This document shows, piece by piece, positions 1 through 63,910 of a DNA stretch of 63,910 nt (position 1 is the first letter of the stretch; each line of letters opens with the position of its first letter). The stretch comes from Gammaproteobacteria bacterium (GTDB lineage: Bacteria > Pseudomonadota > Gammaproteobacteria > SZUA-152): assembly GCA_021647505.1 (NCBI GenBank), contig JAKIUN010000013.1, positions 1 through 63,910 on the forward strand. The letters run 5' to 3'. The notes below the pieces were generated by a model. That model had not been told where the DNA came from and made no database searches. It saw only the letters and a program-made list of their open reading frames with translations. Position numbers and translations under genes: made by a program.

Positions 1-445
1 CTACCAGTGATTGTTTGTCTTTTGTGTTGAGATCGAAAACATAGGCATCCGCCCTGTATTCGGTCTTGCGCCATGATACGTCACCAGCTTGAAATAACCT
101 GGGGTTCTTGCGCTGAATTTCTAGCTGGGTGGCCCCAGCTGGCAGATGGAAAAAAGTTACGATATCGATATCCTGCGGTGGGCGACTTTCTATAAGCTCT
201 ATATTTTCCAGAAAACTGCCATCCAGCCATTGAAAACCAGCTATCAAGCCAACAGCATGCAATGCCTCGCGATAGCGCAAGAAACCATCAAGAATCACTC
301 GACGTTCAGGAGATGTCCCAAAACGCAAAACAAAATCAACTAATGAGATGTCGTAGGGAGAACGTTCGGCACCGATAGGTTGCAGCTCATTTATCGGAGG
401 TATGATGCCTACGGTGTTCCAATCTGGCAGTGTCATGGTTGTCAT
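1..445 (-). CDS. DUF6932-like nucleotidyltransferase-fold protein, 3' end outside window
   Basis: Open reading frame on the minus strand starting at ATG 445 (MTTMTLPDWN...) and running off the left edge without a stop, so only about the first 148 codons are visible. An AGGGA lies about 8 nt before this ATG; a second in-frame ATG at 436 is possible. The pattern GIIPP near the N-terminus, then WLDGSF and PQDIDIVTFF about 20 residues later, resembles DUF6932 proteins and the G-S...D-x-D metal site of minimal nucleotidyltransferases. It starts 23 nt after the restored end of the AlbA-type gene, so it is probably the last visible gene of an operon with 468-925 and 922-1110. Function is not known; a role with the two upstream genes in a toxin-antitoxin or defence module is inference. 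Confidence 0.6.
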   Translation of the reverse strand, partial: MTTMTLPDWNTVGIIPPINELQPIGAERSPYDISLVDFVLRFGTSPERRVILDGFLRYREALHAVGLIAGFQWLDGSFLENIELIESRPPQDIDIVTFFHLPAGATQLEIQRKNPRLFQAGDVSWRKTEYRADAYVFDLNTKDKQSLV

Positions 446-467
446 TCATCGATTCCCTGATCTGGGA

Positions 468-925
468 TTAATCACGCTCGGCAGCAAAAATCGTCAATTG
501 TAGCTCTTCGCCCAGCAACTGATATTCTGGCCGCTTAAATAGGCGTGCCAGACAGTCGGGAGAGATCTCTTTTTTCGATTCGTTTGCTCGCTGGTAGTAG
601 CGGCCATTGCTGGTGCGTACAAAGAGGCTTTTTCGATCTGTACATAGATCACGGGCAATTGATTTCCCTGCTGATCCGGTAGTTCGATGATACGGCTATA
701 GATATTGAGTGGTGAGGCGATGCTGTCCTGGCTGGCTCGTGTTATCAGACCCTGCACAGCATCGATTTGATCTTCCTGGATGCCGGTGACTTCGCGAGTT
801 TTATTATCCACGCCTAGAATAATATACCCCCCTTTGGCATTAGCAAAGGCGGCAAATTCTTCCGCTTTTCCTTCCAGTGAGAGCCAGTGCGCGAGGTAGG
901 CTGATTGATAGAGTGTGTAGTTCAA
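468..925 (-). pseudogene. AlbA_2/Schlafen-type putative DNA-binding protein, interrupted by one frameshift
   Basis: Translation from TTG 925 gives a Schlafen AlbA_2-type domain (EFAAFANAKGGYIILGVDN, then IYVQIEK). AGGAG lies 8 nt upstream and the TTG overlaps the stop of the upstream gene as TTGA. After EK the annotated frame drifts into unrelated sequence and stops at 494. If one A is added to the five-A run (T-run 629-633 on the plus strand), the frame continues as SLFVRTSNGRYYQRANESKK, then ISPDCLARLF, to a stop at 468, which is the expected AlbA_2 ending. The gene is therefore either freshly frameshifted or carries a homopolymer sequencing error. Such proteins are often annotated as ATP-binding or helix-turn-helix transcriptional regulators and occur in accessory and defence regions. 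Confidence 0.75.
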
Positions 926-1110
926 GGATACTGCTCCTTGGGTTTGGTATTCAGCGGGTTGTATTGCTGCTCTTTGCCAACTTTGCCGAGAAATTCCCCG
1001 ACCGCCTGACGAATCACCCACGCAACAGACAACCCGCTCCCTTCGGCTAGCGCCTGTAGCTGTTTATACTGATTCTGGGGAAGAGATACCGTGGTTCGAA
1101 CTGATTTCAT
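922..1110 (-). CDS. Ribbon-helix-helix (CopG/Arc-type) regulator
   Basis: A 62-residue protein starting at ATG 1110 (MKSVRTTVSLPQNQYKQL...) with AGGTG 7 nt upstream. This start is preferred over the longer one at 1131 because it begins directly with the beta-strand of an RHH fold (RTTVSLP), followed by two helices (QYKQLQALAEGSG and VAWVIRQAVGEFL). RHH proteins bind DNA as dimers and commonly autoregulate small operons. It is translationally coupled to the AlbA-type gene by a TTGA overlap and appears to head a three-gene minus-strand operon. Two direct TTGCATC repeats 10 bp apart lie just before its start and could be its operator. Confidence 0.75.
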   Translation of the reverse strand: MKSVRTTVSLPQNQYKQLQALAEGSGLSVAWVIRQAVGEFLGKVGKEQQYNPLNTKPKEQYP

Positions 1111-1122
1111 GGGCTCACCTGT

Positions 1123-1139
1123 TTGCATCACCTTGCATC
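1123..1139 (-). promoter_or_regulatory. Candidate RHH operator: two direct heptamer repeats
   Basis: TTGCATC occurs at 1123-1129 and again at 1133-1139 (GATGCAA on the coding strand), repeating with a period of 10 bp, about one helical turn. The pair sits 13-29 nt upstream of the RHH start codon. RHH dimers usually bind repeated half-sites close to their own promoter. Operator function is inferred from position and spacing. Confidence 0.3.
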
Positions 1140-1278
1140 ATCTTACCCCTTTGCAGGCAAACATCTACCGGCTCATGCGGTATGCTGAAGAAATAGGGAG
1201 ATCGAGGTTATACATCTTGAGTGTGATTGCCACACCTTCTGCTGCGCACCGTCTTCACTGCGGTCATTCAATGAGACC

Positions 1279-1743
1279 TCACGTCCCACCAAACAGACTC
1301 CCGGCCTCGGTTGTCAACCGCACCCGCAATCGGCGGAACGTCGTGACATCCAGACTGTCACGGGCCAGCACCAGTGAGCATGGCAACCATTGTCCCTCCA
1401 CACGCAGATTCAGCACCACCAGCCAGGGGTGCATGTAACTCGATGGCCGCAGCCGGGCCGTCAGCATTTCCCCATTGCACAGTTCCAGCCGCCATTCGTT
1501 TTCTGTCTGCCAAATAAGACGCTGGATGCGTGTGGGACTGCGCCGCCAGCCCAGTCCGCCCACTGTAAACCACAGGCTGGCCAGCACCACCACGACCAGT
1601 AGTAAACGCACCGGCCACGGCCATTCGTCCAGCGCCAGCAACACGGCAATGGCGCCGCCATGGGAAAACAGTATCAGTGACAACAGCCACCGCGAGGGAC
1701 GCGGCTCAAGGACAAGCGGCGTGGCGTATTTTGGCGACGACAT
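1279..1743 (-). CDS. ygfX: YgfX-family membrane protein (partner of SdhE)
   Basis: A 154-residue protein with an N-terminal hydrophobic hairpin (WLLSLILFSHGGAIAVLLAL and VRLLLVVVVLASLWFTVGG) followed by a soluble beta-rich part. This is the architecture of YgfX (CptA, DUF1434). It overlaps the 3' end of sdhE by 38 bp, and the sdhE-ygfX order is the conserved pairing. In E. coli and Serratia YgfX has been reported as an inner-membrane protein affecting cell division proteins or pigment production, and described as a type IV toxin with SdhE (CptB) as partner; the toxin interpretation is debated. Co-transcription with the sdh operon is likely. Confidence 0.85.
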   Translation of the reverse strand: MSSPKYATPLVLEPRPSRWLLSLILFSHGGAIAVLLALDEWPWPVRLLLVVVVLASLWFTVGGLGWRRSPTRIQRLIWQTENEWRLELCNGEMLTARLRPSSYMHPWLVVLNLRVEGQWLPCSLVLARDSLDVTTFRRLRVRLTTEAGSLFGGT

Positions 1744-1963
1744 CGGCAGTGTCCAAATCCTTGGGCGCGCTGCGACCCATGAAGTATTCGAGCAGCAGAT
1801 TGTCTTGGGTGGTGAGCAGGCGCTCGAAGGTCATGCGTTGCGTATCGTTCAATTGCGAATAACCGCGCTCGAGAAAAGTCTGCAACAGTTCGTCCAGCTC
1901 GCGCATGCCACGACGGCATTGCCAGCGCAGACGGGGCGAGGCGGAAACCACCGTATCAGACAT
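1706..1963 (-). CDS. sdhE: SdhE, FAD assembly factor for succinate dehydrogenase
   Basis: An 85-residue helical protein with the diagnostic RGMRELD motif at residues 18-24 and an EYFMGR segment. SdhE (YgfY/CptB) binds the flavoprotein SdhA and promotes covalent attachment of FAD; the RGxxE part of the motif is required in E. coli. The start overlaps the end of sdhB by 8 nt, so it is translated as part of the succinate dehydrogenase operon, next to its substrate SdhA. Confidence 0.95.
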   Translation of the reverse strand: MSDTVVSASPRLRWQCRRGMRELDELLQTFLERGYSQLNDTQRMTFERLLTTQDNLLLEYFMGRSAPKDLDTADVVAKIRHAACP

Positions 1964-2654
1964 GGTGTTTCAGCATCAGTTTTTTAATATTGCCAATGGC
2001 CTGGGTGGGGTTCAGGCCCTTGGGGCAGACATCCACACAATTCATGATGGAGTGACAGCGGAACAGGTGATACGGCCCCTCCAGTTCCGCCAGTCGGTCA
2101 CCGGTGGCCTGGTCGCGACTGTCGGCGAGAAAACGCCAGGCCTGTAACAGTGCCGCCGGGCCACGAAATTTATCCGGATTCCACCAGAAGGACGGACAGG
2201 CGGTGGAACAACAACCGCAAAGAATACATTCGTAGAGGCCGTCAAGCTGATCGCGCTGTTCCGGGGTCTGCAAATACTCGGTTTCGGGTTCCGGGTCATG
2301 CACCGTGAGCCAGGGCTTGACGGCGCGGTACTGGTGATAAAACTGCTCCATATCCACCACCAAATCGCGGATCACCGGGCGGCCCGGTAGTGGCCGGATC
2401 TCTACCGTCTCACCCAGTTCGTTGAGCGGCGTGATGCAGGCCAGGCCGTTACGGCCATTGATGTTCAACGAGTCGGCACCGCACACGCCTTCGCCGCAGG
2501 AGCGGCGGAAACTGAGCGTCGGATCGAGTTCGGCCTTGATGCGCAGCAGGGCATCGAGCAGTTTGTCACCGCTGTCGAAACCATCCAGCCGGTATTCCTG
2601 CATGCGCGGTGGCTTGCCCTCGTCCGGGTTGTAGCGATAGATCAGAAAACGCAT
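1956..2654 (-). CDS. sdhB: Succinate dehydrogenase iron-sulfur subunit
   Basis: A 232-residue protein beginning MRFLIYRYNP. The longer frame to 2801 was rejected because it runs through an intergenic repeat, and AGGA lies 11 nt before ATG 2654. It has the 2Fe-2S ligands (Cys53, Cys58, Cys73 within SFRRSCGEGVCG...GLACIT), the 4Fe-4S and 3Fe-4S cysteines (Cys143/146/149/153 in ECILCGCCSTACPS; Cys200, Cys206, Cys210) and the MNCVDVCPKGLNP signature. It carries electrons from FADH2 in SdhA to quinone at the SdhCD membrane anchor. It is separated from sdhA by 182 bp containing a dispersed inverted repeat, unlike the overlapping joins elsewhere in the operon. Confidence 0.97.
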   Translation of the reverse strand: MRFLIYRYNPDEGKPPRMQEYRLDGFDSGDKLLDALLRIKAELDPTLSFRRSCGEGVCGADSLNINGRNGLACITPLNELGETVEIRPLPGRPVIRDLVVDMEQFYHQYRAVKPWLTVHDPEPETEYLQTPEQRDQLDGLYECILCGCCSTACPSFWWNPDKFRGPAALLQAWRFLADSRDQATGDRLAELEGPYHLFRCHSIMNCVDVCPKGLNPTQAIGNIKKLMLKHHV

Positions 2655-2711
2655 GGTTTCAGTTTTCCTGGACATAGCTGCGAGCCATGCCCGCAATTGC
2701 CAAAAGAGTTT

Positions 2712-2781
2712 GCCACAGAGACACAGAATGCACATGGAGAATAAATTTCCATTATCTCTGTGTACTCCGTGTCTCTGTGGC
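2712..2781. repeat. Dispersed inverted repeat (GCCACAGAGACAC family), copy 1
   Basis: GCCACAGAGACACAGA at 2712 pairs with CTCTGTGTACTCCGTG...CTGTGGC ending at 2781. The arms are about 26 bp around an AT-rich centre. It lies between sdhA and sdhB. A related pair of arms occurs at 8260-8285 and 8443-8468, so this is a genome repeat family rather than an operon-specific structure. As RNA it could fold into a long hairpin that changes relative expression of the genes on either side. Confidence 0.7.
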
Positions 2782-2836
2782 AAAAAAGCCTTCGCGGGCA
2801 TGGCCCGCTCCTACAATTCAACGCTCAACACCGACT

Positions 2837-4606
2837 TCAATACACCCGCGCCTTGGGCGGAAAGGTATCCACCGTCAGCGGCTTGGTGCGTACCGGCTTG
2901 TAATCCACCCGGCCATCTTCGTAATAAAGGCTGTGCTTCATCCAGCGCTCGTCGTCACGATCAGGATAATCGACACGCGAATGGGCACCGCGGCTTTCTT
3001 TGCGCGCCAACGCACTCTGCACCGTCGCCAACCCCAGGGCCATGAGATTTTCCAGCTCGAAGGCCTCGATGCGTGCGGTATTGAAGACCTTGCTCTGATC
3101 CTTCAGGCGCGCATTTTGCAATCGCCCAGCCAGCGCCTGCACCTTGACCACGCCCTCGGCAAGAATTTCTTCGCTACGAAACACGCTGCAATTTTCTTCC
3201 ATCACACGCTGCAGCTCCTGGCGCAGCACGTCCACGGATTCGCCCTCACCATCCTGTTCCCAACGCGCTATCCTGGCCAGGGCATTGTCCACGCTGCCTT
3301 CGTCGAGCGGGCGGTGATGCCGGTTCTCGGTCAGATATTCGATGATGTGATTACCCGCAGCGCGACCAAAAACCACGATATCCAACAGAGAATTGCCACC
3401 CAAACGGTTGGCCCCGTGCACCGATACGCAAGCGCATTCGCCCACCGCATAGAGCCCGGGGATCGGCTCCTCGGCGCCCTCGCCCAACGGCACCACCACC
3501 TGCCCATGACGGTTAGTGGGGATCCCGCCCATGGTGTAATGGGCGGTGGGAAAAACCGGAATCGGCTCCTCAATGGGATCAACACCGATGAAGGTCATGG
3601 CCATGTCACGGATACCCGGCAGACGCTTTTTGATCACCTCCGCACCGAGGTGCTCCAGCTTCAGCATCACATAATCGGCATTCGGCCCACAGCCTCGCCC
3701 CTCGCGCACCTCGACGGCAATGGCACGGCTTACCACGTCACGACTGGCCAGGTCTTTCGCCTGCGGCGCATAGCGTTCCATGAATCGCTCGCCGTCTTTA
3801 TTCACCAGATAGCCGCCCTCGCCGCGCACGCCTTCGGTGATCAGCATGCCCTTGCCCGCGATGCCAGTAGGATGAAACTGAAAGAACTCCATGTCCTGTA
3901 CCGGGATACCGGCACGCAAAGCCATGGCGATGCCGTCACCGGTATTAATATGGGCATTGGTATTGGTACGAAACAGCTGCCCGACGCCGCCGGTGGCCAA
4001 CAGCGTGGTCTTGGCCTCGATAAGCAGCGGCTCACCGGTCTCGATCTCCAGCACCACGGCGCCGAGGATGTAACCATCGCTGTCCTTGACCAGGTCGATG
4101 GCGAAATATTCATCGAAAAAATGAGTCTTGGCGCGGATATTCTGCTGATACAGGGAATGCAGAATCGCGTGCCCGGTACGATCCGCTGCGGCACAGGTAC
4201 GCGCCGCTTGAGCGCCACCGAAATCCTGGCTCTGGCCGCCAAAGGGCCGTTGGTAAATCTTGCCGTTATCGAGACGCGAGAACGGCACCCCGGCGTGCTC
4301 CAGCTCCACCACCAGATGCGAGGCGGCCCGGCACATGTATTCGATGGCATCCTGATCGCCCAGGTAATCGCTGCCCTTCACCGTGTCGTACATGTGCCAG
4401 TGCCAGTTGTCCGGCACCACATTGGCCAGGGCCGCATTCATGCCGCCCTGCGCCGCCACCGTGTGCGAACGGGTGGGAAACACCTTGGACACGACGGCCA
4501 CATTGGCATCGGCCTGCGCCAGTTGCATCGCTGAACGCAGACCACCACCACCCGCGCCGATCACCAGGGTGTCAAACTTGCGTCTGGCGAGTTTCATCAT
4601 CGTCAT
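2837..4606 (-). CDS. sdhA: Succinate dehydrogenase flavoprotein subunit
   Basis: A 589-residue protein, the usual length for the family. It has the N-terminal dinucleotide-binding site VIGAGGGGLRSA, the covalent FAD-attachment region SHTVAAQGG (His48), the substrate site FHPTGIAG, the EGVRGEGG loop and the HGANRLGGNSLLD signature. It oxidises succinate to fumarate in the TCA cycle and passes electrons to SdhB. The start codon overlaps the sdhD stop as ATGA, indicating translational coupling. ATGs at codons 1, 3 and 4 are all possible starts; the first is used because of the overlap. Confidence 0.98.
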   Translation of the reverse strand: MTMMKLARRKFDTLVIGAGGGGLRSAMQLAQADANVAVVSKVFPTRSHTVAAQGGMNAALANVVPDNWHWHMYDTVKGSDYLGDQDAIEYMCRAASHLVVELEHAGVPFSRLDNGKIYQRPFGGQSQDFGGAQAARTCAAADRTGHAILHSLYQQNIRAKTHFFDEYFAIDLVKDSDGYILGAVVLEIETGEPLLIEAKTTLLATGGVGQLFRTNTNAHINTGDGIAMALRAGIPVQDMEFFQFHPTGIAGKGMLITEGVRGEGGYLVNKDGERFMERYAPQAKDLASRDVVSRAIAVEVREGRGCGPNADYVMLKLEHLGAEVIKKRLPGIRDMAMTFIGVDPIEEPIPVFPTAHYTMGGIPTNRHGQVVVPLGEGAEEPIPGLYAVGECACVSVHGANRLGGNSLLDIVVFGRAAGNHIIEYLTENRHHRPLDEGSVDNALARIARWEQDGEGESVDVLRQELQRVMEENCSVFRSEEILAEGVVKVQALAGRLQNARLKDQSKVFNTARIEAFELENLMALGLATVQSALARKESRGAHSRVDYPDRDDERWMKHSLYYEDGRVDYKPVRTKPLTVDTFPPKARVY

Positions 4607-4947
4607 GACGGGGGCACCGAAAACAACACGCGCAGACTCCAGAAAAGTGAAATGAGAAAAATCAGGGCAAACAGCGTCAGCAATACAAAGCGCAGTGCGA
4701 CCGGTTTCACGTAGTCCATGAGGACGTCACGCGTACCGACCCAAGCATGTATCAACAGGGCCAACACAAACAAGGCAATGGCCGCATTGACCAGCGGGCT
4801 GGCGACCCAGCCGCGCCAGGCGTCAAAACTGATGACCGGCGCAGCGGCTAGATTGAACAGTATGAAAAGCAGAAAGCCGGCGATATAGACCGCGCTGAGA
4901 CGCTGCATCAGCCAGGGGCGCAGGCCGTTGGCGCCACGCCAGCTCAC
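4603..4947 (-). CDS. sdhD: Succinate dehydrogenase membrane anchor subunit
   Basis: A 114-residue protein with three hydrophobic segments (about 18-37, 52-69 and 85-105). It carries the conserved HAWVGTRDVLMDYV region (His67, Asp74, Asp78, Tyr79), which in the family contributes to heme b and quinone binding. With SdhC it anchors the SdhAB dimer in the cytoplasmic membrane. Both ends overlap their neighbours by 4 nt (ATGA): sdhC upstream and sdhA downstream. Confidence 0.92.
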   Translation of the reverse strand: MSWRGANGLRPWLMQRLSAVYIAGFLLFILFNLAAAPVISFDAWRGWVASPLVNAAIALFVLALLIHAWVGTRDVLMDYVKPVALRFVLLTLFALIFLISLFWSLRVLFSVPPS

Positions 4948-5324
4948 AGCATGCCCCCAACCACCAACAGGGTGGCAATAATGGCGGCCGCATGTACCAT
5001 CCAGGCTGTCTTGCGCACCTCGGACTTTTCCATACCCAGGTCAACATCTAACAATAAAAAACGAATACCGGCAAAGAAATGATGAGCCAGCAACCACACC
5101 AGCAAAACACCCAGTACCCGGGCCGGCATGCTTTGCATCAGATCGATGACCGCCTGAAAACCCTGTTCATTACGCAGGGAAAGCTCAAACAGGTAAACCA
5201 GCACGGGGAGCAACAGAACCATCAGTACGCCACTGGCACGATGGAGACCGGAAACAAATGCCATGACCGGCCAACGGATTTTTCGCAGATCGAGAAAAAC
5301 AGGCCGATCAGTGTGTGTATTCAT
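4944..5324 (-). CDS. sdhC: Succinate dehydrogenase cytochrome b556 subunit
   Basis: A 126-residue protein starting MNTHTDRPVFLDLRKIRWPV. It contains the SGLHRASG motif (residues 25-32, quinone-site region) and AHHFFAGIRFLLLD (His81/His82, heme ligand region) among three membrane segments. It is the first gene of the sdhC-D-A-B-sdhE-ygfX operon and is divergent from ygfZ across a 125-bp intergenic region. Confidence 0.93.
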   Translation of the reverse strand: MNTHTDRPVFLDLRKIRWPVMAFVSGLHRASGVLMVLLLPVLVYLFELSLRNEQGFQAVIDLMQSMPARVLGVLLVWLLAHHFFAGIRFLLLDVDLGMEKSEVRKTAWMVHAAAIIATLLVVGGML

Positions 5325-5391
5325 CGAATCTCTTATCCTCGGTAGAAAATATTCACGATGCTATTCGATACATCATAGCCCATAGGTACGG

Positions 5392-5420
5392 TTACCTGAC
5401 TGGCCGATATTGGCTATGAT
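5392..5420 (+). promoter_or_regulatory. Predicted sigma70 promoter for ygfZ
   Basis: A -35-like TTACCT at 5392-5397, a 17-nt spacer and a -10-like TATGAT at 5415-5420 lie 30 nt before the ygfZ start. The spacing is ideal and the -10 is one mismatch from consensus. It lies in the intergenic region divergent from sdhC. Confidence 0.5.
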
Positions 5421-5449
5421 TGACTGTCAACTTCATCAGGTCAATTTAC

Positions 5450-6502
5450 ATGAATGATAATTGGAAAAGCCATCTCATTGCACTGGGCGCCAAGCTCGAC
5501 AAAGAGCACTGCCCGCACTTCGGCAATGTGGACGAGGAAAAGCGCACCGCGTTACACGATCATGTGCTGTGCGACCTTTCCCACTACGGCCTGATCCGCA
5601 CCAGTGGCGTCGAGGCCGAAAGCTTTTTACAGAATCAGTTTTGCAACGACGTACGCAAGGTCAGCCCGGCTCTCAGCCAGCTCAATGGCTACTGCACCCC
5701 TAAAGGCCGTGTACTTGCCCTGTTCCGTCTGTTCCAGCAAGGCGATGACTATTTACTGCGGTTGCCACGGGAAATCCTTGAACCCACCCTGAAGCGCCTG
5801 CGCATGTTCGTGCTAATGAGCAAGGTAACGCTGGAAGACGACAGCGACACACAGGTCAGCATCGGTTACTCCGGCCCCGAAGCAGCAAAGCATCTTACTG
5901 ACATTCTCGGCAATGCACCTGCGGCTACCGACGAATATCTGCACACGGGAACACTGAGTGTGATCCGCGTACGCGGCCCGCATCCGCGTTTCGAGATCCA
6001 CGGCAGTGAACCCGCCGTGCGCGAGCTATGGAATACGCTCAGCACACTGGCCCGGCCCGCCGGCAGCGCGGCCTGGAACCTGCTGGACATTCACGCCGGC
6101 CTGCCGGAGATCGTGGCGGCAACCCAGGAGGCCTTCGTACCGCAGATGTTAAATCTGCAAGCGCTGGATGCCCTCAGTTTTCACAAGGGTTGTTATCCCG
6201 GGCAGGAAATCGTCGCGCGCATGCACTACCTCGGCAAACTCAAACGGCGCATGTATCGGGCCCACGTCGACACAACGGATGACTGCCCGCAACCCGGCGA
6301 CGATTTGTTCAGTGAAGGCTCCGAGTCCGGCCAGGGTGTCGGCAAAGTAGTGCTGGCACAAACCACGCCCACGGGGGGTGTCGATCTGCTGGCCGTCATC
6401 GAAATCGCCAGCGCGGAGCAGCATGGCCTGCGTCTGCACGATGCTAACGGTTCGGCGTTGAGTCTGCAGGGGCTGCCTTACACCATTGAAGAAAAGGAAT
6501 AG
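5450..6502 (+). CDS. ygfZ: YgfZ/GcvT-like folate-binding iron-sulfur repair protein
   Basis: A 350-residue protein of the GcvT-like aminomethyltransferase fold. It has the YgfZ signature KGCYPGQE at residues 246-253, whose cysteine is essential in E. coli. YgfZ binds tetrahydrofolate and supports iron-sulfur enzymes such as MiaB. ATG 5450 (MNDNWKSHLIA) is chosen over the upstream in-frame start at 5420 because AGGTC lies about 9 nt before it and the upstream start overlaps the predicted promoter. It is divergent from the sdh operon, whose product is itself an iron-sulfur enzyme; a functional link is only suggestive. Confidence 0.93.
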   Translation: MNDNWKSHLIALGAKLDKEHCPHFGNVDEEKRTALHDHVLCDLSHYGLIRTSGVEAESFLQNQFCNDVRKVSPALSQLNGYCTPKGRVLALFRLFQQGDDYLLRLPREILEPTLKRLRMFVLMSKVTLEDDSDTQVSIGYSGPEAAKHLTDILGNAPAATDEYLHTGTLSVIRVRGPHPRFEIHGSEPAVRELWNTLSTLARPAGSAAWNLLDIHAGLPEIVAATQEAFVPQMLNLQALDALSFHKGCYPGQEIVARMHYLGKLKRRMYRAHVDTTDDCPQPGDDLFSEGSESGQGVGKVVLAQTTPTGGVDLLAVIEIASAEQHGLRLHDANGSALSLQGLPYTIEEKE

Positions 6503-6524
6503 CAAGCTGACGAGGTATTGTGTT

Positions 6525-6595
6525 GTAGGAGCGAATCTCCGGGCCACGATGATTTTCCCACCTTAATATTGCGGCCCAGGGAAGCCGCTCTTACC
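6525..6595. repeat. Imperfect palindromic repeat (GTAGGAGCG...CGCTCTTAC)
   Basis: GTAGGAGCGAATCTCCGGGCC on the left pairs imperfectly with GCGGCCCAGGGAAGCCGCTC on the right. It lies between the convergent genes ygfZ and lysS. It belongs to the REP-like type of extragenic palindromes built on (T)GTAGGAGCG; no coding potential. Confidence 0.5.
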
Positions 6596-6677
6596 ATCGT
6601 TCAGAGCAACAAAATTATACCTAGACCCTGTCCGGGAACAGGCTCCCAGGTTATAAGGAATCACAACCTATGCCACT

Positions 6678-6703
6678 GGCAGGGCCGGGAAACCCGCCCT
6701 GCC
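6678..6703 (-). terminator. Hairpin downstream of lysS
   Basis: GGCAGGGC...GCCCTGCC with an inner GGG-AAA-CCC forms a strong GC-rich stem just past the lysS stop. There is no clear U-tract, so it may work as a 3' stabilising hairpin or as a factor-assisted terminator for either convergent gene. Confidence 0.45.
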
Positions 6704-6716
6704 GATAAACATTCTG

Positions 6717-8234
6717 CTATTCCACACGCCGCGACCGCATGTGCGGAAACAACAACACATCACGAATAGACGGCGAATCCGTAAACAACATTACCAGCCG
6801 ATCGATGCCGATGCCTTCGCCTGCGGTGGGCGGCATACCATGTTCGAGGGCGACGATATAGTCCTCATCATAGTGCATGGCCTCGTCGTCGCCGGCGTCC
6901 TTCTCTTCCACCTGCTGGCGGAAGCGCTCGGCCTGGTCTTCGGCGTCGTTGAGCTCGGAGAAGCCGTTGGCGATCTCGCGGCCGCCGACGAAAAATTCGA
7001 AACGGTCGGTAACGAAGGGATCGTCATCGCTGCGCCGCGCCAGTGGTGACACCTCGGTGGGATAGGCCGTAATAAAGGTAGGATCCATCAAGCGATGCTC
7101 GGCGGTCTTCTCGAAGATCTCGATCTGCACCTTGCCCAGTCCGTAGCTGTCCTTTAGCGGAACACCCAACTCACCGGCCAGCTTGCGTGCCTCGTCCAGC
7201 GATTGCAACTGTTCCCGCTTTATCGCCGGATTGAAGTGGAGGATGGACTCCAGCACCGTCATGCGCACAAAGGGTTTGCCGAAGTCGAAGGTCTCACCTT
7301 GATATTCGATGGACGTGGAACCGTGAATGGCCTGCGCCATGCCACGTAGCATCTCCTCGGTGAGATCCATCAGGTCACGGTAATCGGCGTAGGCCTGGTA
7401 GAACTCCACCATGGTGAATTCAGGATTGTGGCGCGTAGACAGACCCTCGTTGCGGAAGTTGCGATTGATCTCGAACACCCGCTCGAAGCCCCCCACCACC
7501 AGCCGTTTCAGGTAAAGCTCCGGCGCCACACGTAAGAACAGTTGCATGTCCAGGGCATTGTGATGGGTCATGAAGGGACGCGCCGTGGCGCCGCCGGGGA
7601 TGGCATGCATCATGGGTGTTTCCACTTCCATGAACTGGCGCTCCAGCAAGAAGCGACGCATGTAGTCGATGACCTGCGAACGCACGCGGAAAGTCTCGCG
7701 CGTGACCTCGTTCATGATCAGGTCAAGATAACGCTGGCGATATTTGGTCTCCTGGTCGGCCAGGCCGTGCCACTTCTCCGGCAACGGACGCAGGGACTTG
7801 GTGAGCAGGCGGATAGCGTCCACGCGCACCGACAGTTCACCGGTCTTGGTCTTGAACAGGCTACCCTCGGCGCCGATGATGTCGCCAATGTCCCACTTTT
7901 TGAACTGCTGGTTGTAGAAACCCTCGGACAGATCGTCGCGGGTAACGAACAACTGGATCTTACCGGACATATCCTGCAGATGGGCGAAGCTGGCCTTGCC
8001 CATGACGCGACGGCTCATCATGCGACCCGCCACCTTGACGCGAACCGGATTGACCTCCAGTTCCTCGTTGGACTTGTCGCCGTATTCGGCGTGCAGTTCG
8101 CCGGCCATCACGTCGCGGCGGAAGTCGTTGGGGAAGACATTACCGGCCTCGCGCAACGCCGCCAGCTTGGACTTGCGCTGGGCGATCAGGGCGTTTTCGT
8201 CAATGGCCTGTTCGGGGGTATTTTGGTCTGACAT
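6717..8234 (-). CDS. lysS: Lysyl-tRNA synthetase (class II)
   Basis: A 505-residue protein with the OB-fold anticodon-binding domain (about 60-160), class II motif 2 ([23 protein letters not shown]) and motif 3 ([13 protein letters not shown]). It charges tRNA-Lys. The start at ATG 8234 ([10 protein letters not shown]) is used. A longer frame begins at a GTG inside the GCCACAGAGGCAC repeat and is unlikely. It lies downstream of prfB on the same strand, the order also seen in E. coli, but the two genes are separated here by a repeat-filled 248-bp spacer. Confidence 0.97.
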
Positions 8235-8259
8235 TTTATTTTCTCTAAATTTGTTGTTT

Positions 8260-8468
8260 GCCACAGAGGCACAGAGTACACAGAGTTATTTAAAACTACC
8301 GGGTAATTCCCCCGCCTCATTTGGGGGTAGGGAATGGCTATTTCCCGTAGGCTGGGCACTGCCCACCATACATGGTTTGCAAGGCATCACTGGTGAGCAG
8401 CGCCCACCCTACGGTTGACTATTTCCAGTTTCAGTCTGCCTTCTCTGTGAACTCCGTGCCTCTGTGGC
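8260..8468. repeat. Composite inverted repeat between prfB and lysS (GCCACAGAGGCAC family, copy 2)
   Basis: Outer arms of 26 bp (8260-8285, starting GCCACAGAGGCACAGAG, and 8443-8468, ending GTGCCTCTGTGGC) match as inverted repeats with two mismatches. Nested inside are a second pair of arms, CCGTAGGCTGGGCACTG near 8345 and CAGCGCCCACCCTACGG near 8400. The outer arms belong to the same family as 2712-2781. The inner TGGGCACTGCCCACC unit recurs near 27343. The structure looks like one repeat inserted in another, within a former prfB-lysS spacer. Confidence 0.65.
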
Positions 8469-8482
8469 GAAATAATTGGCGC

Positions 8483-9581
8483 TTAGGGCTCGCTCTTCAA
8501 ACTGGCCTCAATGAAAGGATCCAGCTCGCCGTCCAGCACCGCCTGGGTATTGCCGGTCTCCACGCCTGTACGCAGATCCTTGATGCGCGACTGATCCAGC
8601 ACATAGGAACGGATCTGGCTGCCCCAGCCGATGTCGGCCTTGTTTTCCTCCACCACCTGCTGGTCGGCGTTGCGCTTCTGCATCTCGAATTCATACAGCT
8701 TGGCCTTCAACTGTTTCATCGCCGTGGCCTTGTTTTTGTGCTGCGAGCGATCATTCTGACACTGCACCACAATATTCGTCGGGTTATGCGTGATACGCAC
8801 CGCAGACTCTGTACGGTTGACGTGCTGACCACCCGCACCGGAGGCACGGTACACATCGATGCGCAGGTCGGCAGGATTGATATCGATATCGATATCGTCG
8901 TCAACTTCCGGTGAGACAAATACGGAGGCGAACGAGGTATGCCGACGATTGCCGGAATCGAAGGGAGACTTGCGCACCAGCCGATGCACACCGGTCTCGG
9001 TACGCAACCAGCCAAAGGCGTAATCGCCCTCGAAACGAATGGTGGCGCTCTTGATGCCGGCCACTTCGCCGTCAGAGACCTCGATCAGCTCGGTCTTGAA
9101 ACCGTGGCGCTCGCCCCAGCGCAGGTACATGCGCAGCAACATGCTGGCCCAGTCCTGCGCCTCGGTGCCGCCGGAGCCGGCCTGGATATCGAGGAAGGCG
9201 TTGGCGCTGTCCATCTCGCCGGAAAACATACGACGAAACTCCAACGCGGCGAGATCCTTTTCCAGCCGATCCAGATCCGCCAGCACCGCATCAACGGTAT
9301 CCTGGTCATCTTCCTCTGCGCCCATTTCCAGCAGCTCAAGGGACTCATCCAGGGTCTCCTTCATCTGACTGAGGACACTGACCACATTTTCCAGCTGGGC
9401 GCGTTCGCGACCCAGGGCCTGGGCACGTTCAGGGTCATTCCAGACCTCCGGGGCTTCCAGCTCCCGCTCGACCTCTACCAGTCTTTCGCGCTTGGTATCG
9501 TAGTCAAAGATACCCCCTAAGCGCGTGCGCGCGCCCTTGCATGTCTTTAATGCGGGCGGTGATGAGACCAATCTCTAGCAT
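8483..9581 (-). CDS. prfB: Peptide chain release factor 2, programmed +1 frameshift
   Basis: The gene is read as complement(8483-9505 joined to 9507-9581), giving 365 residues, the same as E. coli RF2. The zero frame starts at ATG 9581 ([10 protein letters not shown]...) and reaches CTT AGG GGG TAT CTT TGA C, the canonical RF2 recoding site: an internal Shine-Dalgarno-like AGGGGG upstream of slippery CTT-TGA-C. Slippage by one base at 9506 continues as DYDTKRERL. The SPF anticodon-mimic ([11 protein letters not shown]) and the GGQ motif (SGAGGQHVN) are present. RF2 terminates at UGA and UAA; low RF2 favours the frameshift, so the site makes an autoregulatory loop. Confidence 0.97.
9503..9528 (-). 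promoter_or_regulatory. RF2 programmed frameshift site
   Basis: On the coding strand the sequence is CTTAGGGGGTATCTTTGAC, identical in its key elements to the known prfB recoding signal: an AGGGGG pairing with 16S rRNA, three nucleotides, then CTT TGA C. The in-frame UGA lies at 9504-9506, and skipping U 9506 restores the release factor frame. Confidence 0.95.
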
Positions 9582-9778
9582 GGGTGAGAAACCTTTGTGT
9601 TTTTTTACCGTGGTAAGGCCATGGGAAAAGCCCGGTATGATACTACAGCCGTGGGTCACCGGGAATGCGACAACGAAGGGCAGAGAAATTGTAACTCGGT
9701 TGAGGTGGCGCAGAGCGCCGCGGAATGTGCAGCACCGCAGAACTGTGCCACAAGTTCAAAAAATATCTGAAGACTCAT

Positions 9779-9844
9779 TGTGGGAGTGGCTTCAGCCGCG
9801 AAGATCATTTCAAACATTCATTCGCGGCTGAAGCCGCTCCCACA
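9779..9844. repeat. REP-like palindrome (TGTGGGAGTGGCTTC family)
   Basis: TGTGGGAGTGGCTTCAGCC at 9779 pairs with GGCTGAAGCCGCTCCCACA ending at 9844, about 24 bp per arm with a short AT-rich loop. It lies immediately downstream of recJ and upstream of prfB. The same core recurs at 12537-12564. It could act as a 3' hairpin for recJ. Confidence 0.7.
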
Positions 9845-9848
9845 GTGT

Positions 9849-11603
9849 TTAAAAGTGCCCTTTAGAAACGCCCCGGATATGCTCCACCAACAGCTGGGCA
9901 CTGCGGCGGCCGTTATACTCGTTCACATCCAGCCGATAGGCCAGCTCCACCCTACGGGTGTCCGCCGGCCAGTCGTCATCCACGGTATTGAAGGCGATGG
10001 CATCGATCACCTGCCCGCCGCCCGGCGGGCGTAATACCAGCTTCAGGTGGCATTCGCCGACGATGCGCCGCTGGACCAACTCGAACACGCCATCGAACAG
10101 CGGCTCGGCAAAACCCTGGCCCCACGGCCCGGCGGTACGCAGGCTCTCCGCCAGTTGCAGATTCAGTTCGGAGGCCTGTAATTCGCCATCGCTCAACAGC
10201 TCCCGGCTCAGATCCGCCGGACCAAGATGACGCCGTACCTCTTCGTCGAAGGCGTGACTAAAACGCGCAAAATCGCTCCGTGCCAACGACAACCCGGCGG
10301 CCATGGCATGACCCCCGAACTTGCTGAGCAGGTTGGGATGCCGCTTGGCCACCGCGTCCAACACATCACGGATGTGCAGGCCGGGCACCGAGCGCGCCGA
10401 GCCCTTGATCTCGTCATCACCTGATTCGGCAAAGACGATCACCGGCCGATGCAGGCGATCCTTGACCCGCGAGGCAAGAATGCCGATCACACCTGGATGC
10501 CAGTGCGCCTCGAACAGGCACAAGCCCACGGGCAGCTCGGTGTCTTCAACCAGTTCCATGGCGTCGAGAATAACCATCGCCTCGGCCTTCATTTCCGCTT
10601 CGATCTCGCGCCGCTCGCGGTTCAGTTCATCCAGCCGTTGCGCCAACAGCAAGGCTGCATCCGGGTCGTCGGCCAACAAGCACTCTATGCCCAGCGCCAT
10701 GTCCTCCAGTCGCCCGGCGGCATTGAGTCGCGGCCCCAGCGCAAAACCCAGATCCGCTGCCACCAGATCCTGCTGACGGCGTTTGGCGACGCGGATCAGC
10801 GCCGTGATGCCGGGACAACACTGCCCGCGCCGGATGCGCACCAGCCCCTGGGCAACGAGAATACGATTGTTATGCTCCAGCGGCACCACGTCCGCCACCG
10901 TGCCCAGCGCCACCAGATCCAGCAAATTGGCCAGGTTAGGCTCAGCCAGGCTGCGCTCGGCAAACCAACCCGTGTTACGCAACCGCGCGCGCAACGCCAG
11001 CATGACATAAAAAATCACCCCGACGCCGGCCAGACCCTTGGCGGGAAAGGCATCGCCCGGCTGGTTGGGATTGACGATGGCGTCTGCCGCCGGCAGGGCG
11101 TCGCCGGGCAGGTGATGGTCGGTCACCAGCACACGCATGCCGCACGCCTTGGCCGCCGCCACGCCATCGATGCTGGCAATGCCGTTATCCACCGTAATCA
11201 GCAAATCAGGCTTGTTTTCCGCCGCCACGGCGACAATCTCCAGTGTCAGACCATAGCCATACTCAAAACGGTTCGGTACCAGGTAATCCACCTGCGTCGC
11301 CCCCATCGCGCGCAACGCCCGTACCCCCAGCGCCGAACTGGTGGCGCCATCGGCATCAAAGTCACCGATGATAAGGATACGCTGCTGTTCGCGCAGGGCC
11401 TGCACCAACAGATCAACGGCGGCATCGATACCAAGCAGTTCAGTGAAGGGCAGTAGCTTCGCCAGCGAGCGATCCAGCGCCTCGGCAGAAACAATGCCGC
11501 GCGCCGCATAAATTTGCGCCAGCAACGGCGGCAGGTCGGCGGGCAGATCCGTGGGGACAGCCACATGCGGACGGCGGGTAATGGTGATATCAGTGCTGCT
11601 CAT
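9849..11603 (-). CDS. recJ: Single-stranded-DNA-specific 5'-3' exonuclease RecJ
   Basis: A 584-residue DHH-family phosphoesterase, typical of RecJ. It has motif I DFDADG (residues 81-86), the ITVDNG motif, the DHH motif in LVTDHHLPGD, and the DHHA1-type GGHAMAAGLSL region that binds ssDNA. RecJ degrades ssDNA during recombination, mismatch repair and base excision repair and needs divalent metal. The start overlaps the stop of a 38-codon ORF as ATGA. The prfB-lysS-recJ neighbourhood with an RpfE-type gene nearby resembles part of the Xanthomonas rpf region, as recalled from that literature. Confidence 0.96.
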   Translation of the reverse strand: MSSTDITITRRPHVAVPTDLPADLPPLLAQIYAARGIVSAEALDRSLAKLLPFTELLGIDAAVDLLVQALREQQRILIIGDFDADGATSSALGVRALRAMGATQVDYLVPNRFEYGYGLTLEIVAVAAENKPDLLITVDNGIASIDGVAAAKACGMRVLVTDHHLPGDALPAADAIVNPNQPGDAFPAKGLAGVGVIFYVMLALRARLRNTGWFAERSLAEPNLANLLDLVALGTVADVVPLEHNNRILVAQGLVRIRRGQCCPGITALIRVAKRRQQDLVAADLGFALGPRLNAAGRLEDMALGIECLLADDPDAALLLAQRLDELNRERREIEAEMKAEAMVILDAMELVEDTELPVGLCLFEAHWHPGVIGILASRVKDRLHRPVIVFAESGDDEIKGSARSVPGLHIRDVLDAVAKRHPNLLSKFGGHAMAAGLSLARSDFARFSHAFDEEVRRHLGPADLSRELLSDGELQASELNLQLAESLRTAGPWGQGFAEPLFDGVFELVQRRIVGECHLKLVLRPPGGGQVIDAIAFNTVDDDWPADTRRVELAYRLDVNEYNGRRSAQLLVEHIRGVSKGHF

Positions 11604-11716
11604 CGGCGTTGACCCGCCGCCTGCGTCGCACGCTGCAGATCAAGATCGATGCACCGCGCATACTGCTGCGCCTTGAAATCAAGTTCCACACAGGCCTCGA
11701 TACTGTTGTTCTTCAT
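11600..11716 (-). CDS. Small ORF coupled to recJ, possible relict gene
   Basis: A 38-codon frame (MKNNSIEACVELDFKAQQYA...) whose TGA overlaps the recJ ATG as ATGA. The pattern xIEACVELDFK...IDLD looks like the start of a longer conserved small protein rather than random sequence, so it may be the truncated remainder of such a gene now serving as a leader for recJ. No strong ribosome binding site is visible. Function unknown. Confidence 0.35.
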   Translation of the reverse strand: MKNNSIEACVELDFKAQQYARCIDLDLQRATQAAGQRR

Positions 11717-11931
11717 GGTCTAACCGTATTTGTAATAGGGGAAATTTGCCAGCGCGTCTTGTCTTGGGTTGAACACGGCCGATATAACCGCCGGATTAAT
11801 AATAGAAGCAAATCCTGGCGTAAATTGTATTATTACCAGCCTATCATTTAATCATCCGCCACAAAGACAGGTATAATCCGCCGCCACTATCCCCTATCCT
11901 GCTGCACGATCAAAGAATTCCAAATTCCCCA

Positions 11932-12531
11932 ATGGCATTCATCACACAAAATCCAGGGCTCCTGGGGCTTGGCTTCGCCACGCTGCTGGCCCTGCCACTT
12001 GCGTTCTGGTATTTCCGCCGCCGGCATCAAGCCTCGCAGCACGAGTGCCATATCACAGAAGTCATCGACTCACTGGGCGTGCCATCACTGCACAACGTGG
12101 TGCTACCCGATGGCATCGATGGCCTGGCCTTTATCGACTACCTGCTGCTGATGCCGAAAGGCATTGTGGTGTTGAGCCTCGAGCACCGTGAAGGCCTGCT
12201 ATTCGGTGGCCGCTCGGTGGATCGGTGGACGCAGGTCATCAATGGCAAGACACTGAAATTCGACAACCCGCTCTACACCCACCCCCACCAGCGGCAGGCG
12301 GTGGAATGGAATACGGAAGACATCGCGACCTGTGGTTGTGTGGTGTTTTCCAACGCCGGGCAATTCCAGAAGGGCATTCCTAGTGGATGCTGCATGATCG
12401 ACGACCTGCCAGCGAAGATCGCCCCGTTGCTGGGTTCCACCAGTGAGATCCCCAAACCCCTGCACGAGGCATGGGCGCATCTACAGAACCTCTCCACCAC
12501 CAGTCAGGCAGAGCTTGGGCATCAAGGTTAA
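11932..12531 (+). CDS. NERD (nuclease-related) domain membrane protein
   Basis: A 199-residue protein with one N-terminal transmembrane segment (about residues 9-28, LLGLGFATLLALPLAFWYF), then a NERD domain: HNVVLPDGIDGLAFIDYLLLMPKGIVVLSLE, followed by W-x-Q, FDNPL and a CVVFSNAG segment. NERD domains share a fold with restriction-endonuclease-like and Holliday-junction nucleases, but the catalytic role is mostly unproven. A C-terminal regulatory or helicase domain is absent. It stands alone between recJ (divergent) and the prenyltransferase (convergent). Confidence 0.75.
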   Translation: MAFITQNPGLLGLGFATLLALPLAFWYFRRRHQASQHECHITEVIDSLGVPSLHNVVLPDGIDGLAFIDYLLLMPKGIVVLSLEHREGLLFGGRSVDRWTQVINGKTLKFDNPLYTHPHQRQAVEWNTEDIATCGCVVFSNAGQFQKGIPSGCCMIDDLPAKIAPLLGSTSEIPKPLHEAWAHLQNLSTTSQAELGHQG

Positions 12532-12536
12532 AAAAC

Positions 12537-12564
12537 TGTGGGAGCGGCTTCAGCCGCTCCCACA
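12537..12564. terminator. Perfect palindrome serving as bidirectional terminator
   Basis: TGTGGGAGCGGCT, a TC loop, and AGCCGCTCCCACA form a 13-bp perfect stem followed on the plus strand by ATTTTA. It occupies nearly all of the 36 nt between the convergent NERD and prenyltransferase stop codons. The core is the same repeat family as 9779-9844, an example of a mobile palindrome reused as a terminator. Confidence 0.65.
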
Positions 12565-12567
12565 ATT

Positions 12568-13497
12568 TTACAACTGCCCCACCAACAGCCCAATGGCAAC
12601 CAGCAACGGCGTGGCGATATTGATGCCCACATTCGCCGCCATATAGGGCAGCAGCCGATCCAACTCGTCGGCATAACGGATAATTCCCCGCGCCGTGGGT
12701 ATCGCCGGCAACAGCGTCAGCAGACCCAGCAGTGCCATAGCCGGCAGCACGCCGAGGCCGACACCCAGCAGCAGCGATGAATAGGCCAGCAACAGCAACA
12801 ACACATAGATGCGGCTGCTGGCCGGCCGTCCGATGAGCAGTGGCAGGTGGCGGCGACCCACGCGTCGGTCGGCTTCCACATCCGGAAACTGGTTCAGCAA
12901 CAAAAGATTGTTGACGAGGAAAAACGGCACCAGGGAGGCGACGGCCGCCGTCATGGAGTACGAACCCGTGAGCACAAAATCCGTGCCCATCACCATCAGT
13001 GGGCCGAAGCCCAGGCCCGGTGCAATCAGGTACAGCAGCGGCCGACGCGTGATCCACGAGGTATAGGCCGCGACGATAAACAGCCCGAGCAGGCCCAACG
13101 GCAGCAGCGCCATGCCACGCTGGACGAGGAAATACAGCCCTACCGCAGCACTCAGGGCGAAGGCAAATAGCGCCGCCGCCAACACCCGCCCCGCCAGCTC
13201 CGGCCGCGCAGGCAATACGCCACTGCCGCCGCTGAAGGGCGTGCGCCGGGTCTGTGCATCCAGGCCGCTGCGGAAATCGAGATATTCATTGAAGGCGTTG
13301 ACGCTGATGTGCGCAGCCAATGCGCCGAACAGCGCCAGCAAAGCATCGATGACATCTACCGTGCCGGTGCGCCATTGCGCCGTGGCCACGCCCAGCAACA
13401 CGCAGGCGGGCGTGAGGACAAGAAATGGCAGCCGTAGGGTGCCGAGGAGTCCACCGGGAGCGGGACTGGTCTGCTGTGAATGGCCCATGTTAGTCAT
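12568..13497 (-). CDS. UbiA/MenA-type membrane prenyltransferase
   Basis: A 309-residue protein with about eight to nine hydrophobic segments and both aspartate-rich prenyl-diphosphate motifs: NAFNEYLDFRSGLD (N-x3-D-x3-D, about 68-81) and NQFPDVEADRRVGRR (D-x3-D, about 200-214). The sequence around the first motif is closest to MenA-like 1,4-dihydroxy-2-naphthoate prenyltransferases, but no other menaquinone gene is visible. AGGAG lies 4 nt before ATG 13497. The substrate cannot be fixed from sequence alone. Confidence 0.8.
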   Translation of the reverse strand: MTNMGHSQQTSPAPGGLLGTLRLPFLVLTPACVLLGVATAQWRTGTVDVIDALLALFGALAAHISVNAFNEYLDFRSGLDAQTRRTPFSGGSGVLPARPELAGRVLAAALFAFALSAAVGLYFLVQRGMALLPLGLLGLFIVAAYTSWITRRPLLYLIAPGLGFGPLMVMGTDFVLTGSYSMTAAVASLVPFFLVNNLLLLNQFPDVEADRRVGRRHLPLLIGRPASSRIYVLLLLLAYSSLLLGVGLGVLPAMALLGLLTLLPAIPTARGIIRYADELDRLLPYMAANVGINIATPLLVAIGLLVGQL

Positions 13498-13654
13498 GCA
13501 GCTCCTGCAAAAGTCATAGGAGGGCGCCCGTTTATTGGTGGACGAACACCCTGGTCACCGAGTTCCGTTTCCAGCACCAGTCCACACTAGCACTCTTTCA
13601 ATGTGATGCTGCCGGGTACTGCATCCTAGTTTATTACCTTGAGGGAGTACTAGA

Positions 13655-13684
13655 ATGAATAGAATCCCTCTTGACAATGGGTGA
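13655..13684 (+). other. Nine-codon upstream ORF before ratA
   Basis: ATG 13655, preceded by GGGAG 8 nt upstream, encodes MNRIPLDNG and stops at TGA 13682-13684, 8 nt before the ratA ATG. A better ribosome site precedes this tiny ORF than precedes ratA itself, so it may deliver ribosomes by re-initiation. Function is inferred only from position. Confidence 0.25.
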
Positions 13685-13692
13685 CGGTAAAC

Positions 13693-14127
13693 ATGCATTA
13701 TTTTGATTCAAAACGCCTGCCGTACACGTGCGCACAATTGTTCGCGCTGGTCGCTGATGTCGAAAGCTATCCGGCGTTCCTGCCCGGCTGGTCTTCGGTG
13801 CGTATATTGCATTCGGACAAGTCACAGTTAGAGGTCGAACAACACCTCCAGATGGGGCCTCTGGATCTGTGTTTTCACTCCACAACACGGCTCGAAGACT
13901 GCAGCCGCATCCTCGTCACAAGCAACGACACACCGTTCCGCAAGATGATCATCGACTGGCGCTTCACACCGCAGTCGGAAAACCACTGTGAAATCAGTGT
14001 TGAAATCACACTGGCGGTGCAACCGGGCCTTTTAAAACGGCCATTGGAGGTAATACTGGGATACAGCAATGGTCAATTGCTGCGGTTGTTCGAAAAACGG
14101 GCCCGCTCATTGTATTCCGGGAGCTGA
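13693..14127 (+). CDS. ratA: RatA-type START/COQ10 family protein
   Basis: A 144-residue SRPBCC (Polyketide_cyc, COQ10-like) protein. The N-terminus has the typical pattern YTCAQLFALVADVESYPAFLPGW, and the C-terminal helix LLRLFEKRARSLY follows the beta-grip core. E. coli RatA was reported to bind 50S subunits and block 70S assembly, while the eukaryotic relative Coq10 binds ubiquinone, so the bacterial role may be quinone-related. ATG 13693 is used rather than GTG 13681 because GGTGA lies 8 nt before it. The usual neighbours smpB and rnfH are not present. Confidence 0.85.
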   Translation: MHYFDSKRLPYTCAQLFALVADVESYPAFLPGWSSVRILHSDKSQLEVEQHLQMGPLDLCFHSTTRLEDCSRILVTSNDTPFRKMIIDWRFTPQSENHCEISVEITLAVQPGLLKRPLEVILGYSNGQLLRLFEKRARSLYSGS

Positions 14128-14201
14128 TGTCAGGATGAGTTCAGTGACAAACAATGATTAGCAGGCTGTTAGGGCTGAATACGTGCCAGACGCAGCAGCA
14201 T

Positions 14202-15230
14202 TTATGATCGCGCGCTTTGAGCAAGGGGCACACGCCGTCGCCACCAGCGGCGCAGGCTGCGGCGGGTCAGCTGATACACAGTGCCCGCACCATCATCGAG
14301 TTGCAGGCTGTCGATCTGTTTGCTGCGCAGGGCGGTCAGCAAGGGCACAACCCACTGCTGCTCGAAGTCCTGCAACGCCACCCACCAAGCCTCACCACCC
14401 TGCTGCTTCAGGGCCGTGTCGAGGTGTCTCAGCACCAGCAGGTGCTCCCCGGCTTGCTCTGCTTGCGATAACCACTGCTGTGCGGTTTCCGGCAGCGGGC
14501 CGTGCGCCACGCCAGCGAGCATGCCCAGCCCAACAGCAACGGGATCACGGCTCCACACCTGCGTCCAACGCCGTGATACTGACGACGGTGCCGCACCCCC
14601 GCCCCAGAACCACAGGCTACTCACCGTCAGATGGCCATCGGCCTCGCGTTGCAGGTTGACGCTACTGGTGTGCAGTAGCATCTGTATCTCGTTCATGATG
14701 CCGTGCCAGACTTTGCCCTGTTCCCCACTGGGCAGCTGGCGGCCGATGGGCTGGCCCGTCACGTCAGCCAGCGGCTGGGTGCGCAGGTGCGGCATCTCCG
14801 GCAGGCGCAGGTACCAGCGATCCACGCTCGGTGCCTCGAAGCGCCAGCCGTCCTCGGCGTAAACGGCGTTCAGCTCGGCGATCAGGCGCTGAACCTCGGC
14901 CTCGCGCAGATCCAGGCTGGCGCTGTCCAGCAGCACCAACTGGTCACGATCCGGCATCAGATGCACCGGGTCAGCACGCAAGCAGGCGCCCTCGGGCGGG
15001 CGGCCTGTGTCAGCGGTGTAGGTGACGCTGGCTATCGGCAGGTCGTGGTCGGCATCGGCTATCACATCGAACAGGGAAAACAGGCTGGCTTCCAGCCCAC
15101 GCCGGCCGGTATCGGAACGATCCGCACGGCCAAGCAGGGTCTCCAGCGCCGGCAGGCGTTCCGGCAAAATCCCGCAATCCGCCTGGGGCCGCAGCGCGGG
15201 CACCAGTAGGGTCAGATGCCGGGCCACCAT
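14202..15230 (-). CDS. RpfE/COG4255-family protein (phosphoglycerate-mutase-like annotation)
   Basis: A 342-residue protein with the family landmarks CLRADPVHLMPDRDQLVLLDS, the DRWYLRLPE motif, NEIQMLLHTSSVN and LWFWGGG. The family is annotated as COG4255 or RpfE-type regulatory protein, with a proposed distant relation to cofactor-independent phosphoglycerate mutase. RpfE is named from the Xanthomonas rpf cluster, but its biochemical role is not established. The start overlaps the queA stop by one base (TAATG), so it is translationally linked to queA. The C-terminus is rich in Arg and Trp. Confidence 0.75.
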   Translation of the reverse strand: MVARHLTLLVPALRPQADCGILPERLPALETLLGRADRSDTGRRGLEASLFSLFDVIADADHDLPIASVTYTADTGRPPEGACLRADPVHLMPDRDQLVLLDSASLDLREAEVQRLIAELNAVYAEDGWRFEAPSVDRWYLRLPEMPHLRTQPLADVTGQPIGRQLPSGEQGKVWHGIMNEIQMLLHTSSVNLQREADGHLTVSSLWFWGGGAAPSSVSRRWTQVWSRDPVAVGLGMLAGVAHGPLPETAQQWLSQAEQAGEHLLVLRHLDTALKQQGGEAWWVALQDFEQQWVVPLLTALRSKQIDSLQLDDGAGTVYQLTRRSLRRWWRRRVPLAQSARS

Positions 15231-16273
15231 TATCCGCGTGTCCGGGAGAGGAGCATGGCATCGCCGTAACTGAAAAAGCGGTAGCGTTGTGCCACCGCAT
15301 GACGGTAAGCGGCCATCACGTTTTCGTAACCGGCAAAGGCCGACACCAGCATCAGCAGGGTGGATTCAGGCAGATGGAAGTTGGTCAACAGGGCGTCCAC
15401 CACGCGGAATTCGTAGCCGGGGGTAATGAATATGTCGGTGTCGCCGGCGAAGGGCCGCAGCTCGCCGCCACCCACCCGCGCTGCGCTTTCCAGTGAACGC
15501 ACGCTGGTGGTACCCACTGCCACCACCCGGCCGCCACGCACACGGGTGCGGGCCACGGCCTCCACCACCGCCTCGCTAACTTCAATGGTTTCGGCATGCA
15601 TATGATGGTCATGGATATTGTCCACACGCACCGGCTGGAAGGTGCCAGCGCCCACGTGCAGGGTAATGAAGACAGAATCCACGCCCTGCACAGCCAGGGT
15701 ATCGAGCATGGCCTGGTCGAAGTGCAGACCGGCGGTGGGCGCCGCCACCGCGCCGCGCTTGTCGGCGTAGACGGTCTGGTAACGCTCGCGGTCGTCGTTG
15801 GCATCGGCGCGCTCGATGTAGGGCGGCAGCGGCATGTGGCCGTGGGCCTCGAGCAGATCCAGCGCCGATTCGCTGCGGCCACCCGACAACGCCAGCTCGA
15901 ACAACTCACCCTGCCGGCCCAGCATCTCCGCCACGATATCGCCCTCCAGGCTCAGGTGGCTGCCTGTCTTGGGCGATTTACTGGCACGCACATGGGCCAG
16001 CACACGGCGTGCATCCAGCACCCGCTCCACCAGCACCTCGACCCTGCCACCTGTTTCTTTTTGACCAAACAAACGGGCCGGGATCACACGGGTATCATTG
16101 AACACCAGCAGGTCGCCCGCACGCAACAGCCCGGGCAGATCACGAAAACCGTGGTCAGTCAGCTCACCGCTGCTGCCGTCCAGACACAGCAGGCGGCTGG
16201 CCGTGCGTTCCGCGGTAGGGTACTGGGCAATGAGTTCATCAGGCAGGTCGAAATGAAAATCGGTGCGTCGCAT
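15230..16273 (-). CDS. queA: S-adenosylmethionine:tRNA ribosyltransferase-isomerase
   Basis: A 347-residue protein beginning [19 protein letters not shown]. Family motifs include [16 protein letters not shown], the [23 protein letters not shown] segment, AAPTAGLHF and [20 protein letters not shown]. QueA transfers the ribosyl part of SAM to preQ1-modified tRNA in queuosine synthesis. The ORF is open further upstream, but those codons overlap the tRNA-Leu promoter and lack homology, so ATG 16273 is used. tgt is not directly downstream as in E. coli; a COG4255 gene takes its place. Confidence 0.97.
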
Positions 16274-16309
16274 GGCGCGCGAGTGTAGCAAAAACCATCC
16301 GTGGTCGCC

Positions 16310-16338
16310 TTGCCGCAAACAGACGCAGGCGCTATCAT
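16310..16338 (+). promoter_or_regulatory. Predicted sigma70 promoter for tRNA-Leu
   Basis: A -35-like TTGCCG at 16310-16315, a 17-nt spacer and a -10-like TATCAT at 16333-16338 end 12 nt before the first base of the tRNA. GCGC-rich sequence follows the -10, as in stringently controlled stable RNA promoters. It lies divergent to queA. Confidence 0.6.
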
Positions 16339-16350
16339 GCGCGCCTGTGT

Positions 16351-16437
16351 GCCGGGGTGGCGGAACTGGTAGACGCGCCGGATTCAAAATCCGGTTCCTT
16401 CACGGGAGTGCCGGTTCGATTCCGGCCCTCGGTACCA
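16351..16437 (+). tRNA. tRNA-Leu (anticodon CAA)
   Basis: An 87-nt gene including encoded CCA. The acceptor stem GCCGGGG pairs with CCTCGGT through two wobbles. The anticodon stem CCGGA/TCCGG encloses the loop TTCAAAA with anticodon CAA. A long class II variable arm (CTTCACGGGAG region) and the T-arm GCCGGTTCGATTCCGGC follow, ending ACCA. The class II arm and CAA anticodon identify leucine, reading UUG. Its 3' 58 bp are duplicated at 17887-17944, marking it as an integration site. Confidence 0.97.
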
Positions 16438-16438
16438 C
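16381..16438 (+). repeat. Attachment-site repeat, proximal copy (tRNA-Leu 3' end)
   Basis: The 58 bp from the anticodon arm through the CCA end of tRNA-Leu are repeated without a mismatch at 17887-17944. This is the hallmark of site-specific integration by a tyrosine recombinase into a tRNA gene; the two copies bound a 1.5 kb element. Confidence 0.9.
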
Positions 16439-16478
16439 ACATTAAAATCAGCTAAAACATGGGCTTAGCGGCTCACTG

Positions 16479-16500
16479 CGAAAATACGGCGAAAATACGG
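16479..16500 (+). repeat. Tandem 11-bp repeat next to attachment site
   Basis: CGAAAATACGG occurs twice head to tail, 41 bp after the tRNA end. Short direct repeats at this position commonly serve as integrase or excisionase binding sites; that role is inferred. Confidence 0.45.
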
Positions 16501-16587
16501 TAAGAGTTCATCGAGCGGATTCCGGGGGGGAAGGCACCTAGAAAGAACCCACTCGATGGTTTCTATTATTCGCAGTGGAGAGGAACC

Positions 16588-16762
16588 ATGGCTCACATCC
16601 GTAGCATCAAACTCAAGTCTGGCAGCACTTCCTATGAATGCATTATCAAGTCCGGCACTACCACCAAAAGTAAGACCTTTTAAGACCAAGACCCTCCGGA
16701 TAAAACACGTTCGCTGCAAGAACGGAGAAGATAGCGACACATTTACCGACGATAAGCGCTAA
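16588..16762 (+). pseudogene. Tyrosine integrase N-terminal remnant
   Basis: ATG 16588, with GGAGAGG just upstream, starts MAHIRSIKLKSGSTSYECII, then TTTKSKTF and a TAA. This is the N-terminal DNA-binding segment of a family of phage-type integrases (usually continuing SKTFKTKT...). Reading with a one-base shift after KTF gives FKTKTLRIKHVRCKNGEDSD to a stop at 16762, so the gene is frameshifted and has lost its catalytic domain. Position directly after the tRNA and orientation are as expected for the integrase of this island. Confidence 0.75.
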
Positions 16763-17040
16763 AAAGGTACTCCTGCCGATCCTTTCTGTACGGGTATCGC
16801 GGCGGCGAGATTCGAGAGTTTTTTCTGCACCTACAGGCTTGCTAGCCAAGCGTTCATACGGGCGGCAGGGTTAATGACCACTAACACGGTACCGCCGCTG
16901 GGCGGAATCGGCTGATCTGAACCGGAAAATGCGCCGTTCCACGCCCTTTCCACGGCCTCCGTGGAGACCACCACGGCCCAATGAATACACGGGCTATGGG
17001 GCAAAGTGGGGTGGACAGAAGATAGGAAGCTGGCCGGTGC

Positions 17041-17235
17041 CTAGAATGCCTTTTTCAGGCCCGCTTGCTTGAGTACGCCGTTCGCAGTGTGACGTGATTT
17101 TATTTTGGAGTCCACGGGAAAGCGTGTTCCCGTGATAGGGCTGAACCAAATTTCATGATCCCCGTTTCCCTGTCTGAAAAAGCGACAATTATTCTCTGAA
17201 AGCAACTTCTTCAGCTTAGAGGTGAAATCGGCCAT
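17041..17235 (-). CDS. hicA: HicA-type mRNA interferase toxin
   Basis: A 64-residue protein of the YcfA/HicA double-stranded RNA-binding-like fold. It has the signature KLLSENNCRFFRQGNGDHEIW, in which the histidine is the catalytic residue of HicA RNases, and ends KQAGLKKAF. Its ATG follows the hicB stop with no gap (TGA directly before ATG), so antitoxin and toxin are translated in order. The antitoxin-first order is less common than hicA-hicB but known. It lies inside the tRNA-Leu island and may explain its retention. Confidence 0.88.
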   Translation of the reverse strand: MADFTSKLKKLLSENNCRFFRQGNGDHEIWFSPITGTRFPVDSKIKSRHTANGVLKQAGLKKAF

Positions 17236-17475
17236 TCAGCACGCTTTGCGGTGCGCGACGGCGGTTAACTCGCTCAGTAATTGGAAAGGTATATCGTCGG
17301 AATCAACTGTAGCTCCGTTCGCCTCCAGTAGCTCAGGGATCATAACCTGTAACTTCTTTACCAGAGCGTCGCATGTTTCCGCTTCAGTAATGAGCCCGGG
17401 GACATCGTCGCTCGTTGCAACCCACACGGACGCTTCCGCATCCCACTCCGCCCTTATAATTTTCGGTTTACTCAT
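17236..17475 (-). CDS. hicB: HicB-like antitoxin (DUF1902)
   Basis: A 79-residue protein beginning MSKPKIIRAEWDAEASVWVATSDDVPGLITEAET, the partial RNase H-like HicB/DUF1902 fold. There is no separate HTH or RHH domain, so DNA binding, if any, must use the remaining C-terminal segment. A very strong ribosome site (GGAGGTGA) precedes the ATG. It neutralises HicA by direct binding in the family. Repeated GCTATA elements upstream may be its operator. Confidence 0.85.
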   Translation of the reverse strand: MSKPKIIRAEWDAEASVWVATSDDVPGLITEAETCDALVKKLQVMIPELLEANGATVDSDDIPFQLLSELTAVAHRKAC

Positions 17476-17515
17476 ATTCGGTCACCTCCAGCGAACTGTG
17501 GTACATCATATTTTT

Positions 17516-17548
17516 TATAGCATCTGTCATATATAGCGTCACTATAGC
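17516..17548 (-). promoter_or_regulatory. Candidate hicBA operator/promoter with three GCTATA repeats
   Basis: On the coding strand GCTATA occurs three times (17543-17548, 17532-17537, 17516-17521), spaced 11 and 16 bp apart in an AT-rich stretch 41-73 bp before the hicB start. This is where the -10 and -35 regions should lie. Direct repeats over the promoter suggest autoregulation by the HicAB complex. Confidence 0.35.
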
Positions 17549-17751
17549 AAATTGCTAGAGACGGGGTTTGCCTCATCTGCGCCGGCGAGCTGAAGGGGTG
17601 ACTGACGCGAGTGATTGCCGTCGGTGGTGGTAACAAAAGCAGCAACGCCGGCGTAAACAGCCTTCGCAAGATACCCTGCTTCGGTAGGGCTTTTTTTTGC
17701 CGGAACCGACTGGTGCGAATAGTCGCCGGACTGCACATCCGATGCCTTCAT
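17542..17751 (-). CDS. Unrecognised 69-codon ORF in the island
   Basis: Starts at ATG 17751 (MKASDVQSGDY...) with GGTGACG upstream. It encodes an Ala/Ser-rich peptide with a hydrophobic KAVYAGVAAFV segment and no motif I recognise. The composition looks protein-like and it lies upstream of hicB on the same strand. It overlaps the GCTATA repeats at its end, and a plus-strand terminator lies inside it, so it may be a phage-gene fragment. Confidence 0.3.
   Translation of the reverse strand: MKASDVQSGDYSHQSVPAKKSPTEAGYLAKAVYAGVAAFVTTTDGNHSRQSPLQLAGADEANPVSSNLL
17674..17698 (+). terminator. Intrinsic terminator within the island
   Basis: CCCTGC, a TTCG tetraloop and GTAGGG form a 6-bp stem followed by C and eight T residues. 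This is a textbook Rho-independent terminator on the plus strand, although no intact plus-strand gene remains upstream inside the island. Confidence 0.6.
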
Positions 17752-17886
17752 CGTCACCAAAAAGGCACCCCAAAAGAACCCACCCAGCTGTTTTACCTTA
17801 CTTTTACTTGCACAGAGCTACCTAGTAAGCTATTGAATTGTTGTGTATTTACCGTGTTTCGCAGAGGGCTAACAAGCCTGTCCAGC

Positions 17887-17944
17887 GATTCAAAATCCGG
17901 TTCCTTCACGGGAGTGCCGGTTCGATTCCGGCCCTCGGTACCAC
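17887..17944 (+). repeat. Attachment-site repeat, distal copy
   Basis: Perfect 58-bp copy of the tRNA-Leu 3' end. It lacks the acceptor 5' half and D-arm, so it is not a tRNA gene. It marks the distal junction of the integrated element. Confidence 0.9.
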
Positions 17945-18050
17945 TCGAATCGAAGAAACCAAGGGATCATGTGCAGGCGTGATCCCTTTTTTTGTCCGCC
18001 TTGCCGCCAAAGCCCGTACAATAACCACACATTGCACACCCGCCAAGACT

Positions 18051-18500
18051 ATGAAAAACCTATTGCCATCGCTGATCTGCCTGTTGTTTCTCGCCCTCGG
18101 CCAGTCCGCCCTCGCGGCAAAGGGAGCGCCCAACACTATCACCAACGGCGACAGCCTGGCGGCCAGCTGTTATCTGGCGCTGACCGCGCTGGACAAGGGT
18201 ATGGAACAGATGCTGCAAGAGGAACAAACCAGCACCTTCGTCTGCATGGCCTATCTCGGTGGCATACTGGCGGCGGCCCAGCACGCCAATGACCTGGCCA
18301 GGCTGCGCTACGCCCAGGTTACCGAAGGCCAGGGTTCAAAGGCAGACTTCAACCTCTACTGCTTCGACTGGAACATGCGTTACCGCGATGCCGCGCGCAT
18401 CGTTTTGCACTACGCGCGCCAGCACCTCGACCTGGCCACTCAACCCGCCGAGCGGCTGGCCATGAAGGCCTTGCAGGATGCCTATCCTTGCCGCCCTTGA
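18051..18500 (+). CDS. Rap1a/Tai-like secreted small protein
   Basis: A 149-residue protein with a Sec signal peptide (MKNLLPSLICLLFLALGQSALAA) and a mature helical domain with four cysteines. The order NGDSLAASCYLAL, FVCMAYLGGILAA, NLYCFDW and a C-terminal AMKALQDAYPC fits the Rap1a/Tai immunity-protein fold, in which two disulfides are typical. Named members protect against type VI peptidoglycan amidase effectors, but many homologues stand alone with unknown roles. No T6SS gene is nearby. The start has only a weak ribosome site. It lies just outside the tRNA-Leu island. Confidence 0.6.
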   Translation: MKNLLPSLICLLFLALGQSALAAKGAPNTITNGDSLAASCYLALTALDKGMEQMLQEEQTSTFVCMAYLGGILAAAQHANDLARLRYAQVTEGQGSKADFNLYCFDWNMRYRDAARIVLHYARQHLDLATQPAERLAMKALQDAYPCRP

Positions 18501-18527
18501 GCAAACCGCGACAAAAAATTCACCCGT

Positions 18528-18615
18528 AGCTTGGCGGTGAGCACAGCAAACCCTAATGGCAAACGTTAACGAACCACGACTGTTGGGGTTCGCTACGCTC
18601 ACCACCAACCTACTA
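18528..18615. repeat. Dispersed palindromic repeat (GTAGGTTGG...CCCCAACA type)
   Basis: CCCGTAGCTTGGCGGTGAGC on the left pairs imperfectly with GCTCACCACCAACCTAC on the right. In reverse the right arm reads GTAGGTTGGTGGTGAGC followed by GTAGCGAACCCCAACAG, a common extragenic repeat form. It lies between the Rap1a-like gene and mfd. Confidence 0.45.
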
Positions 18616-18708
18616 CCAATGCCATCCTTTAGCAGAGCATAGCGTTATTGATCACCGGACAGCTGGGGTACAATACGCGCCCTTAATAACCAGCACCCGT
18701 TATCCATC

Positions 18709-21700
18709 ATGCCCGAATCCAGTACTGACCTCTTTTCTCCCCCCTTCGACGACCAGCCCGGCCGCCGCAGCCAGTGGGGCCAGCTTTACGGCAGCAGCGA
18801 GGCCCTGGCCATTGCCAGCGCCGCGCAGCAGGCCGGCGCACCACTGATCGTCATTACGCCAGACACCCCGGCGGCGACACGGCTGGAATACGAGATCCGC
18901 TTCTTTGCCGGCAACCTACCAGTATTGACCTTCCCGGATTGGGAGACCCTGCCCTACGACGTCTTTTCGCCGCATCAGGACATCATCTCCGAGCGCCTGG
19001 CCGCCCTTTCACGGCTGCCGGAGCTGAGCTGCGGCGTGCTCATCGTGCCCGTTGCCACCCTGCTGCACCGCCTCGCGCCGAAGGGCTTTCTCGATGCCAA
19101 CTGCTTCCTGCTCGACGTCGGCCAGACGCTGGATCTGCAGGAGATGCGCACCCGCCTCGACAGCGGTGGCTACCGCTGCGTGTCGCAGGTCATCGAACAC
19201 GGCGAGTTCGCCGTGCGCGGCGCCATCCTCGACCTGTTCCCCATGGGCCAGTCGCTGCCCTACCGCATCGAGCTGTTCGACGATGAAATCGACAGCATCC
19301 GCACCTTCGACCCGGAGACCCAGCGTTCCATCGAAAAGGTGGATCGTATTCACCTTCTGCCGGCACGTGAATTCCCCTTCGACCCCGAGGCCATCACTCG
19401 CTTCCGCCGCGCCTGGCGCGCACAATTCGAGGGCAATCCGCAGGCCTGCACCATTTATCACGAGGTCACCGAGGGCAACACGCCGCCGGGTATCGAATAC
19501 TACTTACCATTATTCTTCGAACACACGCAGACCCTGTTCGACTACCTGACCCCTTCGGCGCGAGTGGTCACCACCGAAGGTGTGAGCGAGGCGGTCAGCG
19601 CATTTTGGGCCGATGTTGAAGAACGCTTCGAGCAGGGCCGGCACGATGTCTCGCGCCCGCTACTGCCACCCAATGCGCTGTTCCTGCGTGAAAATGAATT
19701 CTTCCAGCAACTCGGCAAGCGCGTGCAGATCGGCGTACAGCATTTCGAGCTGCCCGACTCCTCGCAACAAAAACCAGGCCGTCACAACTTCGCCACCCAG
19801 GCCCCGCCACCGCTAACACTGGATGCCCGCGCGGAACGGCCCAGCGCAAAAATGCAGGCCTTTCTCGATGAGTTCGATGGCCGCGTACTGTTCTGCGCCG
19901 AGTCCACCGGCCGCCGCGAAACCCTGCTGGAACTGCTGCGCGGCTGCGACCTGCAGCCCACTGCGGTGGACAACTGGGCCGAGTTTGTCGAGGGCGGGAT
20001 GCCGCTGGCCATCACCGTCGCCGCGCTGGAAGAAGGCCTGCTACTGGCGCAGCCAGCGTTGGCCGTCATCGCCGAACCACAGCTGTTCGGCGAACAGGTG
20101 TTGCAGCAGCGCCGCCGCCAGCGCAAGACCCGCGACGCCGACCAAGTCATCAAGAATCTGGTCGAGCTGGACGTCGGCTCCCCGGTGGTGCACGAAGACA
20201 ATGGCGTGGGCCGCTATTTGGGCTTACAAAGACTGGCGTTGGGTGCCGTGGAGCAGGAATTCCTCACCCTGGAATACGCCGGCGGTGACAAGCTGTATGT
20301 ACCGGTCAGCCACCTGCATCTCATCAGCCGCTACAGCGGCGCCTCTCCGGAAACCGCCCCTCTGCACAAGCTGGGCAGCGGCCAGTGGGAGAAGGCCCAA
20401 CGCAAGGCGCGCGAAAAAGTGCGCGACGTGGCCGCCGAACTGCTGTCCATTTACGCTCAGCGCGAGGCGCGCAAGGGCCATGTCTATCACCTCGACGACA
20501 ATCAGTACGCCGCCTTCGTCGCGGCCTTCCCTTTCGAGGAAACACCGGATCAACAGGAGGCCATTCATGGTGTGTTGGCCGACATGTGCTCCGACAAACC
20601 CATGGATCGGCTGGTGTGCGGCGACGTCGGTTTCGGCAAGACCGAGGTGGCCATGCGCGCCGCCTTCACCGCTGTACAGGACGGCAAGCAGGTGGCCATG
20701 CTGGTACCCACCACCCTGCTGACGCAACAGCATTACGAAAATTTCAAAGACCGCTTTGCCGACTGGCCGGTGCGCATCGAGTCGGTGTCACGCTTCCGCT
20801 CCAAGAAGGAACAAGCGACCGTCCTGGAAGGACTGGAAAGCGGCAATGTGGACATCATTATCGGCACCCATAAACTGATCCACGGCGACATCAAGTACAA
20901 GCAACTGGGGCTGGTGATCATCGATGAGGAACACCGCTTTGGTGTGCGGCAGAAGGACAAGTTCAAGGCCCTGCGCTCAGAGGTGGATGTGCTGACCCTC
21001 ACCGCCACGCCCATTCCACGCACCCTCAATATGTCCCTGTCCGGCATCCGCGACCTGTCCATCATCGCCACCGCGCCGGCGCGGCGGCTGGCGGTGAAGA
21101 CCTTTGTCAGCCAGTGGAACGAGACCGTGGTCAAGGAAGCCTGCCTGCGCGAAATCCGCCGCGGCGGGCAGCTGTTTTTCCTGCACAACAAGGTGGAGAC
21201 CATCGAAAAACAGGCGCGCGAACTCGAGGTACTGGTTCCCGAAGCACGAGTGGCGGTGGCCCACGGACAAATGCGCGAGCGTGACCTGGAACGAGTAATG
21301 GCAGATTTTTATCACCATCGTTTCAACGTGCTGGTGTGCACCACCATCATCGAGACCGGTATCGACATCCCCAACGCCAACACCATCATCATCAACCGCG
21401 CCGACCGTTTCGGTCTCGCCCAGCTGTATCAGCTGCGTGGGCGTGTCGGCCGTTCACATCATCAGGCCTATGCCTACCTGGTGGTGCCGCCGCGCAACGT
21501 GATGACCGCCGATGCGGTGAAACGCCTTGAGGCCATCGAGTCCATCACCGACCTGGGCGCCGGTTTCACCCTCGCCACCCATGATCTGGAGATCCGTGGC
21601 GCCGGCGAATTGCTCGGCGATGGCCAGAGCGGCCACATGCACGAAATCGGCTTCACCCTGTACATGGAGCTGCTGGATCGCGCCGTGGAGGCGCTGAAGT

Positions 21701-22182
21701 CCGGCCGCCAGCCGGAACTGGATCGGCCGCTGGATCATGGCACCGAGATCGACCTGGGCATCCCCGCCCTACTACCCGACGACTATCTACCCGATGTGCA
21801 CACCCGTCTAATCCAGTACAAGCGCATCGCCAGCGCAGAAAGTGCCGACGAATTGCGTGAGCTGCAGGTGGAGATGATCGACCGTTTCGGCCTGCTGCCG
21901 GATCAGGCGAAAAATCTATTTCACGTTACCGAACTCAAACTGCATGCCACGCCGCTAGGCATCCGCAAGATCGAGATGGGTGACAGCGTCGGTCGGGTGC
22001 ACTTTGTTGCCGAGCCCGATATCGACCCGATGAAGATCATCCACCTGATCCAGGCACAACCGAACGCCTACCGCATGGACGGCCAAGACAAGCTGCGCAT
22101 CACCGGTGATTTTCCCAATGCCGAGGCACGCATCGCCGCCATCGACGCCCTGCTGCAGGAACTGGCCACGCCCGAACGCTGA
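18709..22182 (+). CDS. mfd: Transcription-repair coupling factor Mfd
   Basis: A 1157-residue protein (E. coli 1148). In order it has the N-terminal UvrB-homology module, the RNA polymerase interaction domain (about 470-545), the RecG-like translocase with Walker A GDVGFGKTEVAMRAA and Walker B IIDEEHRFGV, helicase motif LTATPIPRTLNMSL, motif VI QLRGRVGRSHHQAYAYL, and the C-terminal TRCF domain. Mfd removes stalled RNA polymerase at lesions and recruits UvrA. A TACAAT -10 lies 44 nt before the start. The deacetylase gene follows 41 bp downstream. Confidence 0.98.
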   Translation: MPESSTDLFSPPFDDQPGRRSQWGQLYGSSEALAIASAAQQAGAPLIVITPDTPAATRLEYEIRFFAGNLPVLTFPDWETLPYDVFSPHQDIISERLAALSRLPELSCGVLIVPVATLLHRLAPKGFLDANCFLLDVGQTLDLQEMRTRLDSGGYRCVSQVIEHGEFAVRGAILDLFPMGQSLPYRIELFDDEIDSIRTFDPETQRSIEKVDRIHLLPAREFPFDPEAITRFRRAWRAQFEGNPQACTIYHEVTEGNTPPGIEYYLPLFFEHTQTLFDYLTPSARVVTTEGVSEAVSAFWADVEERFEQGRHDVSRPLLPPNALFLRENEFFQQLGKRVQIGVQHFELPDSSQQKPGRHNFATQAPPPLTLDARAERPSAKMQAFLDEFDGRVLFCAESTGRRETLLELLRGCDLQPTAVDNWAEFVEGGMPLAITVAALEEGLLLAQPALAVIAEPQLFGEQVLQQRRRQRKTRDADQVIKNLVELDVGSPVVHEDNGVGRYLGLQRLALGAVEQEFLTLEYAGGDKLYVPVSHLHLISRYSGASPETAPLHKLGSGQWEKAQRKAREKVRDVAAELLSIYAQREARKGHVYHLDDNQYAAFVAAFPFEETPDQQEAIHGVLADMCSDKPMDRLVCGDVGFGKTEVAMRAAFTAVQDGKQVAMLVPTTLLTQQHYENFKDRFADWPVRIESVSRFRSKKEQATVLEGLESGNVDIIIGTHKLIHGDIKYKQLGLVIIDEEHRFGVRQKDKFKALRSEVDVLTLTATPIPRTLNMSLSGIRDLSIIATAPARRLAVKTFVSQWNETVVKEACLREIRRGGQLFFLHNKVETIEKQARELEVLVPEARVAVAHGQMRERDLERVMADFYHHRFNVLVCTTIIETGIDIPNANTIIINRADRFGLAQLYQLRGRVGRSHHQAYAYLVVPPRNVMTADAVKRLEAIESITDLGAGFTLATHDLEIRGAGELLGDGQSGHMHEIGFTLYMELLDRAVEALKSGRQPELDRPLDHGTEIDLGIPALLPDDYLPDVHTRLIQYKRIASAESADELRELQVEMIDRFGLLPDQAKNLFHVTELKLHATPLGIRKIEMGDSVGRVHFVAEPDIDPMKIIHLIQAQPNAYRMDGQDKLRITGDFPNAEARIAAIDALLQELATPER

Positions 22183-22223
22183 AGCACAGCGGCACGGCCA
22201 AATGGAATCTCAAAGGCATCACC

Positions 22224-23216
22224 ATGACACTATCTCTGCTCACTCGCCACTTCCCCATCCGCCTGGCCAGCCGCCTGATGGGTCTGGCGACGACGCCATC
22301 GCCTCTGGCCATACTGATCTATCACCGCGTCCTGTCGCAGCCGGACAAGCTGCTCGGCGGCGATCCCGACGTGGCAACCTTCGACTGGCAGATGGCCCTC
22401 GTCGCCCGGCACTTCAACGTGTTGCCCCTGCCGGAAGCCGTTGCCTGCTTGCACGCTGGCACTCTGCCCGCGCGCGCCCTCTGTATTACCTTCGACGACG
22501 GCTACGCCGACAATCACGACAACGCCCTGCCTATCCTGCAAAAACATGGCCTCACCGCCACCTTCTTCATTGCCACCGGCTTTCTTGATGGCGGCTGCAT
22601 GTGGAACGACCGCATCATCGAGTCCGTGCGCGCCTTCGAAGGAGAAGCACTGAGTCTGGAAACGCTGGGCATGGGCATACATCCAACCACCACCCTGGCG
22701 GAACGCAAGAAGGCCATCGAATCGATCATCGGCCAGACTAAGTACCGCCCCCTCGACGAACGCGAAGAAACCTCGCAACGTATCCAGGCGATCAGCAGCT
22801 CAGCGGTACCGAACGATTTGATGATGAAGCACCCACAAGTCAAGGCACTGTCCGACGCCCGCATGGAAATTGGCGGACATACGGTCAATCATCCCATTCT
22901 GGCCAACTGCACCGAAGCGCAGGCTCGGGAGGAAATCACCAACGGCAAGCAATACCTGGAAGATCTGCTGGGAAAACCCGTCCGCCTGTTCGCCTACCCC
23001 AACGGCAAACCCGGCCAGGACTATCTGCCGGAACACCCCGAACTGCTAAAGTCGCTCGGCTTCGATGCAGCCGTAAGCACCGTATGGGGCGCATGCATGC
23101 GTGAAACAGATCCCTTCCAGTTGCACCGCTTCACGCCCTGGGACAAGCAACCGGTGAAGTTTCTGCTGCGACTGCTAGCGAATTACCGCAATACCGACCC
23201 TGCCCGACAAGACTGA
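22224..23216 (+). CDS. Polysaccharide deacetylase family protein (NodB domain)
   Basis: A 330-residue NodB-type carbohydrate esterase 4 protein. AILIYHRVL opens the domain, TFDDGYADNHD (motif 1, metal-binding and catalytic Asp) follows, then an insertion, and GGHTVNHPILANC (motif 2 His pair), AYPNGKPGQDY and a C-terminal Trp-containing loop. It removes N-acetyl or O-acetyl groups from polysaccharide or cell wall. No signal peptide is obvious. It is closely similar in layout to the broken gene at 51073-52060 in the exopolysaccharide locus and may supply that activity from here. AAGG lies 9 nt upstream of the start. Confidence 0.85.
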   Translation: MTLSLLTRHFPIRLASRLMGLATTPSPLAILIYHRVLSQPDKLLGGDPDVATFDWQMALVARHFNVLPLPEAVACLHAGTLPARALCITFDDGYADNHDNALPILQKHGLTATFFIATGFLDGGCMWNDRIIESVRAFEGEALSLETLGMGIHPTTTLAERKKAIESIIGQTKYRPLDEREETSQRIQAISSSAVPNDLMMKHPQVKALSDARMEIGGHTVNHPILANCTEAQAREEITNGKQYLEDLLGKPVRLFAYPNGKPGQDYLPEHPELLKSLGFDAAVSTVWGACMRETDPFQLHRFTPWDKQPVKFLLRLLANYRNTDPARQD

Positions 23217-23257
23217 GCCTTCGACGATCTCCCGTGAGCGTAACCTTCTTGATAAAA

Positions 23258-23312
23258 GCTTGGCGGCGGTTGCAGAGGGAAAGACAGGGAGGCAACCACC
23301 CCACCGCCAAGC
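23258..23312. terminator. Hairpin between convergent deacetylase and lpxC
   Basis: GCTTGGCGG at 23258 pairs perfectly with CCGCCAAGC ending at 23312, with a second inner pairing GGTTGC/GCAACC. No U-tract follows, so it may be a processed 3' hairpin or an extragenic palindrome rather than a simple Rho-independent terminator. Confidence 0.45.
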
Positions 23313-23343
23313 ATAAGCTGTAGGGCTGCGCCCGTAGTGGATG

Positions 23344-24321
23344 TCAGCGAGAGGCCTGCATCCTGGGCGTTTCGTTCATATTCTGCCGGGACTGCTTGTC
23401 ACACCGCTCGTTCTGCCCTTTCAAAGCGTTAAACGCACTCATCGTGATATAAGACCAGGACTCACGCATCTCGAACAGGGTATGCATCAACCGGCTGTTC
23501 AGCTCATGGCCGGGCTTGCAGGCATGGTAGTGACCGAGAATCGGCACACCGGCCAGCGCCAGATCGCCAAGGCAGTCCAATACCTTGTGACGTACGAATT
23601 CGTCGCGATAACGCAGGCCGCTCTCGTTGACGATGCGATCGCCGTCGACGAGGATGGCATTGTGCAGTGAACCGCCCTTGATCAGGCCACGCTGCTTCAG
23701 CGCCGCGACCTGATTCACGAAACCGAAGGTACGAGCCCGCGCCACTTGCCGGCAGAAGGCCTCGTCGACCAGTTCCACCGACAGTGTCTGCGAACCCACC
23801 ACGGAATTATCGAAGTCTATTTCCACGCTAATCCGCGGCGTGTCAGCGGGCGTCAGGATGGCGTACTTGTCACCATCCCGGACCTCGATGGGACGTTGAA
23901 TCCAGATGGCATTGCGCGGCGCGCTCTGCTCCTGCAGACCAACGCGTTCGATCATGGCCACAAAGGGCTCTGCGCTGCCGTCCATGATCGGCACTTCCGG
24001 GCCATCCACCTCGACCAGGGCATTGTCCACACCGCAGCCACGCAGGGCGGCCATGATGTGTTCCACAGTATCAATGGTGTGGCCATATTCATTGCCGATG
24101 GCGGTGGACATTTCCGTATCCACCACGTTATACCAACGCGCGGCGATCAGACCTTCATCGACCGGCAGATCCTTGCGCAAAAAAGAAATACCCGCGTTCG
24201 CCTTGGCGGGACGCACGACCATAGAAACCTTGCGCCCGCAGTGCAGGCCAATGCCGATGTAGGCAACGGGATGGCACAGAGTTTTCTGGTTAACCTGTTC
24301 AATAGATTGCTTCTGGGTCAT
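23344..24321 (-). CDS. lpxC: UDP-3-O-acyl-N-acetylglucosamine deacetylase (LpxC)
   Basis: A 325-residue protein starting MTQKQSIEQVNQKTL with AAGGAGA 7 nt upstream; the longer frame to 24390 lacks homology. Zinc and catalytic motifs are present: HTIDTVEHIMAAL (His88), MDGSAEPFV, GLRYRDEFVRHKVLDCLGD and KPGHELNSRL. LpxC carries out the committed step of lipid A synthesis in the cytoplasm. It is unusual that the gene is alone and not downstream of ftsZ, and the sequence looks nearer to alphaproteobacterial LpxC than to the E. coli protein, so it may be a second or displaced copy. It is divergent from an AraC-type regulator. Confidence 0.88.
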   Translation of the reverse strand: MTQKQSIEQVNQKTLCHPVAYIGIGLHCGRKVSMVVRPAKANAGISFLRKDLPVDEGLIAARWYNVVDTEMSTAIGNEYGHTIDTVEHIMAALRGCGVDNALVEVDGPEVPIMDGSAEPFVAMIERVGLQEQSAPRNAIWIQRPIEVRDGDKYAILTPADTPRISVEIDFDNSVVGSQTLSVELVDEAFCRQVARARTFGFVNQVAALKQRGLIKGGSLHNAILVDGDRIVNESGLRYRDEFVRHKVLDCLGDLALAGVPILGHYHACKPGHELNSRLMHTLFEMRESWSYITMSAFNALKGQNERCDKQSRQNMNETPRMQASR

Positions 24322-24411
24322 CAGGCCTCTCCTTTGGTACAGAGCCGGGAGCGGCCCATGGGCCAGCTCACGGCGTATCCGTTTGTACATTGCAAGTCAT
24401 TGGACAGTTGC

Positions 24412-24440
24412 TTGTTTCGTAATATCGCCTCCGTTATGCT
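24412..24440 (+). promoter_or_regulatory. Predicted sigma70 promoter for the AraC-type gene
   Basis: TTGTTT at 24412-24417, a 17-nt spacer and TATGCT at 24435-24440 lie 69 nt before the regulator start in the intergenic region divergent from lpxC. Confidence 0.45.
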
Positions 24441-24509
24441 ATTTTCATTGGCTCTGCACGCCAATCTGTTATCCCTGAGACGCTAAACAAGAATAGCAAC
24501 GGATCTGCG

Positions 24510-25541
24510 ATGAAACCGAAAGCCTCATCCCTGACTTCCACGGCACTTTTAATATGGAAGACCCTCGACTCTCGGGGACTGGATGCCAATGATTTCTTTA
24601 CACAGTCCGGGCTGGATCCTGCATTATTGCGGGAACCCAACGCCCGCTATCCAGGCCATGCCATAAAACGGCTTTGGCACCGGGTGAAAGAAACGCTGCA
24701 GAATCCCTGCATCGGACTTGAAGTTGCCAGCCACTTTCACCCGACCACTCTGCACGCCCTTGGTTTTGCCTGGATGGCAAGCACAACACTGGAAGAGGCC
24801 TTTGCACGCCTGGTTCGTTATTCCCGTATCATCACGGATCGCGAGGAATACAGGTTCGGGGAAACGGATAAAGATTTCCGCTTTGAGGTTCACCCGTTGG
24901 ATGAGGATCGCTTTTATCCCTACGAAAGTCGCGATGCCGCCTTTGCCGTACTGATCACCATGTGCCGCTCCATTTATGGAAACGACTTCAACCCGCTGCA
25001 TATCGAATTTTGCCGGCCGGAGCCAGCACAGCCCTGCATGGGAGAATTTCACGAGCTGTTCCGCGCCCCTCTGATCTTTTCTGCCCCGGTCTATGCCATG
25101 CACTTCGACAAAGAGATCATGCGCAAGCCGTTGTCTACCGCCAATGCCGACGTGGCACGCGCCAATGATGAAATCATCACAAATTATTTGCTCCAATCGG
25201 ACAGCTGTGACATTGTGATGCAGGTCAAGAAACACCTCACCGAGCAGCTGTCCTCCGGCAAGGCCACGCAGGATTCCATCGCTCGGGCACTGAACATTAG
25301 TTCCCGCAGCCTGCAGCGCCGCCTGCACGAGGCCGGCACCCATTACAGTGAGGTACTCAATAACACCCGGCGGGAGCTGGCCATTACATACATACGCAAT
25401 TCACGCCTGAGCATGGGAGAGATCACTTATCTGCTCGGCTTCGCTGAAGTCAGTAACTTCTCCCGTGCCTTCAAACGCTGGACGGGAAAACCGCCCAGTG
25501 AGTACCGTGCAGAAAGCACCTCGCAGGTCATTTTGCAATAG
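24510..25541 (+). CDS. AraC-family transcriptional regulator with Arabinose_bd-type sensor
   Basis: A 343-residue protein. The N-terminal about 200 residues (YPGHAIKRLWHRVKETLQNPCIGLEV..., HALGFAWMASTTLEEAFARLVRY) match the Arabinose_bd-type ligand domain of OruR/ArgR-like AraC proteins. The C-terminal AraC double HTH spans about residues 245-335 (SIARALNISSRSLQRRLHEAGTHYSEVLNNTRRELA, then ITYLLGFAEVSNFSRAFKRWTGKPPSEYR). Such regulators often control adjacent or divergent metabolic genes; candidates are lpxC or the acyl-CoA ligase downstream on the same strand. The ligand is unknown. Confidence 0.85.
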   Translation: MKPKASSLTSTALLIWKTLDSRGLDANDFFTQSGLDPALLREPNARYPGHAIKRLWHRVKETLQNPCIGLEVASHFHPTTLHALGFAWMASTTLEEAFARLVRYSRIITDREEYRFGETDKDFRFEVHPLDEDRFYPYESRDAAFAVLITMCRSIYGNDFNPLHIEFCRPEPAQPCMGEFHELFRAPLIFSAPVYAMHFDKEIMRKPLSTANADVARANDEIITNYLLQSDSCDIVMQVKKHLTEQLSSGKATQDSIARALNISSRSLQRRLHEAGTHYSEVLNNTRRELAITYIRNSRLSMGEITYLLGFAEVSNFSRAFKRWTGKPPSEYRAESTSQVILQ

Positions 25542-25724
25542 GCTGTTCCACGAATGTGATTATTCTTCTCTCCGCCGTATTCCCCGAGAGAAAACCCCCG
25601 ATAGCACAGCCTCGGACGGCGGCAGATGACGACATCCTGCGCATCTGCCGACACGGCCTATTTCCTCTATGATAAAATCCAGGCCACTCACACACAGCCG
25701 TCCACACGGAACTCAAAACATACC

Positions 25725-27311
25725 ATGCCCGGCCTGCTACATGAGCTCATTCTGCACAGTGCCGAAACACACCCCACCAGGCCTGCGCTAACCCACAAAA
25801 AATCCACCCGGCACTACGCCGCGCTGGCCAATCACATCCAGCATGCCGCACAAGGATTTCTCCGCTTGGGTCTATCACGAGGCGAGCGTGTCGCCGTGTA
25901 CCTACCCAAGCAGATGGAAACTGTCGACAGTATGTTCGGAGCCAGCCTCGCCGGTGGAGTTTTTGTACCGATCAATCCACTGCTCAAGGCCGAACAGGTT
26001 GGGCACATCCTGCGCGACTGCAATGTCCGCATTCTGGTGACCGCCACCCTGCGCGCCACTCAGCTGGCTGAAGTTTTGGCGGAATGCCACGATCTCAACC
26101 ATGTGCTTATCGTGGATAGTAGCAAAGGGCTGCCGGATATTCCCGGAGTGAACTGCATAGGCTGGAATGAGCTGCTCGCACCGGAAACCCTGCGCGCACC
26201 CCATGCCCGTATCGACACCGACATGGCCGCCATTCTCTATACCTCCGGCAGCACTGGTAGACCCAAAGGCGTGGTGCTGTCGCATCGCAATATGATAGCC
26301 GGTGCGGAGAGCGTGGCGCAATATCTGGGCAATACCGCCGATGACCGACTACTCGCCGTACTGCCCTTCAGCTTCGACTACGGCCTGAGCCAGCTGACCA
26401 CCGCCTTCCGTGTTGGCGCCAGCGCCGTGCTGATGGACTACCTGCTACCGCGCGACATTGTCCGCGCCGTAGCCAAACACGGCATCACCGGCCTCGCCGC
26501 CGTGCCGCCACTGTGGACACAGATCGCCAACCTGCCCTGGCCCGAAGCGGCACAGACCTCACTGCGCTACATCACCAACTCCGGCGGCGCCCTGCCCCGC
26601 ACCACACTGGCAGCCCTCCAGGCCGCACTGCCCAATACAAAACCCGTACTGATGTATGGCCTCACCGAGGCCTTTCGTTCCACTTATCTGCCGCCGGAGG
26701 AGCTGGCCCAGCGCCCCGAATCCATGGGCCGGGCCATTCCCAATGCCGAGGTGATGGTGGTACGTGAAGACGGCAGCCCCTGCTCACCCGGCGAACCAGG
26801 CGAATTGGTACACCGCGGCTCACTGGTCGCCATGGGCTACTGGAATGACACCGAACGTACTGCCGAACGCTTCCGCCCGGCACCTGACCAGGAAAGCGGA
26901 CTGCCACTACCAGAGATCGCCGTATGGTCCGGTGACACGGTAAAAATGGATGAAGACGGCTATCTGTATTTCATTGGCCGCAACGATGACATGATCAAAA
27001 CTTCAGGCTATCGCATCAGCCCTACCGAAGTGGAAGAAACGCTCTACGCCAGCGGAATGATCGATCAGGTCGTTGCCCTGGGTGTCCCCCACCCCACGCT
27101 GGGGCAAGCCATTGTCACCGTGGTCACCACCGATAGTGACAACGTAGACAGCGAGGCCATCCTGCAGCACTGCAAGCAGAAGCTGCCCGCCTTCATGGTA
27201 CCCCAGTACATCCAGATTCAAGCCAGTCTGCCACGCAATCCCAACGGCAAGATCGACCGCAAACAACTGACCCACGAATTGCAAGGCCTGTTTCAGGAGA
27301 ACACCACATGA
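25725..27311 (+). CDS. Acyl-CoA ligase (AMP-forming), exosortase A-associated
   Basis: A 528-residue ANL-superfamily enzyme. It has the P-loop YTSGSTGRPKGVVLSHRN, the GLTEAFRSTYLPPEEL motif, the hinge region YLYFIGRNDDMIKTSGYRISPTEVEE and the C-terminal catalytic lysine in RNPNGKIDRKQL. The sequence fits the exosortase A-associated AMP-ligase family (TIGR03098), whose substrate is not known. It should adenylate a carboxylic acid and load it onto CoA or the nearby acyl carrier protein. ATG 25725 (MPGLLHELIL) is chosen because homology begins there. It is followed by a PLP-dependent decarboxylase, the usual partner. Confidence 0.85.
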   Translation: MPGLLHELILHSAETHPTRPALTHKKSTRHYAALANHIQHAAQGFLRLGLSRGERVAVYLPKQMETVDSMFGASLAGGVFVPINPLLKAEQVGHILRDCNVRILVTATLRATQLAEVLAECHDLNHVLIVDSSKGLPDIPGVNCIGWNELLAPETLRAPHARIDTDMAAILYTSGSTGRPKGVVLSHRNMIAGAESVAQYLGNTADDRLLAVLPFSFDYGLSQLTTAFRVGASAVLMDYLLPRDIVRAVAKHGITGLAAVPPLWTQIANLPWPEAAQTSLRYITNSGGALPRTTLAALQAALPNTKPVLMYGLTEAFRSTYLPPEELAQRPESMGRAIPNAEVMVVREDGSPCSPGEPGELVHRGSLVAMGYWNDTERTAERFRPAPDQESGLPLPEIAVWSGDTVKMDEDGYLYFIGRNDDMIKTSGYRISPTEVEETLYASGMIDQVVALGVPHPTLGQAIVTVVTTDSDNVDSEAILQHCKQKLPAFMVPQYIQIQASLPRNPNGKIDRKQLTHELQGLFQENTT

Positions 27312-27478
27312 GCCTACCTCAGGATCATTTTCCACCTCCAGATGTAGGGTGGGCACTGCCCACCTTCATGGCCTGGATCGTCCGCAACTGGTGGACAATG
27401 CCCACTCTTATAACAGGATCGAGTATTTTGTGGCGACACTTCCCTCAAGCTGACGATTGTTTGGAGCCAAGTTCATGA
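27308..27478 (+). CDS. Doubtful 56-codon ORF bridging ligase and decarboxylase genes
   Basis: An ATG overlapping the ligase stop (ATGA) opens a 56-codon frame that ends in a TGA overlapping the decarboxylase start (ATGA). It encodes MSLPQDHFPPPDVGWALPTF..., but the VGWALPT part comes from the dispersed TGGGCACTGCCCACC repeat. The coupling at both ends is striking, yet the repeat content suggests a spacer invaded by a palindrome rather than a genuine protein gene. Confidence 0.2.
   Translation: MSLPQDHFPPPDVGWALPTFMAWIVRNWWTMPTLITGSSILWRHFPQADDCLEPSS
27343..27412. repeat. Dispersed repeat, GTAGGGTGGGCACTGCCCACC type
   Basis: GTAGGGTGGGCACTGCCCACC at 27343 and a degenerate GGTGGACAATGCCCAC near 27390 share their core with the nested repeat at about 8345-8415. 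It is a genome-wide palindromic unit placed within the ligase-decarboxylase spacer. Confidence 0.5.
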
Positions 27479-28710
27479 ACAAACCCCGCCATGCCCCCTC
27501 GGTACTGGAAGCCTTCCCCGTCAAAAAGGGTGAACTCATGATCGGTGGCATTCCTATTACCCGCCTTGCCGACCGTGTCGGCCAGACTCCCTTCTATGCC
27601 TACGACCGACAAAAGATCAGCGAGCGTATCGCCCACCTGCGCAAGCACCTGCCAAGTGAAATTCACCTGCACTACGCCATCAAAGCCAACCCCATGCCCG
27701 CCGTGGTGCAGCACCTTGCAGGGCTGGTCGATGGCTTCGATCTGGCCTCCGGTGGTGAAATGCACGTGGCACTGGACACCGGCATGTCAGCCGACAACAT
27801 CAGCTTCGCCGGCCCCGGCAAGTCGGAACGCGAAATCGCCAGCGCCATCGCCGCTGGAGTTACCCTCAACCTGGAATCGGCAACCGAACTGGAAACAGCG
27901 GCAAGACTGGGCGAGAAACAGGGCATCAAACCCAGAGTCGCGGTACGCGTAAATCCCGACTTTGAACTCAAATCCTCCGGCATGAAAATGGGCGGCGGCC
28001 CCAAGCAATTCGGTATCGATGCCGAGCAAGTGCCCGCAGTACTAAAATGCATCGGTGAACTAGCGCTGAATTTCCAGGGATTTCATATCTTCAGTGGCTC
28101 ACAGAATCTCAGGCCCGAAGCGATCATTGAGGCCCAGGAAAAGACCTTCGCCCTCGCCTATCGGCTGGCCGGTGATGCCCCCTCCGCGGTGTATAAACTC
28201 AATATTGGCGGTGGCTTCGGCATCCCCTATTTCCCGGGTGAACAGCCACTGGATATCACACCAATCGGTGAACGGCTGAACGACTTGCTGGAAGAAAAGG
28301 CCAAGCAACTGCCCGGGACAAAGGTTGTCATCGAACTGGGACGTTATCTGATTGGTGAGGCGGGTGTCTATATCTGTCGTGTAGTGGATCACAAAATTTC
28401 GCGGGGACAGGTCTATCTAGTCACCGATGGCGGCCTACATCATCATCTTGCCGCCTCCGGAAATTTTGGCCAGATTATCCGCAAAAACTACCCCGTGCTG
28501 ATTGGCAATAAAATGGGGAGCAGTGAAACAGAAACCGTCAGCATCGTTGGCCCCCTGTGTACACCACTCGATATTTTGGCGGACAACATGGCCCTGGCAA
28601 AAGCGACTGCTGGTGATTTGGTCGTGGTTTTTCAGTCCGGGGCTTACGGATTTAGCGCAAGTCCACACCACTTCCTGAGTCATCCGCCCCCTCTTGAGGT
28701 ACTGATTTAG
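27475..28710 (+). CDS. PLP-dependent decarboxylase, exosortase A-associated
   Basis: A 411-residue fold-type III (alanine-racemase-like, DAP/ornithine decarboxylase) enzyme. HLHYAIKANPMP holds the PLP lysine, then FDLASGGEM, GGGFGIPYF (phosphate-binding glycines), VTDGGLHHHLAASGN, the GPLCTPLDIL motif with the catalytic Cys and Asp of the family, and GAYGFSASPHHFLSH. It matches the exosortase A-associated pyridoxal-dependent decarboxylases (TIGR03099). The amino-acid substrate is unknown. GGAG lies 9 nt before ATG 27475. With the ligase and ACP it should make an activated acyl or amine building block, possibly for the exopolysaccharide or a lipid; that is inference. Confidence 0.87.
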   Translation: MNKPRHAPSVLEAFPVKKGELMIGGIPITRLADRVGQTPFYAYDRQKISERIAHLRKHLPSEIHLHYAIKANPMPAVVQHLAGLVDGFDLASGGEMHVALDTGMSADNISFAGPGKSEREIASAIAAGVTLNLESATELETAARLGEKQGIKPRVAVRVNPDFELKSSGMKMGGGPKQFGIDAEQVPAVLKCIGELALNFQGFHIFSGSQNLRPEAIIEAQEKTFALAYRLAGDAPSAVYKLNIGGGFGIPYFPGEQPLDITPIGERLNDLLEEKAKQLPGTKVVIELGRYLIGEAGVYICRVVDHKISRGQVYLVTDGGLHHHLAASGNFGQIIRKNYPVLIGNKMGSSETETVSIVGPLCTPLDILADNMALAKATAGDLVVVFQSGAYGFSASPHHFLSHPPPLEVLI

Positions 28711-28730
28711 ACAGGGAGTGCTCGAAATAA

Positions 28731-28750
28731 CCCGTCTTCGGGGGTGTTTT
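28731..28750 (+). terminator. Weak terminator after the decarboxylase gene
   Basis: CCCG-TCTT-CGGG followed by GGTGTTTT lies 20 nt past the stop. The stem is short. A larger inverted repeat (CAATGAAT at 28751, ATTCATTG at 28807) follows in the convergent gap before the ACP gene. Confidence 0.35.
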
Positions 28751-28832
28751 CAATGAATAAGGCCGTACTTCATGGGCGCAGGGGGGGGGATCAACAGTAT
28801 AACCTCATTCATTGGCCCCCCGAGCAACTTCA

Positions 28833-29090
28833 CTAGCGGAGCTTTTCCACTACAAACTCGGTCAGGCTACCCAAGGTCTCAAAAACATCTCCCACTAATT
28901 CGTCGTCTTCGACGATAAAACCAAAACGGTCTTCCAGTCCGGTAATAATCGTGACGACCGCCATAGAGTCCAGTTCGGACAATTCACCCAACAAACCTGA
29001 ATCCACGTGCAACGCAGCGCCGCGCTCGCCCAGCTGCAGTACATCCCCGAGAACTTCTCTTACGGCATTCAGCAAATCAATTTCTACCAC
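28833..29090 (-). CDS. Acyl carrier protein (exosortase A-associated type)
   Basis: An 85-residue acidic helical protein with the phosphopantetheine site ELDSMAV (Ser42), of the short ACP type found beside exosortase A-associated ligases. It starts at GTG 29090 (VEIDLLNAVREVLGDV). It is convergent with the ligase and decarboxylase instead of being in their operon, so its expression follows the minus-strand exopolysaccharide genes. It is the likely carrier for the acyl group activated by the ligase. Confidence 0.85.
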   Translation of the reverse strand: MVEIDLLNAVREVLGDVLQLGERGAALHVDSGLLGELSELDSMAVVTIITGLEDRFGFIVEDDELVGDVFETLGSLTEFVVEKLR

Positions 29091-29153
29091 AGATTACGTC
29101 ACTCACATAAGAAACCAGTAACTACACTATGCAATATCATCCCACAGAAAAAA

Positions 29154-30317
29154 TCAGTCGCCAAACTCACGGTATTCATAAGCACCTATGTCAATTGCCC
29201 CCGAGATATCCCGCAACTGCTTGTCCGCAATATGCCTATACTCAAAACGAGTCAACTGATCAAGGTTACCTTCCAGGTTTTGTAATTCACTGACAGACAA
29301 TCCCGCATCAATCGCCAGAGACGATGTATCTAGACGATAATCATACTGCGTTCTCCCAAGCAGCCCTGCATCCCGCAGGGGGCCAAGATTATGACTCTCA
29401 GCAGCCTCACCTTCAAGCAGCTTGCCCTTCCCGACAAGCAGATTATTAATCAACTTTGCTTTTGAGCGATCCGCAATTTTGAAAAAAAACCCTCTACTGC
29501 GATCATTGACAATCGTGTTATTTATTGCCCACAAATGATTGGCCGATTTCCGCAGTCCCTCGGCACCATAAGCTATAACAGTCCAGTTCTCTGTCCGTGG
29601 TCCCTGTTGAATCACATTACCAACGATATAGGTAAGGCCACCATTAGGGACATCGATGGCATAGCTCGATGAACCATCAGATTCATCCATAATTCTGTTA
29701 CTAATAATCTGGGTCTCTTTGGCACGACTCTTTACATTGTGCCCAATCTTCGCATGGTGAATATAACTGTATCTCAAGATAAAGTGTTCAATCCTGCCAA
29801 TATAAATATTGTGGGTACGTCCTTTACCATAGCCATTATGAGAAAACTCTGAATACTCAATCAGAATCCGGCTCTTGGAGTCGGATGAACTCAACAGGCC
29901 ATTCTCATTATGATGAAAATAACAGTAGCGAATCGTGAGACCCCGCCCCTCATGCCGGATGCCAGCCCCGTTATGGTCAGGCACAACAGCCCCGGAGAAT
30001 TCAATATTCTCTACCGTAATGTTGCTACCTTTTATCACCCACAATGCCTTGCCTTCCGCATGCCTCCCCGTGCCACGAATATGAGGTCGGCCATTGACAC
30101 CTTTGATGGTCAGATTATTCTGTCGCCATACTGCCACATCACCGTCATAGTGACCTGTAGCATCGATCTCCACGACATCACCATCAACAGCAAATTCGGC
30201 CGCCACACTGGGAGAAACAAACTCTTTTCCCGGGCCAACCTGGATCAGCGCAGCCAGGGAGGAGGAACAAATACAGAGGCCGATCAAGGCCACACAGTTA
30301 TAAATAATGAGCCTCAT
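29154..30317 (-). CDS. Secreted right-handed beta-helix protein
   Basis: A 387-residue protein with a signal peptide (MRLIIYNCVALIGLCICSSSLA) and successive beta-helix coils: NNLTIKGVNG, NITVENIEFSG, GLTIRYCYFHHNENGL, RILIEYSEFSHNGYG, FILRYSYIHHAKIG and QIISNRIMDE. This resembles polysaccharide lyase and epimerase-type parallel beta-helix domains (PF13229/NosD-like). Near the end, LAIDAGL...DIGAYEY is a pattern common in secreted beta-helix proteins. No catalytic residues can be assigned. It probably binds or cleaves the extracellular polysaccharide made by the neighbouring genes. Confidence 0.75.
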   Translation of the reverse strand: MRLIIYNCVALIGLCICSSSLAALIQVGPGKEFVSPSVAAEFAVDGDVVEIDATGHYDGDVAVWRQNNLTIKGVNGRPHIRGTGRHAEGKALWVIKGSNITVENIEFSGAVVPDHNGAGIRHEGRGLTIRYCYFHHNENGLLSSSDSKSRILIEYSEFSHNGYGKGRTHNIYIGRIEHFILRYSYIHHAKIGHNVKSRAKETQIISNRIMDESDGSSSYAIDVPNGGLTYIVGNVIQQGPRTENWTVIAYGAEGLRKSANHLWAINNTIVNDRSRGFFFKIADRSKAKLINNLLVGKGKLLEGEAAESHNLGPLRDAGLLGRTQYDYRLDTSSLAIDAGLSVSELQNLEGNLDQLTRFEYRHIADKQLRDISGAIDIGAYEYREFGD

Positions 30318-30361
30318 ACCAATACCTTTTCAATATGATCGCTTAGGAACGTGCACATTTC

Positions 30362-31636
30362 TCAACCAACCAAGTCATCAAGAGTGGCTGCAAGCTGTCC
30401 GGTCAAGCTGCGCCTCTCAAAACGTTGCACAATCGCTGGAGAAACAGCCGGAATATCTCCAGTCAGAAACTTCTCATAGGCCTGCATGATAGCCTCCTCA
30501 ATGCGCCCTGAATCAGCAGGAGAACAGCACCAGCCACCGCCAACTTCATCCAATAGCTCATTAATCGCCCCTTCACTGCAGAGCACGAGAAAATGCTTAT
30601 TCATACGCAGATATTCGTAAACCTTAGCGGGTACCATTAGTCGGGAAAAACCAAAATGCGACTCCACTGCCGCCCCCATCGGCTCATTCAGAACCAATAA
30701 TAGTCCCGCTTTCCCAAGTTCTACCAGGCTTTCAGAATAGGGGATTCTTTCGACCATACCCGAGACATTCTCATCCAGCCCAGTCTCTCGAACCACATTC
30801 CGAAACCAGTCATGATTAAAACCCTGGCCTGCACCAATGAACCTCAGCGCTATCTTTGATTTTTGCAGACGCCCCTGACTAATAAGTGAGCCAACAGCAT
30901 TCAGTATTGGGCGAGGATCGCGGTTTTCTGCATCAATGGCACCTGGGTACACGATGACGAATTTCTCTGTATTACCGTTTGTTGATTGGAAGCCACTGAA
31001 GTCGTCTTCGTCATAACCATTGGTAATGGTGACAAAGCGCTTTTCTGGCAAAGATGGATAACGTGCAATAAAGTCTTTTCTTGCTAGGTTAGTATTGGCT
31101 ATCGTGACATCTGCATGCCGCACCACCCTATTCTCAAGCATTTTATCCAATTGATAATAGAAGCCTTTGCCCCCACCTCCCGCCCAAGGGTCTCGAAAAT
31201 CCGCCACCCAGGGAAGCCCCGTCTGCTGCTTCAAGGCCAAACCGATGCGGTGAGCTGTCGGAATCGGATAAGTGCTAAAGATCGCATTGATTTTACTAGA
31301 GGCTATAATCTCCCGCCCCTTTCTGATTGCCGGGCGATACCAACTTCGGAAGCGATCAGGATACTCAACCCAGCTTGGATAACGGCCAGAAACACTCCAT
31401 TTTTCCTTCGAATTGACGCATGGTACACGATGAACAGCAACCTCATCCGGAACTTCCGTCAGTAACTTTGGATCGATGTTTTCATAGCGTTCAGGTGGCA
31501 CGGTAATAACATGTGAACGCCAACCATGATCCAGTAGAAAACGGGAAAATTTAAGTGTGCGCAACACTCCGGTACTGCTGTTGTCCGGTGGATAATGAAA
31601 AGCAATCACTAACAAGTTTCGATAGCCGTCTTTCAA
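30362..31636 (-). CDS. Glycosyltransferase family 4-type protein
   Basis: A 424-residue GT-B protein. The N-terminal domain shows NLLVIAFHYPPDNSSTGVLRTLKFSRFLLDHGW and DFRDPWAG. The C-terminal domain has VTITNGYDEDDF and a less canonical nucleotide-sugar site (ESHFGFSRLMVPAKVYEYLRMNKHFL). TTG 31636 is preferred as start because AAAGGGAG lies 5 nt before it; a GTG at 31672 is an in-frame alternative. It transfers a sugar from a nucleotide donor in the cytoplasm. It lies upstream of the beta-helix gene by 44 bp and is probably co-transcribed. Confidence 0.8.
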   Translation of the reverse strand: MKDGYRNLLVIAFHYPPDNSSTGVLRTLKFSRFLLDHGWRSHVITVPPERYENIDPKLLTEVPDEVAVHRVPCVNSKEKWSVSGRYPSWVEYPDRFRSWYRPAIRKGREIIASSKINAIFSTYPIPTAHRIGLALKQQTGLPWVADFRDPWAGGGGKGFYYQLDKMLENRVVRHADVTIANTNLARKDFIARYPSLPEKRFVTITNGYDEDDFSGFQSTNGNTEKFVIVYPGAIDAENRDPRPILNAVGSLISQGRLQKSKIALRFIGAGQGFNHDWFRNVVRETGLDENVSGMVERIPYSESLVELGKAGLLLVLNEPMGAAVESHFGFSRLMVPAKVYEYLRMNKHFLVLCSEGAINELLDEVGGGWCCSPADSGRIEEAIMQAYEKFLTGDIPAVSPAIVQRFERRSLTGQLAATLDDLVG

Positions 31637-31910
31637 AACATCTCCCTTTACAAAGAAATTTCCAGGTAGCACTCTATCCTACGACACTGTCATACAACAG
31701 CACGACAGACAGTGACGGGACAAGAGATCCTGGATGGCACAGGGAAGACAGAAGTAACTATTCCACCCAATAAACCTACTGGCAAGATACGGGAAATTAC
31801 CTGGGAAAACACAGTGGCTGCGACCAGCCATGCCGGGCCTCGCAACAGGCCTCTGGATTTGACGGATAAGCTACGCCTGACTTCATCAGGGAGCAATATT
31901 AGCGTTATAA

Positions 31911-31942
31911 GGGCCTGGCCGCCATAGATGAATGCCAGGCCC
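31911..31942 (-). terminator. Terminator-like hairpin after the large surface-protein gene
   Basis: GGGCCTGGC and GCCAGGCCC form a perfect 9-bp stem with a 14-nt loop, 41 nt beyond the stop at 31983. On the minus strand it is followed by TTATAA rather than a long U-tract. The rest of the 346-bp gap (31637-31982) holds no gene I can support. Confidence 0.5.
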
Positions 31943-31982
31943 TGTTTACAGCGTACCTCAGAGAAAGATTAAGTGTATATTT

Positions 31983-34900
31983 TCAGAAACCCCGCAAAAT
32001 GCTGTACTCACCCCGCCCAACACGCCTCCACTGGCACGAAACACCACCGGTTGACCGTGTAAACCTGGCAAACAGGAACATCAGCATGGCTCCTATCGTC
32101 CACCAGCTCCAGGCACCAGCAGCCGTGTCCGACCCAGTGACAGTCACCTCGAGAGAGGAACTGACATAGCCGTCATCGCCGCTACAGTTGATAACATATG
32201 TACTGTCACTGTCCGGACTGATTGTCAGGCTACCACTCGTCGCCTTGGAGCCACTCCAGGCACCGCTGGCAGTACAGCTGTCAACACTGGCACTCGACCA
32301 GCTAAGCGTGGTACTGGCACCGGCAACGATCTGGCTGGGGTCAGCACTAAGGCTGATGAGTGGTGGAGACGCAGTCATAACGGTAACATCAAAAGAAGCA
32401 CTGGCACTACCACCGCTCCCCGTGCAGGTGAGGGTATAAGTACTATCATCGCTGGGGGTGACGGTCTGACTGCCACTGGCTTCCTTACTGCCACTCCAGG
32501 CACCGCCAGCAGTACAGTCATCCACATTGCTGCTGGACCAGTTGAGAGTGACACTTTCACCGACAAAAATGCTGGCCGAGCTAGCACTTAAATTAACGCT
32601 GAGTGCAGACGCTGAAACCGTCACTACAACGCTGCGTACAGCGTCACCAACATCACTGCTACAGGTTAACGTAAAATTGGTGTTTTCACTTAACGGCCCT
32701 ACCGTCTCGTTGCTGGCGAGTGCCTTATTCCCTATCCAGCCTCCCTCGGCGACACAGCTGTCTGCATCTTTCGCGTTCCATGTCAGAGTCACCGTCTCGC
32801 CCGCACGCACACTGGTATTACTGGCAGCGAGATCCAGTGAGGGAAAAGGGCGCGCAGAACCCGCCCCTCCCGAGAGCTTGTAAACAAATACGTTCTGTTT
32901 CATATCGTTGACCAGCACAAACAAATTCTTCGAGGGCACATAACGAAAACGGCCATAGGTGCCGTTCTCGTCGGGCAGACTCGGCGCTATAAGATTAGTA
33001 ACAGCCGGAGCCATGCGAGACCATTCCAAGGTGTCTGATGCCAGCGTATAAACCTGCTCTCCTCCCTTCCAGGCAACGAAGCGATCACTGACAGGGTCAA
33101 ACTCAAAACCAGCAGCATCAGAGTCTTCGATTTCTGTTGCGCCACTGGTGGTTGCTATCCCTCCCGTCACAGCCTCAGGGTTGCTAATATCGTAAATGGC
33201 GGTCTTCGGTGTCTTATCTCCCCATTTCGTGCCACCCAGCATAACCAGTTTCCGGCGGTCAGGATCAATCGCCGTTGTCATGTACATGTCGGACTGAACA
33301 TTGTTGCTCCTGCGTTTTGTCCAGGGTGCCCCTAAATTCAGAGGATCAAACTCATACATATTTCCCTTTGAGGTATACCATATGTGGCCGGTAACCGGAT
33401 CATAGGCAGACGTCATGGCACAGCCTCCCCTATCATCCTCAATATTTTGCCAACCCGATTCAGCAGGTACTGCAGCGAAATCGTACAACCAGGTTCCCCC
33501 CAAACAACCCCCGGAACCCCAAACAGAACCTCCCGAGGAAAAGAAGCGGTCAATGGTCGGGATGTACTGTAATCCATTGTAGGTGTGACGCGAAGACGGC
33601 AAGCCATCCTCATAGATGTCTACACTCTTTACCCGCTGTTCCTTCGGCGTTTTCTGAGTTACAAAAGCCCAGCTAAAACTTTCAAAATCAAAAGCATACA
33701 GTTCATTCCCATCATAATTCAGGTGCCCGCCGCCCCAAACCACTAGACGTTCACGGCGGGAGTCATAGACGCCACCACTCCAGGAACCCATCACATCGTG
33801 TTTAACGCCGAGCTGCGCCCAGATGCTCGAGTTCTTAATTTCATACCAATGCCCCGGAGGCAAGATATCCAGCACGCTACCGGAACTCGGGGATTGAACT
33901 GCAGCAACCGCAGAGGCAACCGAATCGTTGTCGGCCCCATCGAACGCCACTACCGTATAATTATAGCTTTTGCCCGGCGTCATGCCTTCATCTATGAAGG
34001 ATGTATCACCGGTTGTTCCGGCCAAAACGTCTCCACGATAAACGCGGTAACCCGCGACGAAGTTATCGTCCGCCGGTGCATCCCAGCGCAGATAGGACTC
34101 TTGGGGAGAAACCGCCACCGCCTGAAAATTGGACGGTGCCGCTGGAGATTGGCTGTCGTTTAACGGTGTTGCACTGGCCAACCAGGTAATCTCATCTTGT
34201 GAGAGCAGACGGTTATAGATGCGAAAATCGTCCATGTCACCACCATAGGCGGCACCCCACTCCGTGCTCCATTTCTGTACATCCACCCCAATATTAAGCC
34301 AGCCCTCGGCAGGTATTGCCTGGGTTCGGTTCACATCCACGGCCTGATATACCTCGGCACCATCTTTGTAGATGGTGAGTGCGCCATTGCGGCGGGCCCA
34401 ATTCACCACCAGATGGTGCCACTGATCGTCACCCAGTGTCACGGCCGTATCTTTGACATGCGTGCCGTTCACCAATATCTGTAAATTGTGTACCCCCCAC
34501 AGTTTGAGCAGGGTCGATTCCCGGTTGCTGGAGCGGTAGGAAAGGATTGTGCTGCCACCATTGCTGTCACTGCTACGCACCCAGACGGACAGACTGAGTT
34601 CTTCGGAGGGGAAAAAGCCCTCGACCTTCAAACCGACTTTGTCACGACTGACATCATCAAACCTCATGGCCTGCCCCAACTTGCCGGGTTTTAACACGGG
34701 GGGTTGTCTGGAAGTACCCTCATTGCCCACACCACTGGCATCGCTGAACGTTCTGTCACCGGTTACTGCATCAAAATCCCAATGAAGCACCAGGCCCGGT
34801 GTGCCGGCCTGAGCCGACAGTGCGGTCATGGCACAGGCCACCACCACCCACTGGGCCAGGATCCGCGTGAAACGGCGTCCCATGAACGATATCCCGCGTA

Positions 34901-37874
34901 ACCTCCCCAACACGACAATCAATCCCAGCAACAGGAGAGACCAAGGGCCTGAGGAACCCGCATCGGGAACCTCGTCCAGAGAAACAGGGGTGGTAACAAC
35001 GACCTTGAAGGTGGTCGTCACATCACCGCCATCACCGTTGCAACTGAGGGTATAAGTGCTATCACGAACAGGGCGGACAGCCTGGCTGCCGCTAGTTCCT
35101 TGGCTACCACTCCAGTCACCCGTAGCGGTACACCTATCGACATTGTTGCTGGACCAACTGAGGGTTGTGCTGCTACCGACAGTAATAGTAGCGGGAGAGG
35201 CGCTGAGATTAACAATTGGCGCAGATGATGCGGCGACAGTCACGTCGAAAGAAGCACTGGTACTACCGCCACTACCGGTACAACTGAGGGTATAAGTACT
35301 ACTGCTGGCGGGGCTGACGGCCAGGTTACCACTGGTATCTTTGCTACCACTCCAGGCGCCACTGGCGGTGCAGCTCTCGGCGTTGGCGCTGAACCAACTG
35401 AGGGTCGTGCTATTGCCAGCAACGATGCTGGCGGGGGTGGCGTTGAGGTTAACAGTCGGCGCAGAGCCAGCATTGCTCAGGGAAACCAGCACCGAGCGTA
35501 CCGTATCGCCATTGGTTCCGCTACAACTCAGCGTATAGACGGCAGCAGCATTGATCGCACCGGTGTTGAAGGTTCCGGACAGGGCCTTGTCACCCGACCA
35601 GGCGCCGCTTGCCACACAGCTATTTGCCCCAGTTACTTGCCACGTAAGTGTCACCGGTTCACCAGCCTGTACACTGACCCGGTCAGCAGTAAAATTAACA
35701 TCCGGCCGGGGATCCTGCGGATTCAGCAAGCGGGGGGAAACCGCAAACTGAGGGGATCCCGAATAAGCCGGACGGGCTGCGGAAGTTGCCAGACGTGTCC
35801 ATGCCAAATCTGAATTCGGGATCCCTGCATCCACCAGAGCGGCCAGAGCTGGTTGTGCATTGGCAGGATAACCGAAGGAGGAGGAGGCGTGTCCATACAT
35901 CTCCCCAGCGACATAACGGCGACCTTCTTTCTTGCTTAACCAAGCAGCCATTTCAATGCCACCGCAGGGCTGGTCGAGAAGACGACTGCCGTCGTTGTTT
36001 TCCCAGTTGGCGTAGGTTGCCTGGTAGACCTCTGACAAGCCCTGAAACCAGTTATCAGGATTGCCGCCCCATGCCGATGTATCTGGCCCGAGGTTATGGG
36101 TATAAACCGCGCCGAAGATCCAGCAATATTCATCATCCGCTGAAGTCATGCGCCCGATAGGGTATTTTGATTTCCATTCCAGGATCGGTAGAAAGTCAGT
36201 AAAACCCAACTCGACTAGATAACCCAGACTCCAGGTATAAAAATCATCCATCCAGGGCCTTGCCACATAATCCAATGACTCATAATTGTGTGCCACCCCC
36301 AGCTTGTTTGCCTCCGTATTATTAACATAAAACACCATCAACCGGTCACGATTGTTGCCCAGCTTTTCAGTAAAATAACGCTTCATCGGATGGGTATCTG
36401 GCAAGATATATGCTGCTTGACCCAGGGTGCGTAACGACCAAGCCTGTCCACGAACCTGTCCCTTCAGTATGCCTTTTTCCTCTTCACGAGTGGAATAACC
36501 CATGCTGGTGAAATTGTAGGTTGCCCAAAATAGCAGCTCCTCAAGATAGAAATGATCGCCGGTTAACAAATAGGGAAGGTAGGCGATAGAGGGCTGATGA
36601 GCATTATCCGGCGTGTATGGGTTTCTGCATGTCCATGTCTCCGGCCCCGTTCCCATTTCTGTACATGCGGCGGGCTTGTCGACGCCAACGGAATTATTTC
36701 CAAGCTTGGGGTGGTCATCGATGCTGACAGGGTAGTCTGTCGACTGGTCACGCGGGTGTGTGGAATAGGAGCCGCCGGCATCACCATTCGCCAATACGGC
36801 ACGGTAAGCGCGTACATCACCACTGATCAGATACAAAGCTGCCCAACGAGGCAGCGGCCCGATTGCAGGATCCCCTCCTGCCGCAGGCATATAAACCTGA
36901 AGATCAACATTGTCCATCGGGGAATAAACACTCTCGCCCACCTGCGCAAGGCTTGACTCACTCGCGCTCACGGCCGGATCATAGTGCGGAACTGCCTTGG
37001 TTCGCTGCAGATAGTCGGTGTCATGGCGAACATAAACGGCTTGCTCACGGCCCCACCAGAAGACCTTATGCCAGCGGGCGCGCCGATAGTGAGTAAGCAG
37101 GGTCAGGCTGTAGACTTCCGCTCCGCCGATAAGCACACGGGCATCATAGGTAAAATTGCTGGGATTAGGCACATAGATCCAGTTGTTCTCTACAATGGCA
37201 TCCACTCGCACACTCCCCAGCCCCTGGTAAGCACGCACATCGAAACGAGCCATCAAGTGAGGATGTATTGAGCCATCGCCAGCCGTGAAAGGGCGTTTGA
37301 GTGTAAACTCTGTCACCAGAGGGCCTTCGAGCCAGCGTCGACTGCTGTCGTCCGACAACGCATCTCGTGCCGATGCGGTATAAACAACCCCACCCAGAGT
37401 TAGCTCAATAACCGCGTCAAAACTGGTCGCCAACAAGTCTGTCGCGCTGACGGCCGATCCCTCCCCGGCAGAATTGGAGGTAACGAGCTCTGCCGCAAGA
37501 GACTGCCCAGCACCTAAGGCCGGCAACCAGGTCGTGATTACCGCATGACGCAACGATCCATCAGGATGAACAGCTTTATTATCCACCTGGGTCAGCAATG
37601 AATTACCACCCACATTCACCTTCACACTCAAACTCGCGGGAACGTCGCCTGGAGCGAACACCTGACCAAAAGTAACAGGTATATTCGTGCCTGCAAGGTT
37701 TGATTGATCAATAAAAGTGACATCGGGCTTTGCCTGCACAGCCCCGGCCCCCAAGGCTAACATCAGGGAAAGGATGCCCACATTCCTAACCGGAGGCCTG
37801 GAAGGTTTATCGGAAAAAAGACCGAAAAGCCTCCTTAAACCGCCCTCGTACATACCTAGTTTGGTATAACTCAT
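31983..37874 (-). CDS. Giant secreted protein: two PEP-CTERM-type units fused (lyase-like + LamG/FN3/kelch-like)
   Basis: A 1963-residue protein starting at ATG 37874 (AAGGAGGGG 8 nt upstream). Unit 1 has a signal peptide (residues 31-48, ending AVQA), a RIFT-barrel/exo-rhamnogalacturonan-lyase-like region (DVTFIDQSNLAGTNIPVTFG...HPDGSLRHAVI), a long toroid-like middle, three Ig-like repeats (TTLSWSS...C...GAWSGSK) and VPDAGSSGPWSLLLLGLIVV plus LGRLR at 969-994, a PEP-CTERM-like sorting signal. Unit 2 begins at Met998 with a second signal peptide (MGRRFTRILAQWVVVACAMT...SAQA), then a LamG domain, an FN3 domain, kelch-like repeats (VYDSRRERLVVWGGGHLNYD), three more Ig-like repeats and a terminal membrane segment with arginines. 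A sorting signal followed directly by a signal peptide indicates two genes joined by loss of a stop. It is probably exported and processed by XrtA. Confidence 0.85.
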   Translation of the reverse strand: MSYTKLGMYEGGLRRLFGLFSDKPSRPPVRNVGILSLMLALGAGAVQAKPDVTFIDQSNLAGTNIPVTFGQVFAPGDVPASLSVKVNVGGNSLLTQVDNKAVHPDGSLRHAVITTWLPALGAGQSLAAELVTSNSAGEGSAVSATDLLATSFDAVIELTLGGVVYTASARDALSDDSSRRWLEGPLVTEFTLKRPFTAGDGSIHPHLMARFDVRAYQGLGSVRVDAIVENNWIYVPNPSNFTYDARVLIGGAEVYSLTLLTHYRRARWHKVFWWGREQAVYVRHDTDYLQRTKAVPHYDPAVSASESSLAQVGESVYSPMDNVDLQVYMPAAGGDPAIGPLPRWAALYLISGDVRAYRAVLANGDAGGSYSTHPRDQSTDYPVSIDDHPKLGNNSVGVDKPAACTEMGTGPETWTCRNPYTPDNAHQPSIAYLPYLLTGDHFYLEELLFWATYNFTSMGYSTREEEKGILKGQVRGQAWSLRTLGQAAYILPDTHPMKRYFTEKLGNNRDRLMVFYVNNTEANKLGVAHNYESLDYVARPWMDDFYTWSLGYLVELGFTDFLPILEWKSKYPIGRMTSADDEYCWIFGAVYTHNLGPDTSAWGGNPDNWFQGLSEVYQATYANWENNDGSRLLDQPCGGIEMAAWLSKKEGRRYVAGEMYGHASSSFGYPANAQPALAALVDAGIPNSDLAWTRLATSAARPAYSGSPQFAVSPRLLNPQDPRPDVNFTADRVSVQAGEPVTLTWQVTGANSCVASGAWSGDKALSGTFNTGAINAAAVYTLSCSGTNGDTVRSVLVSLSNAGSAPTVNLNATPASIVAGNSTTLSWFSANAESCTASGAWSGSKDTSGNLAVSPASSSTYTLSCTGSGGSTSASFDVTVAASSAPIVNLSASPATITVGSSTTLSWSSNNVDRCTATGDWSGSQGTSGSQAVRPVRDSTYTLSCNGDGGDVTTTFKVVVTTPVSLDEVPDAGSSGPWSLLLLGLIVVLGRLRGISFMGRRFTRILAQWVVVACAMTALSAQAGTPGLVLHWDFDAVTGDRTFSDASGVGNEGTSRQPPVLKPGKLGQAMRFDDVSRDKVGLKVEGFFPSEELSLSVWVRSSDSNGGSTILSYRSSNRESTLLKLWGVHNLQILVNGTHVKDTAVTLGDDQWHHLVVNWARRNGALTIYKDGAEVYQAVDVNRTQAIPAEGWLNIGVDVQKWSTEWGAAYGGDMDDFRIYNRLLSQDEITWLASATPLNDSQSPAAPSNFQAVAVSPQESYLRWDAPADDNFVAGYRVYRGDVLAGTTGDTSFIDEGMTPGKSYNYTVVAFDGADNDSVASAVAAVQSPSSGSVLDILPPGHWYEIKNSSIWAQLGVKHDVMGSWSGGVYDSRRERLVVWGGGHLNYDGNELYAFDFESFSWAFVTQKTPKEQRVKSVDIYEDGLPSSRHTYNGLQYIPTIDRFFSSGGSVWGSGGCLGGTWLYDFAAVPAESGWQNIEDDRGGCAMTSAYDPVTGHIWYTSKGNMYEFDPLNLGAPWTKRRSNNVQSDMYMTTAIDPDRRKLVMLGGTKWGDKTPKTAIYDISNPEAVTGGIATTSGATEIEDSDAAGFEFDPVSDRFVAWKGGEQVYTLASDTLEWSRMAPAVTNLIAPSLPDENGTYGRFRYVPSKNLFVLVNDMKQNVFVYKLSGGAGSARPFPSLDLAASNTSVRAGETVTLTWNAKDADSCVAEGGWIGNKALASNETVGPLSENTNFTLTCSSDVGDAVRSVVVTVSASALSVNLSASSASIFVGESVTLNWSSSNVDDCTAGGAWSGSKEASGSQTVTPSDDSTYTLTCTGSGGSASASFDVTVMTASPPLISLSADPSQIVAGASTTLSWSSASVDSCTASGAWSGSKATSGSLTISPDSDSTYVINCSGDDGYVSSSLEVTVTGSDTAAGAWSWWTIGAMLMFLFARFTRSTGGVSCQWRRVGRGEYSILRGF
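32100..32860 (-). repeat. Three tandem Ig-like repeats, unit 2
   Basis: Three copies of about 80 codons encoding V-T-L-x-W-x-S...C-x-A-x-G-x-W-x-G-x-K...T-Y-T-L-T-C. Each has two cysteines that could form one disulfide. DNA similarity between copies, and to 34975-35700, is high enough to make this a recombination-prone region. Confidence 0.75.
34975..35700 (-). repeat. Three tandem Ig-like repeats, unit 1
   Basis: Same repeat type and copy number as in unit 2. The parallel order of catalytic or binding domain, three Ig repeats and C-terminal membrane segment in both units suggests the tail modules were shared by duplication. Confidence 0.75.
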
Positions 37875-37907
37875 TCTTGATACCCCTCCTTGAAAACATA
37901 ATCTATT

Positions 37908-37930
37908 CAGCAAGCTACTCTTGCTTGCTG
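37908..37930 (-). promoter_or_regulatory. Leader stem-loop before the giant gene
   Basis: CAGCAAGC, a 7-nt loop and GCTTGCTG form a perfect 8-bp stem ending 34 nt upstream of the start codon and just before the strong ribosome site. It could be a regulatory leader element or RNA-stability hairpin; no protein is encoded. Confidence 0.4.
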
Positions 37931-38293
37931 CACCTAGCAGTAATCATCGGCTCCGTAAAAAACCTCAGTGTGACTTCTCTCACGAAACTGATACTCTTCC
38001 CAGCTGCACAACAGAACCCGCTTCGCGTTCTGCGAATCCTATAGCATCCCCTTGTATAAGCTAAGTGCCGGAAGGAAAATGAATGAAATCCAAATAATGC
38101 GCCCAACTCAATGACGCAACATGAATCCCCCCATTGTCTCCCATACCATATCTATCTAGTAACCCGGTAAAAATACTGTCCATACCACGGGAGTTCCGCT
38201 ATACCTCCAACCATGTCAGCCCCCCCCCTAGGGAATAAGTACAAATCTGTAGAGGCCCGCAAAACCATGGATGACAAAGCAGGAAATAAAGAA

Positions 38294-38399
38294 TTCCGCA
38301 GCAAGCTGAAAGGGTCTTAAGCGAAGGCCAGTGTCCAGAGTTTTAACCTCTGGATTCTGGCCTTCTCCAGAATGACGGTATTCGCAACGAGCTGCGGAA
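38294..38399. repeat. Nested palindrome
   Basis: Outer arms TTCCGCAGC (38294-38302) and GCTGCGGAA (38391-38399) enclose an inner hairpin: GAAGGCCAG-tg-TCCAGAG (38323-38340), loop TTTTAAC, CTCTGGA-tt-CTGGCCTTC (38348-38365). The inner stem has 16 perfect pairs broken by one 2x2 mismatch. It resembles attC-like or REP-type foldable DNA but has no recognisable integrase core sites. Confidence 0.55.
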
Positions 38400-38916
38400 A
38401 ATTGAACCTATAGAGATTAAATTCAAGGCCATGATAGCCAAAAACCATCGCCCGAGATGGTATGCTAGGCATTTTCAGCGCCAACACAAGGTGCTAGCCC
38501 TTAAGCCTTGCTTCATACAGACCTGCTGAAAATAAACAAACCCCACCGGCACGAACAGCAAAGGCTGCTGGCAGGACAACGCTACCGTTAAGCCAGCCAG
38601 AAACAAGAATGATTCTACCGCCTAGGTGCATGGGATTTCTAGCAACAAGCAGTAAAAGATTTGTATCATCCTGCGGTTCGGTATGCCAAGACTGGGCACC
38701 ATATTGAGGGGAGAATATTTGACAACCACCCGAAAACTCTGTATAGCCAAAGCTCCGGCAACTGGATTCGTATAGATACGCCTTTAGATTCTACGACTAA
38801 GCAATCAGGATCAGTAAAACCTGCTCTTTCTGACGATGACAAGCGGGCTTCCCATCTGCGTGACTTGAAAATGTCTGGCAGCAAACCCTTAAAATATGGG
38901 GCCAGTTGAGCGTCTG

Positions 38917-39084
38917 GGGCGTGCTCTCAATATGATGTAATAAGGTTTAGCGGCTAAAAACATGCTTATTTCAACAAATTTAGGCATACCCACAATTTAC
39001 AGGCTCAAACGTGATATACATTGAAAAATCGGTATTTTATAGCATTTTATCGCAAAGCGGGCGCATCATATTGAGAGCGCGCCC
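38917..39084. mobile_element. MITE-like element with 21-bp terminal inverted repeats
   Basis: GGGCGTGCTCTCAATATG at 38917 is matched in inverse orientation by the right end (CATATTGAGAGCGCGCCC, ending 39084); over 21 bp there is one mismatch. The 168-bp interior has no ORF. Terminal inverted repeats of this quality around a short non-coding AT-rich core are typical of non-autonomous transposable elements. No clear target duplication is visible. Confidence 0.55.
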
Positions 39085-39304
39085 AGTGGCTGGCTGGACA
39101 TTGTGTTCCCTGACACGAAAAACCGTGGAAGATGTACGCTGATATCTACGGCATTTACGAAAATACCGACTCACAATGACAACGCCCTAATCCACCTTGC
39201 TATTCAAAAAGTTACCAAAAAAACTTATTGAGCCAAACCATGAGTGAACCAGCCCCTCACAATCTACCCATTGACAAGGCAGAAATAATATAGCCCGGAT
39301 AGTC

Positions 39305-39643
39305 ATGGCAGGTGTAATTCTTGCGATCCTAATAATCACTCTGGAACTGCGATCTTGGAAGGGTCAAGCAGCACCGGCAGTACGCCGAAATCTAGCAAAG
39401 GAAGCATCACTCGATTCTATCGGCCCCTTTTCATTGGTAAAAATCAGCTTCAAACTTGTCACATTATCGCTCTTTATTTTCATTCTTCAAGAAGGCTTTT
39501 TGGCTCAACTTGATACCTTTTCAAGATCAGAAAATCCGACGAGAAATATCTCTGTATTTCTCTCAATTTGGTGCCTCACCATTACCAGCATCATCCTGAT
39601 CAGCTTTAATAAACATACCCGTCCCAAGGGGCGGGGTATTTAG
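39305..39643 (+). CDS. Possible small membrane protein, unrecognised
   Basis: A 112-codon ORF from ATG 39305 with three hydrophobic stretches (VILAILIITLEL, KLVTLSLFIFILQEGFL and ISVFLSIWCLTITSIILI). No ribosome site or family match is evident. The plus orientation is opposite to all neighbours. It is followed by hairpins at 39616-39721 that could end its transcript. Confidence 0.3.
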   Translation: MAGVILAILIITLELRSWKGQAAPAVRRNLAKEASLDSIGPFSLVKISFKLVTLSLFIFILQEGFLAQLDTFSRSENPTRNISVFLSIWCLTITSIILISFNKHTRPKGRGI

Positions 39644-39721
39644 AAGCATTGACTCGCTTCGCATTGTCAACGTTCGTTCGCCGCAAGCGGCGGGGAATAG
39701 AACCCCAATTTAAGTGGGGTT
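39616..39721 (+). terminator. Cluster of three hairpins
   Basis: ACCCGTCCC-AA-GGGGCGGGGT (39617-39637), CGCCGC-AA-GCGGCG (39679-39692) and AACCCCA-ATTTAAG-TGGGGTT (39701-39721) follow each other within 105 bp. The last resembles a terminator in either direction. They lie downstream of the methyltransferase gene (minus strand) and of ORF 39305-39643. Confidence 0.45.
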
Positions 39722-39842
39722 TGTCATTATACATAACAGCTCAACGCAAAATAGCCAGAGTTTTTCACTATTCACCACGAAGCCCACGAAAAGGATATTT
39801 AAGCTAGGGCACCTTTACTTAGAATGACAAGTGATCCCTTAC

Positions 39843-40613
39843 TTATTCTAACTCTGCCCCATGTGACGCCCGGATAGAATCATACTCCAGCAGAGCAAGC
39901 ATCCAGGCCTCGCGACGGGGGACACGCTTCTCCAGACGCCAAATTATACGCCGCACAATAAAACCAATAAGGTTTTCCCTTTGAATGCCGGGCTCCTGCC
40001 GGCATTTTGTGCATTTCCAGTACAGCGTGCTCCAGGAATTCCCCAGCTTATTGGCAATACTATAAAGCCGATCAGGAGCATACCCCGGCTGCGAGCCCAC
40101 CAGATCAAAAGTCTCTGTCCTCCAGCCGGGGAATAGGGATAACAAGCGCTGTTTGTCAAAGTAGTATAAATGTTCCATGCTATGACCAATAAAACCACAC
40201 TGTGTACATTTATAATTCTCATTCCAAACCCGCTGGCAATATGGCACAGAAACAAATACCCACTGCCGTGCAACGCGGGCAAGCTCCTGCACACCCTTTT
40301 TCAATACAGATTCCGGCAAATGCTCCAGCACCTGCGCGCACAAAACCATGTCGAAACTATTATCTGGGAAAGGCAAGTCTTCAATGCTGGCATAGGACAA
40401 CTTAAGGTCATGCTCAGATTGTATTTTTTTATTCACTGAGCGAAGCAGGTCGATGCCATAGACATCGTAACGTTCAGCCAACAACCGACTCATACGCATA
40501 TCATTGAAGCCGATTTCAAGTACCGTACCAGCTTCAGGCAGGAGATCGAAAGTCTCCTTGAAGCGATCACGCTCCATACTAAAATTATCGTCCTGCGCCA
40601 TTTCCTTAGTCAT
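39843..40613 (-). CDS. SAM-dependent class I methyltransferase with CxxC pairs
   Basis: A 256-residue Methyltransf_11-type enzyme: motif I VLEIGFNDMRMSRLLAERYDVYGIDLL, then FDMVLCAQVLEHLPE. Two CxxC pairs (NYKCTQCGFIGHSMEH and YWKCTKCRQE) may form a zinc knuckle, unusual for a sugar methyltransferase. It lies in the exopolysaccharide block and probably methylates a sugar or lipid-linked intermediate. ATG 40613 is used; TTG 40619 and ATG 40601 are alternatives. The gene is visibly more AT-rich than the housekeeping genes. Confidence 0.8.
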   Translation of the reverse strand: MTKEMAQDDNFSMERDRFKETFDLLPEAGTVLEIGFNDMRMSRLLAERYDVYGIDLLRSVNKKIQSEHDLKLSYASIEDLPFPDNSFDMVLCAQVLEHLPESVLKKGVQELARVARQWVFVSVPYCQRVWNENYKCTQCGFIGHSMEHLYYFDKQRLLSLFPGWRTETFDLVGSQPGYAPDRLYSIANKLGNSWSTLYWKCTKCRQEPGIQRENLIGFIVRRIIWRLEKRVPRREAWMLALLEYDSIRASHGAELE

Positions 40614-40783
40614 AAACAATCCATATCAATTTCTACCAGGGCAAAAATATACCAACCCACTTTACCATGCAATCCTTTAACTCAAGTGGTGCCGATAAAC
40701 TTCCCCGCGCAAGCTATGGAGTATTTAACGGAATTCACCTGTCACCACCATGTTTCCAGAGAAAATCTCTCTTGCCGATGAAA

Positions 40784-41803
40784 TTACGTTCTGTGAAACA
40801 TCTTCAGTACGCTAGCCAACACAGTCGATAAAAATAGCCTATAATTCTCTGGATGGAGTGGTGCCATGCTGCAAGCAATCAGTGATGAGCGTAAAGCTTT
40901 GCTCCATTTTTCAATTCCACGTTGAAACCATACGTCTTTCTTCAAATCACTCAAAATACGCTGATTGATACTGGACTTGTAGCCGGAAAATTGCGTTTTC
41001 TTTCTGAGATCAAGAAGCATTTTATAGTCCCAAAAATACGAGGAATCGGCAGTTGATGTCAAACTTCCGCTACGCTGTCTGTAACGGGCAATAACTTTCG
41101 GAAGAAAGAGATAATCTGTATAAGCAGCCAACCTTAACCACAAGTGGTTATCTTCTGCCTGCTTAAAGCATGGATCAAAACCTCCAACCAGATCAAAAAC
41201 AGACTTCTTGACAAAAACTGTCCCAGTCCATGCCGGCATTGTTTTCAAAAATGTAACAACAGGGCGCTTTAGAACGACAGGTTTTCCTTTATCAAAGGCC
41301 TTCTTCAGGCATTGACGTGGACGCTCACGACTCGCAAAAAAACCCTCATTCTCTACCTCTCCGTCATCCCAAAAAAGCACATGGTCTGCACCAATCCATT
41401 CCGCATCAGGATGCCGAATAACTAACGTCCATCTATCCTGTAATGCGGTTGGCAACCACTCATCATCAGCGTCAAGAAATGCTACCCAAGTACCTATGGC
41501 ATTTTCCACGCCAAAATTTCTTGCTGACGCAACACCACCAGCCTTTTCCCTGTGTAAAACTCTCACACGGTCATCCAGCAATGAAATCTCTTGTAAAACC
41601 GACTGAGTATTTGGATCCTCACTGCCATCATCGATTATCAGCAGTTCAAATTCGGGTAAGCCGCTTGCCTCTTGCTCAAGGACAGACTTGACACTTCTTG
41701 TTAAATACCCTCCATCATTATGGCATGGAATAATAATGCTAATATCGGGCAAGTAAGATCTATTGGCTTCTACCTCCGTTCCCACTTTTAATTGGCTCCT
41801 CAT
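40784..41803 (-). CDS. Glycosyltransferase family 2 protein
   Basis: A 339-residue GT-A enzyme: ISIIIPCHNDGGYLTRSVKSVL, LLIIDDGSED, ARNFGVENAIGTWVAFLDADDEWLP (DxD), and acceptor-side GGFDPCFKQAEDNHLWLRLA. It adds one sugar during repeat-unit assembly. It is isolated by gaps of 170 and 205 bp, has a weak ribosome site and AT-rich composition, all fitting a recent addition to the locus. Confidence 0.88.
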   Translation of the reverse strand: MRSQLKVGTEVEANRSYLPDISIIIPCHNDGGYLTRSVKSVLEQEASGLPEFELLIIDDGSEDPNTQSVLQEISLLDDRVRVLHREKAGGVASARNFGVENAIGTWVAFLDADDEWLPTALQDRWTLVIRHPDAEWIGADHVLFWDDGEVENEGFFASRERPRQCLKKAFDKGKPVVLKRPVVTFLKTMPAWTGTVFVKKSVFDLVGGFDPCFKQAEDNHLWLRLAAYTDYLFLPKVIARYRQRSGSLTSTADSSYFWDYKMLLDLRKKTQFSGYKSSINQRILSDLKKDVWFQRGIEKWSKALRSSLIACSMAPLHPENYRLFLSTVLASVLKMFHRT

Positions 41804-42008
41804 CTAACTCGCCGACCACCCGTCAAAGCCGATGGCATTAACCTTAACAATAGACAATAACCCTAGTATTTTATCGTTAATTTTCTGTATTTTATACTTT
41901 TTTACGACTCAATAAAACTGGGCGTTATTTTGTGCGTGCTCCTTACTCACCGCAAAAGTGGTAAAAAACCTATCCATTTGCCCCCTAAAAAACCACTTTT
42001 AAAAAAAA

Positions 42009-43424
42009 TCACCTTGTCTTCTTGGCATGGTGCTTTTGAAGCCATCGAGCCATCCCTGCTCCACAGCGATCATTAAAGATATTTTTCTGTTCTTCTGACC
42101 ATTGATTTTCAGTTACAGGTGTATCACCCATTTTGGCCCGGTTTGCAACAATGTTAGTAATCGACACCACATCATCAATGCCCAAAAATCTCTGTATATC
42201 AGCGTATTTTCCAGGAAGTTCATTCAAGGAAATTCTCAGTTTCTGATTTTTAGGAATTAATGAAAGCGCTGATTCGATCGTATTATTCACGTAATCCCAG
42301 TACCAACAACATCTTTCGAATACCGAGAACCTTCCCCACTCCTGTTCAGAAAAAATTCCGCATTTCGCCCCATTGAGCCGGTATTTTTTCCATATTTTCA
42401 GCAAATAATTATCTTCATCGCGATTGTACTCGCTATTGGAAAACCATCCTCTCGCAAAAGCTGAAGCGACAACATCCCGGCCATCTCGAACCAGCCAAAT
42501 AAATTTAGCATGGGGCATAAGCTCATGCAGTAGCGGCACCAAGTTAAAGTACTTTTGATCCGACTCTCCATAAAAACCTGGCGCAAAGGTTGCGCTCTTT
42601 ATAAAAATATCATGAAGCTCAGCCATAACCATTTCCCGTGATTTCTCACCATGAGCATACTCTGTTGACAGCCGTATAAGTTGTTGCCTCGGCTCATGGT
42701 GACAGGTTATACCTGGATGCTGATTCAAGGCCTTCGCAATCGACGTGCTCCCTGACCTCCCCGTTGTCAGTATAAAAAACATCTCATGGCATTTAATATC
42801 CGCATGTGGCAGAAAGCTGCTGATTTCCGGCTCATTTAGCAACCGCCCATCAACCCCACCAAAGGATTCATTTTCATTAGATTTTTGATAATTTTTCAGA
42901 TTTCGCTCGGCTATTTTTTTCGCGGGAGCCCCGCCCACAATGGTATAAGGCGGAATATCTTTTACGACGACACTCCCAAGACCAACAATCGCACCATCCC
43001 CAACCCTGACTCCAGGCACAATGCTCACATTCATTCCGATCCATACGTTTTTACCTATGGATACGGGTCTAAATACGTCATCCCCATCATAAGGCAAAGC
43101 CTGACCATCGTAATTATGGTTCGTAGTGTATATAGTAACATTTCTGCTTATATGCGTATTATCACCAATCGTTAGGCCGCCTTCCGTTTTAAAGAATGCG
43201 TTATCTCCTATATGGACGTTATTTCCGATTGATACGGCTTGTCGCGAACTAATATACATTTCCCCATTAACCGTCACCCCACAGCCACACGACTGGAGGG
43301 TTGAAAGCAGGCTTGTTATATTTTGTTTATGGCGTTGATTTTTTCGTCTTTCAATCTCATCCTCAAACAGAGAAAACACAGGCGCTAACAGTATGCCAAG
43401 ATATTTTTTAATCCTTTTCTTCAT
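42009..43424 (-). CDS. Fusion of hexapeptide O-acetyltransferase and sulfotransferase
   Basis: A 471-residue protein. Residues 60-172 form a left-handed beta-helix acetyltransferase of the maltose/NodL type (repeats IGNNVHIGDNAFF, IGDNTHIS, TTNHN with likely catalytic His103, VWIGMNVSIVPGVRVGDGAIVGLGSVVVKDIPPYTIVGGAPAK). Residues about 213-470 are a PAPS-dependent sulfotransferase: FFILTTGRSGSTSIAKAL (5'-phosphosulfate loop at 220-228) and FIWLVRDGRDVVASAFARGW (3'-phosphate site). One polypeptide could thus acetylate and sulfate the same sugar or repeat unit. It is AT-rich and lies between GT2 genes. Confidence 0.88.
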   Translation of the reverse strand: MKKRIKKYLGILLAPVFSLFEDEIERRKNQRHKQNITSLLSTLQSCGCGVTVNGEMYISSRQAVSIGNNVHIGDNAFFKTEGGLTIGDNTHISRNVTIYTTNHNYDGQALPYDGDDVFRPVSIGKNVWIGMNVSIVPGVRVGDGAIVGLGSVVVKDIPPYTIVGGAPAKKIAERNLKNYQKSNENESFGGVDGRLLNEPEISSFLPHADIKCHEMFFILTTGRSGSTSIAKALNQHPGITCHHEPRQQLIRLSTEYAHGEKSREMVMAELHDIFIKSATFAPGFYGESDQKYFNLVPLLHELMPHAKFIWLVRDGRDVVASAFARGWFSNSEYNRDEDNYLLKIWKKYRLNGAKCGIFSEQEWGRFSVFERCCWYWDYVNNTIESALSLIPKNQKLRISLNELPGKYADIQRFLGIDDVVSITNIVANRAKMGDTPVTENQWSEEQKNIFNDRCGAGMARWLQKHHAKKTR

Positions 43425-43452
43425 CTTTTAATATCTCTTGAATATTGCCAAC

Positions 43453-44388
43453 TCAACAGTGGCTTATCGCGTCTCTTCGCACATATGCCTCTAGCATTTT
43501 CCCTTTCAAAATATTCATTGCCCATTTTGCATGAAATGTCCGTTTCTTATCACCAGCTACAAAGCTCGCCACATATTGTCCCCACGCCATGAAATACAAT
43601 CGAAAATAATATCGGGGAATACCAAAAACACAGGACTTTATCTCTTTTCTCCGCCTTGAATCTTCCCCATACAAACTCCTGCCATATCTAACTGCTCGCC
43701 CTAGAATCCACTTCTTTTCCAGTTGGGATTCCGTAATAATGTGTTTGACCGTATTATCCATATCAAACCAGCACTGATACCCTTGGTTTAGCAGCGTCGA
43801 AATTAATGAGGTTTCACTTCCCATTACATAGTTTTTTGAGCCATCAGGCCCGATGGAGGCATCAAAACGTATTCCTCTCTTGAAAATATCGCTTCGGATA
43901 GCCATATTTGGCCCCCAAATATATCCCGCACAAGAATCATGGGGGATAACAATATCCGGGCTGCATGCGAAGACAACCTCTTTATCAACCCATTCCAGTA
44001 TCCAGGGCTCAGGGGGCTTCATCCAAAACGGCTCTGTACGCCCTCCAAATATCGCATAATCCAGATTATCATCCGCGCTCTGCCTGTACCTTACCAACCA
44101 GTCCTTATCAGGAATAACATCATCATCAGTAAAAACTATTAAGTCGCCCTCACATTGATCCAAAACACTGTTTAATGCGTGATTTTTACCCTTTTTCTTT
44201 TCCTCTGTAATCGTCATTGGCAACCTATTTACGTAGTTTGACAATAATTTAGCTGTCGAGTCAGTACTATTATTATCAACCACGATAAGCTTCCATCCAC
44301 CTTCAGGCGGTGTCAGCTCAGACAATGCGTTTAACATCAATGGCAATGTCTCTTCGCCATTATAGGTTGAAAATACAACTGTTAGCAT
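43453..44388 (-). CDS. Glycosyltransferase family 2 protein
   Basis: A 311-residue GT-A enzyme: LTVVFSTYNGEETLPLMLNAL, LIVVDNNSTDST, EGDLIVFTDDDVIPDKDWL (DxD) and GSKNYVMGSETSLI (acceptor acidic site). The start at ATG 44388 has GGGGAG 5 nt upstream; the frame to 44403 is longer but lacks support. It transfers a sugar in the exopolysaccharide block. It follows the asparagine-synthetase-like gene by 51 bp. Confidence 0.88.
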   Translation of the reverse strand: MLTVVFSTYNGEETLPLMLNALSELTPPEGGWKLIVVDNNSTDSTAKLLSNYVNRLPMTITEEKKKGKNHALNSVLDQCEGDLIVFTDDDVIPDKDWLVRYRQSADDNLDYAIFGGRTEPFWMKPPEPWILEWVDKEVVFACSPDIVIPHDSCAGYIWGPNMAIRSDIFKRGIRFDASIGPDGSKNYVMGSETSLISTLLNQGYQCWFDMDNTVKHIITESQLEKKWILGRAVRYGRSLYGEDSRRRKEIKSCVFGIPRYYFRLYFMAWGQYVASFVAGDKKRTFHAKWAMNILKGKMLEAYVRRDAISHC

Positions 44389-44439
44389 GACATCTCCCCA
44401 CAACTACAATATCGTACTTATAGTCCCGTACGCTGCAGC

Positions 44440-46224
44440 TCACTCCCTCTGGTGCATAGAAAACCACTGTTCCAACATCACTAACACCCAAACCAGGGTG
44501 CCGTAATAACTGGGATGGCCGCTAACCAGCTCATTAGAAAGACGATCAATCAGTTCACCACGAACCAATTTACGTTTACGCAAATCAGAAAGACTGTCAC
44601 CCACGAGTTCCGACAGACCACTGTGGCGATGTAACCATGGACCGAAGGGCAGACCAAAACCTTGCTTTTTCTTGGTCAAAACCTCCTGTGGAAGGAAGTC
44701 GGACAGGGCGGTCTTAAAAAACCAGCGCAGCTTATTGCCTTTGAGCTTCATCCCTGGCGGCACCCTGGCCGCAAAGGCAACCATTTCATCGTCCAATAGT
44801 GGATAGGCAACCTCGACGCCGGCCAGAGCACACATTCTGCCCACTTTTTGGAGGTCGTTATCGGCGAGTGTGACTTGATAGTCCAGAGTAAGCATTCGAT
44901 TGAGCAGGCTCTCGGCATTGCTGTCCTCATAGGCTGCACTGAGCACCTGAAAGGGGTGACGCTGATCAATCTGTGATAAAAAGTCCTCGCTCAGCACCGA
45001 CTCAGAACCCAGACGTCCCAGCAAATTATAGGTTTCCATGCGCTCAGGCATGGGGATCTTTGCCTGACTCACATAACTCCGTAATTTGCCAAAACCCGGC
45101 AGTAGCCCCAACGGCCCCATCAGTAACGGCTCCACTAATCCTCGACGCAACCCCTCAGGTACATGGCTGTATGTATGAAATATACGCTGTTTCGCATAAC
45201 GGGTATTGCCGGCGAACAATTCATCACCACCATCACCGGCAAGCAAACGATGTACTCCTGTCTCAGCCGCCATACGCGCACAAAAATAGGTGGGCACAGC
45301 AGAGGAATTGCCGAATGGCTGCTCATAGGCTCGGGCAATACGGGGTATCGCATCGACGATATCTTCTGGCGTCACCCTATACTCATGCATTTTAGCACCG
45401 AAACACTTGCCGGATGTCCGTGCAAACCCCAGCTCATCATAACCCGGCTCATCGAAACCGATAGAGTAAGTCTGTGGTGCTTGGCCACTCACCTTGCCAA
45501 GCATGCCGGTTACCGTAGAGCTGTCTGTTCCACCGGAAAGAAAGGCGCCCACCCGACCATCTGCGACGTGAGCAACAGAGGTTTCCAGCAGGCCAAGAAG
45601 TTCTTGCTTCAGGTCTGCAAAATCTCCCGCGCCATCCTCTTGGTACGTCAATTGCCAATAACGTCGCTCTTCAACCTGCCCGAGATACATCGCCGTCCGG
45701 CCGGGACGCAAACTTCGAATGCCCTCATAGATCGTCTGAGGTCCAGGAATCACATGAAAATAGAGGTAATCATAAAGCGCCTGCGGACGGATTTTACGCG
45801 TCACGCCCAGTCGATGAAAAACATCCATGCGCGTGGAAAATGCCAAACCACCCCAGGGTAAAGTCGTGTAGTAAAGTGGCCAGCTGGCTACACGATCAAC
45901 GAAGGCGCAACCTTGTCCGGATGAAAGATTAAACACCGCTCCCACATAACTGCCATGTAAATGACCAAGGGCTTTTTCACCTTCTCTGGAGAAGGCCTGG
46001 GCCAATCCTGTTGCTGCCCGTTGCCCTGTCTCCCGTGGCCGCCCAACGAGTAGTGCTGCCGTATCACCCTCACAGGCAATCTGTACATTGTCGAAGGGAC
46101 TGCAAGCCGCAACCATGCCGTACTCCCCTTCCAGCAACTGATACTCCGTGCTGCTTTCGGATAGCAGTCCTTTCATGGCGGTGCGTCCTTCAGTCCCACC
46201 CAAATAGCCGAATAATTCGATCAC
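44440..46224 (-). CDS. Asparagine-synthetase-like amidotransferase lacking the glutaminase cysteine
   Basis: A 594-residue protein with an N-terminal Ntn-type domain and a C-terminal AsnB synthetase domain (pyrophosphate loop GAFLSGGTDSSTVTGML, then LLAGDGGDELFAGNTRY and LLDDEMVAFAARVPPGMKLKG). It begins MIELFGYLGG: the catalytic Cys2 of true glutamine-dependent asparagine synthetases is missing, so it probably uses ammonia or another amine, like beta-lactam synthetase, or forms a different amide or ester. It ends an operon with two acyltransferase-like genes and a TPR gene. A second, cysteine-containing paralogue is at 57240. Confidence 0.85.
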   Translation of the reverse strand: MIELFGYLGGTEGRTAMKGLLSESSTEYQLLEGEYGMVAACSPFDNVQIACEGDTAALLVGRPRETGQRAATGLAQAFSREGEKALGHLHGSYVGAVFNLSSGQGCAFVDRVASWPLYYTTLPWGGLAFSTRMDVFHRLGVTRKIRPQALYDYLYFHVIPGPQTIYEGIRSLRPGRTAMYLGQVEERRYWQLTYQEDGAGDFADLKQELLGLLETSVAHVADGRVGAFLSGGTDSSTVTGMLGKVSGQAPQTYSIGFDEPGYDELGFARTSGKCFGAKMHEYRVTPEDIVDAIPRIARAYEQPFGNSSAVPTYFCARMAAETGVHRLLAGDGGDELFAGNTRYAKQRIFHTYSHVPEGLRRGLVEPLLMGPLGLLPGFGKLRSYVSQAKIPMPERMETYNLLGRLGSESVLSEDFLSQIDQRHPFQVLSAAYEDSNAESLLNRMLTLDYQVTLADNDLQKVGRMCALAGVEVAYPLLDDEMVAFAARVPPGMKLKGNKLRWFFKTALSDFLPQEVLTKKKQGFGLPFGPWLHRHSGLSELVGDSLSDLRKRKLVRGELIDRLSNELVSGHPSYYGTLVWVLVMLEQWFSMHQRE

Positions 46225-46232
46225 TGACCTTC

Positions 46233-47378
46233 CTATGACTTGTTTGAATTTTTCATGTTGCGCAAACGATGCACCAAGGGTTTAACATGTCTGTCCAACA
46301 ACCCTAAAATGCGACCACGCACGGTGTAACCGTAAACGGTGAAACGCTGCAGCGGTTCCCCATTTTCGAGCCATCGCGCCTTGTAGGGATTATCTCCCGG
46401 CCCCATCCAGTAACGTTCACCACCCTCCTCGCAGACCTGCATCAGTATCTGCCAAAAAAGATATGTACCCGGCGAGCATGCCTCAAATGCAGTGTCATAA
46501 TCTGCGCGCAACGCATAAATCTGCCCCTCATGATGCAGTTGATACTCGCTGGCAACCGCTTGCCCGTCTAAAATCAGATACCATATTACCACCTGTCCCT
46601 GCCCGGCCAGCTCCTCGGTCAGCCGACGAATGAAGGCCTGCGGTCCCGTGTTGTCCAGAGTCAGTCCTGTGCTCTGCTTCCAACTCGCCGCTGATACCCG
46701 CACAAGCTTATCCAGACAGGCATTAACTTCAGCCTCCTCAACCCGAACACGCTCTAACTGAATGTCTGCAAACTGTTTCTTGAGTCGATTGCCCACATGG
46801 TTATTACCCTTTTTCAGGCGTCGACTACGGGTTGCATAGTAAGCTTCCCAGCCACTCGAAAGACCCAGCCAGGCATTTGAGTCAGCCACCCCTTCACTGG
46901 CCAAAAGACCTTGCTTACGCAATGCGGGGAGCAAAAATTCCTGCACCATAGACCCCTTATCAAGATGGCTGAATTGAAGCTGATCCCAGTCCTGTTGTCC
47001 GGCAAGATGATTCGCAAAAGCCTCGGCTGCTGCCGGAGCCACATCCCGGCGACAGACCATATCTGCAAATTGCGTATCGGGTACGGTCAGGTAACCAAGG
47101 CGATGTAGCTTGAGCCCATATTTCGACTCGCTATCACGCACAAGTGGCAGGATCGCGATAATATCCTGGCCATCCTCGGCAACCAGGCAATAAAGCTCAG
47201 CATCCTCAGCTCGCCATTCCCATGCTGCCAAGTGCCATTGCGGTGAGAGAAACAGCCGATGTCCAGGCACATGCTCCAAGAGTTCAGACCACGCCGAACG
47301 TAGCATCTCAAAACCAGCAAGCTCCCGTACTTCTCTGACCTGGAGAGAGTTAGTCACATGCTTCAACATTGTACTCAA
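46233..47378 (-). CDS. BioF2-like/GNAT acyltransferase
   Basis: A 381-residue protein of the Acetyltransf_6 (CelD/BcsL, BioF2-like) type: FLSPQWHLAAWEWRAEDAELYCLV, SRRLKKGNNHVGNRLKK, then YLILDGQAVASEYQLHHEGQIYALRADYD and PGTYLFWQILMQVCEEGG in the double-GNAT core. Such enzymes acylate polysaccharides or other small substrates with unknown donors. The start overlaps the stop of the TPR gene (ATGA); the AsnB-like gene starts 8 nt after its stop. Confidence 0.8.
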   Translation of the reverse strand: MSTMLKHVTNSLQVREVRELAGFEMLRSAWSELLEHVPGHRLFLSPQWHLAAWEWRAEDAELYCLVAEDGQDIIAILPLVRDSESKYGLKLHRLGYLTVPDTQFADMVCRRDVAPAAAEAFANHLAGQQDWDQLQFSHLDKGSMVQEFLLPALRKQGLLASEGVADSNAWLGLSSGWEAYYATRSRRLKKGNNHVGNRLKKQFADIQLERVRVEEAEVNACLDKLVRVSAASWKQSTGLTLDNTGPQAFIRRLTEELAGQGQVVIWYLILDGQAVASEYQLHHEGQIYALRADYDTAFEACSPGTYLFWQILMQVCEEGGERYWMGPGDNPYKARWLENGEPLQRFTVYGYTVRGRILGLLDRHVKPLVHRLRNMKNSNKS

Positions 47379-47971
47379 GGTTTATCCGCCGCCATCTCGG
47401 ATGTCGGTTGCCACTTATCCGCTCTCTCCAGCTGCTTGCGCAAACCCGGTAATGGATAACCCAGTGCATAGGCCTTCTGTGCAGCCTGGTTGGCCGCTTC
47501 ATATTGTTTCAGTTTGAAATAGGCCAGCCCAAGATTATAATGCGCCTCCGCCATATCAGGGTCACGTTTCAAGGCCTCCAGGTAACGTTTGACCGCTTCG
47601 CTCAATTGGCCATGGCGATGATAAAACAGACCATAGATCACCCATGGCGCGGCCGGCTCGGGGTCGAAGAAAACCGCTTTTTCGAATAATTCTTTCACAT
47701 GACGCATATCGTTGGACTTAAAGGAAAGATCTATTGCCAACATCAGCGCATCTGGATGATTGGGAAAATGTCGTAGCATGAAATTCACATCCGTCCAAGC
47801 ATAGCTTGGATTTTCCCAGCGGGCCTTCTCCCTCGCTTGCGGAAGATGGTGCCGCTCTACGGCGCTCAGATGTGCGGGGTTAGGATTTCCGTAATAACTC
47901 TCAGAGGCCGGTGTTGCTGCCAACACAGGCAACGCCATTCCCAGCAACAGTATACAGGTGATTATCTTCAT
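47375..47971 (-). CDS. Secreted TPR-repeat protein
   Basis: A 198-residue protein with signal peptide MKIITCILLLGMALPVLAA and three tetratricopeptide-like repeats (about 85-175, clearest in DMAEAHYNLGLAYFKLKQYEAANQAAQKAYALG). The location suggests a periplasmic scaffold for polysaccharide assembly or PEP-CTERM processing. It is embedded in an operon between two FemAB/BioF2-type genes, 16 nt after the first and overlapping the second by 4 nt. Confidence 0.8.
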   Translation of the reverse strand: MKIITCILLLGMALPVLAATPASESYYGNPNPAHLSAVERHHLPQAREKARWENPSYAWTDVNFMLRHFPNHPDALMLAIDLSFKSNDMRHVKELFEKAVFFDPEPAAPWVIYGLFYHRHGQLSEAVKRYLEALKRDPDMAEAHYNLGLAYFKLKQYEAANQAAQKAYALGYPLPGLRKQLERADKWQPTSEMAADKP

Positions 47972-47987
47972 AAAAATTCCTGTTCAG

Positions 47988-48998
47988 TTAGACCCGACTC
48001 GCCTTGCCATCAGCAGTATGCTGCCGCATTGCACGCCGTTTAGCCACATGACACATCATTCGTCCCTTGATCGTGGGGGCAAAAATACGCATAAAGGCAC
48101 GAGGCTCCATTCGGGTGGCCCAACGACGCTTCCAATCCGTGACTGGATCCAGCATGTCAAGGCACTTGACATCAGCCTGCTCATATAAAGCACGAAGAAT
48201 GTAGCGCTGCAGGACATTCCCCGGGCTAAACTTGGCCAGATCCTGCCGATAGGTTGTCTTCCATCCGTAAGCCATTTCCGCATTAATAATCATGATATTG
48301 GCTGCAATCATCTCGCCATCAAGGCGCAAAGTATAGAGCCGCAGCGCATTCCGCTCCCGGGCCAGCTGAAGCACATCGGCATAAAATTGGCGTTCCAGCG
48401 GCTTGCAATTGATAGCGCTATCGCCATCTCCTTTCCAACCCTGCGCCTCAAGGCTGAATATCAACGCCAGACACTGCTTCCAGTCGGCCCGAGAAGCACA
48501 TTCTTCAAAAACCAAATCCCCTTGCCGCTTCAACCCATTTTCGGCCCGGTTGGTATTGGTACGTAGCTTTTTCGACATGCCACCTTTGGCATAATCCTCC
48601 CAATCACCTTCGATATCTATCATCGCGGTATGCGGATGCTCTTCCACCAATACCGGCCAGCCCTTCTGCTCCAATGCCACACCGGCACGATGAAGCGCAG
48701 AATCCCAAGGCACAAATTCCAGCTGTAACCAATCCCAGGCACACTGCCGCCGAGACCGTTGTAACATCTCAGCCAATTCAGCGCTTCCCTCCTGCCCATC
48801 AAAAGGGATACTGAAAAAGGGGCTGTGCTCATTCGCCGGCGCCCGGAGACAATACAGAGGAATACCAAACTGAGAGGTTCGCTCGACCAAGAACGGGAAC
48901 ACGTTGTCCCCAACAGATAGTGAACGGGATTCAGCCCCAGAGGCAAAAGCCTTTATCCAGGCATCAAACCACTGGGGACTGGAAAAGAAATCATCCAT
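47988..48998 (-). CDS. FemAB/BioF2-like acyltransferase
   Basis: A 336-residue GNAT-superfamily protein: MDDFFSSPQWFDAWIKAF at the start, SKKLRTNTNRAENGLKRQG in the middle (the FemAB basic loop) and LRLYTLRLDGEMIAANIMIINAEMAYGWKTTYRQDLAKFSPGNVL in the second GNAT half. ATG 48998 overlaps the previous gene by 8 nt; GTG 49013 upstream is in frame but less likely. It probably transfers an acyl or amino-acyl group to a sugar, together with the neighbouring paralogue at 46233. Confidence 0.78.
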   Translation of the reverse strand: MDDFFSSPQWFDAWIKAFASGAESRSLSVGDNVFPFLVERTSQFGIPLYCLRAPANEHSPFFSIPFDGQEGSAELAEMLQRSRRQCAWDWLQLEFVPWDSALHRAGVALEQKGWPVLVEEHPHTAMIDIEGDWEDYAKGGMSKKLRTNTNRAENGLKRQGDLVFEECASRADWKQCLALIFSLEAQGWKGDGDSAINCKPLERQFYADVLQLARERNALRLYTLRLDGEMIAANIMIINAEMAYGWKTTYRQDLAKFSPGNVLQRYILRALYEQADVKCLDMLDPVTDWKRRWATRMEPRAFMRIFAPTIKGRMMCHVAKRRAMRQHTADGKASRV

Positions 48999-49986
48999 TT
49001 TTTGCGGCACCACTTATACTGAAATACAAAGCTCTTGTAAAATGTCTTGGGTTAAACGCCACCTTTTTCATTTTATTTCTAAACAGAAAGCACAATGCCG
49101 CTACATATGCCTCAAACCCTTTCATTGATGCGCTATAAATCAGATTCCCTGCTGCCACAGAAAACTGTTTTTTCGTTACCGCTTGCTCCGATGCATCAAG
49201 CGTCAACTGAAACGAATCATCCAGCACCTTTCTTAATGCCCGAAAAGAAAAATAGTTAATTTGCAATGCGTTTTTTTCGTTTGTAATATTGGCCTCATGA
49301 TCTCTACAACCAACGGTTAATTTTTTCGTGTATATAAAATTCCCCTGCTTCGAAAGTCGCAATAAGAAATCATAATCTTCCATAACACAAAAACCTTCAT
49401 CAAAAAAATGTAACGAAGCAGCCACATCGCGAAAAAACATCAAACTTGACGGCACAATATAATTACCGGGCACCAAACTTTTATAGAGCCCCGAGCCGAG
49501 CCGATGATGCTCTCCCCCGGATTCCGGTATACCACATGCAAGCATCTTTTCTTTTGAAAACCATTCATTCATAATTACGTTTTCTGAAAAAATATAAATA
49601 TCTCCAAAAACTAGGATACTATCAGGAAATTTCAGGGCGGCAGACTCAAGGAATGCCAAATGACTGGAACACCAAACATCGTCAGCATCCAACAAGGCAA
49701 CCCAGCCCTGCTGAGTTATTTTAAGTGCCGCATTCCTTGCCGCTGGCAGCCCCGCATGCTCTTGACTAAGCACCTGAACGGAAAGATCATTATCTTTCCG
49801 CCACGCTTCGATCAATTCCTGAGAATTGTCCGTCGACCCGTCATCCACGATGATGATTTCATCTGGCCTCCGGGTCTGAATGGCGACGCTATCAAGTGCA
49901 TCGACAATAAACCTTGCGGCATTATAGACCGGAATAACGACACAGATGTCAATTGCCGTCTCGGCATTCGAATTAGGCATATTCAT
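48991..49986 (-). CDS. Glycosyltransferase family 2 protein
   Basis: A 331-residue GT-A enzyme: ICVVIPVYNAARFIVDALDSVAIQT, IIIVDDGSTDNS, GWVALLDADDVW (DxD), and FDEGFCVMEDYDFLLRLSK. Strongly AT-rich codon use compared with the core genes suggests recent acquisition. The end overlaps the following acyltransferase gene by 8 nt, so it is part of that operon. Confidence 0.88.
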   Translation of the reverse strand: MNMPNSNAETAIDICVVIPVYNAARFIVDALDSVAIQTRRPDEIIIVDDGSTDNSQELIEAWRKDNDLSVQVLSQEHAGLPAARNAALKITQQGWVALLDADDVWCSSHLAFLESAALKFPDSILVFGDIYIFSENVIMNEWFSKEKMLACGIPESGGEHHRLGSGLYKSLVPGNYIVPSSLMFFRDVAASLHFFDEGFCVMEDYDFLLRLSKQGNFIYTKKLTVGCRDHEANITNEKNALQINYFSFRALRKVLDDSFQLTLDASEQAVTKKQFSVAAGNLIYSASMKGFEAYVAALCFLFRNKMKKVAFNPRHFTRALYFSISGAAKNG

Positions 49987-50043
49987 TTAACATAGCCACA
50001 TTCCATATGGGAAGTCCGCTCGACTGGGAGCTGGTAATCCCCT

Positions 50044-51036
50044 TTAACCCAGATTAAGTCGTAAAATCCGCTTCAAAGCCATCGCCACCTTCAGCCCTGG
50101 GCGACCTGTAAGAGTAGCGAGATACAGGACAATGTTGCTGGGTGATGCATGGACTTTGAGGCTCTTACGAAAAAATCTGCGAGCCTCTTTCGCATCTCCC
50201 GTATGAATTGCCATTTTTCCCAACTGAGTATAACGCCGCCAGCGCTCCTCGTGAAAGAAATCGCGGGCTCCCCGGGGGTAAACAGAATCATCCGCTGCAA
50301 CGCGATCCGCCACCTCCACACGCCCCCAGGCCATAGCATACATATCGTCGGACAGGCTCGCGCCATGGTGACGATAGCCGACGAGTGGCTTCTCCACCAC
50401 ACCGGTCTTGCGTCCTTTCGCGACACGCAGCCAGAATTCATAGTCTTCACAAACCTTCAGGGTGGGATCAAAACCGCCGACATCCCGCGCCGCCTGTGTG
50501 CGCACCATCGCCGTGGATGTTGTCACGACGTAATTCACCCGCATGATCTCTTCATCCATGGGCGCCTCGAATATGACCAGATCATTTCCCAGTAACTGCT
50601 TTGGGATATTCGAGTATTGCTCACGGGTCGCCAAGAAAGAAGACAGAATTATCTCGTCACCACGATACTGCCAAGCATCGCAAAAAATAAATTCGATATC
50701 GGGAGCGTTTTCCGTCAGCGCCAGCTGCAATTTCAGTTTTTCCGGCTTCCAGATATCATCCGCGTCAAGGAAAGCAATCCAGGGTGCGCAGGCGATTTTA
50801 ATCCCTTTGTTACGCGCATCGGCAACACCCAAGTCAGGCTCGGATATAACCCGGATATCCGGGGCATGCTTCCGCGCCACGGCAACCGTATCATCGCTGG
50901 AGGCACCATCCACCAGGATGATCTCTATATTCACATCCTCCTGCGCCAAAGCACTATCGATGGCTTCACCAATAAAACACTCGCGGTTGTATGCAGGAAT
51001 GATGACAGAAATATCAAGCCGGGTTGTCACAGTCAT
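50044..51036 (-). CDS. Glycosyltransferase family 2 protein
   Basis: A 330-residue GT-A enzyme: ISVIIPAYNRECFIGEAIDSALAQ, IILVDGASSDDT, CAPWIAFLDADDIWKPEKL (DxD), and GGFDPTLKVCEDYEFWLRVAK. The C-terminus continues with helices including an RRFFRKSLKVH segment. It sits 57 bp before the next GT2 gene and follows the broken deacetylase by 36 bp. Confidence 0.88.
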   Translation of the reverse strand: MTVTTRLDISVIIPAYNRECFIGEAIDSALAQEDVNIEIILVDGASSDDTVAVARKHAPDIRVISEPDLGVADARNKGIKIACAPWIAFLDADDIWKPEKLKLQLALTENAPDIEFIFCDAWQYRGDEIILSSFLATREQYSNIPKQLLGNDLVIFEAPMDEEIMRVNYVVTTSTAMVRTQAARDVGGFDPTLKVCEDYEFWLRVAKGRKTGVVEKPLVGYRHHGASLSDDMYAMAWGRVEVADRVAADDSVYPRGARDFFHEERWRRYTQLGKMAIHTGDAKEARRFFRKSLKVHASPSNIVLYLATLTGRPGLKVAMALKRILRLNLG

Positions 51037-51072
51037 TGTGGAACATCCTAATAATTATCTAATAATTCATTG

Positions 51073-52060
51073 TCACATATTTGGGAAATCTGCCAACAGG
51101 CCCCGCCGAAAGGCATCCGCAACGCGCATGATGAACCGAAGTGGCGTTTTATCCCAGCTGTTGATGCGCGCCAACTGATAGCGGTCACTGGCCGCACCAT
51201 TGACCGCCCACGCCGTTGAGACAACCGCAGTAAACCCCGCAGCGCGCAGCATTTTAGCATGCTCATCGCCATAGTCCTTACCGGGTTGCCCATTGGGATA
51301 CGCAAACAGTCCCACTGGCTGCTGCAAAATATCTTCAAGATGCGAGCGACTGTCAATAATCTCCTCTTGCGCCTGCCCTGCGGAGAGACGAGAGAGAATC
51401 GGATGATTGACGGTGTGGGCACCAATTTCAACGCCTCCCGCAGCCAGCATCTTCAGTTGTGATGTCGTCAACATCAGATCATCAGGAAAATCACACCCAG
51501 ATGATCCGCAAGCTCATCCGCCCGTTGCTTGCATTCATCCAGAAGCAGTATTTTAAATGATCGATGACGGTCTGGATCAAGAAACGGCGAGCGTCAACGC
51601 CGTCTACTTGCGCCGGCTCCAGATTGATGGGCGAAAGATCTACCTCTCCGTCAGGTACTCGCCTCAGCGTTTCGATCACCGTATCGTTCCACATGATGCC
51701 ATCATCGATAAATCCGCTCGCAACGAACACGGTCGCAGGCAAATCGAATTCATGCAGCACTGGCAAAGCCTGAGTGAGATTATCGGCGTAACCATCATCG
51801 AAGGTGATGGCAACGGCCCTGGGTGGCAGGCTGTGGCTGGCGAGTCGTTCCACCGCCTCGGTCAACGGCAAGACGTTGCAGGTGGCCGCTACAGCCGCCA
51901 TCTGCCAGCGAAAGGTGTCCAGATCCGGTTCCCTGGGGTGCAGCGGATCAGCATTCGGCAGCACCCGGTGATAAATCAGTACCGCCAGACGCCTGTTGCG
52001 CCCGCCACGGAACCATAACCCCGTCAACGCGCGCCCAAGATAGCAACCGGGCCCCTTCAC
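51073..52060 (-). pseudogene. Polysaccharide deacetylase interrupted by two frameshifts
   Basis: GTG 52060 overlaps the O-ligase stop (GTGA) and opens a NodB-type deacetylase (VLIYHRVLPNAD, ITFDDGYADN, IMWNDTVIETLRR). After VIDHLKY at about 51546 the frame breaks; one extra C would restore LLLDECKQRADELADHLGV. A second break at about 51483 would be repaired by one more C (IFPDDLMLTTSQLKML). The rest (51474-51073: GAHTVNHPILSRL, AYPNGQPGKDY) is in frame. Both breaks are missing-C events next to a C, so sequencing error is possible as well as decay. Layout is the same as the intact gene at 22224. Confidence 0.85.
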
Positions 52061-53331
52061 ACCCGCCCCCTCAGGGGAGGTGTTTGTGGCCCCATGACGC
52101 CTTTCTCCTTCATCAAATGATGTAGCACCGCAACCATCGCCATGATGTGATAGGGCAGATCAAAGTAGGCCAGGCCAAGAAAGGCCCCACCCACTGCATA
52201 CCCTGCCATGCTGACCTGCAACATGGCAGCCAGATCCCGGGCCCACGTCAAATCATCCCGCCCCTTACACTGCCGGACAATGTTGCCAGCAACTCTGTAA
52301 GTGGCAAACCACATAATCAGAAACAACCCCAGTCCGACAAAGCCCTGCTCCGCCAGAATTTCAAAATAGATACTGTGGGCATCATGAAAAGCTGTGGGGT
52401 CGGGAGCATATTTCCTGAACAGTTCCGGTGTAAACGTGTCGAACCCACCCCCTGTCAATGGTCGGTCTTTGGCCAGATTAAAGGCAAAATGCCAGGCATT
52501 GATTCGCCCCATGGCCGAGCGATCTTCCTCAAAGTTCTCGATGGTAGACATGCGATCAAACCACTGCTGGGGAAGAAACATCAAAACTGCCCCCACGATC
52601 ATCACCCCCACTACACCGATCGCAAATTTATGCCGGCTCTTTAACCAAAACATGAAGGCCATCACACCACCCGCCAAAAAAGCACCACGCGAATAACTGG
52701 CCACAATAGACGCCGTACACAATAGCATGGCTAACACCAACCCACGGCGAACCCATTTGTTGTCACTCGTCAACTGCAAGTAGCGAAACAGGGGCAGAAC
52801 AATAATAAGCGCCAATGCCAACTCATTATTACCCTCGATAAAACTGCCTGGCGGCCCCCAAACCCGAAAACTCCCCCCAGTGGCAATTGTAAAAAAACCA
52901 CCTTTAATGCCGAAAAAACCAATGGACAAAGCCAAAACCCAAACCAGAGTGTGCAGTTTTTCCCGATCATTAATCAACAAAAAGGTGACCAATATCATCA
53001 TTTGAATTTTCAGGGCTCGAGTCAGCTCCGTTACCGAATGACCTGGATCAATAGCCGCGGCGGTGGCTATACACATCCAAAGAACAAATAGTGCCCACAG
53101 AACCACCAGCGGACTATTTGGCAGTTTCTTTGGTTCCTTGGAAAAAATCATGCTTACTAGGGTGACAATGGCCACAACCTGGACAAAGGGGAAACTGTAA
53201 GCAAACCCCCAACTCAACCGGTGCGGGTTCATATACCCCAACCATGACCAAAGGTACACGCCAATGCTGGGGCGCATTAAAACCATTGGCAACAGACCAA
53301 AGACGATCAAGGTAATAACGATATCACGCAA
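52057..53331 (-). CDS. O-glycosylation/O-antigen ligase, exosortase A system-associated
   Basis: A 424-residue polytopic protein with about ten to eleven membrane helices and a Wzy_C-type periplasmic loop (NAWHFAFNLAKDRPLTGGGFDTFTPE, DAHSIYFEILAEQGFVGL). The N-terminus MRDIVITLIVFGLLPMVL and GVYLWSWLGYMNPHRLSWGFA is the signature of the exosortase A-associated ligase family (TIGR03097). TTG 53331 with GGAG 8 nt upstream is chosen because homology starts there; the longer frame to 53376 is not conserved. It probably polymerises or attaches the glycan to its acceptor on the periplasmic side. Confidence 0.88.
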   Translation of the reverse strand: MRDIVITLIVFGLLPMVLMRPSIGVYLWSWLGYMNPHRLSWGFAYSFPFVQVVAIVTLVSMIFSKEPKKLPNSPLVVLWALFVLWMCIATAAAIDPGHSVTELTRALKIQMMILVTFLLINDREKLHTLVWVLALSIGFFGIKGGFFTIATGGSFRVWGPPGSFIEGNNELALALIIVLPLFRYLQLTSDNKWVRRGLVLAMLLCTASIVASYSRGAFLAGGVMAFMFWLKSRHKFAIGVVGVMIVGAVLMFLPQQWFDRMSTIENFEEDRSAMGRINAWHFAFNLAKDRPLTGGGFDTFTPELFRKYAPDPTAFHDAHSIYFEILAEQGFVGLGLFLIMWFATYRVAGNIVRQCKGRDDLTWARDLAAMLQVSMAGYAVGGAFLGLAYFDLPYHIMAMVAVLHHLMKEKGVMGPQTPPLRGRV

Positions 53332-53426
53332 AGTTGGCGCTCCACATGCCCAAGACGGCAAGGCTCCTGCAAGCATTTATTGTTGATGAAAACGCTATCA
53401 ATTTATCACCTTCACAACTAATCTCA

Positions 53427-54884
53427 TTATTTTTTTCTTATCGTCAGGCTTGGCAAATATTGGCCGATCAAACCGTCCACTTCTGCATACAAAGGATGCT
53501 GTATCAAACGCAGGGCAAGCAGCCAGGAAACAAATGCGCTTCCCCCTATGGCCAGAAAACCCAGCCACGCCGTTTCGTGCACAAACGCTAGCCCGAACCA
53601 CAAAGCCAGAGGTATCGCCAGAGTAAGCATCGCTAACAAAACCCCTTGCAAAACAACCGCACAATAATCCCGCCATGAAAAACCGATTAGATGCTTTAGC
53701 CGATTCAACAGAAGCAGAATACGCCCTGCCCCGGCCAATACCACACCCCATGCGATAGCCTGTGTTCCGTAGGGATAGATTCCGGCCAGGATGATCAACA
53801 ACAGTACAAAATAGCCGCTTTGAGCCAGGGCCTCATCCCGCGCCCCGCCCAGTGATCGCATGATCATGCCGGCATAGGGAGTAAAGGCCATCACGGCACC
53901 AAACACGCACAGGGCTTGAGCCAAGGGCACCGCAGCCCCCCATTGGTCTCCATAAAGAACCCGAATCACAGGCTCTGCCATCAGGCCCAGAAGTACATAA
54001 AAAGGCCATGCCAGTGCGATAATATAACTGACAACTTTCAGAAAATGTGCAGCTATCTCCCCATCCTCACGCTTCAACTTGGAAAAATGGGGCATTACCA
54101 CAGGTGCTGCGGCCTGCATGATCCCTTGATCAAACATTTCGATCAGGCCATTGGCGCGTGAATAAAATCCCACCTGGGCTATACTCTGAACTTTGCCAAT
54201 CAGCAACTCAGGGATACGTCCGGCCAATTGCCCACAAACGGTAGAAATCATCACCCAGCCGCCAAAACGCACCACCTTCCCCACCCCGGAAAAAGCAAGC
54301 CCCAGGCGTAACGTTTTTGGCCGGTACCAGGTGGCACCAAGGACAGTCACCACCACCCCGGCCAACGAAGCCCAGGCCAGACTCATGTAACCCAACCCCC
54401 AATAAGCAAGGCTGATACCCGTACCCGCATGCACGATATTCTGTGCCAGGTGAATGCGATAACTGATACCAAATTTCATTTCGCGGCGCAGCAGTGCCAT
54501 GAATACGGCCCCAAACGGAACCAGAATAAAGCTCAGCGCCAAAACACGAATAACCTCTTCCACCCCCGGCTCATGATAAAAGTCCGCAGCCGGGCCACTG
54601 ATACCCCAAAGTATCACTGCGAGCGCCCAGGAACTCGCCAGCATCAAGGTAAAAGCAGCATTGAGTCCCGTCTGAGTCACCTCCCGGGCCTGCACCAGAT
54701 AATCGCCAATACCGAATTCGCGCAGGATGGTTGCCAGGAGAACGAATACGGCTGCCACGGAAAATACACCAATCTCTTCAGGTGTCAGGAGACGGGAGAG
54801 GATCACAGTGGATATAATGCTGATCAACAGCCCGGAATACTTGTCCAGAAAAGTAATGAACAAAGCACGATGCAGCCCGCTCAC
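53427..54884 (-). CDS. Polysaccharide flippase (Wzx/MOP-family)
   Basis: A 485-residue protein with about 12-14 membrane segments of the oligosaccharide flippase type: FITFLDKYSGLLISIISTVILSRLLTPEEIGVFSVA, QTGLNAAFTLMLASSWALAV, LLIGKVQSIAQVGFYSRANGLIEMF. GTG 54884 overlaps the stop of the upstream GT4 gene (GTGA) and gives the expected N-terminus; the open frame to 55055 reads through the other gene and is not used. It moves the lipid-linked repeat unit across the cytoplasmic membrane. Confidence 0.9.
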   Translation of the reverse strand: MSGLHRALFITFLDKYSGLLISIISTVILSRLLTPEEIGVFSVAAVFVLLATILREFGIGDYLVQAREVTQTGLNAAFTLMLASSWALAVILWGISGPAADFYHEPGVEEVIRVLALSFILVPFGAVFMALLRREMKFGISYRIHLAQNIVHAGTGISLAYWGLGYMSLAWASLAGVVVTVLGATWYRPKTLRLGLAFSGVGKVVRFGGWVMISTVCGQLAGRIPELLIGKVQSIAQVGFYSRANGLIEMFDQGIMQAAAPVVMPHFSKLKREDGEIAAHFLKVVSYIIALAWPFYVLLGLMAEPVIRVLYGDQWGAAVPLAQALCVFGAVMAFTPYAGMIMRSLGGARDEALAQSGYFVLLLIILAGIYPYGTQAIAWGVVLAGAGRILLLLNRLKHLIGFSWRDYCAVVLQGVLLAMLTLAIPLALWFGLAFVHETAWLGFLAIGGSAFVSWLLALRLIQHPLYAEVDGLIGQYLPSLTIRKK

Positions 54885-56071
54885 CGCCCGTCCCCGTGCT
54901 TTCGCTGGGGGGATCCCTGCTGTGTCTTGCCGGCACCTAATCGGGTAAACAGCTGCACAACCCGCTCCGCATTGGCCGCCCAGGTCAACCCTCGCTGGTC
55001 GATACTTGCCCGTGCAGCAACCGCCAGGCGCTGGCGCAACGCCGGCGCCAGACATAAATGCTCAATAGCCTCCGCCAGCCCCTGAGACGTGTCCGCATCA
55101 AACAGCCAGGCGTTCCCATCGTGGCTCAACACTTCGCGAATATTGGGGCGATCCGGGGCAATGATTGCCCGTCCCATGGCGAGATACTCAAACAGTTTTA
55201 AGGGCGAGGCATAGGCCACCACATCCGGCTGTAGGGCGATATCAAAGGCCGCAATATAATCCGCTACCCGATCACGATTCACGATTCCGGTAATCGTTAC
55301 CCGATCCGCCACACCCAGCTCACGAGCGCGTGCCTCGATGGAGGCACGCGCTGGGCCATCACCAACCACCAGTAAATGCCGGCTCGGCCCGGCGGCCACC
55401 ACCTCTACGACGCCTTCAAGACCGTGCCACTCCCGCACGAAACCCGTAAAACCCAGCACCAATTGCCCATCCAGGCCCAGGGCCTGCTTGGCGATATCGA
55501 GATCAGGTATCTCTCGAAATCTTTCCCAATCGATACCATTGGGGATAACATGAATCTTCGCTGGATCGACGCCCTCCTGCCGCACACGATCAGCCAGAAC
55601 TTCCGTCACGGGAAGAACACCGTCCGCTCCACGCCAGCAGTAACGCTCACTCCAGCGGGCCAAGCCTGTCAGTGCCAAGCCGTCATAACGGGCACGCTCA
55701 TCAAACAGGGGGGCATTGATCTCCAGCAACATGGGCAATTTCATGCGCTTTGCCAGCCACACCCCAGTAGGCAAATAGAGGTTATAACGCTCATACAACA
55801 CGTCAGGACGATGCTGTTTCGCCGCACGGGACAGCCGCCAATACGCCAACAGGCTGTAACCCAGCTCCATCAATTCATAGAGCGCCTTGGGAACATGCCG
55901 CTTGAGGCGGGCGACCATGCCCCCCTCGCCACCAAAATCATCCGATTCCACCACTTTCGGGCCAACGATAATCAGCTCATGACCCGCCGCCGTCAGAGCC
56001 CGGGTCAGCTCTTCGATATGCACATATTGCCCATCTTTGGAAGCAATGCGATGGTGATAAAGAATCTTCAT
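54881..56071 (-). CDS. Glycosyltransferase family 4 protein
   Basis: A 396-residue GT-B enzyme: MKILYHHRIASKDGQYVHIEELTRAL, IPNGIDWERF, GFTGFVREWHGLEGVVE and the donor site ASPLKLFEYLAMGRAIIAPDRPNIREVL with the E-x7-E motif. The N-terminus with GQYVHIEEL suggests a specific subfamily found beside exosortase loci. Start overlaps the upstream stop by 4 nt (ATGA). Confidence 0.9.
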   Translation of the reverse strand: MKILYHHRIASKDGQYVHIEELTRALTAAGHELIIVGPKVVESDDFGGEGGMVARLKRHVPKALYELMELGYSLLAYWRLSRAAKQHRPDVLYERYNLYLPTGVWLAKRMKLPMLLEINAPLFDERARYDGLALTGLARWSERYCWRGADGVLPVTEVLADRVRQEGVDPAKIHVIPNGIDWERFREIPDLDIAKQALGLDGQLVLGFTGFVREWHGLEGVVEVVAAGPSRHLLVVGDGPARASIEARARELGVADRVTITGIVNRDRVADYIAAFDIALQPDVVAYASPLKLFEYLAMGRAIIAPDRPNIREVLSHDGNAWLFDADTSQGLAEAIEHLCLAPALRQRLAVAARASIDQRGLTWAANAERVVQLFTRLGAGKTQQGSPQRKHGDGR

Positions 56072-57243
56072 GCCGCCTGTTCCGCCAAAACTCGTTCAAA
56101 CAGTGCTTTCTGCCCCTGGCTGGTCGCATCCCAGCTAAAACCCTCCGCATAGGCCCGGGTTGCAGTCCGTGACGGAGGGCTGGCAAGCAAAGCCCGCACT
56201 TCAGCAGCCAGGGATACAGGTGTTCGCTCGGCGAGCCTTCCCGCATCATCAACGGCCACCACCTCTGGCGTACCCCAAACCCGAGTTGCCACCACGGGCG
56301 TCCCGCAGGCCATGGACTCCAACAGTACATTAGCCCAACCCTCGCGGCTGGAAGCCAACACCAGGCAATCCGCAGCGCCATACCAGTCCTTTAGCCCGGC
56401 ATGCGGCAGGGCGCCCAGGAAACGCACCCGCTCCGTGAGACCCAGGCTCACGACCAACTCGCGCAACGCTCCTTCTTCGGGACCATCACCAGCGATAGCC
56501 AGCATCATGTCCGGCAACGCCTGCAAGGCACGGATCACCAGATCATGACCTTTACGGGTAATCAGGTGTCCCACTGACAGCAGGCAAGGCCGATCAATAC
56601 CCAGGGCCTGACGTAGCGCCTCACGACCTTCTGGTGGACGAAAAATGCTCAGATCCACACCATTGCGCAGCACCTGCACCCGCCCTGCCGGCACATCGAG
56701 ATCCACCAGTACATCTTTCAGCGCCTGGCAGACCGTAATCATACCGGCTGCCTCGCTGGCCGCCCATTGGATCAAGCGCCGTGGCCGGGGATGCTGGGGA
56801 ATCAGGTTGAGGTCGGTGCCACGAGCTGTGATCACCACTGGCACACCGAGGCGTTTGCCCAGCGTAATCGCCGCCACACCATCCGGATAGAAATAGTGGG
56901 CATCAATCAGTTGAAAAGGGAATTTCTCCCGCAACCTGCGCAGCAGGCCCAGACTGGCCATTGCCATACTCCGAGGGGCCATGCCCATGCCAACCTTGGG
57001 CAGCAAAAGATAACGCGGATGATGGACATGAATCCCGTGCCGCTCATCCTCACGGGGGGTAGCAGCCATTTGGGCATATTCACCAAAACACGGATGCCGG
57101 GACGGGAACCATGGCACCGGAGACACCACCTGTGCTTCAACACTACTGTGATCGATCAGGTGGCGCAGGCGGTTTTCCACGAACACTCCATGCCGCTGCC
57201 GTGCGCTGGAGGGATACAGACTCGAAAACGTTAGAATTTTCAC
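56068..57243 (-). CDS. Glycosyltransferase family 4 protein
   Basis: A 391-residue GT-B enzyme: MKILTFSSLYPSSARQRHGVFVENRL, LIDAHYFYPDGVAAI, VITARGTDLNLIPQHP, LSVGHLITRKGHDLVIRAL and SSREGWANVLLESMACGTPVVATRVWGTPEVV. Overlaps both neighbours by 4 nt (amidotransferase upstream, GT4 downstream), so it is firmly in the core operon. Confidence 0.9.
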   Translation of the reverse strand: MKILTFSSLYPSSARQRHGVFVENRLRHLIDHSSVEAQVVSPVPWFPSRHPCFGEYAQMAATPREDERHGIHVHHPRYLLLPKVGMGMAPRSMAMASLGLLRRLREKFPFQLIDAHYFYPDGVAAITLGKRLGVPVVITARGTDLNLIPQHPRPRRLIQWAASEAAGMITVCQALKDVLVDLDVPAGRVQVLRNGVDLSIFRPPEGREALRQALGIDRPCLLSVGHLITRKGHDLVIRALQALPDMMLAIAGDGPEEGALRELVVSLGLTERVRFLGALPHAGLKDWYGAADCLVLASSREGWANVLLESMACGTPVVATRVWGTPEVVAVDDAGRLAERTPVSLAAEVRALLASPPSRTATRAYAEGFSWDATSQGQKALFERVLAEQAA

Positions 57244-59147
57244 GCCCCACTCCCTTCCCCCATGAGCTGGCGCAGACTGGACTCAAACATGAGCAGAGAC
57301 CAGAGGGTGGCGCTGTGCTCCCGTCGTCCGGACTGGTGCTCATCCACCAATCGCCGCACGACCGCTGGCTCAAACAGGCCGGATCGGGCCAGGCTGCCCT
57401 CCACTAACTGAGAACGCACCCGCTCCCGCAGAGGACCGCGGAACCAGGCGGAAATTGGCACGCCAAAACCCATCTTGGGACGGTAGAGAATGTCGTTAGG
57501 CAAAACAGGTTCCAGGGCCTTTTTAAACAAATACTTGCCTTCACGACCCTTGAGTTTGACCTGCGGTGGAAGACCTGACACCCATTCTACAAATTTGTGA
57601 TCCAAAATAGGCACCCGCACCTCCAGTGAATGCGCCATCGAGGCGCGATCCACTTTAGTAAGAATATCCCCCGGCAGATACGTCTTCATATCCAGGTACT
57701 GAATCAGAGACAGGGGATGGTCGGTAGGTGCACGTTCCGCATGATAACGAAACACCTCAAGAGCCGTGTAACCCTGCAATTCCTTTTTTAGTTCAGGTGT
57801 AAACAGCTCCTGACGATGGCTTTCCGAAATCACTCCCACGCTATGCAGGTAGGCGGCCATGCTGTCGCGGGCCAAGGCCTGAAAAGTGGTCTTGGCCCGA
57901 AACATCTTGGGAGCCCAGTCCATTTTGGGATAAACCTGACCCAAAAAGCCAAACAGGGGGCCGCGCAACCATTGGGGCAGACGCCCACGCAACTGTTCTT
58001 CGTTCATGTGCCAACGATGACGACGATAACCGGCAAAATTCTCGTCACCACCATCACCCGACAGGGCAACCGTGACATGTTTTTTCGCCAGCTCACACAC
58101 CCGATAGGTTGGAATCGCCGAGCTGTCGGCAAAGGGTTCATCGTACAGGGAGGCCAGATTATCCAGTAGCGCAAAGTCATCCGCCTCTACCTGATCCACA
58201 AAGTGCCGTGTCTGATAACGTTCAGCCACCTGGGCCGCGAAATTTGCCTCGTTGAACTTGGGGTCACCGAAGGAAATGGAACACGTGTTGACGGGTTCAT
58301 CCATCAGCTTTGCCATCAAGGCCACGATTGCCGAAGAATCCACCCCACCGGAAAGAAAGGCTCCAAGTGGCACCTCGGAGACCAGGCGGATATCCACGGC
58401 TTCTTTGAGTCTCTCTAGCAAAGACGACTCCCATTCCGCTTCCGGCGCATCAGGCTGGGCCTCGAAGGGAATATCCCAATATTGACGTGGCTCACCCGGT
58501 GGATTACCACGACGCACACTCAGGCAATACCCTGGAGGCATCTTGCGCACGCCCTTGAGAATTGTCTTAGGCTCCGGGACATAGCCTAGGGCACAGTAGT
58601 CTTCCACCGCCTGGGCATCAAATTCCCGCCCCAAACCTGGATGGATCAACAGAGACTTAAGCTCCGAACCAAAAATCAGCTGGCCATCGGGCAATAAGGC
58701 ATAATAGAGCGGCTTGATCCCCATACGGTCACGGGCAAGGAACAGGGTTTGCCGATTGCGATCCCAGAGGGCGAAGGCGAACATACCGCGAAAACGTTCC
58801 AGGCAGGCCTCACCCCACTGCTCCCAGGCATGGACGATAACCTCAGTATCCGAATAAGTGCGGAACTCATGGCCGAGCTGCTGCAGCTCCTTGGCCAGAC
58901 TGGTAAAATTGTAGATCTCTCCGTTGTAGACCACCACCACACTATGATCTTCGTTGAACAAAGGCTGCTGTCCTGACGCAAGATCAATGATGGACAGACG
59001 TCGGTGACCGAGGCCGATTCCGGGCTCATGGTGAAGGCCACCTTCATCGGGCCCACGATGGTGTTGTGTCTCGTTCATCCGCGACAATAATTCAGCATCC
59101 ACCAGCCGCTGTCCCTGGCTGTCAAAAATTCCGACTAATCCACACAT
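57240..59147 (-). CDS. XrtA/PEP-CTERM system amidotransferase (asparagine synthase family)
   Basis: A 635-residue class II glutamine amidotransferase. MCGLVGIFD gives the catalytic Cys2, HHRGPDEGG and YNGEIYNF complete the glutaminase site, and GAFLSGGVDSSAIVALMAKL and LSGDGGDENFAGYRRHRWH form the synthetase site. It fits the exosortase A-associated amidotransferase (TIGR03108). It should transfer ammonia from glutamine to an activated carboxylate, probably on a sugar acid or precursor. ATG 59147 follows AAAGAAGAA; the longer frame to 59255 lacks homology. A 129-bp gap separates it from the sugar transferase before it. Confidence 0.92.
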   Translation of the reverse strand: MCGLVGIFDSQGQRLVDAELLSRMNETQHHRGPDEGGLHHEPGIGLGHRRLSIIDLASGQQPLFNEDHSVVVVYNGEIYNFTSLAKELQQLGHEFRTYSDTEVIVHAWEQWGEACLERFRGMFAFALWDRNRQTLFLARDRMGIKPLYYALLPDGQLIFGSELKSLLIHPGLGREFDAQAVEDYCALGYVPEPKTILKGVRKMPPGYCLSVRRGNPPGEPRQYWDIPFEAQPDAPEAEWESSLLERLKEAVDIRLVSEVPLGAFLSGGVDSSAIVALMAKLMDEPVNTCSISFGDPKFNEANFAAQVAERYQTRHFVDQVEADDFALLDNLASLYDEPFADSSAIPTYRVCELAKKHVTVALSGDGGDENFAGYRRHRWHMNEEQLRGRLPQWLRGPLFGFLGQVYPKMDWAPKMFRAKTTFQALARDSMAAYLHSVGVISESHRQELFTPELKKELQGYTALEVFRYHAERAPTDHPLSLIQYLDMKTYLPGDILTKVDRASMAHSLEVRVPILDHKFVEWVSGLPPQVKLKGREGKYLFKKALEPVLPNDILYRPKMGFGVPISAWFRGPLRERVRSQLVEGSLARSGLFEPAVVRRLVDEHQSGRREHSATLWSLLMFESSLRQLMGEGSGA

Positions 59148-59276
59148 ATTTATTCTTCTTTCATCTCGGACGAAAATGCAAACGAGGATGTTATCAATCC
59201 TGCAACAGACGACATCAACAATGACGCAAGCCAAACCAAGCGCACACCCTGACAAGCAATACTACTCATATTCATG

Positions 59277-60476
59277 CTATTCGCTGTCATGAACAGCTCT
59301 GCCCTTGATCTGCGGCGCAGAGCCTATCACATCACTGTAAAGTGCCAGATAGCGTTCTACCATCCCTTCAATACTGAACTGCGCGAGCACCCGCTTCCGC
59401 CCTAGCGCCCCCTGCTCGGCCACCACCGCCCGGTTCTGCAAATAGTGTTCAATTGCATCGGCCATAGCTACGGGGGAGCAAGGCTCGACTAGACTCCCTG
59501 TCTCTCCGTCCACTACCAGTTCAGGATTGCCACCCACAGCCGTGGCCAGCACTGGCACGGCGGAAGCCATAGCCTCCAATATCGTGTTAGACACTCCTTC
59601 TGTTTGCGATGGCAGCACGAATAAATCCAGCTGGCGCATGATCTCCGGCACATCGCTACGAGCACCCGGCATCCATACCAAACGACGCACAGCATCATCC
59701 CGGGTTTGCAGAAACTTCTCAATCAGCTCACGTAATCCACCATCGCCGATCAAAACCAAACCCAGTTGGTTTCGATAGACGGGATCTCTATCAATCAATA
59801 TCAGAAAGGCCTGTACCAGTGTCAGCTGATCTTTTTCTGCCGACAAACGACCCACAGTACCGACAATAAATCGCCCCTGAAGGCCACTAGCCACCCCCAG
59901 ATTTCCCACATCAGTAGTTTCATAAGGTCGGAATCGTTGCGTATCCACGCCATTATACAACTGAACTACCTTGCAGGAAGGCACACTATTACCACACACC
60001 AGCCATTGCCGGGTATCCCTGGAAAGGGCGACATAACGGTTGACTAGTGGGCTCATCAGGCGCCGCAACAACCGGTGCCGTCGATTACTGCCATCCAGAT
60101 CCCGCATGTCCCGGCCATGCTCACCATGAATACAACCACGTACTCCGCACAGCCGTGCAATCACCTGCGCCTCCAGAGTGCCGATATTGCGGGTGTGGAC
60201 AATATCCGGCTGAAGCTCGCGAAAAATCTTGAACAGCCGAAGGTAAATCCCGAAGTCCTTGCCAGGCTGCTTGTGCAGAGCCTTGACCGTCACGTTCTCC
60301 GCGCTGATCCGATCCACAAATTCGGTAAAGTCTGTCATACAAACGATGGCATGCCGGAAACGCCCCGCAGGGGTATGGTTGATCAGATTGACCAGACCAT
60401 TCTCCAACCCACCCATCTGCAAGCGGTGAACGACATGCACGACCAGCGGTGGCTGACCCGGAGTCTCCCCCGTCAT
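59277..60476 (-). CDS. Sugar transferase, PEP-CTERM/EpsH1 system-associated (TIGR03088-type)
   Basis: A 399-residue GT4 enzyme with the diagnostic N-terminus PPLVVHVVHRLQMGGLENGLVNLINHTP, then YNGVDTQRF, GTVGRLSAEKDQLTLV and LPSQTEGVSNTILEAMASAVPVLAT. This family occurs with exosortase A loci. The start overlaps the xrtA stop by 4 nt (ATGA), so both are made together. Confidence 0.92.
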   Translation of the reverse strand: MTGETPGQPPLVVHVVHRLQMGGLENGLVNLINHTPAGRFRHAIVCMTDFTEFVDRISAENVTVKALHKQPGKDFGIYLRLFKIFRELQPDIVHTRNIGTLEAQVIARLCGVRGCIHGEHGRDMRDLDGSNRRHRLLRRLMSPLVNRYVALSRDTRQWLVCGNSVPSCKVVQLYNGVDTQRFRPYETTDVGNLGVASGLQGRFIVGTVGRLSAEKDQLTLVQAFLILIDRDPVYRNQLGLVLIGDGGLRELIEKFLQTRDDAVRRLVWMPGARSDVPEIMRQLDLFVLPSQTEGVSNTILEAMASAVPVLATAVGGNPELVVDGETGSLVEPCSPVAMADAIEHYLQNRAVVAEQGALGRKRVLAQFSIEGMVERYLALYSDVIGSAPQIKGRAVHDSE

Positions 60477-61999
60477 GGTTTCAGGCTTGCTCTGAGCACA
60501 GGCAACATATCGGCCAAAAACCCCTCCAGAACTTCCCGTCCTTCCGCAGGCGTTATTTCATAATCGGTCGACAGAATCCAGGCTGCCGATCCACGATTCG
60601 AACCCTGCAATCGCCCCCAGGCCTCATAGGCCTTAACCTGTAACTGGTGAATACTCGTGGTACCATCCACCTCGTACCATAACCACACTAGGCGATTCCC
60701 CCGGGCATTGCCTATCCAGGTTTCGTGCACTGCCCACTGCTGGCCGTCGGGCAAGTACGCCACACCATCTCCGTCCCCCAGACGCCGCATAGACTTAGGG
60801 TCATAGACCCGGTTCTGCCAATTGATCAGCTCCGCATCCTGAACCTGCACCGGATAATAAGCAAGATAGACCTGCACTCGTCGACCTTGTTTGTGATATT
60901 CGCCGCGGCGCTCTACGGCCCCGACATACCTTGGCCAATGCAATTCGTCATTGCTGGAAGGCCCCTGCCAGCCGCTACGCCCCACCGGTAAAACCGGCTC
61001 CCAGGCTGACGCCGCCTCGCGTTGAGCATCCATCCAGGCAGCGAATCCTGGTGCGCTAATCGCGAGCCCCGTGGCAATAACCGCCCACAGCACAAATACC
61101 CGGCCACTGACAGCTTGTCCTTTTACTGCGGCCAGAGACGATGTGATTTTGGTATCTTCCCGGGGTGTCTCCTGGAAACGGGATCCAACCCAGAACAGAA
61201 GCAAAATGACCACACCGAAGAACAGCCAGCCATAGACCAGGTGATCGACCCCGACAGCAAGCTTGTAATCACTCAGGTGGGCAATCATCACGATGCCATA
61301 GGCGCGAACTCCGTTGGCAATAAGGGGAATCACTACCGAAAACCCGACGAACACCCAGCGCCGCCAGGGCGTAGTGAAATTTAGGTACGCATAGAGTGTG
61401 CCGAGAGCCAGGGAGGCAATGAGGTAACGAATACCACTACACGCCTGTGCGACTTCAAAAGAGCCACTGGGAATATGGAAAAAAAGCCCCTCCCAATAAA
61501 CGGGGATACCGGTGAGCTGCAAAGCCCGAACGCTAAAAGCTGCCGTCAAATCCTGCAAAGGCGGCACCAAAAAGTCACCAATGGGCACCGCAAAAAAGAG
61601 ATAAGCCAACGGGAAGAGGATTTTTCGAGCCACTTGGGTGCCAAAAATTGTCCAGGTAAGAGCCGGCACAATCATCACGGCCGCTAACTGCTTGGCTGCC
61701 GCCACTTCAGCCGCATAACCCAGCACCCAAACGAATACCATACCCAACAGCATCAACAGGGCCACGGGGGCCGGTCGCGGTGCCAGGGGGGCCAAAGCCG
61801 CCCGCTTCAACCAGATCAGGTAGCCGACAATGGGCAGAATCAGGAACCCGTGAGCAAAAGTCTCGGAACGCCACCAGATGGCAACAATGTCGCGATAGGT
61901 CTCCCAAAACACCAAGCCGATGACGAGCAGTGACAGGCAAAATACCGTGCTGGCGGGCCGCCAGTCAGGAGACCATGACAGAGAGCGTGACTCTTTCAT
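60473..61999 (-). CDS. xrtA: Exosortase A with C-terminal EpsI domain
   Basis: A 508-residue protein. The N-terminal part (about 1-275) has eight or so membrane helices with the exosortase active site: Cys187 in AQACSGIRYL, Arg232 in ANGVRAYG and His253 in DHLVYGW. Residues about 300-505 form a periplasmic EpsI/DUF3485 domain (WQGPSSNDELHWPRYVGAVERRGEY..., VYLAYYP, VWLWYEVDG). XrtA/EpsH cleaves PEP-CTERM proteins at the membrane, a sortase-like transpeptidation by analogy. The likely substrates include the giant surface protein at 31983-37874. Both neighbouring sugar transferases overlap by 4 nt. Confidence 0.96.
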   Translation of the reverse strand: MKESRSLSWSPDWRPASTVFCLSLLVIGLVFWETYRDIVAIWWRSETFAHGFLILPIVGYLIWLKRAALAPLAPRPAPVALLMLLGMVFVWVLGYAAEVAAAKQLAAVMIVPALTWTIFGTQVARKILFPLAYLFFAVPIGDFLVPPLQDLTAAFSVRALQLTGIPVYWEGLFFHIPSGSFEVAQACSGIRYLIASLALGTLYAYLNFTTPWRRWVFVGFSVVIPLIANGVRAYGIVMIAHLSDYKLAVGVDHLVYGWLFFGVVILLLFWVGSRFQETPREDTKITSSLAAVKGQAVSGRVFVLWAVIATGLAISAPGFAAWMDAQREAASAWEPVLPVGRSGWQGPSSNDELHWPRYVGAVERRGEYHKQGRRVQVYLAYYPVQVQDAELINWQNRVYDPKSMRRLGDGDGVAYLPDGQQWAVHETWIGNARGNRLVWLWYEVDGTTSIHQLQVKAYEAWGRLQGSNRGSAAWILSTDYEITPAEGREVLEGFLADMLPVLRASLKP

Positions 62000-63255
62000 A
62001 AGCTTGCCATTTCAGCCGGTGCACGCGCAGAGGTGCTCTCCAGAGATCCTTCACTGCCAAGCAAAGCATCCAAACGCTGAAGATTCTGCTCCCATCCATA
62101 GTGCTCGCAAACACAGCGGCGGGCACATCTGCCTATATTCCGATAATTCCCAAGCAAAAGAGCAACGGCAGAATCCTGAAACCCGGCCAACGCCGGCTCC
62201 ACCAGGAGATCCACTCCCGGTCTGATCCTAATACCCTCCGCAGCCTCCGGGCTGGCTAATACCGGCAGCCCCATGGCCATGGCCTCAAGCACCTTGTTTT
62301 GAATGCCGCGGGCAATTCGCATCGGTGCCACGGCGCCAGTGGCATGGGCAAGGAAAGGACGGATATCATGTACCGCACCCGTTACCGTAATTCCGTCCGT
62401 GCCGGCCAGGGTACGCACATTGGAAGCAGGACGGGCGCCGACAATATAAAATTCAGCGGCAGGCACCCGCGTTCGTATAGCGGGAAATATCTTCTCGGCA
62501 AACCAGCGTACGGCATCAACATTGGCCCAATAATCCATGGCGCCGGTAAACACCAGGATTGGCCCCGCCTTCTCATAAGGATTGGGATAGTCCCGTTCGG
62601 GTGAGAAATAATCGGTATCGACACCGTTGCAAATCCCCACGCAACGTTCTTTCACCTCCGGAGCCAAGCGCTGAAAAAGGGCGCACTCTTCATCGGAAAC
62701 AAATACCGAGGCATCAAACTCCGCAGCAAGCTTTCTCTCATAGGCCAGCAAGGTTCGGCCCTCCCGGCCATAGAGCCAGCTCCATGGCCAGGATTTGGAA
62801 CTGCTGTACTGAACCCATTTGTCTGAATCCACATCGACGAAATCCACAATCCGACGACAATCAGCGCTGGCATGATTTTCGAGGAATTGCCCCATAGGCG
62901 AAGAAAAAATGACGACGGCATCGATGGGACGAGACGCCAACAACTCATCCACCCATTGTTGCATCGCAGAGCTTTCATAATAAGGCAAGGTCAGTGGTTG
63001 ACCGGTCAGCAAACCCTTAAGGCTTGCGATACGACGATGGCCTGGTTTCAGCGCCAGCAAACACAGTTCACCGCACAAGGATTGTAAGGTGCTTTCATAC
63101 TGCCAGTCATGGGGATCATCGACAAAGGCACCCACATGCACCCGATAATTTCCCCCCAGGTGTTTAAGCATATTAAAAGAACGGATTTTATCCCCTTTGT
63201 TCGGGGGATAAGGGATCCGGTGCACCAAAAAAAGCAGCTCCTTTTTTGCCGCCAT
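61996..63255 (-). CDS. Sugar transferase, PEP-CTERM/EpsH1 system-associated (TIGR03087-type)
   Basis: A 419-residue GT4 enzyme starting MAAKKELLFLVHRIPYPPNKGDKIRSF, with the family segment IVDFVDVDSDKWVQYS, then NGVDTDYFSP, LVFTGAMDYWANVDAVRWF and APMRIARGIQNKVLEAMAMGLPVLAS. ATG 63255 lies 2 nt after the FemAB stop; the frame to 63294 starts inside that gene. With the TIGR03088-type enzyme it flanks xrtA, the standard arrangement. Confidence 0.93.
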   Translation of the reverse strand: MAAKKELLFLVHRIPYPPNKGDKIRSFNMLKHLGGNYRVHVGAFVDDPHDWQYESTLQSLCGELCLLALKPGHRRIASLKGLLTGQPLTLPYYESSAMQQWVDELLASRPIDAVVIFSSPMGQFLENHASADCRRIVDFVDVDSDKWVQYSSSKSWPWSWLYGREGRTLLAYERKLAAEFDASVFVSDEECALFQRLAPEVKERCVGICNGVDTDYFSPERDYPNPYEKAGPILVFTGAMDYWANVDAVRWFAEKIFPAIRTRVPAAEFYIVGARPASNVRTLAGTDGITVTGAVHDIRPFLAHATGAVAPMRIARGIQNKVLEAMAMGLPVLASPEAAEGIRIRPGVDLLVEPALAGFQDSAVALLLGNYRNIGRCARRCVCEHYGWEQNLQRLDALLGSEGSLESTSARAPAEMASL

Positions 63256-63257
63256 GG

Positions 63258-63910
63258 TCAGCCCAGATTTCTCACGATATGCGGCCCCAGCCATTGGGTC
63301 ATACCCAGGGGCATCTTGCGCCAGAGCTTAATGAACATCTGATACTTGGGATTATTGGGATTGACCTCGGGTATCTCCTGCGCCCGAACCAGATAATATT
63401 CGTAATGCAGTGGTTCGGGCTCAAAACCCCAGTTCTTTTTGAAACTGTAGGATCCAGCACCCTGCTTGCTACGGCCATAATCGAAGATGCGAACGCCCTC
63501 TTCTGCTGAATGGCGCATGAGTTCCCAGTACATGAAATCATTTCCCTTTAATGTACGTGCCTCAGCCATGCCTCCACCATAATAAGGTAATACTTCATTG
63601 CGAAAGTAAAAGCTCATCACTGAAGCAATGGTTCGGCCATCCTTGGTGATCGTCAGTATACGGCAATCATCACCAAACTCATTCCGCAGGATCGAGAATA
63701 ACTTGCGTGAAAAGACCGGTGTTCCCAAGGCATGCACACTCTGCGAATAGGCGTCATAGAAACGGTCAATGCCATCGTCCCAGCCGGATTCGAGACCGGC
63801 CTTGATGCCTTTTCGTACCATGGCACGCTGTTTACGCGGAATGTTTTTGAGATTCTGCTCCGGATCAGGATCGAGTTCCTTGCGGAAAGTGACGTACAGA
63901 TCTTTGTGCG
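63258..63910 (-). CDS. FemAB-family XrtA/PEP-CTERM-associated protein, 5' end outside window
   Basis: About 216 residues are visible, reading in from the right edge (HKDLYVTFRKELDPDPEQNLK, NIPRKQRAMVRKGIKAGL) without a start. GNAT/FemAB features follow: FSRKLFSILRNEFGDDCRILTITKDGRTIASVMSFYF, LPYYGGG, FMYWELMRHSAEEGVRIFDYGRSKQGAGSYSFKKNWGFEP. It fits the exosortase-associated FemAB family (TIGR03019). It should add an acyl or amino-acid group, possibly to the glycan. It is the first visible gene of the core operon on this strand. Confidence 0.92.
   Translation of the reverse strand, partial: HKDLYVTFRKELDPDPEQNLKNIPRKQRAMVRKGIKAGLESGWDDGIDRFYDAYSQSVHALGTPVFSRKLFSILRNEFGDDCRILTITKDGRTIASVMSFYFRNEVLPYYGGGMAEARTLKGNDFMYWELMRHSAEEGVRIFDYGRSKQGAGSYSFKKNWGFEPEPLHYEYYLVRAQEIPEVNPNNPKYQMFIKLWRKMPLGMTQWLGPHIVRNLG

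Follow-up and report, generated by a model that had tools for sequence, protein, structure and literature searches.

The tRNA-Leu(CAA) locus

The stretch of DNA considered here, referred to as the window, comprises 63,910 nucleotides of a gammaproteobacterial genome (GCA_021647505.1, contig JAKIUN010000013.1), and the only tRNA that ARAGORN recognizes in it is tRNA-Leu(CAA). This gene is intact, and its 3' portion occurs a second time as a displaced fragment in the same orientation as the gene, which is the arrangement by which tRNA-targeted islands are recognized. The two 58-bp copies are 100% identical, their starts are spaced 1506 bp apart, and 1448 bp lie in between (Table 1). The repeat has its left edge in the 5' strand of the anticodon stem and fits the anticodon-centered class of tRNA attachment site described for Islander (PMC4383910). 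A 57-mer of it occurs at these two places only in the 3.74-Mb genome, even with up to three mismatches allowed, and the insert has a GC content of 51%, compared with 61% in the 5 kb on either side. The preliminary description, made from the letters alone, had reported a perfect duplication of the tRNA 3' end enclosing only 1.5 kb, with both attachment repeats and an intact toxin-antitoxin pair remaining; all of these points were confirmed. Elsewhere in the window, GC content drops to 43–46% between positions 38001 and 44000, with a GC skew at the end that is stronger than in most of the window.

Table 1. Position and strand of the features recognized at the tRNA-Leu(CAA) locus, numbered from the first letter of the window.
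Feature	Position	Strand	Evidence
Promoter-like site of the tRNA gene (TTGCCG-17-TATCAT)	16310..16338	+	Consensus scan
tRNA-Leu(CAA), intact, regenerated through the 3' segment that the island supplied	16351..16437	+	ARAGORN
Left attachment core, 58 bp, from the anticodon stem to 1 base beyond the tRNA 3' end	16381..16438	+	Perfect direct repeat
Left copy of the arm-like 22-bp repeat, ~92 bp inward of the left core	16531..16552	+	19/22 direct match to 17762-17783
Probable integrase N-terminus, 31 codons then TAA (16681-16683), MAHIRSIKLKSGSTSYECIIKSGTTTKSKTF	16588..16683	+	Profile of 37 integrase N-termini
Shifted-frame continuation of the stub, TAA at 16760-16762	16684..16762	+	Open-frame reading, profile
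hicA toxin gene, 64 aa, catalytic-type His27 present	17041..17235	-	Pfam PF07927 HicA_toxin, E 5.5e-7, above cut-off
hicB antitoxin gene (DUF1902), 79 aa, first in operon	17236..17475	-	Pfam PF08972, E 6.6e-24
13-bp palindrome TAGCAAATTGCTA upstream of hicB, candidate operator	17545..17557	.	Read from sequence
60 bp shared (92%) with same-genus G001, where it immediately follows a HigBA-type pair close to tRNA-Val	17642..17701	+	
Right copy of the arm-like 22-bp repeat, ~103 bp inward of the right core	17762..17783	+	19/22 direct match
Right attachment core, displaced 58-bp tRNA 3' fragment	17887..17944	+	Perfect direct repeat
Terminator-like hairpin, immediately behind the tRNA in empty-site relatives, here 1.5 kb off	17961..17988	+	z -4.3

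A feature that is new in this analysis is the pair of arm-like 22-bp repeats inside both cores, whose match was equaled by none of 300 shuffles. If the element were circularized, they would lie on either side of the core, almost equally far from it, in the manner of arm-type integrase sites. Because these direct repeats lie about 100 bp within each core, both att arms probably survive, and the remnant seems to retain whole attachment sites.

Regarding transcription, promoter-like sites such as that of the tRNA gene occur at the chance rate for the region, yet the same-genus genome G002 has identical hexamers in the same place. Transcripts of the tRNA may run on into the remnant, antisense to hicBA, and perhaps stop at a UUCG terminator-like hairpin (17674-17689) located inside the 60-bp shared stretch. 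The HigBA naming of the pair in G001 was made by eye. The same genome has, beside tRNA-Val(CAC) and adjoining the HigBA-like pair, three tandem 120-bp units (L033, contig C232, 986-1420), each of them bearing a 26-27-nt fragment of the tRNA-Val 3' end.

Gene content of the insert

The preliminary description had read an integrase cut down to its first 58 codons or so, with a frameshift. The integrase start and the frameshift are real, whereas the frame open from the ATG at 16588 is only 31 codons long; the shifted frame prolongs it by ~26 codons, beyond which no integrase sequence is recognized. No curated model detects the stub, as there was no match above threshold in Pfam, NCBIfam, or PHROGs, and tblastn against plasmids, phages, IMG/VR, 96 relatives, and 369 genomes of the class returned only the self-match; no relative of the stub was found elsewhere in its own genome. 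When the stub was compared directly with nearby integrases, one weak in-register match was obtained, and this pointed to the family that was then used for the profile. The profile gave 10.8 bits for the 31-codon frame and 15.9 bits for a 57-residue read-through; the latter query fuses two frames and was chosen from the idea of the preliminary description, hence the 31-codon frame was also scored alone. None of 5,000 shuffles did as well for either query, and the stub frame ranks first among the 1,461 frames of the window, although the stub is short and the scores themselves, 10.8-15.9 bits, are modest.

Additional indications come from the position of the stub and from complete members of the profile family. 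The stub starts 151 bp past the tRNA, and in the genomes of the class relatives of this family are mostly found 87-200 bp behind many kinds of tRNA. In G002, a full integrase of the family adjoins tRNA-Leu(UAA) and shares with the stub, in register, the motif KSKTF, while in G031, which belongs to another family of bacteria, a full integrase of this kind, cut by the contig end alone, lies behind queA-tRNA-Leu(CAA). Given the profile scores, the distance to the tRNA, and the presence of the G031 integrase at the orthologous site, the stub probably represents the beginning of a tyrosine integrase that targets tRNA genes. On contig 76 of the genome that carries the stub, another truncated integrase belonging to the same broad family was observed (L259), of which the N-terminal part alone is present; a tRNA was not found in the stretch read.

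The second recognizable component is the hicB-hicA pair, which is encoded on the opposite strand, has a ribosome site of its own, and consists of a HicA family protein with the catalytic-type histidine and an adjacent HicB-type antitoxin in the same operon. The order is a common one, as hicA follows hicB in 68 of 80 relatives, mostly a few bases apart, and His27 of HicA is conserved in 65 of 67. Among solved structures, HicB has one (TTHA1013) and HicA none. A scan for sigma-70 promoters found no site for hicB; the candidate operator palindrome sits in a 36-nt stretch that is 89% identical upstream of hicB in L044, the closest relative, whose HicB is 88% identical. Comparison with L044 shows strong purifying selection on both genes (hicA: dN 0.13, dS 1.6, p 6e-11; hicB: pN 0.06, with a saturated pS of 0.78), a result that compares two lineages and concerns their past history. 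As judged between relatives, the pair was selected as a working toxin-antitoxin system in its history, and it is probably still functional. In L044 itself, hicB (2715-2957) has an in-frame TAG at a Trp codon while its hicA is open; this combination, if real, would be odd.

There is one HicB match only in the genome that carries the remnant. A general link between hicBA and tRNA islands was considered and rejected, because no tRNA 3' repeat adjoins hicB in the 80 relatives or at the other hicB loci.

Integration, decay, and persistence

The queA-tRNA-Leu(CAA)-mfd locus is present in three same-genus genomes (G001, G002, and G003), each with a single copy of the repeat. In G002, this copy is joined directly to the sequence found here after the right copy; in G001 and G003 the sequence after it begins in the same way (TCGAATC...) and carries lineage-specific insertions farther downstream. 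These single-copy, empty loci indicate that site-specific integration brought in the 1.5-kb insert, and comparing the tRNA-Leu locus of relatives, as the preliminary description had proposed, thus upheld its reading of a tRNA-Leu(CAA) island reduced to 1.5 kb. The case that it had named as contrary to this reading, namely two repeats with no element between them, did not appear at the other tRNA-Leu loci examined, where no second tRNA 3' fragment was found within the stretch read, up to 1.5 kb per side. The flanks diverge by 12-17% between these species, and the 58-bp copies have 0 mismatches, for which the chance would be 6e-4 to 2e-5 for a repeat dating back to the split; thus, the insertion is younger than the species split, unless gene conversion homogenizes the copies. 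Neither a full-length version of this island nor a relative of the whole element was found in the plasmids, phages, IMG/VR, 96 relatives, and 369 class genomes searched.

Two other tRNA-Leu loci deserve mention. In the same-genus genome G006, the same site holds ~5.7 kb (L037, contig C19, 2473-8190) with no second tRNA fragment, and its frames were judged by eye to be LexA-like and UmuC/DinB-like, plus a large Calx-beta-like one; judging from this locus, the tRNA-Leu site looks like a hot spot. A very small tRNA-Leu remnant occurs in G025 (L255, contig C8, 67500-70500, at 780-1345), in which a perfect 40-nt copy of the tRNA 3' end lies ~0.5 kb away from the gene, with one 88-aa frame in between, and small remnants of this sort are therefore not unique to the locus described here.

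We consider it very probable that the locus is a decayed tyrosine-integrase island in tRNA-Leu(CAA), of which the ends and hicBA are left, locked in the chromosome and with the pair probably functional. It is treated as a decayed remnant, and not as an active island, because the integrase gene is reduced to its 31-codon stub. As the anatomy and the empty sites show, the island, whose integrase was probably of the tyrosine type, entered tRNA-Leu(CAA) at the anticodon region. By the same evidence, its attP bore the 58-bp tRNA 3' end, which regenerated the tRNA and pushed the old 3' end to the right edge. Internal deletion and a frameshift would have stripped most of the cargo and all of the integrase but its start, and what was left would be hicBA and the two ends with their core and arm-like sites. 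With the integrase missing, the remnant would be locked in the chromosome, and the exits left to it would be infrequent recombination, or slippage, between the two 58-bp copies, or an integrase acting in trans.

The preliminary description had gone further, proposing HicBA as the reason why the remnant is retained: a deletion across the 58-bp repeat would remove the antitoxin, the cells would be poisoned, and such deletions would be purged. This proposal is compatible with the decayed island, and not exclusive of it, but we regard it as doubtful. It can draw on the fact that hicBA is the sole intact coding module recognized, with conserved residues and strong purifying selection, and on reports that HicAB pairs stabilize plasmids and toxin-antitoxin pairs stabilize excising islands (PMC11594946, PMC5006074). 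However, relatives are expected to show selection on hicBA regardless of where the pair is located, a recent insertion may alone explain the identity of the 58-bp copies, and loss would be rare anyway once the integrase is gone. The precedent of SGI1 is instructive here: with int deleted, or lacking its toxin-antitoxin pair while the helper plasmid was absent, it was not lost over 350 generations (PMC5006074), and the pair mattered during excision of the island (PMC5006074, PMC5704250). In our analysis, the role given to HicBA is thus not supported as stated and is weakened by SGI1; since SGI1 stays put under those conditions, lack of excision would suffice for persistence, and the simpler reason lies in the missing integrase and in a genome where no relative of the stub was found elsewhere. 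HicBA could be relevant only against rare recombination at the 58-bp repeat, for which a guardian role is possible, or against excision by an integrase in trans.

A different history, in which the 1.5-kb unit moved as it is, as a miniature non-autonomous element mobilized in trans by a related integrase, appears very unlikely. The cores and arm-like sites are indeed intact though the integrase is broken, the perfect repeat suggests a young insertion, and integrases of the same family are present in the genus and the class; against this, there is no second copy in its own genome or in 95 relatives, where only the 60-bp stretch recurs, and its own genome has no relative of the stub elsewhere. 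It is likewise highly improbable that the unit is a miniature integrative element with HicBA as its sole gene content and complete arm-bearing ends, still mobile with a related tRNA-Leu integrase in trans. A simple segmental duplication of the tRNA 3' end, independent of integration, is hardly credible as the origin of the repeat. In its favor are the tandem tRNA fragments, of a different sort, near tRNA-Val in G001; against it, the low-GC insert lies exactly between the repeats, the stub stands at the usual distance of its integrase family, and the empty sites, with the G002 site joined at the repeat edge, contradict it.

Relation to known islands and remnants

The best fit for the locus is a decayed tRNA island of the CIME-like kind that has retained its two ends. 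CIMEs are decayed ICEs or IMEs that retain attL and attR (PMC5704250), and the remnant resembles them in having both attachment sites, with perfect cores and arm-like repeats, and in the loss of integration and transfer genes, only the stub and hicBA being recognized within the 1448 bp; it differs in being only 1.5 kb long, with no helper element or tandem partner seen, and its ancestor may have been a phage satellite, an IME, or an element of another class. With the tRNA islands of Islander it shares the whole tRNA gene, the displaced 3' fragment in the same orientation, and the anticodon-centered site, whereas the filters of that catalogue would reject it, having no integrase open frame and falling under the 2-kb limit (PMC4383910).

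Other systems are similar in part. The Aux3 pandemic module of V. cholerae is also a cut-down, prophage-like element with a truncated integrase that has kept its att sites and cargo; however, Aux3 still excises, at a low rate, and carries a T6SS cluster (PMC7721734), whereas the remnant has hardly any integrase left and carries a toxin-antitoxin pair as its cargo. The sgiAT pair of SGI1 and the mosAT pair of SXT likewise reside on integrated islands (PMC5006074, PMC2654960), but these islands can excise, which is when the pair matters, and the remnant probably cannot do so by itself.

The remnant is a real, well-preserved genomic fossil of a type already known. Fossils like it probably go under-counted, because the Islander filters reject islands this small that have no integrase (PMC4383910). 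It provides a well-defined case of a tRNA island shrinking to its ends and a toxin-antitoxin pair, strengthened by the empty sites in the same genus and by the full integrase at the orthologous site elsewhere, and the system would permit a direct test of whether a toxin-antitoxin pair slows the loss of a non-excising island.

Follow-up and report, generated by a model that had tools for sequence, protein, structure and literature searches.

Why should a bacterium keep, beside a normal AsnB-type amidotransferase, a second one whose glutaminase half is lost, and what amide could the latter form? The question is raised by the window analysed here, a stretch of 63,910 nucleotides from a gammaproteobacterial contig (JAKIUN010000013.1), where the two enzymes, labelled ASN1 and ASN2, accompany genes of the exosortase A (XrtA) system (Table 1). 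The answer proposed below, to which we give an even chance on the evidence of the sequences, is that ASN2 serves the XrtA surface-glycan pathway as an ATP-dependent amide synthetase, whose amine would not come from a glutaminase of its own.

Table 1. Features of the window that bear on ASN2, with positions on the 63,910-nucleotide stretch.
Feature	Position	Strand	Remarks
ASN2, AsnB-type synthetase	44440..46224	-	vestigial Ntn (glutaminase) domain, without Cys2; GTG start; 594 aa
GGAAGG, Shine-Dalgarno-like, 5' of the ASN2 GTG	46228..46233	-	read from sequence; 3 bases before GTG
FEM1, PF13480 (GNAT/BioF2-like) transferase	46233..47378	-	381 aa
TPR protein	47375..47971	-	198 aa; signal-peptide-like N-terminus, by eye
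FEM2, PF13480 (GNAT/BioF2-like) transferase	47988..49013	-	341 aa
TIGR03097 putative O-glycosylation ligase, XrtA system	52057..53376	-	family model match
ASN1, TIGR03108 XrtA amidotransferase with Cys2 (MCGLVGIFD)	57240..59147	-	1083.5 bits; cut-off 816.9
Exosortase A (TIGR03109) with EpsI domain	60473..61999	-	family model match
TIGR03019 FemAB family XrtA-associated protein	63258..63910	-	cut by contig end; listed ORF 63258-63821
TIGR03098 AMP-forming ligase, XrtA-associated	25626..27311	+	possibly same pathway as ASN2
TIGR03099 PLP decarboxylase, XrtA-associated	27457..28710	+	possibly same pathway as ASN2
Acyl carrier protein-like ORF	28833..29090	-	85 aa; DSMA carrier-serine motif

The ASN2 protein begins with MIELFGYLGG, and its residue 2 is Ile, not Cys. 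No Met-Cys start is found among the 19 in-frame codons above the GTG, and a mis-called start hiding such a dipeptide was rejected on this ground. The first-pass annotation, which had described an AsnB-like enzyme without Cys2 and a normal Cys2-bearing paralogue at 57240, was thus right on both counts; the Met-Cys start of ASN1, at 59147, lies 108 bases inside the start given in the ORF table. Among relatives, a further ATG inside the gene that would give MCGF is present in L104 only; in L093 and L098, whose N-terminus is the same as that of L104, the corresponding residue is Ile. Domain searches identified an Asn_synthase domain (PF00733, E 9.5e-79) and only a sub-threshold GATase_7 match, at residues 76-136. 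None of the NCBIfam models matched the window protein above its curated cut-off: the scores were 221.2 bits for TIGR01536, the glutamine-hydrolysing asparagine synthase (cut-off 267.1), 262.4 bits for the XrtA amidotransferase TIGR03108 (816.9) and 77 bits for the lasso peptide cyclase NF033535 (525).

ASN2 falls in a well supported clade of a quick tree, which took in 50 of the 66 members; alignment A1 included 56 of them. Cys2 is kept in none of the 66, versus all 18 AsnB-type comparison proteins. The starts of relatives were picked by script, either by alignment or by a motif score that ignores position 2 and gives credit for Gly6, Gly3, residues 4 and 5 and, at 7, a residue of aromatic type. 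In viral contigs, 69 of 69 distant relatives of AsnB that reach 520 aa or more have a Met-Cys start, where 'MCG' was sought first and the first Met taken otherwise. The loss goes beyond Cys2: of the residues of the glutamine site (ASN1 numbering), His48 and Arg139 are kept in 0/66 members, Arg49 in 1, Asn75 in 2 and Asp100 in 6, whereas 17-18 of the 18 Cys2-bearing proteins retain these glutaminase positions. The HRRLSIID loop is gapped, with a gap in the Leu51 column in 66/66. Conservation within the clade amounts to 19% for the N-terminal part versus 49% for the synthetase part, while ASN1 shows the reverse pattern (70% and 63%). Read from these residues, the glutaminase is permanently lost across the clade, for which the annotation 'asparagine synthase (glutamine-hydrolyzing)' is misleading. 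No homologue of the clade with proven glutamine dependence was found in the passages of the literature that were available.

The synthetase motifs, as had been claimed, are retained, and this holds for the whole clade: the checked motif residues, including the PP-loop SGGxDS, are invariant in all 66 members, and the conserved site reads SGGxDS / GDGGDE / KxKxGFG. Purifying selection acts on this part in nine pairs out of nine (omega 0.03-0.22); for the N-terminal domain, an omega of 1.24 was obtained in one pair of the nine (L119/L120), a weak estimate at very low dS. With the loss common to 66 members and the synthetase under purifying selection, the view of ASN2 as a degenerate gene specific to the window was rejected. 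At the position of E. coli AsnB Arg325, a residue with a role in aspartate binding, Asn is found in 66/66. Like normal AsnB-type enzymes, all 66 members retain an acid where E. coli AsnB has Glu348 (Asp331 in ASN2), so the motifs do not prove an amine acceptor. Four clade-specific residues, Asn306, Asn340, Arg500 and Lys518, are present in 66/66 members; neither ASN1 nor the remaining Cys2 proteins share them, a difference that suggests another substrate. The AlphaFold model of ASN2 (pLDDT 87.1, pTM 0.89) gave two-domain fold matches to TsnB9 (Z 32.3), E. coli AsnB (Z 28.4), beta-lactam synthetase (Z 26.6) and carbapenam synthetase (Z 25.6); matches to the last two enzymes span Z 24.6-26.6, AsnB being a slightly better fit.

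The distribution of the clade was analysed in a class-wide sample of 369 genomes, 54 of which encode ASN2. XrtA scores over the cut-off in 49 of these 54 and TIGR03108 is found in 51, and most sampled relatives with the XrtA system carry ASN2, which is thus a near-core companion of XrtA loci, nearly tied to them. Of 65 genomes with ASN1, 14 lack ASN2, which ASN1 hence does not need. The association of ASN2 with the ligase gene is not significant within XrtA genomes (p 0.21) or ASN1 genomes (p 0.13), in Fisher tests that treat genomes as unrelated, with kinship uncorrected; membership of ASN2 in a ligase-decarboxylase-ACP module was rejected on this basis. Short proteins resembling the ACP-like ORF of the window are also encoded in L035, L095 and L096.

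FEM1, the TPR gene and FEM2 lie directly upstream of ASN2 on the same strand, in the tight array that the first-pass annotation had reported: 8 bases separate ASN2 from FEM1, FEM1 and the TPR gene overlap by 4 bases, and 16 bases lie between the latter and FEM2. The interval assigned to the array, 44440-48998, is correct at its left edge, but the ORF start on the right lies 15 bases further on, at 49013. Taken as a unit, the proposed four-gene module does not hold, ASN2 being tied to XrtA and TIGR03108 rather than to these neighbours: within 3 kb of ASN2, a FemAB-like gene is found in 15 of 66 loci (absent in 51) and a TPR gene in 21 (absent in 45), counts which are lower bounds because sampled loci often end at contig ends, and which rest on mechanical ORF calls, some of them on the wrong strand in high-GC genomes. 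The array itself does recur, since the order FEM-TPR-FEM-ASN2 is found again in L076 and L109, and a same-strand PF13480-like gene lies less than 200 bp upstream of ASN2 in 10/66 loci. Both kinds of neighbour, FemAB/BioF2-like and TPR, are thus real but optional. Both transferases match PF13480 (Acetyltransf_6; FEM1 84.5 and FEM2 95.2 bits, gathering cut-off 22) and neither matches TIGR03019 or PF02388 at E <= 0.001, so that amino-acid transfer would be a tentative assignment for them.

The best reading of these data is that ASN2 decorates the XrtA glycan or the acceptor of PEP-CTERM proteins. The enzyme would adenylate a carboxylate at its conserved site, and an amine from a source other than its own glutaminase would then attack the adenylated group, in a pathway shared with the glutamine-dependent ASN1. 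Most probably, an amino compound would be coupled to a sugar acid, either in the XrtA glycan or in the unit that links it to protein; the compound could be an amino acid or an amino sugar, or else an amine supplied by the ligase/decarboxylase/ACP set. The locus also encodes FemAB/BioF2-like transferases, which may introduce additional acyl or aminoacyl groups. That ASN2 is active, that it forms an amide, that its substrate is a glycan and which kind of amine it takes are all predictions, and placement of the product on the polysaccharide, with an amine other than ammonia, as initially put forward, would fit this scheme. A more specific version, which we regard as speculative and rather improbable, would have ASN2, ASN1 and the TIGR03019 FemAB protein together make the XrtA acceptor: an aminoacylated linking sugar that carries an amide and receives the cleaved PEP-CTERM C-terminus on its free amine. 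Differences in the amine between species would be due to the FEM/TPR genes and to the ligase-decarboxylase-ACP set. A near-core XrtA gene whose product resembles asparagine synthetase but has no domain of its own for using glutamine is a chemical clue, pointing to an extra amide.

The amine could also be free ammonia. ASN2 might make primary uronamides, the product type of WbpS, from free ammonia or from that released by the ASN1 glutaminase; we hold this to be unlikely, although it deserves weight. E. coli AsnB can also use free ammonia, ASN1 accompanies ASN2 in 51/54 genomes, and the conserved acid at the Glu348 position is compatible with such a reaction; the four clade-specific residues, however, suggest a different substrate, and ASN1 dispenses with ASN2 in 14 genomes. 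Closure of an intramolecular amide, for instance a sugar lactam, is very unlikely: beta-lactam and carbapenam synthetases have undergone domain loss of the same kind, are among the best fold matches and are also retrieved with the ASN2 profile (E 3e-13 and 1e-13, respectively), but AsnB and TsnB9 are better matches in both sequence and fold. Beta-lactam synthetase has a catalytic Tyr-Glu dyad; the alignment with 1jgt reaches no further than chain residue 310 in its best stretch.

That one domain of two is vestigial might rather indicate a catalytically inactive scaffold or regulator of the glycan machinery, an idea made highly improbable by the invariant synthetase motifs and by purifying selection stronger than on the N-terminal domain. 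Least credible of all is a glutamine-dependent subset of the clade. Many members begin with MSGICGW, whose Cys is at position 5, not 2; Cys occupies this column in 28 of 66 aligned members and, as propeptides occur in some class II amidotransferases, it might act as the nucleophile once a short leader is cleaved off. In Cys2 proteins, however, the column is occupied by Val, Ala or Thr; the ASN2 members without Cys show Phe, Trp or Ala (Phe in the window), and among the 28 Arg49 is kept in none, Asn75 in one and Asp100 in one.

The preferred reading, a synthetase supplied with an amine from elsewhere, can be compared with several known systems. Enzymes of the TIGR03108/WbpS type, such as ASN1, share with ASN2 the AsnB fold, the synthetase motifs, the location in XrtA loci and the lack of Arg at the Arg325 position; ASN1 keeps Cys2 and the glutamine pocket, whereas ASN2 forms a separate clade, far below the TIGR03108 cut-off. 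In Porphyromonas gingivalis, according to the available part of PMC7468200, the Wbp/Vim pathway employs an AsnB-type enzyme, a TIGR03019-matching transferase (VimA) and a deacetylase to produce a sugar that is both amidated and aminoacylated and onto which secreted proteins are attached, a precedent for AsnB-type uronamide formation and for VimA-set Ser/Gly on a protein-linking sugar. The window likewise combines an AsnB-type enzyme with a TIGR03019 protein, and exosortase loci are pointed to by the authors of that study themselves; the AsnB homologues considered there have TIGR03108 as top match in exosortase loci, and the passages available make no mention of the ASN2 clade. Literature searches on the clade found no paper on it, and those on the NCBIfam XrtA accessions led only to PMC7468200.

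In floc-forming Zoogloea, asnB and asnH are reportedly required for floc formation (cited in the available passages of PMC7662799 and PMC9012009); like ASN2, they are asparagine synthetase genes of PEP-CTERM bacteria, set in a conserved exopolysaccharide cluster, and one of the two may correspond to ASN2. The nature of the XrtA glycan and of the PEP-CTERM acceptor matters for how wastewater and freshwater bacteria form flocs and biofilms. A Rubrivivax cluster contains three asparagine synthases, with transposon hits in two; one of the three may be ASN2, and RGS1_10423 and RGS1_10435 are candidate counterparts.

The best match of ASN2, by sequence profile as well as by fold, is the hydroxyamidotransferase TsnB9 (7ylz), of a different product class as judged by its name; the ASN1 profile matches it from residue 1, that of ASN2 from position 79. 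Beta-lactam and carbapenam synthetases, with 16-19% identity in fold alignments, resemble ASN2 in having a vestigial N-terminal Ntn domain next to a retained AsnB-type adenylating domain. The pattern first noticed in ASN2 holds as an analogy of this kind: its type of domain loss is that of beta-lactam synthetase, a likeness that falls short of establishing family membership.

ASN2, the AsnB-type synthetase without Cys2, was compared with relatives from several sources. In the family sample, 15 of 24 genomes gave a match at 1e-40, and 12 ASN2-type places were found in 11 genomes, the window's own not counted; the class sample of 369 genomes contributed 54 with ASN2 at 1e-90, two of which the family sample had already supplied, and a further relative was taken from Janthinobacterium. 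Sequences were extracted for all the resulting 66 loci, which include that of the window and one genome (G018) entered twice. Residues were counted against 18 Cys2 proteins: 13 ASN1, the normal TIGR03108 amidotransferases, and 5 others.

In the alignment, Cys2 is found in none of the 66 ASN2 and in all 18 comparison proteins. Arg49 is kept in 1 ASN2 sequence versus 17 comparison proteins, while Asn75, Asp100 and Arg139 are kept in 2, 6 and 0, respectively, versus 18; the HRRLSIID loop is deleted in ASN2. The synthetase residues checked, from SGGxDS, GDGGDE and KxKxGFG, are kept in 66/66. The first-pass annotation was correct in describing an AsnB-like gene devoid of glutaminase, and the assignment of the enzyme type now stands on firmer ground than one gene alone could have given it; as judged from the alignment, the glutaminase is absent throughout the clade. 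Both AsnB-fold domains are retained in the predicted structure (pLDDT 87.1). Mean identity within ASN2 is 19% over the first 75 residues and 49% in the synthetase part; ASN1 is most strongly conserved over its first 105 residues (70%, versus 63% in the synthetase part). A quick tree, including 50 of the 66 members, places ASN2 in a separate clade with full support. Purifying selection acts on the synthetase part in 9/9 close ASN2 pairs, and the N-domain is likewise constrained in 8/9.

Many ASN2 members start with MSGICGW or MTGICGW, and Cys5 of these was considered as a Cys2 equivalent. It lies in a column that Cys2 proteins mostly fill with Val or Ala and the remaining ASN2 members with Phe, Trp or Ala; the rest of the pocket is also absent in Cys5 members.

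Asn306 of ASN2, by profile alignment, occupies the position of E. coli AsnB Arg325, a residue that holds aspartate; this position is Asn in 66/66 ASN2 and Asp in 17/18 Cys2 proteins. Asn340, Arg500 and Lys518 are also invariant in ASN2 and, within the sample, specific to it. Because of this pattern, ASN2 looks unlike an ordinary asparagine synthetase, and its substrates probably differ from those of ASN1. The best-supported mechanism, to which we give about an even chance, is amide synthesis with an amine coming from elsewhere than its own glutaminase.

In the class sample, exosortase A (XrtA) exceeded the cut-off in 73 genomes, ASN1 was found in 65 and the ligase in 45. XrtA is present in 49 of the 54 ASN2 genomes and ASN1 in 51 (Fisher p 7e-37 and 9e-46, both uncorrected for relatedness); ASN2 occurs in 45 of the 53 strongest XrtA genomes. 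In the phylum sample it was found in 3 of 299 genomes, all of the window's class, one being the window's own.

Across the 66 regions, the genes that recur near ASN2 are those for O-ligase (36), polysaccharide deacetylase (33), TPR protein (29), PaaK-like AMP ligase (21), ASN1 (19) and the TIGR03100 (11) and TIGR03101 (8) hydrolases, the names of the AMP ligase and of both hydrolases being each assigned from one representative. A profile search placed a PF13480-like gene no more than 3 kb from ASN2 in 15 regions, a TPR gene in 21 and both in 9. The four-gene glycan module proposed earlier is a real array in the window, where ASN2, the TPR gene and the PF13480 transferases FEM1 and FEM2 are close-packed on one strand; it is a local form of a wider system. 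The FEM-TPR-FEM-ASN2 order is found in the window, L076 and L109.

At L036 and L039-L043, an opposite-strand gene adjoins the TPR-ASN2 pair; one representative (L041) has carbamoyl phosphate synthase-like (ATP-grasp) NCBIfam matches below cut-off, and the gene could encode another amide-forming ligase. AsnB-type amidotransferases also occur on many viral contigs (L129-L208), with Met-Cys kept in 69/69 examined, of at least 520 aa.

The window is one entire contig (C35) of a 3.74 Mb genome, 98% complete, and carries, by NCBIfam profiles, most of an XrtA surface-glycan locus on its minus strand. The genome contains 11 PEP-CTERM matches above cut-off and no TIGR03100 hydrolase above its own. The acyl-carrier-like ORF, together with the adjoining XrtA ligase and decarboxylase, is reminiscent of amino-acyl carrier systems, for example BtrI/J/K. 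The deacetylase, mostly 300-360 aa in a single frame in relatives, is split by a frameshift that is either genuine or an assembly error. An NCBIfam search with the 1976-aa ORF gave no match at E <= 0.001.

Features of the window and its XrtA locus
Feature	Position	Strand	Remarks
Acyl-carrier-like ORF	28833-29090	-	small; DSMA motif
Beta-helix protein	29154-30317		near the 1976-aa ORF
1976-aa ORF	31983-37913	-	
Acyltransferase-sulfotransferase fusion	42009-43424	-	471 aa; hexapeptide repeat, PF13469; two genes downstream of ASN2
ASN2	44440-46224	-	
Polysaccharide deacetylase	51073-52060	-	two ORFs, different frames, 189 + 133 aa
ASN1 (TIGR03108)	57240-59147	-	XrtA locus
XrtA		-	XrtA locus
Glycosyltransferases TIGR03087, TIGR03088		-	XrtA locus
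O-ligase TIGR03097		-	XrtA locus
FemAB protein TIGR03019	right edge		truncated by contig end
AMP ligase TIGR03098	other half of window		XrtA-associated
PLP decarboxylase TIGR03099	other half of window		next to acyl-carrier-like ORF

Floc-formation clusters contain two asparagine synthetase genes (PMC9012009, PMC7662799); three are listed for Rubrivivax, two with transposon hits (PMC3684757), and in Thauera one lies near the deacetylase gene that flocculation requires (PMC4784049). Neither the portions available of these papers and of PMC7468200 nor the literature searches made contained a mention of glutaminase loss. In P. gingivalis, as far as the available part of PMC7468200 describes it, a linking sugar is converted to its uronamide by an AsnB-type enzyme, and VimA, a TIGR03019 match, determines the amino acid on this sugar, Ser or Gly; its authors speculate that exosortase systems produce a similar compound.
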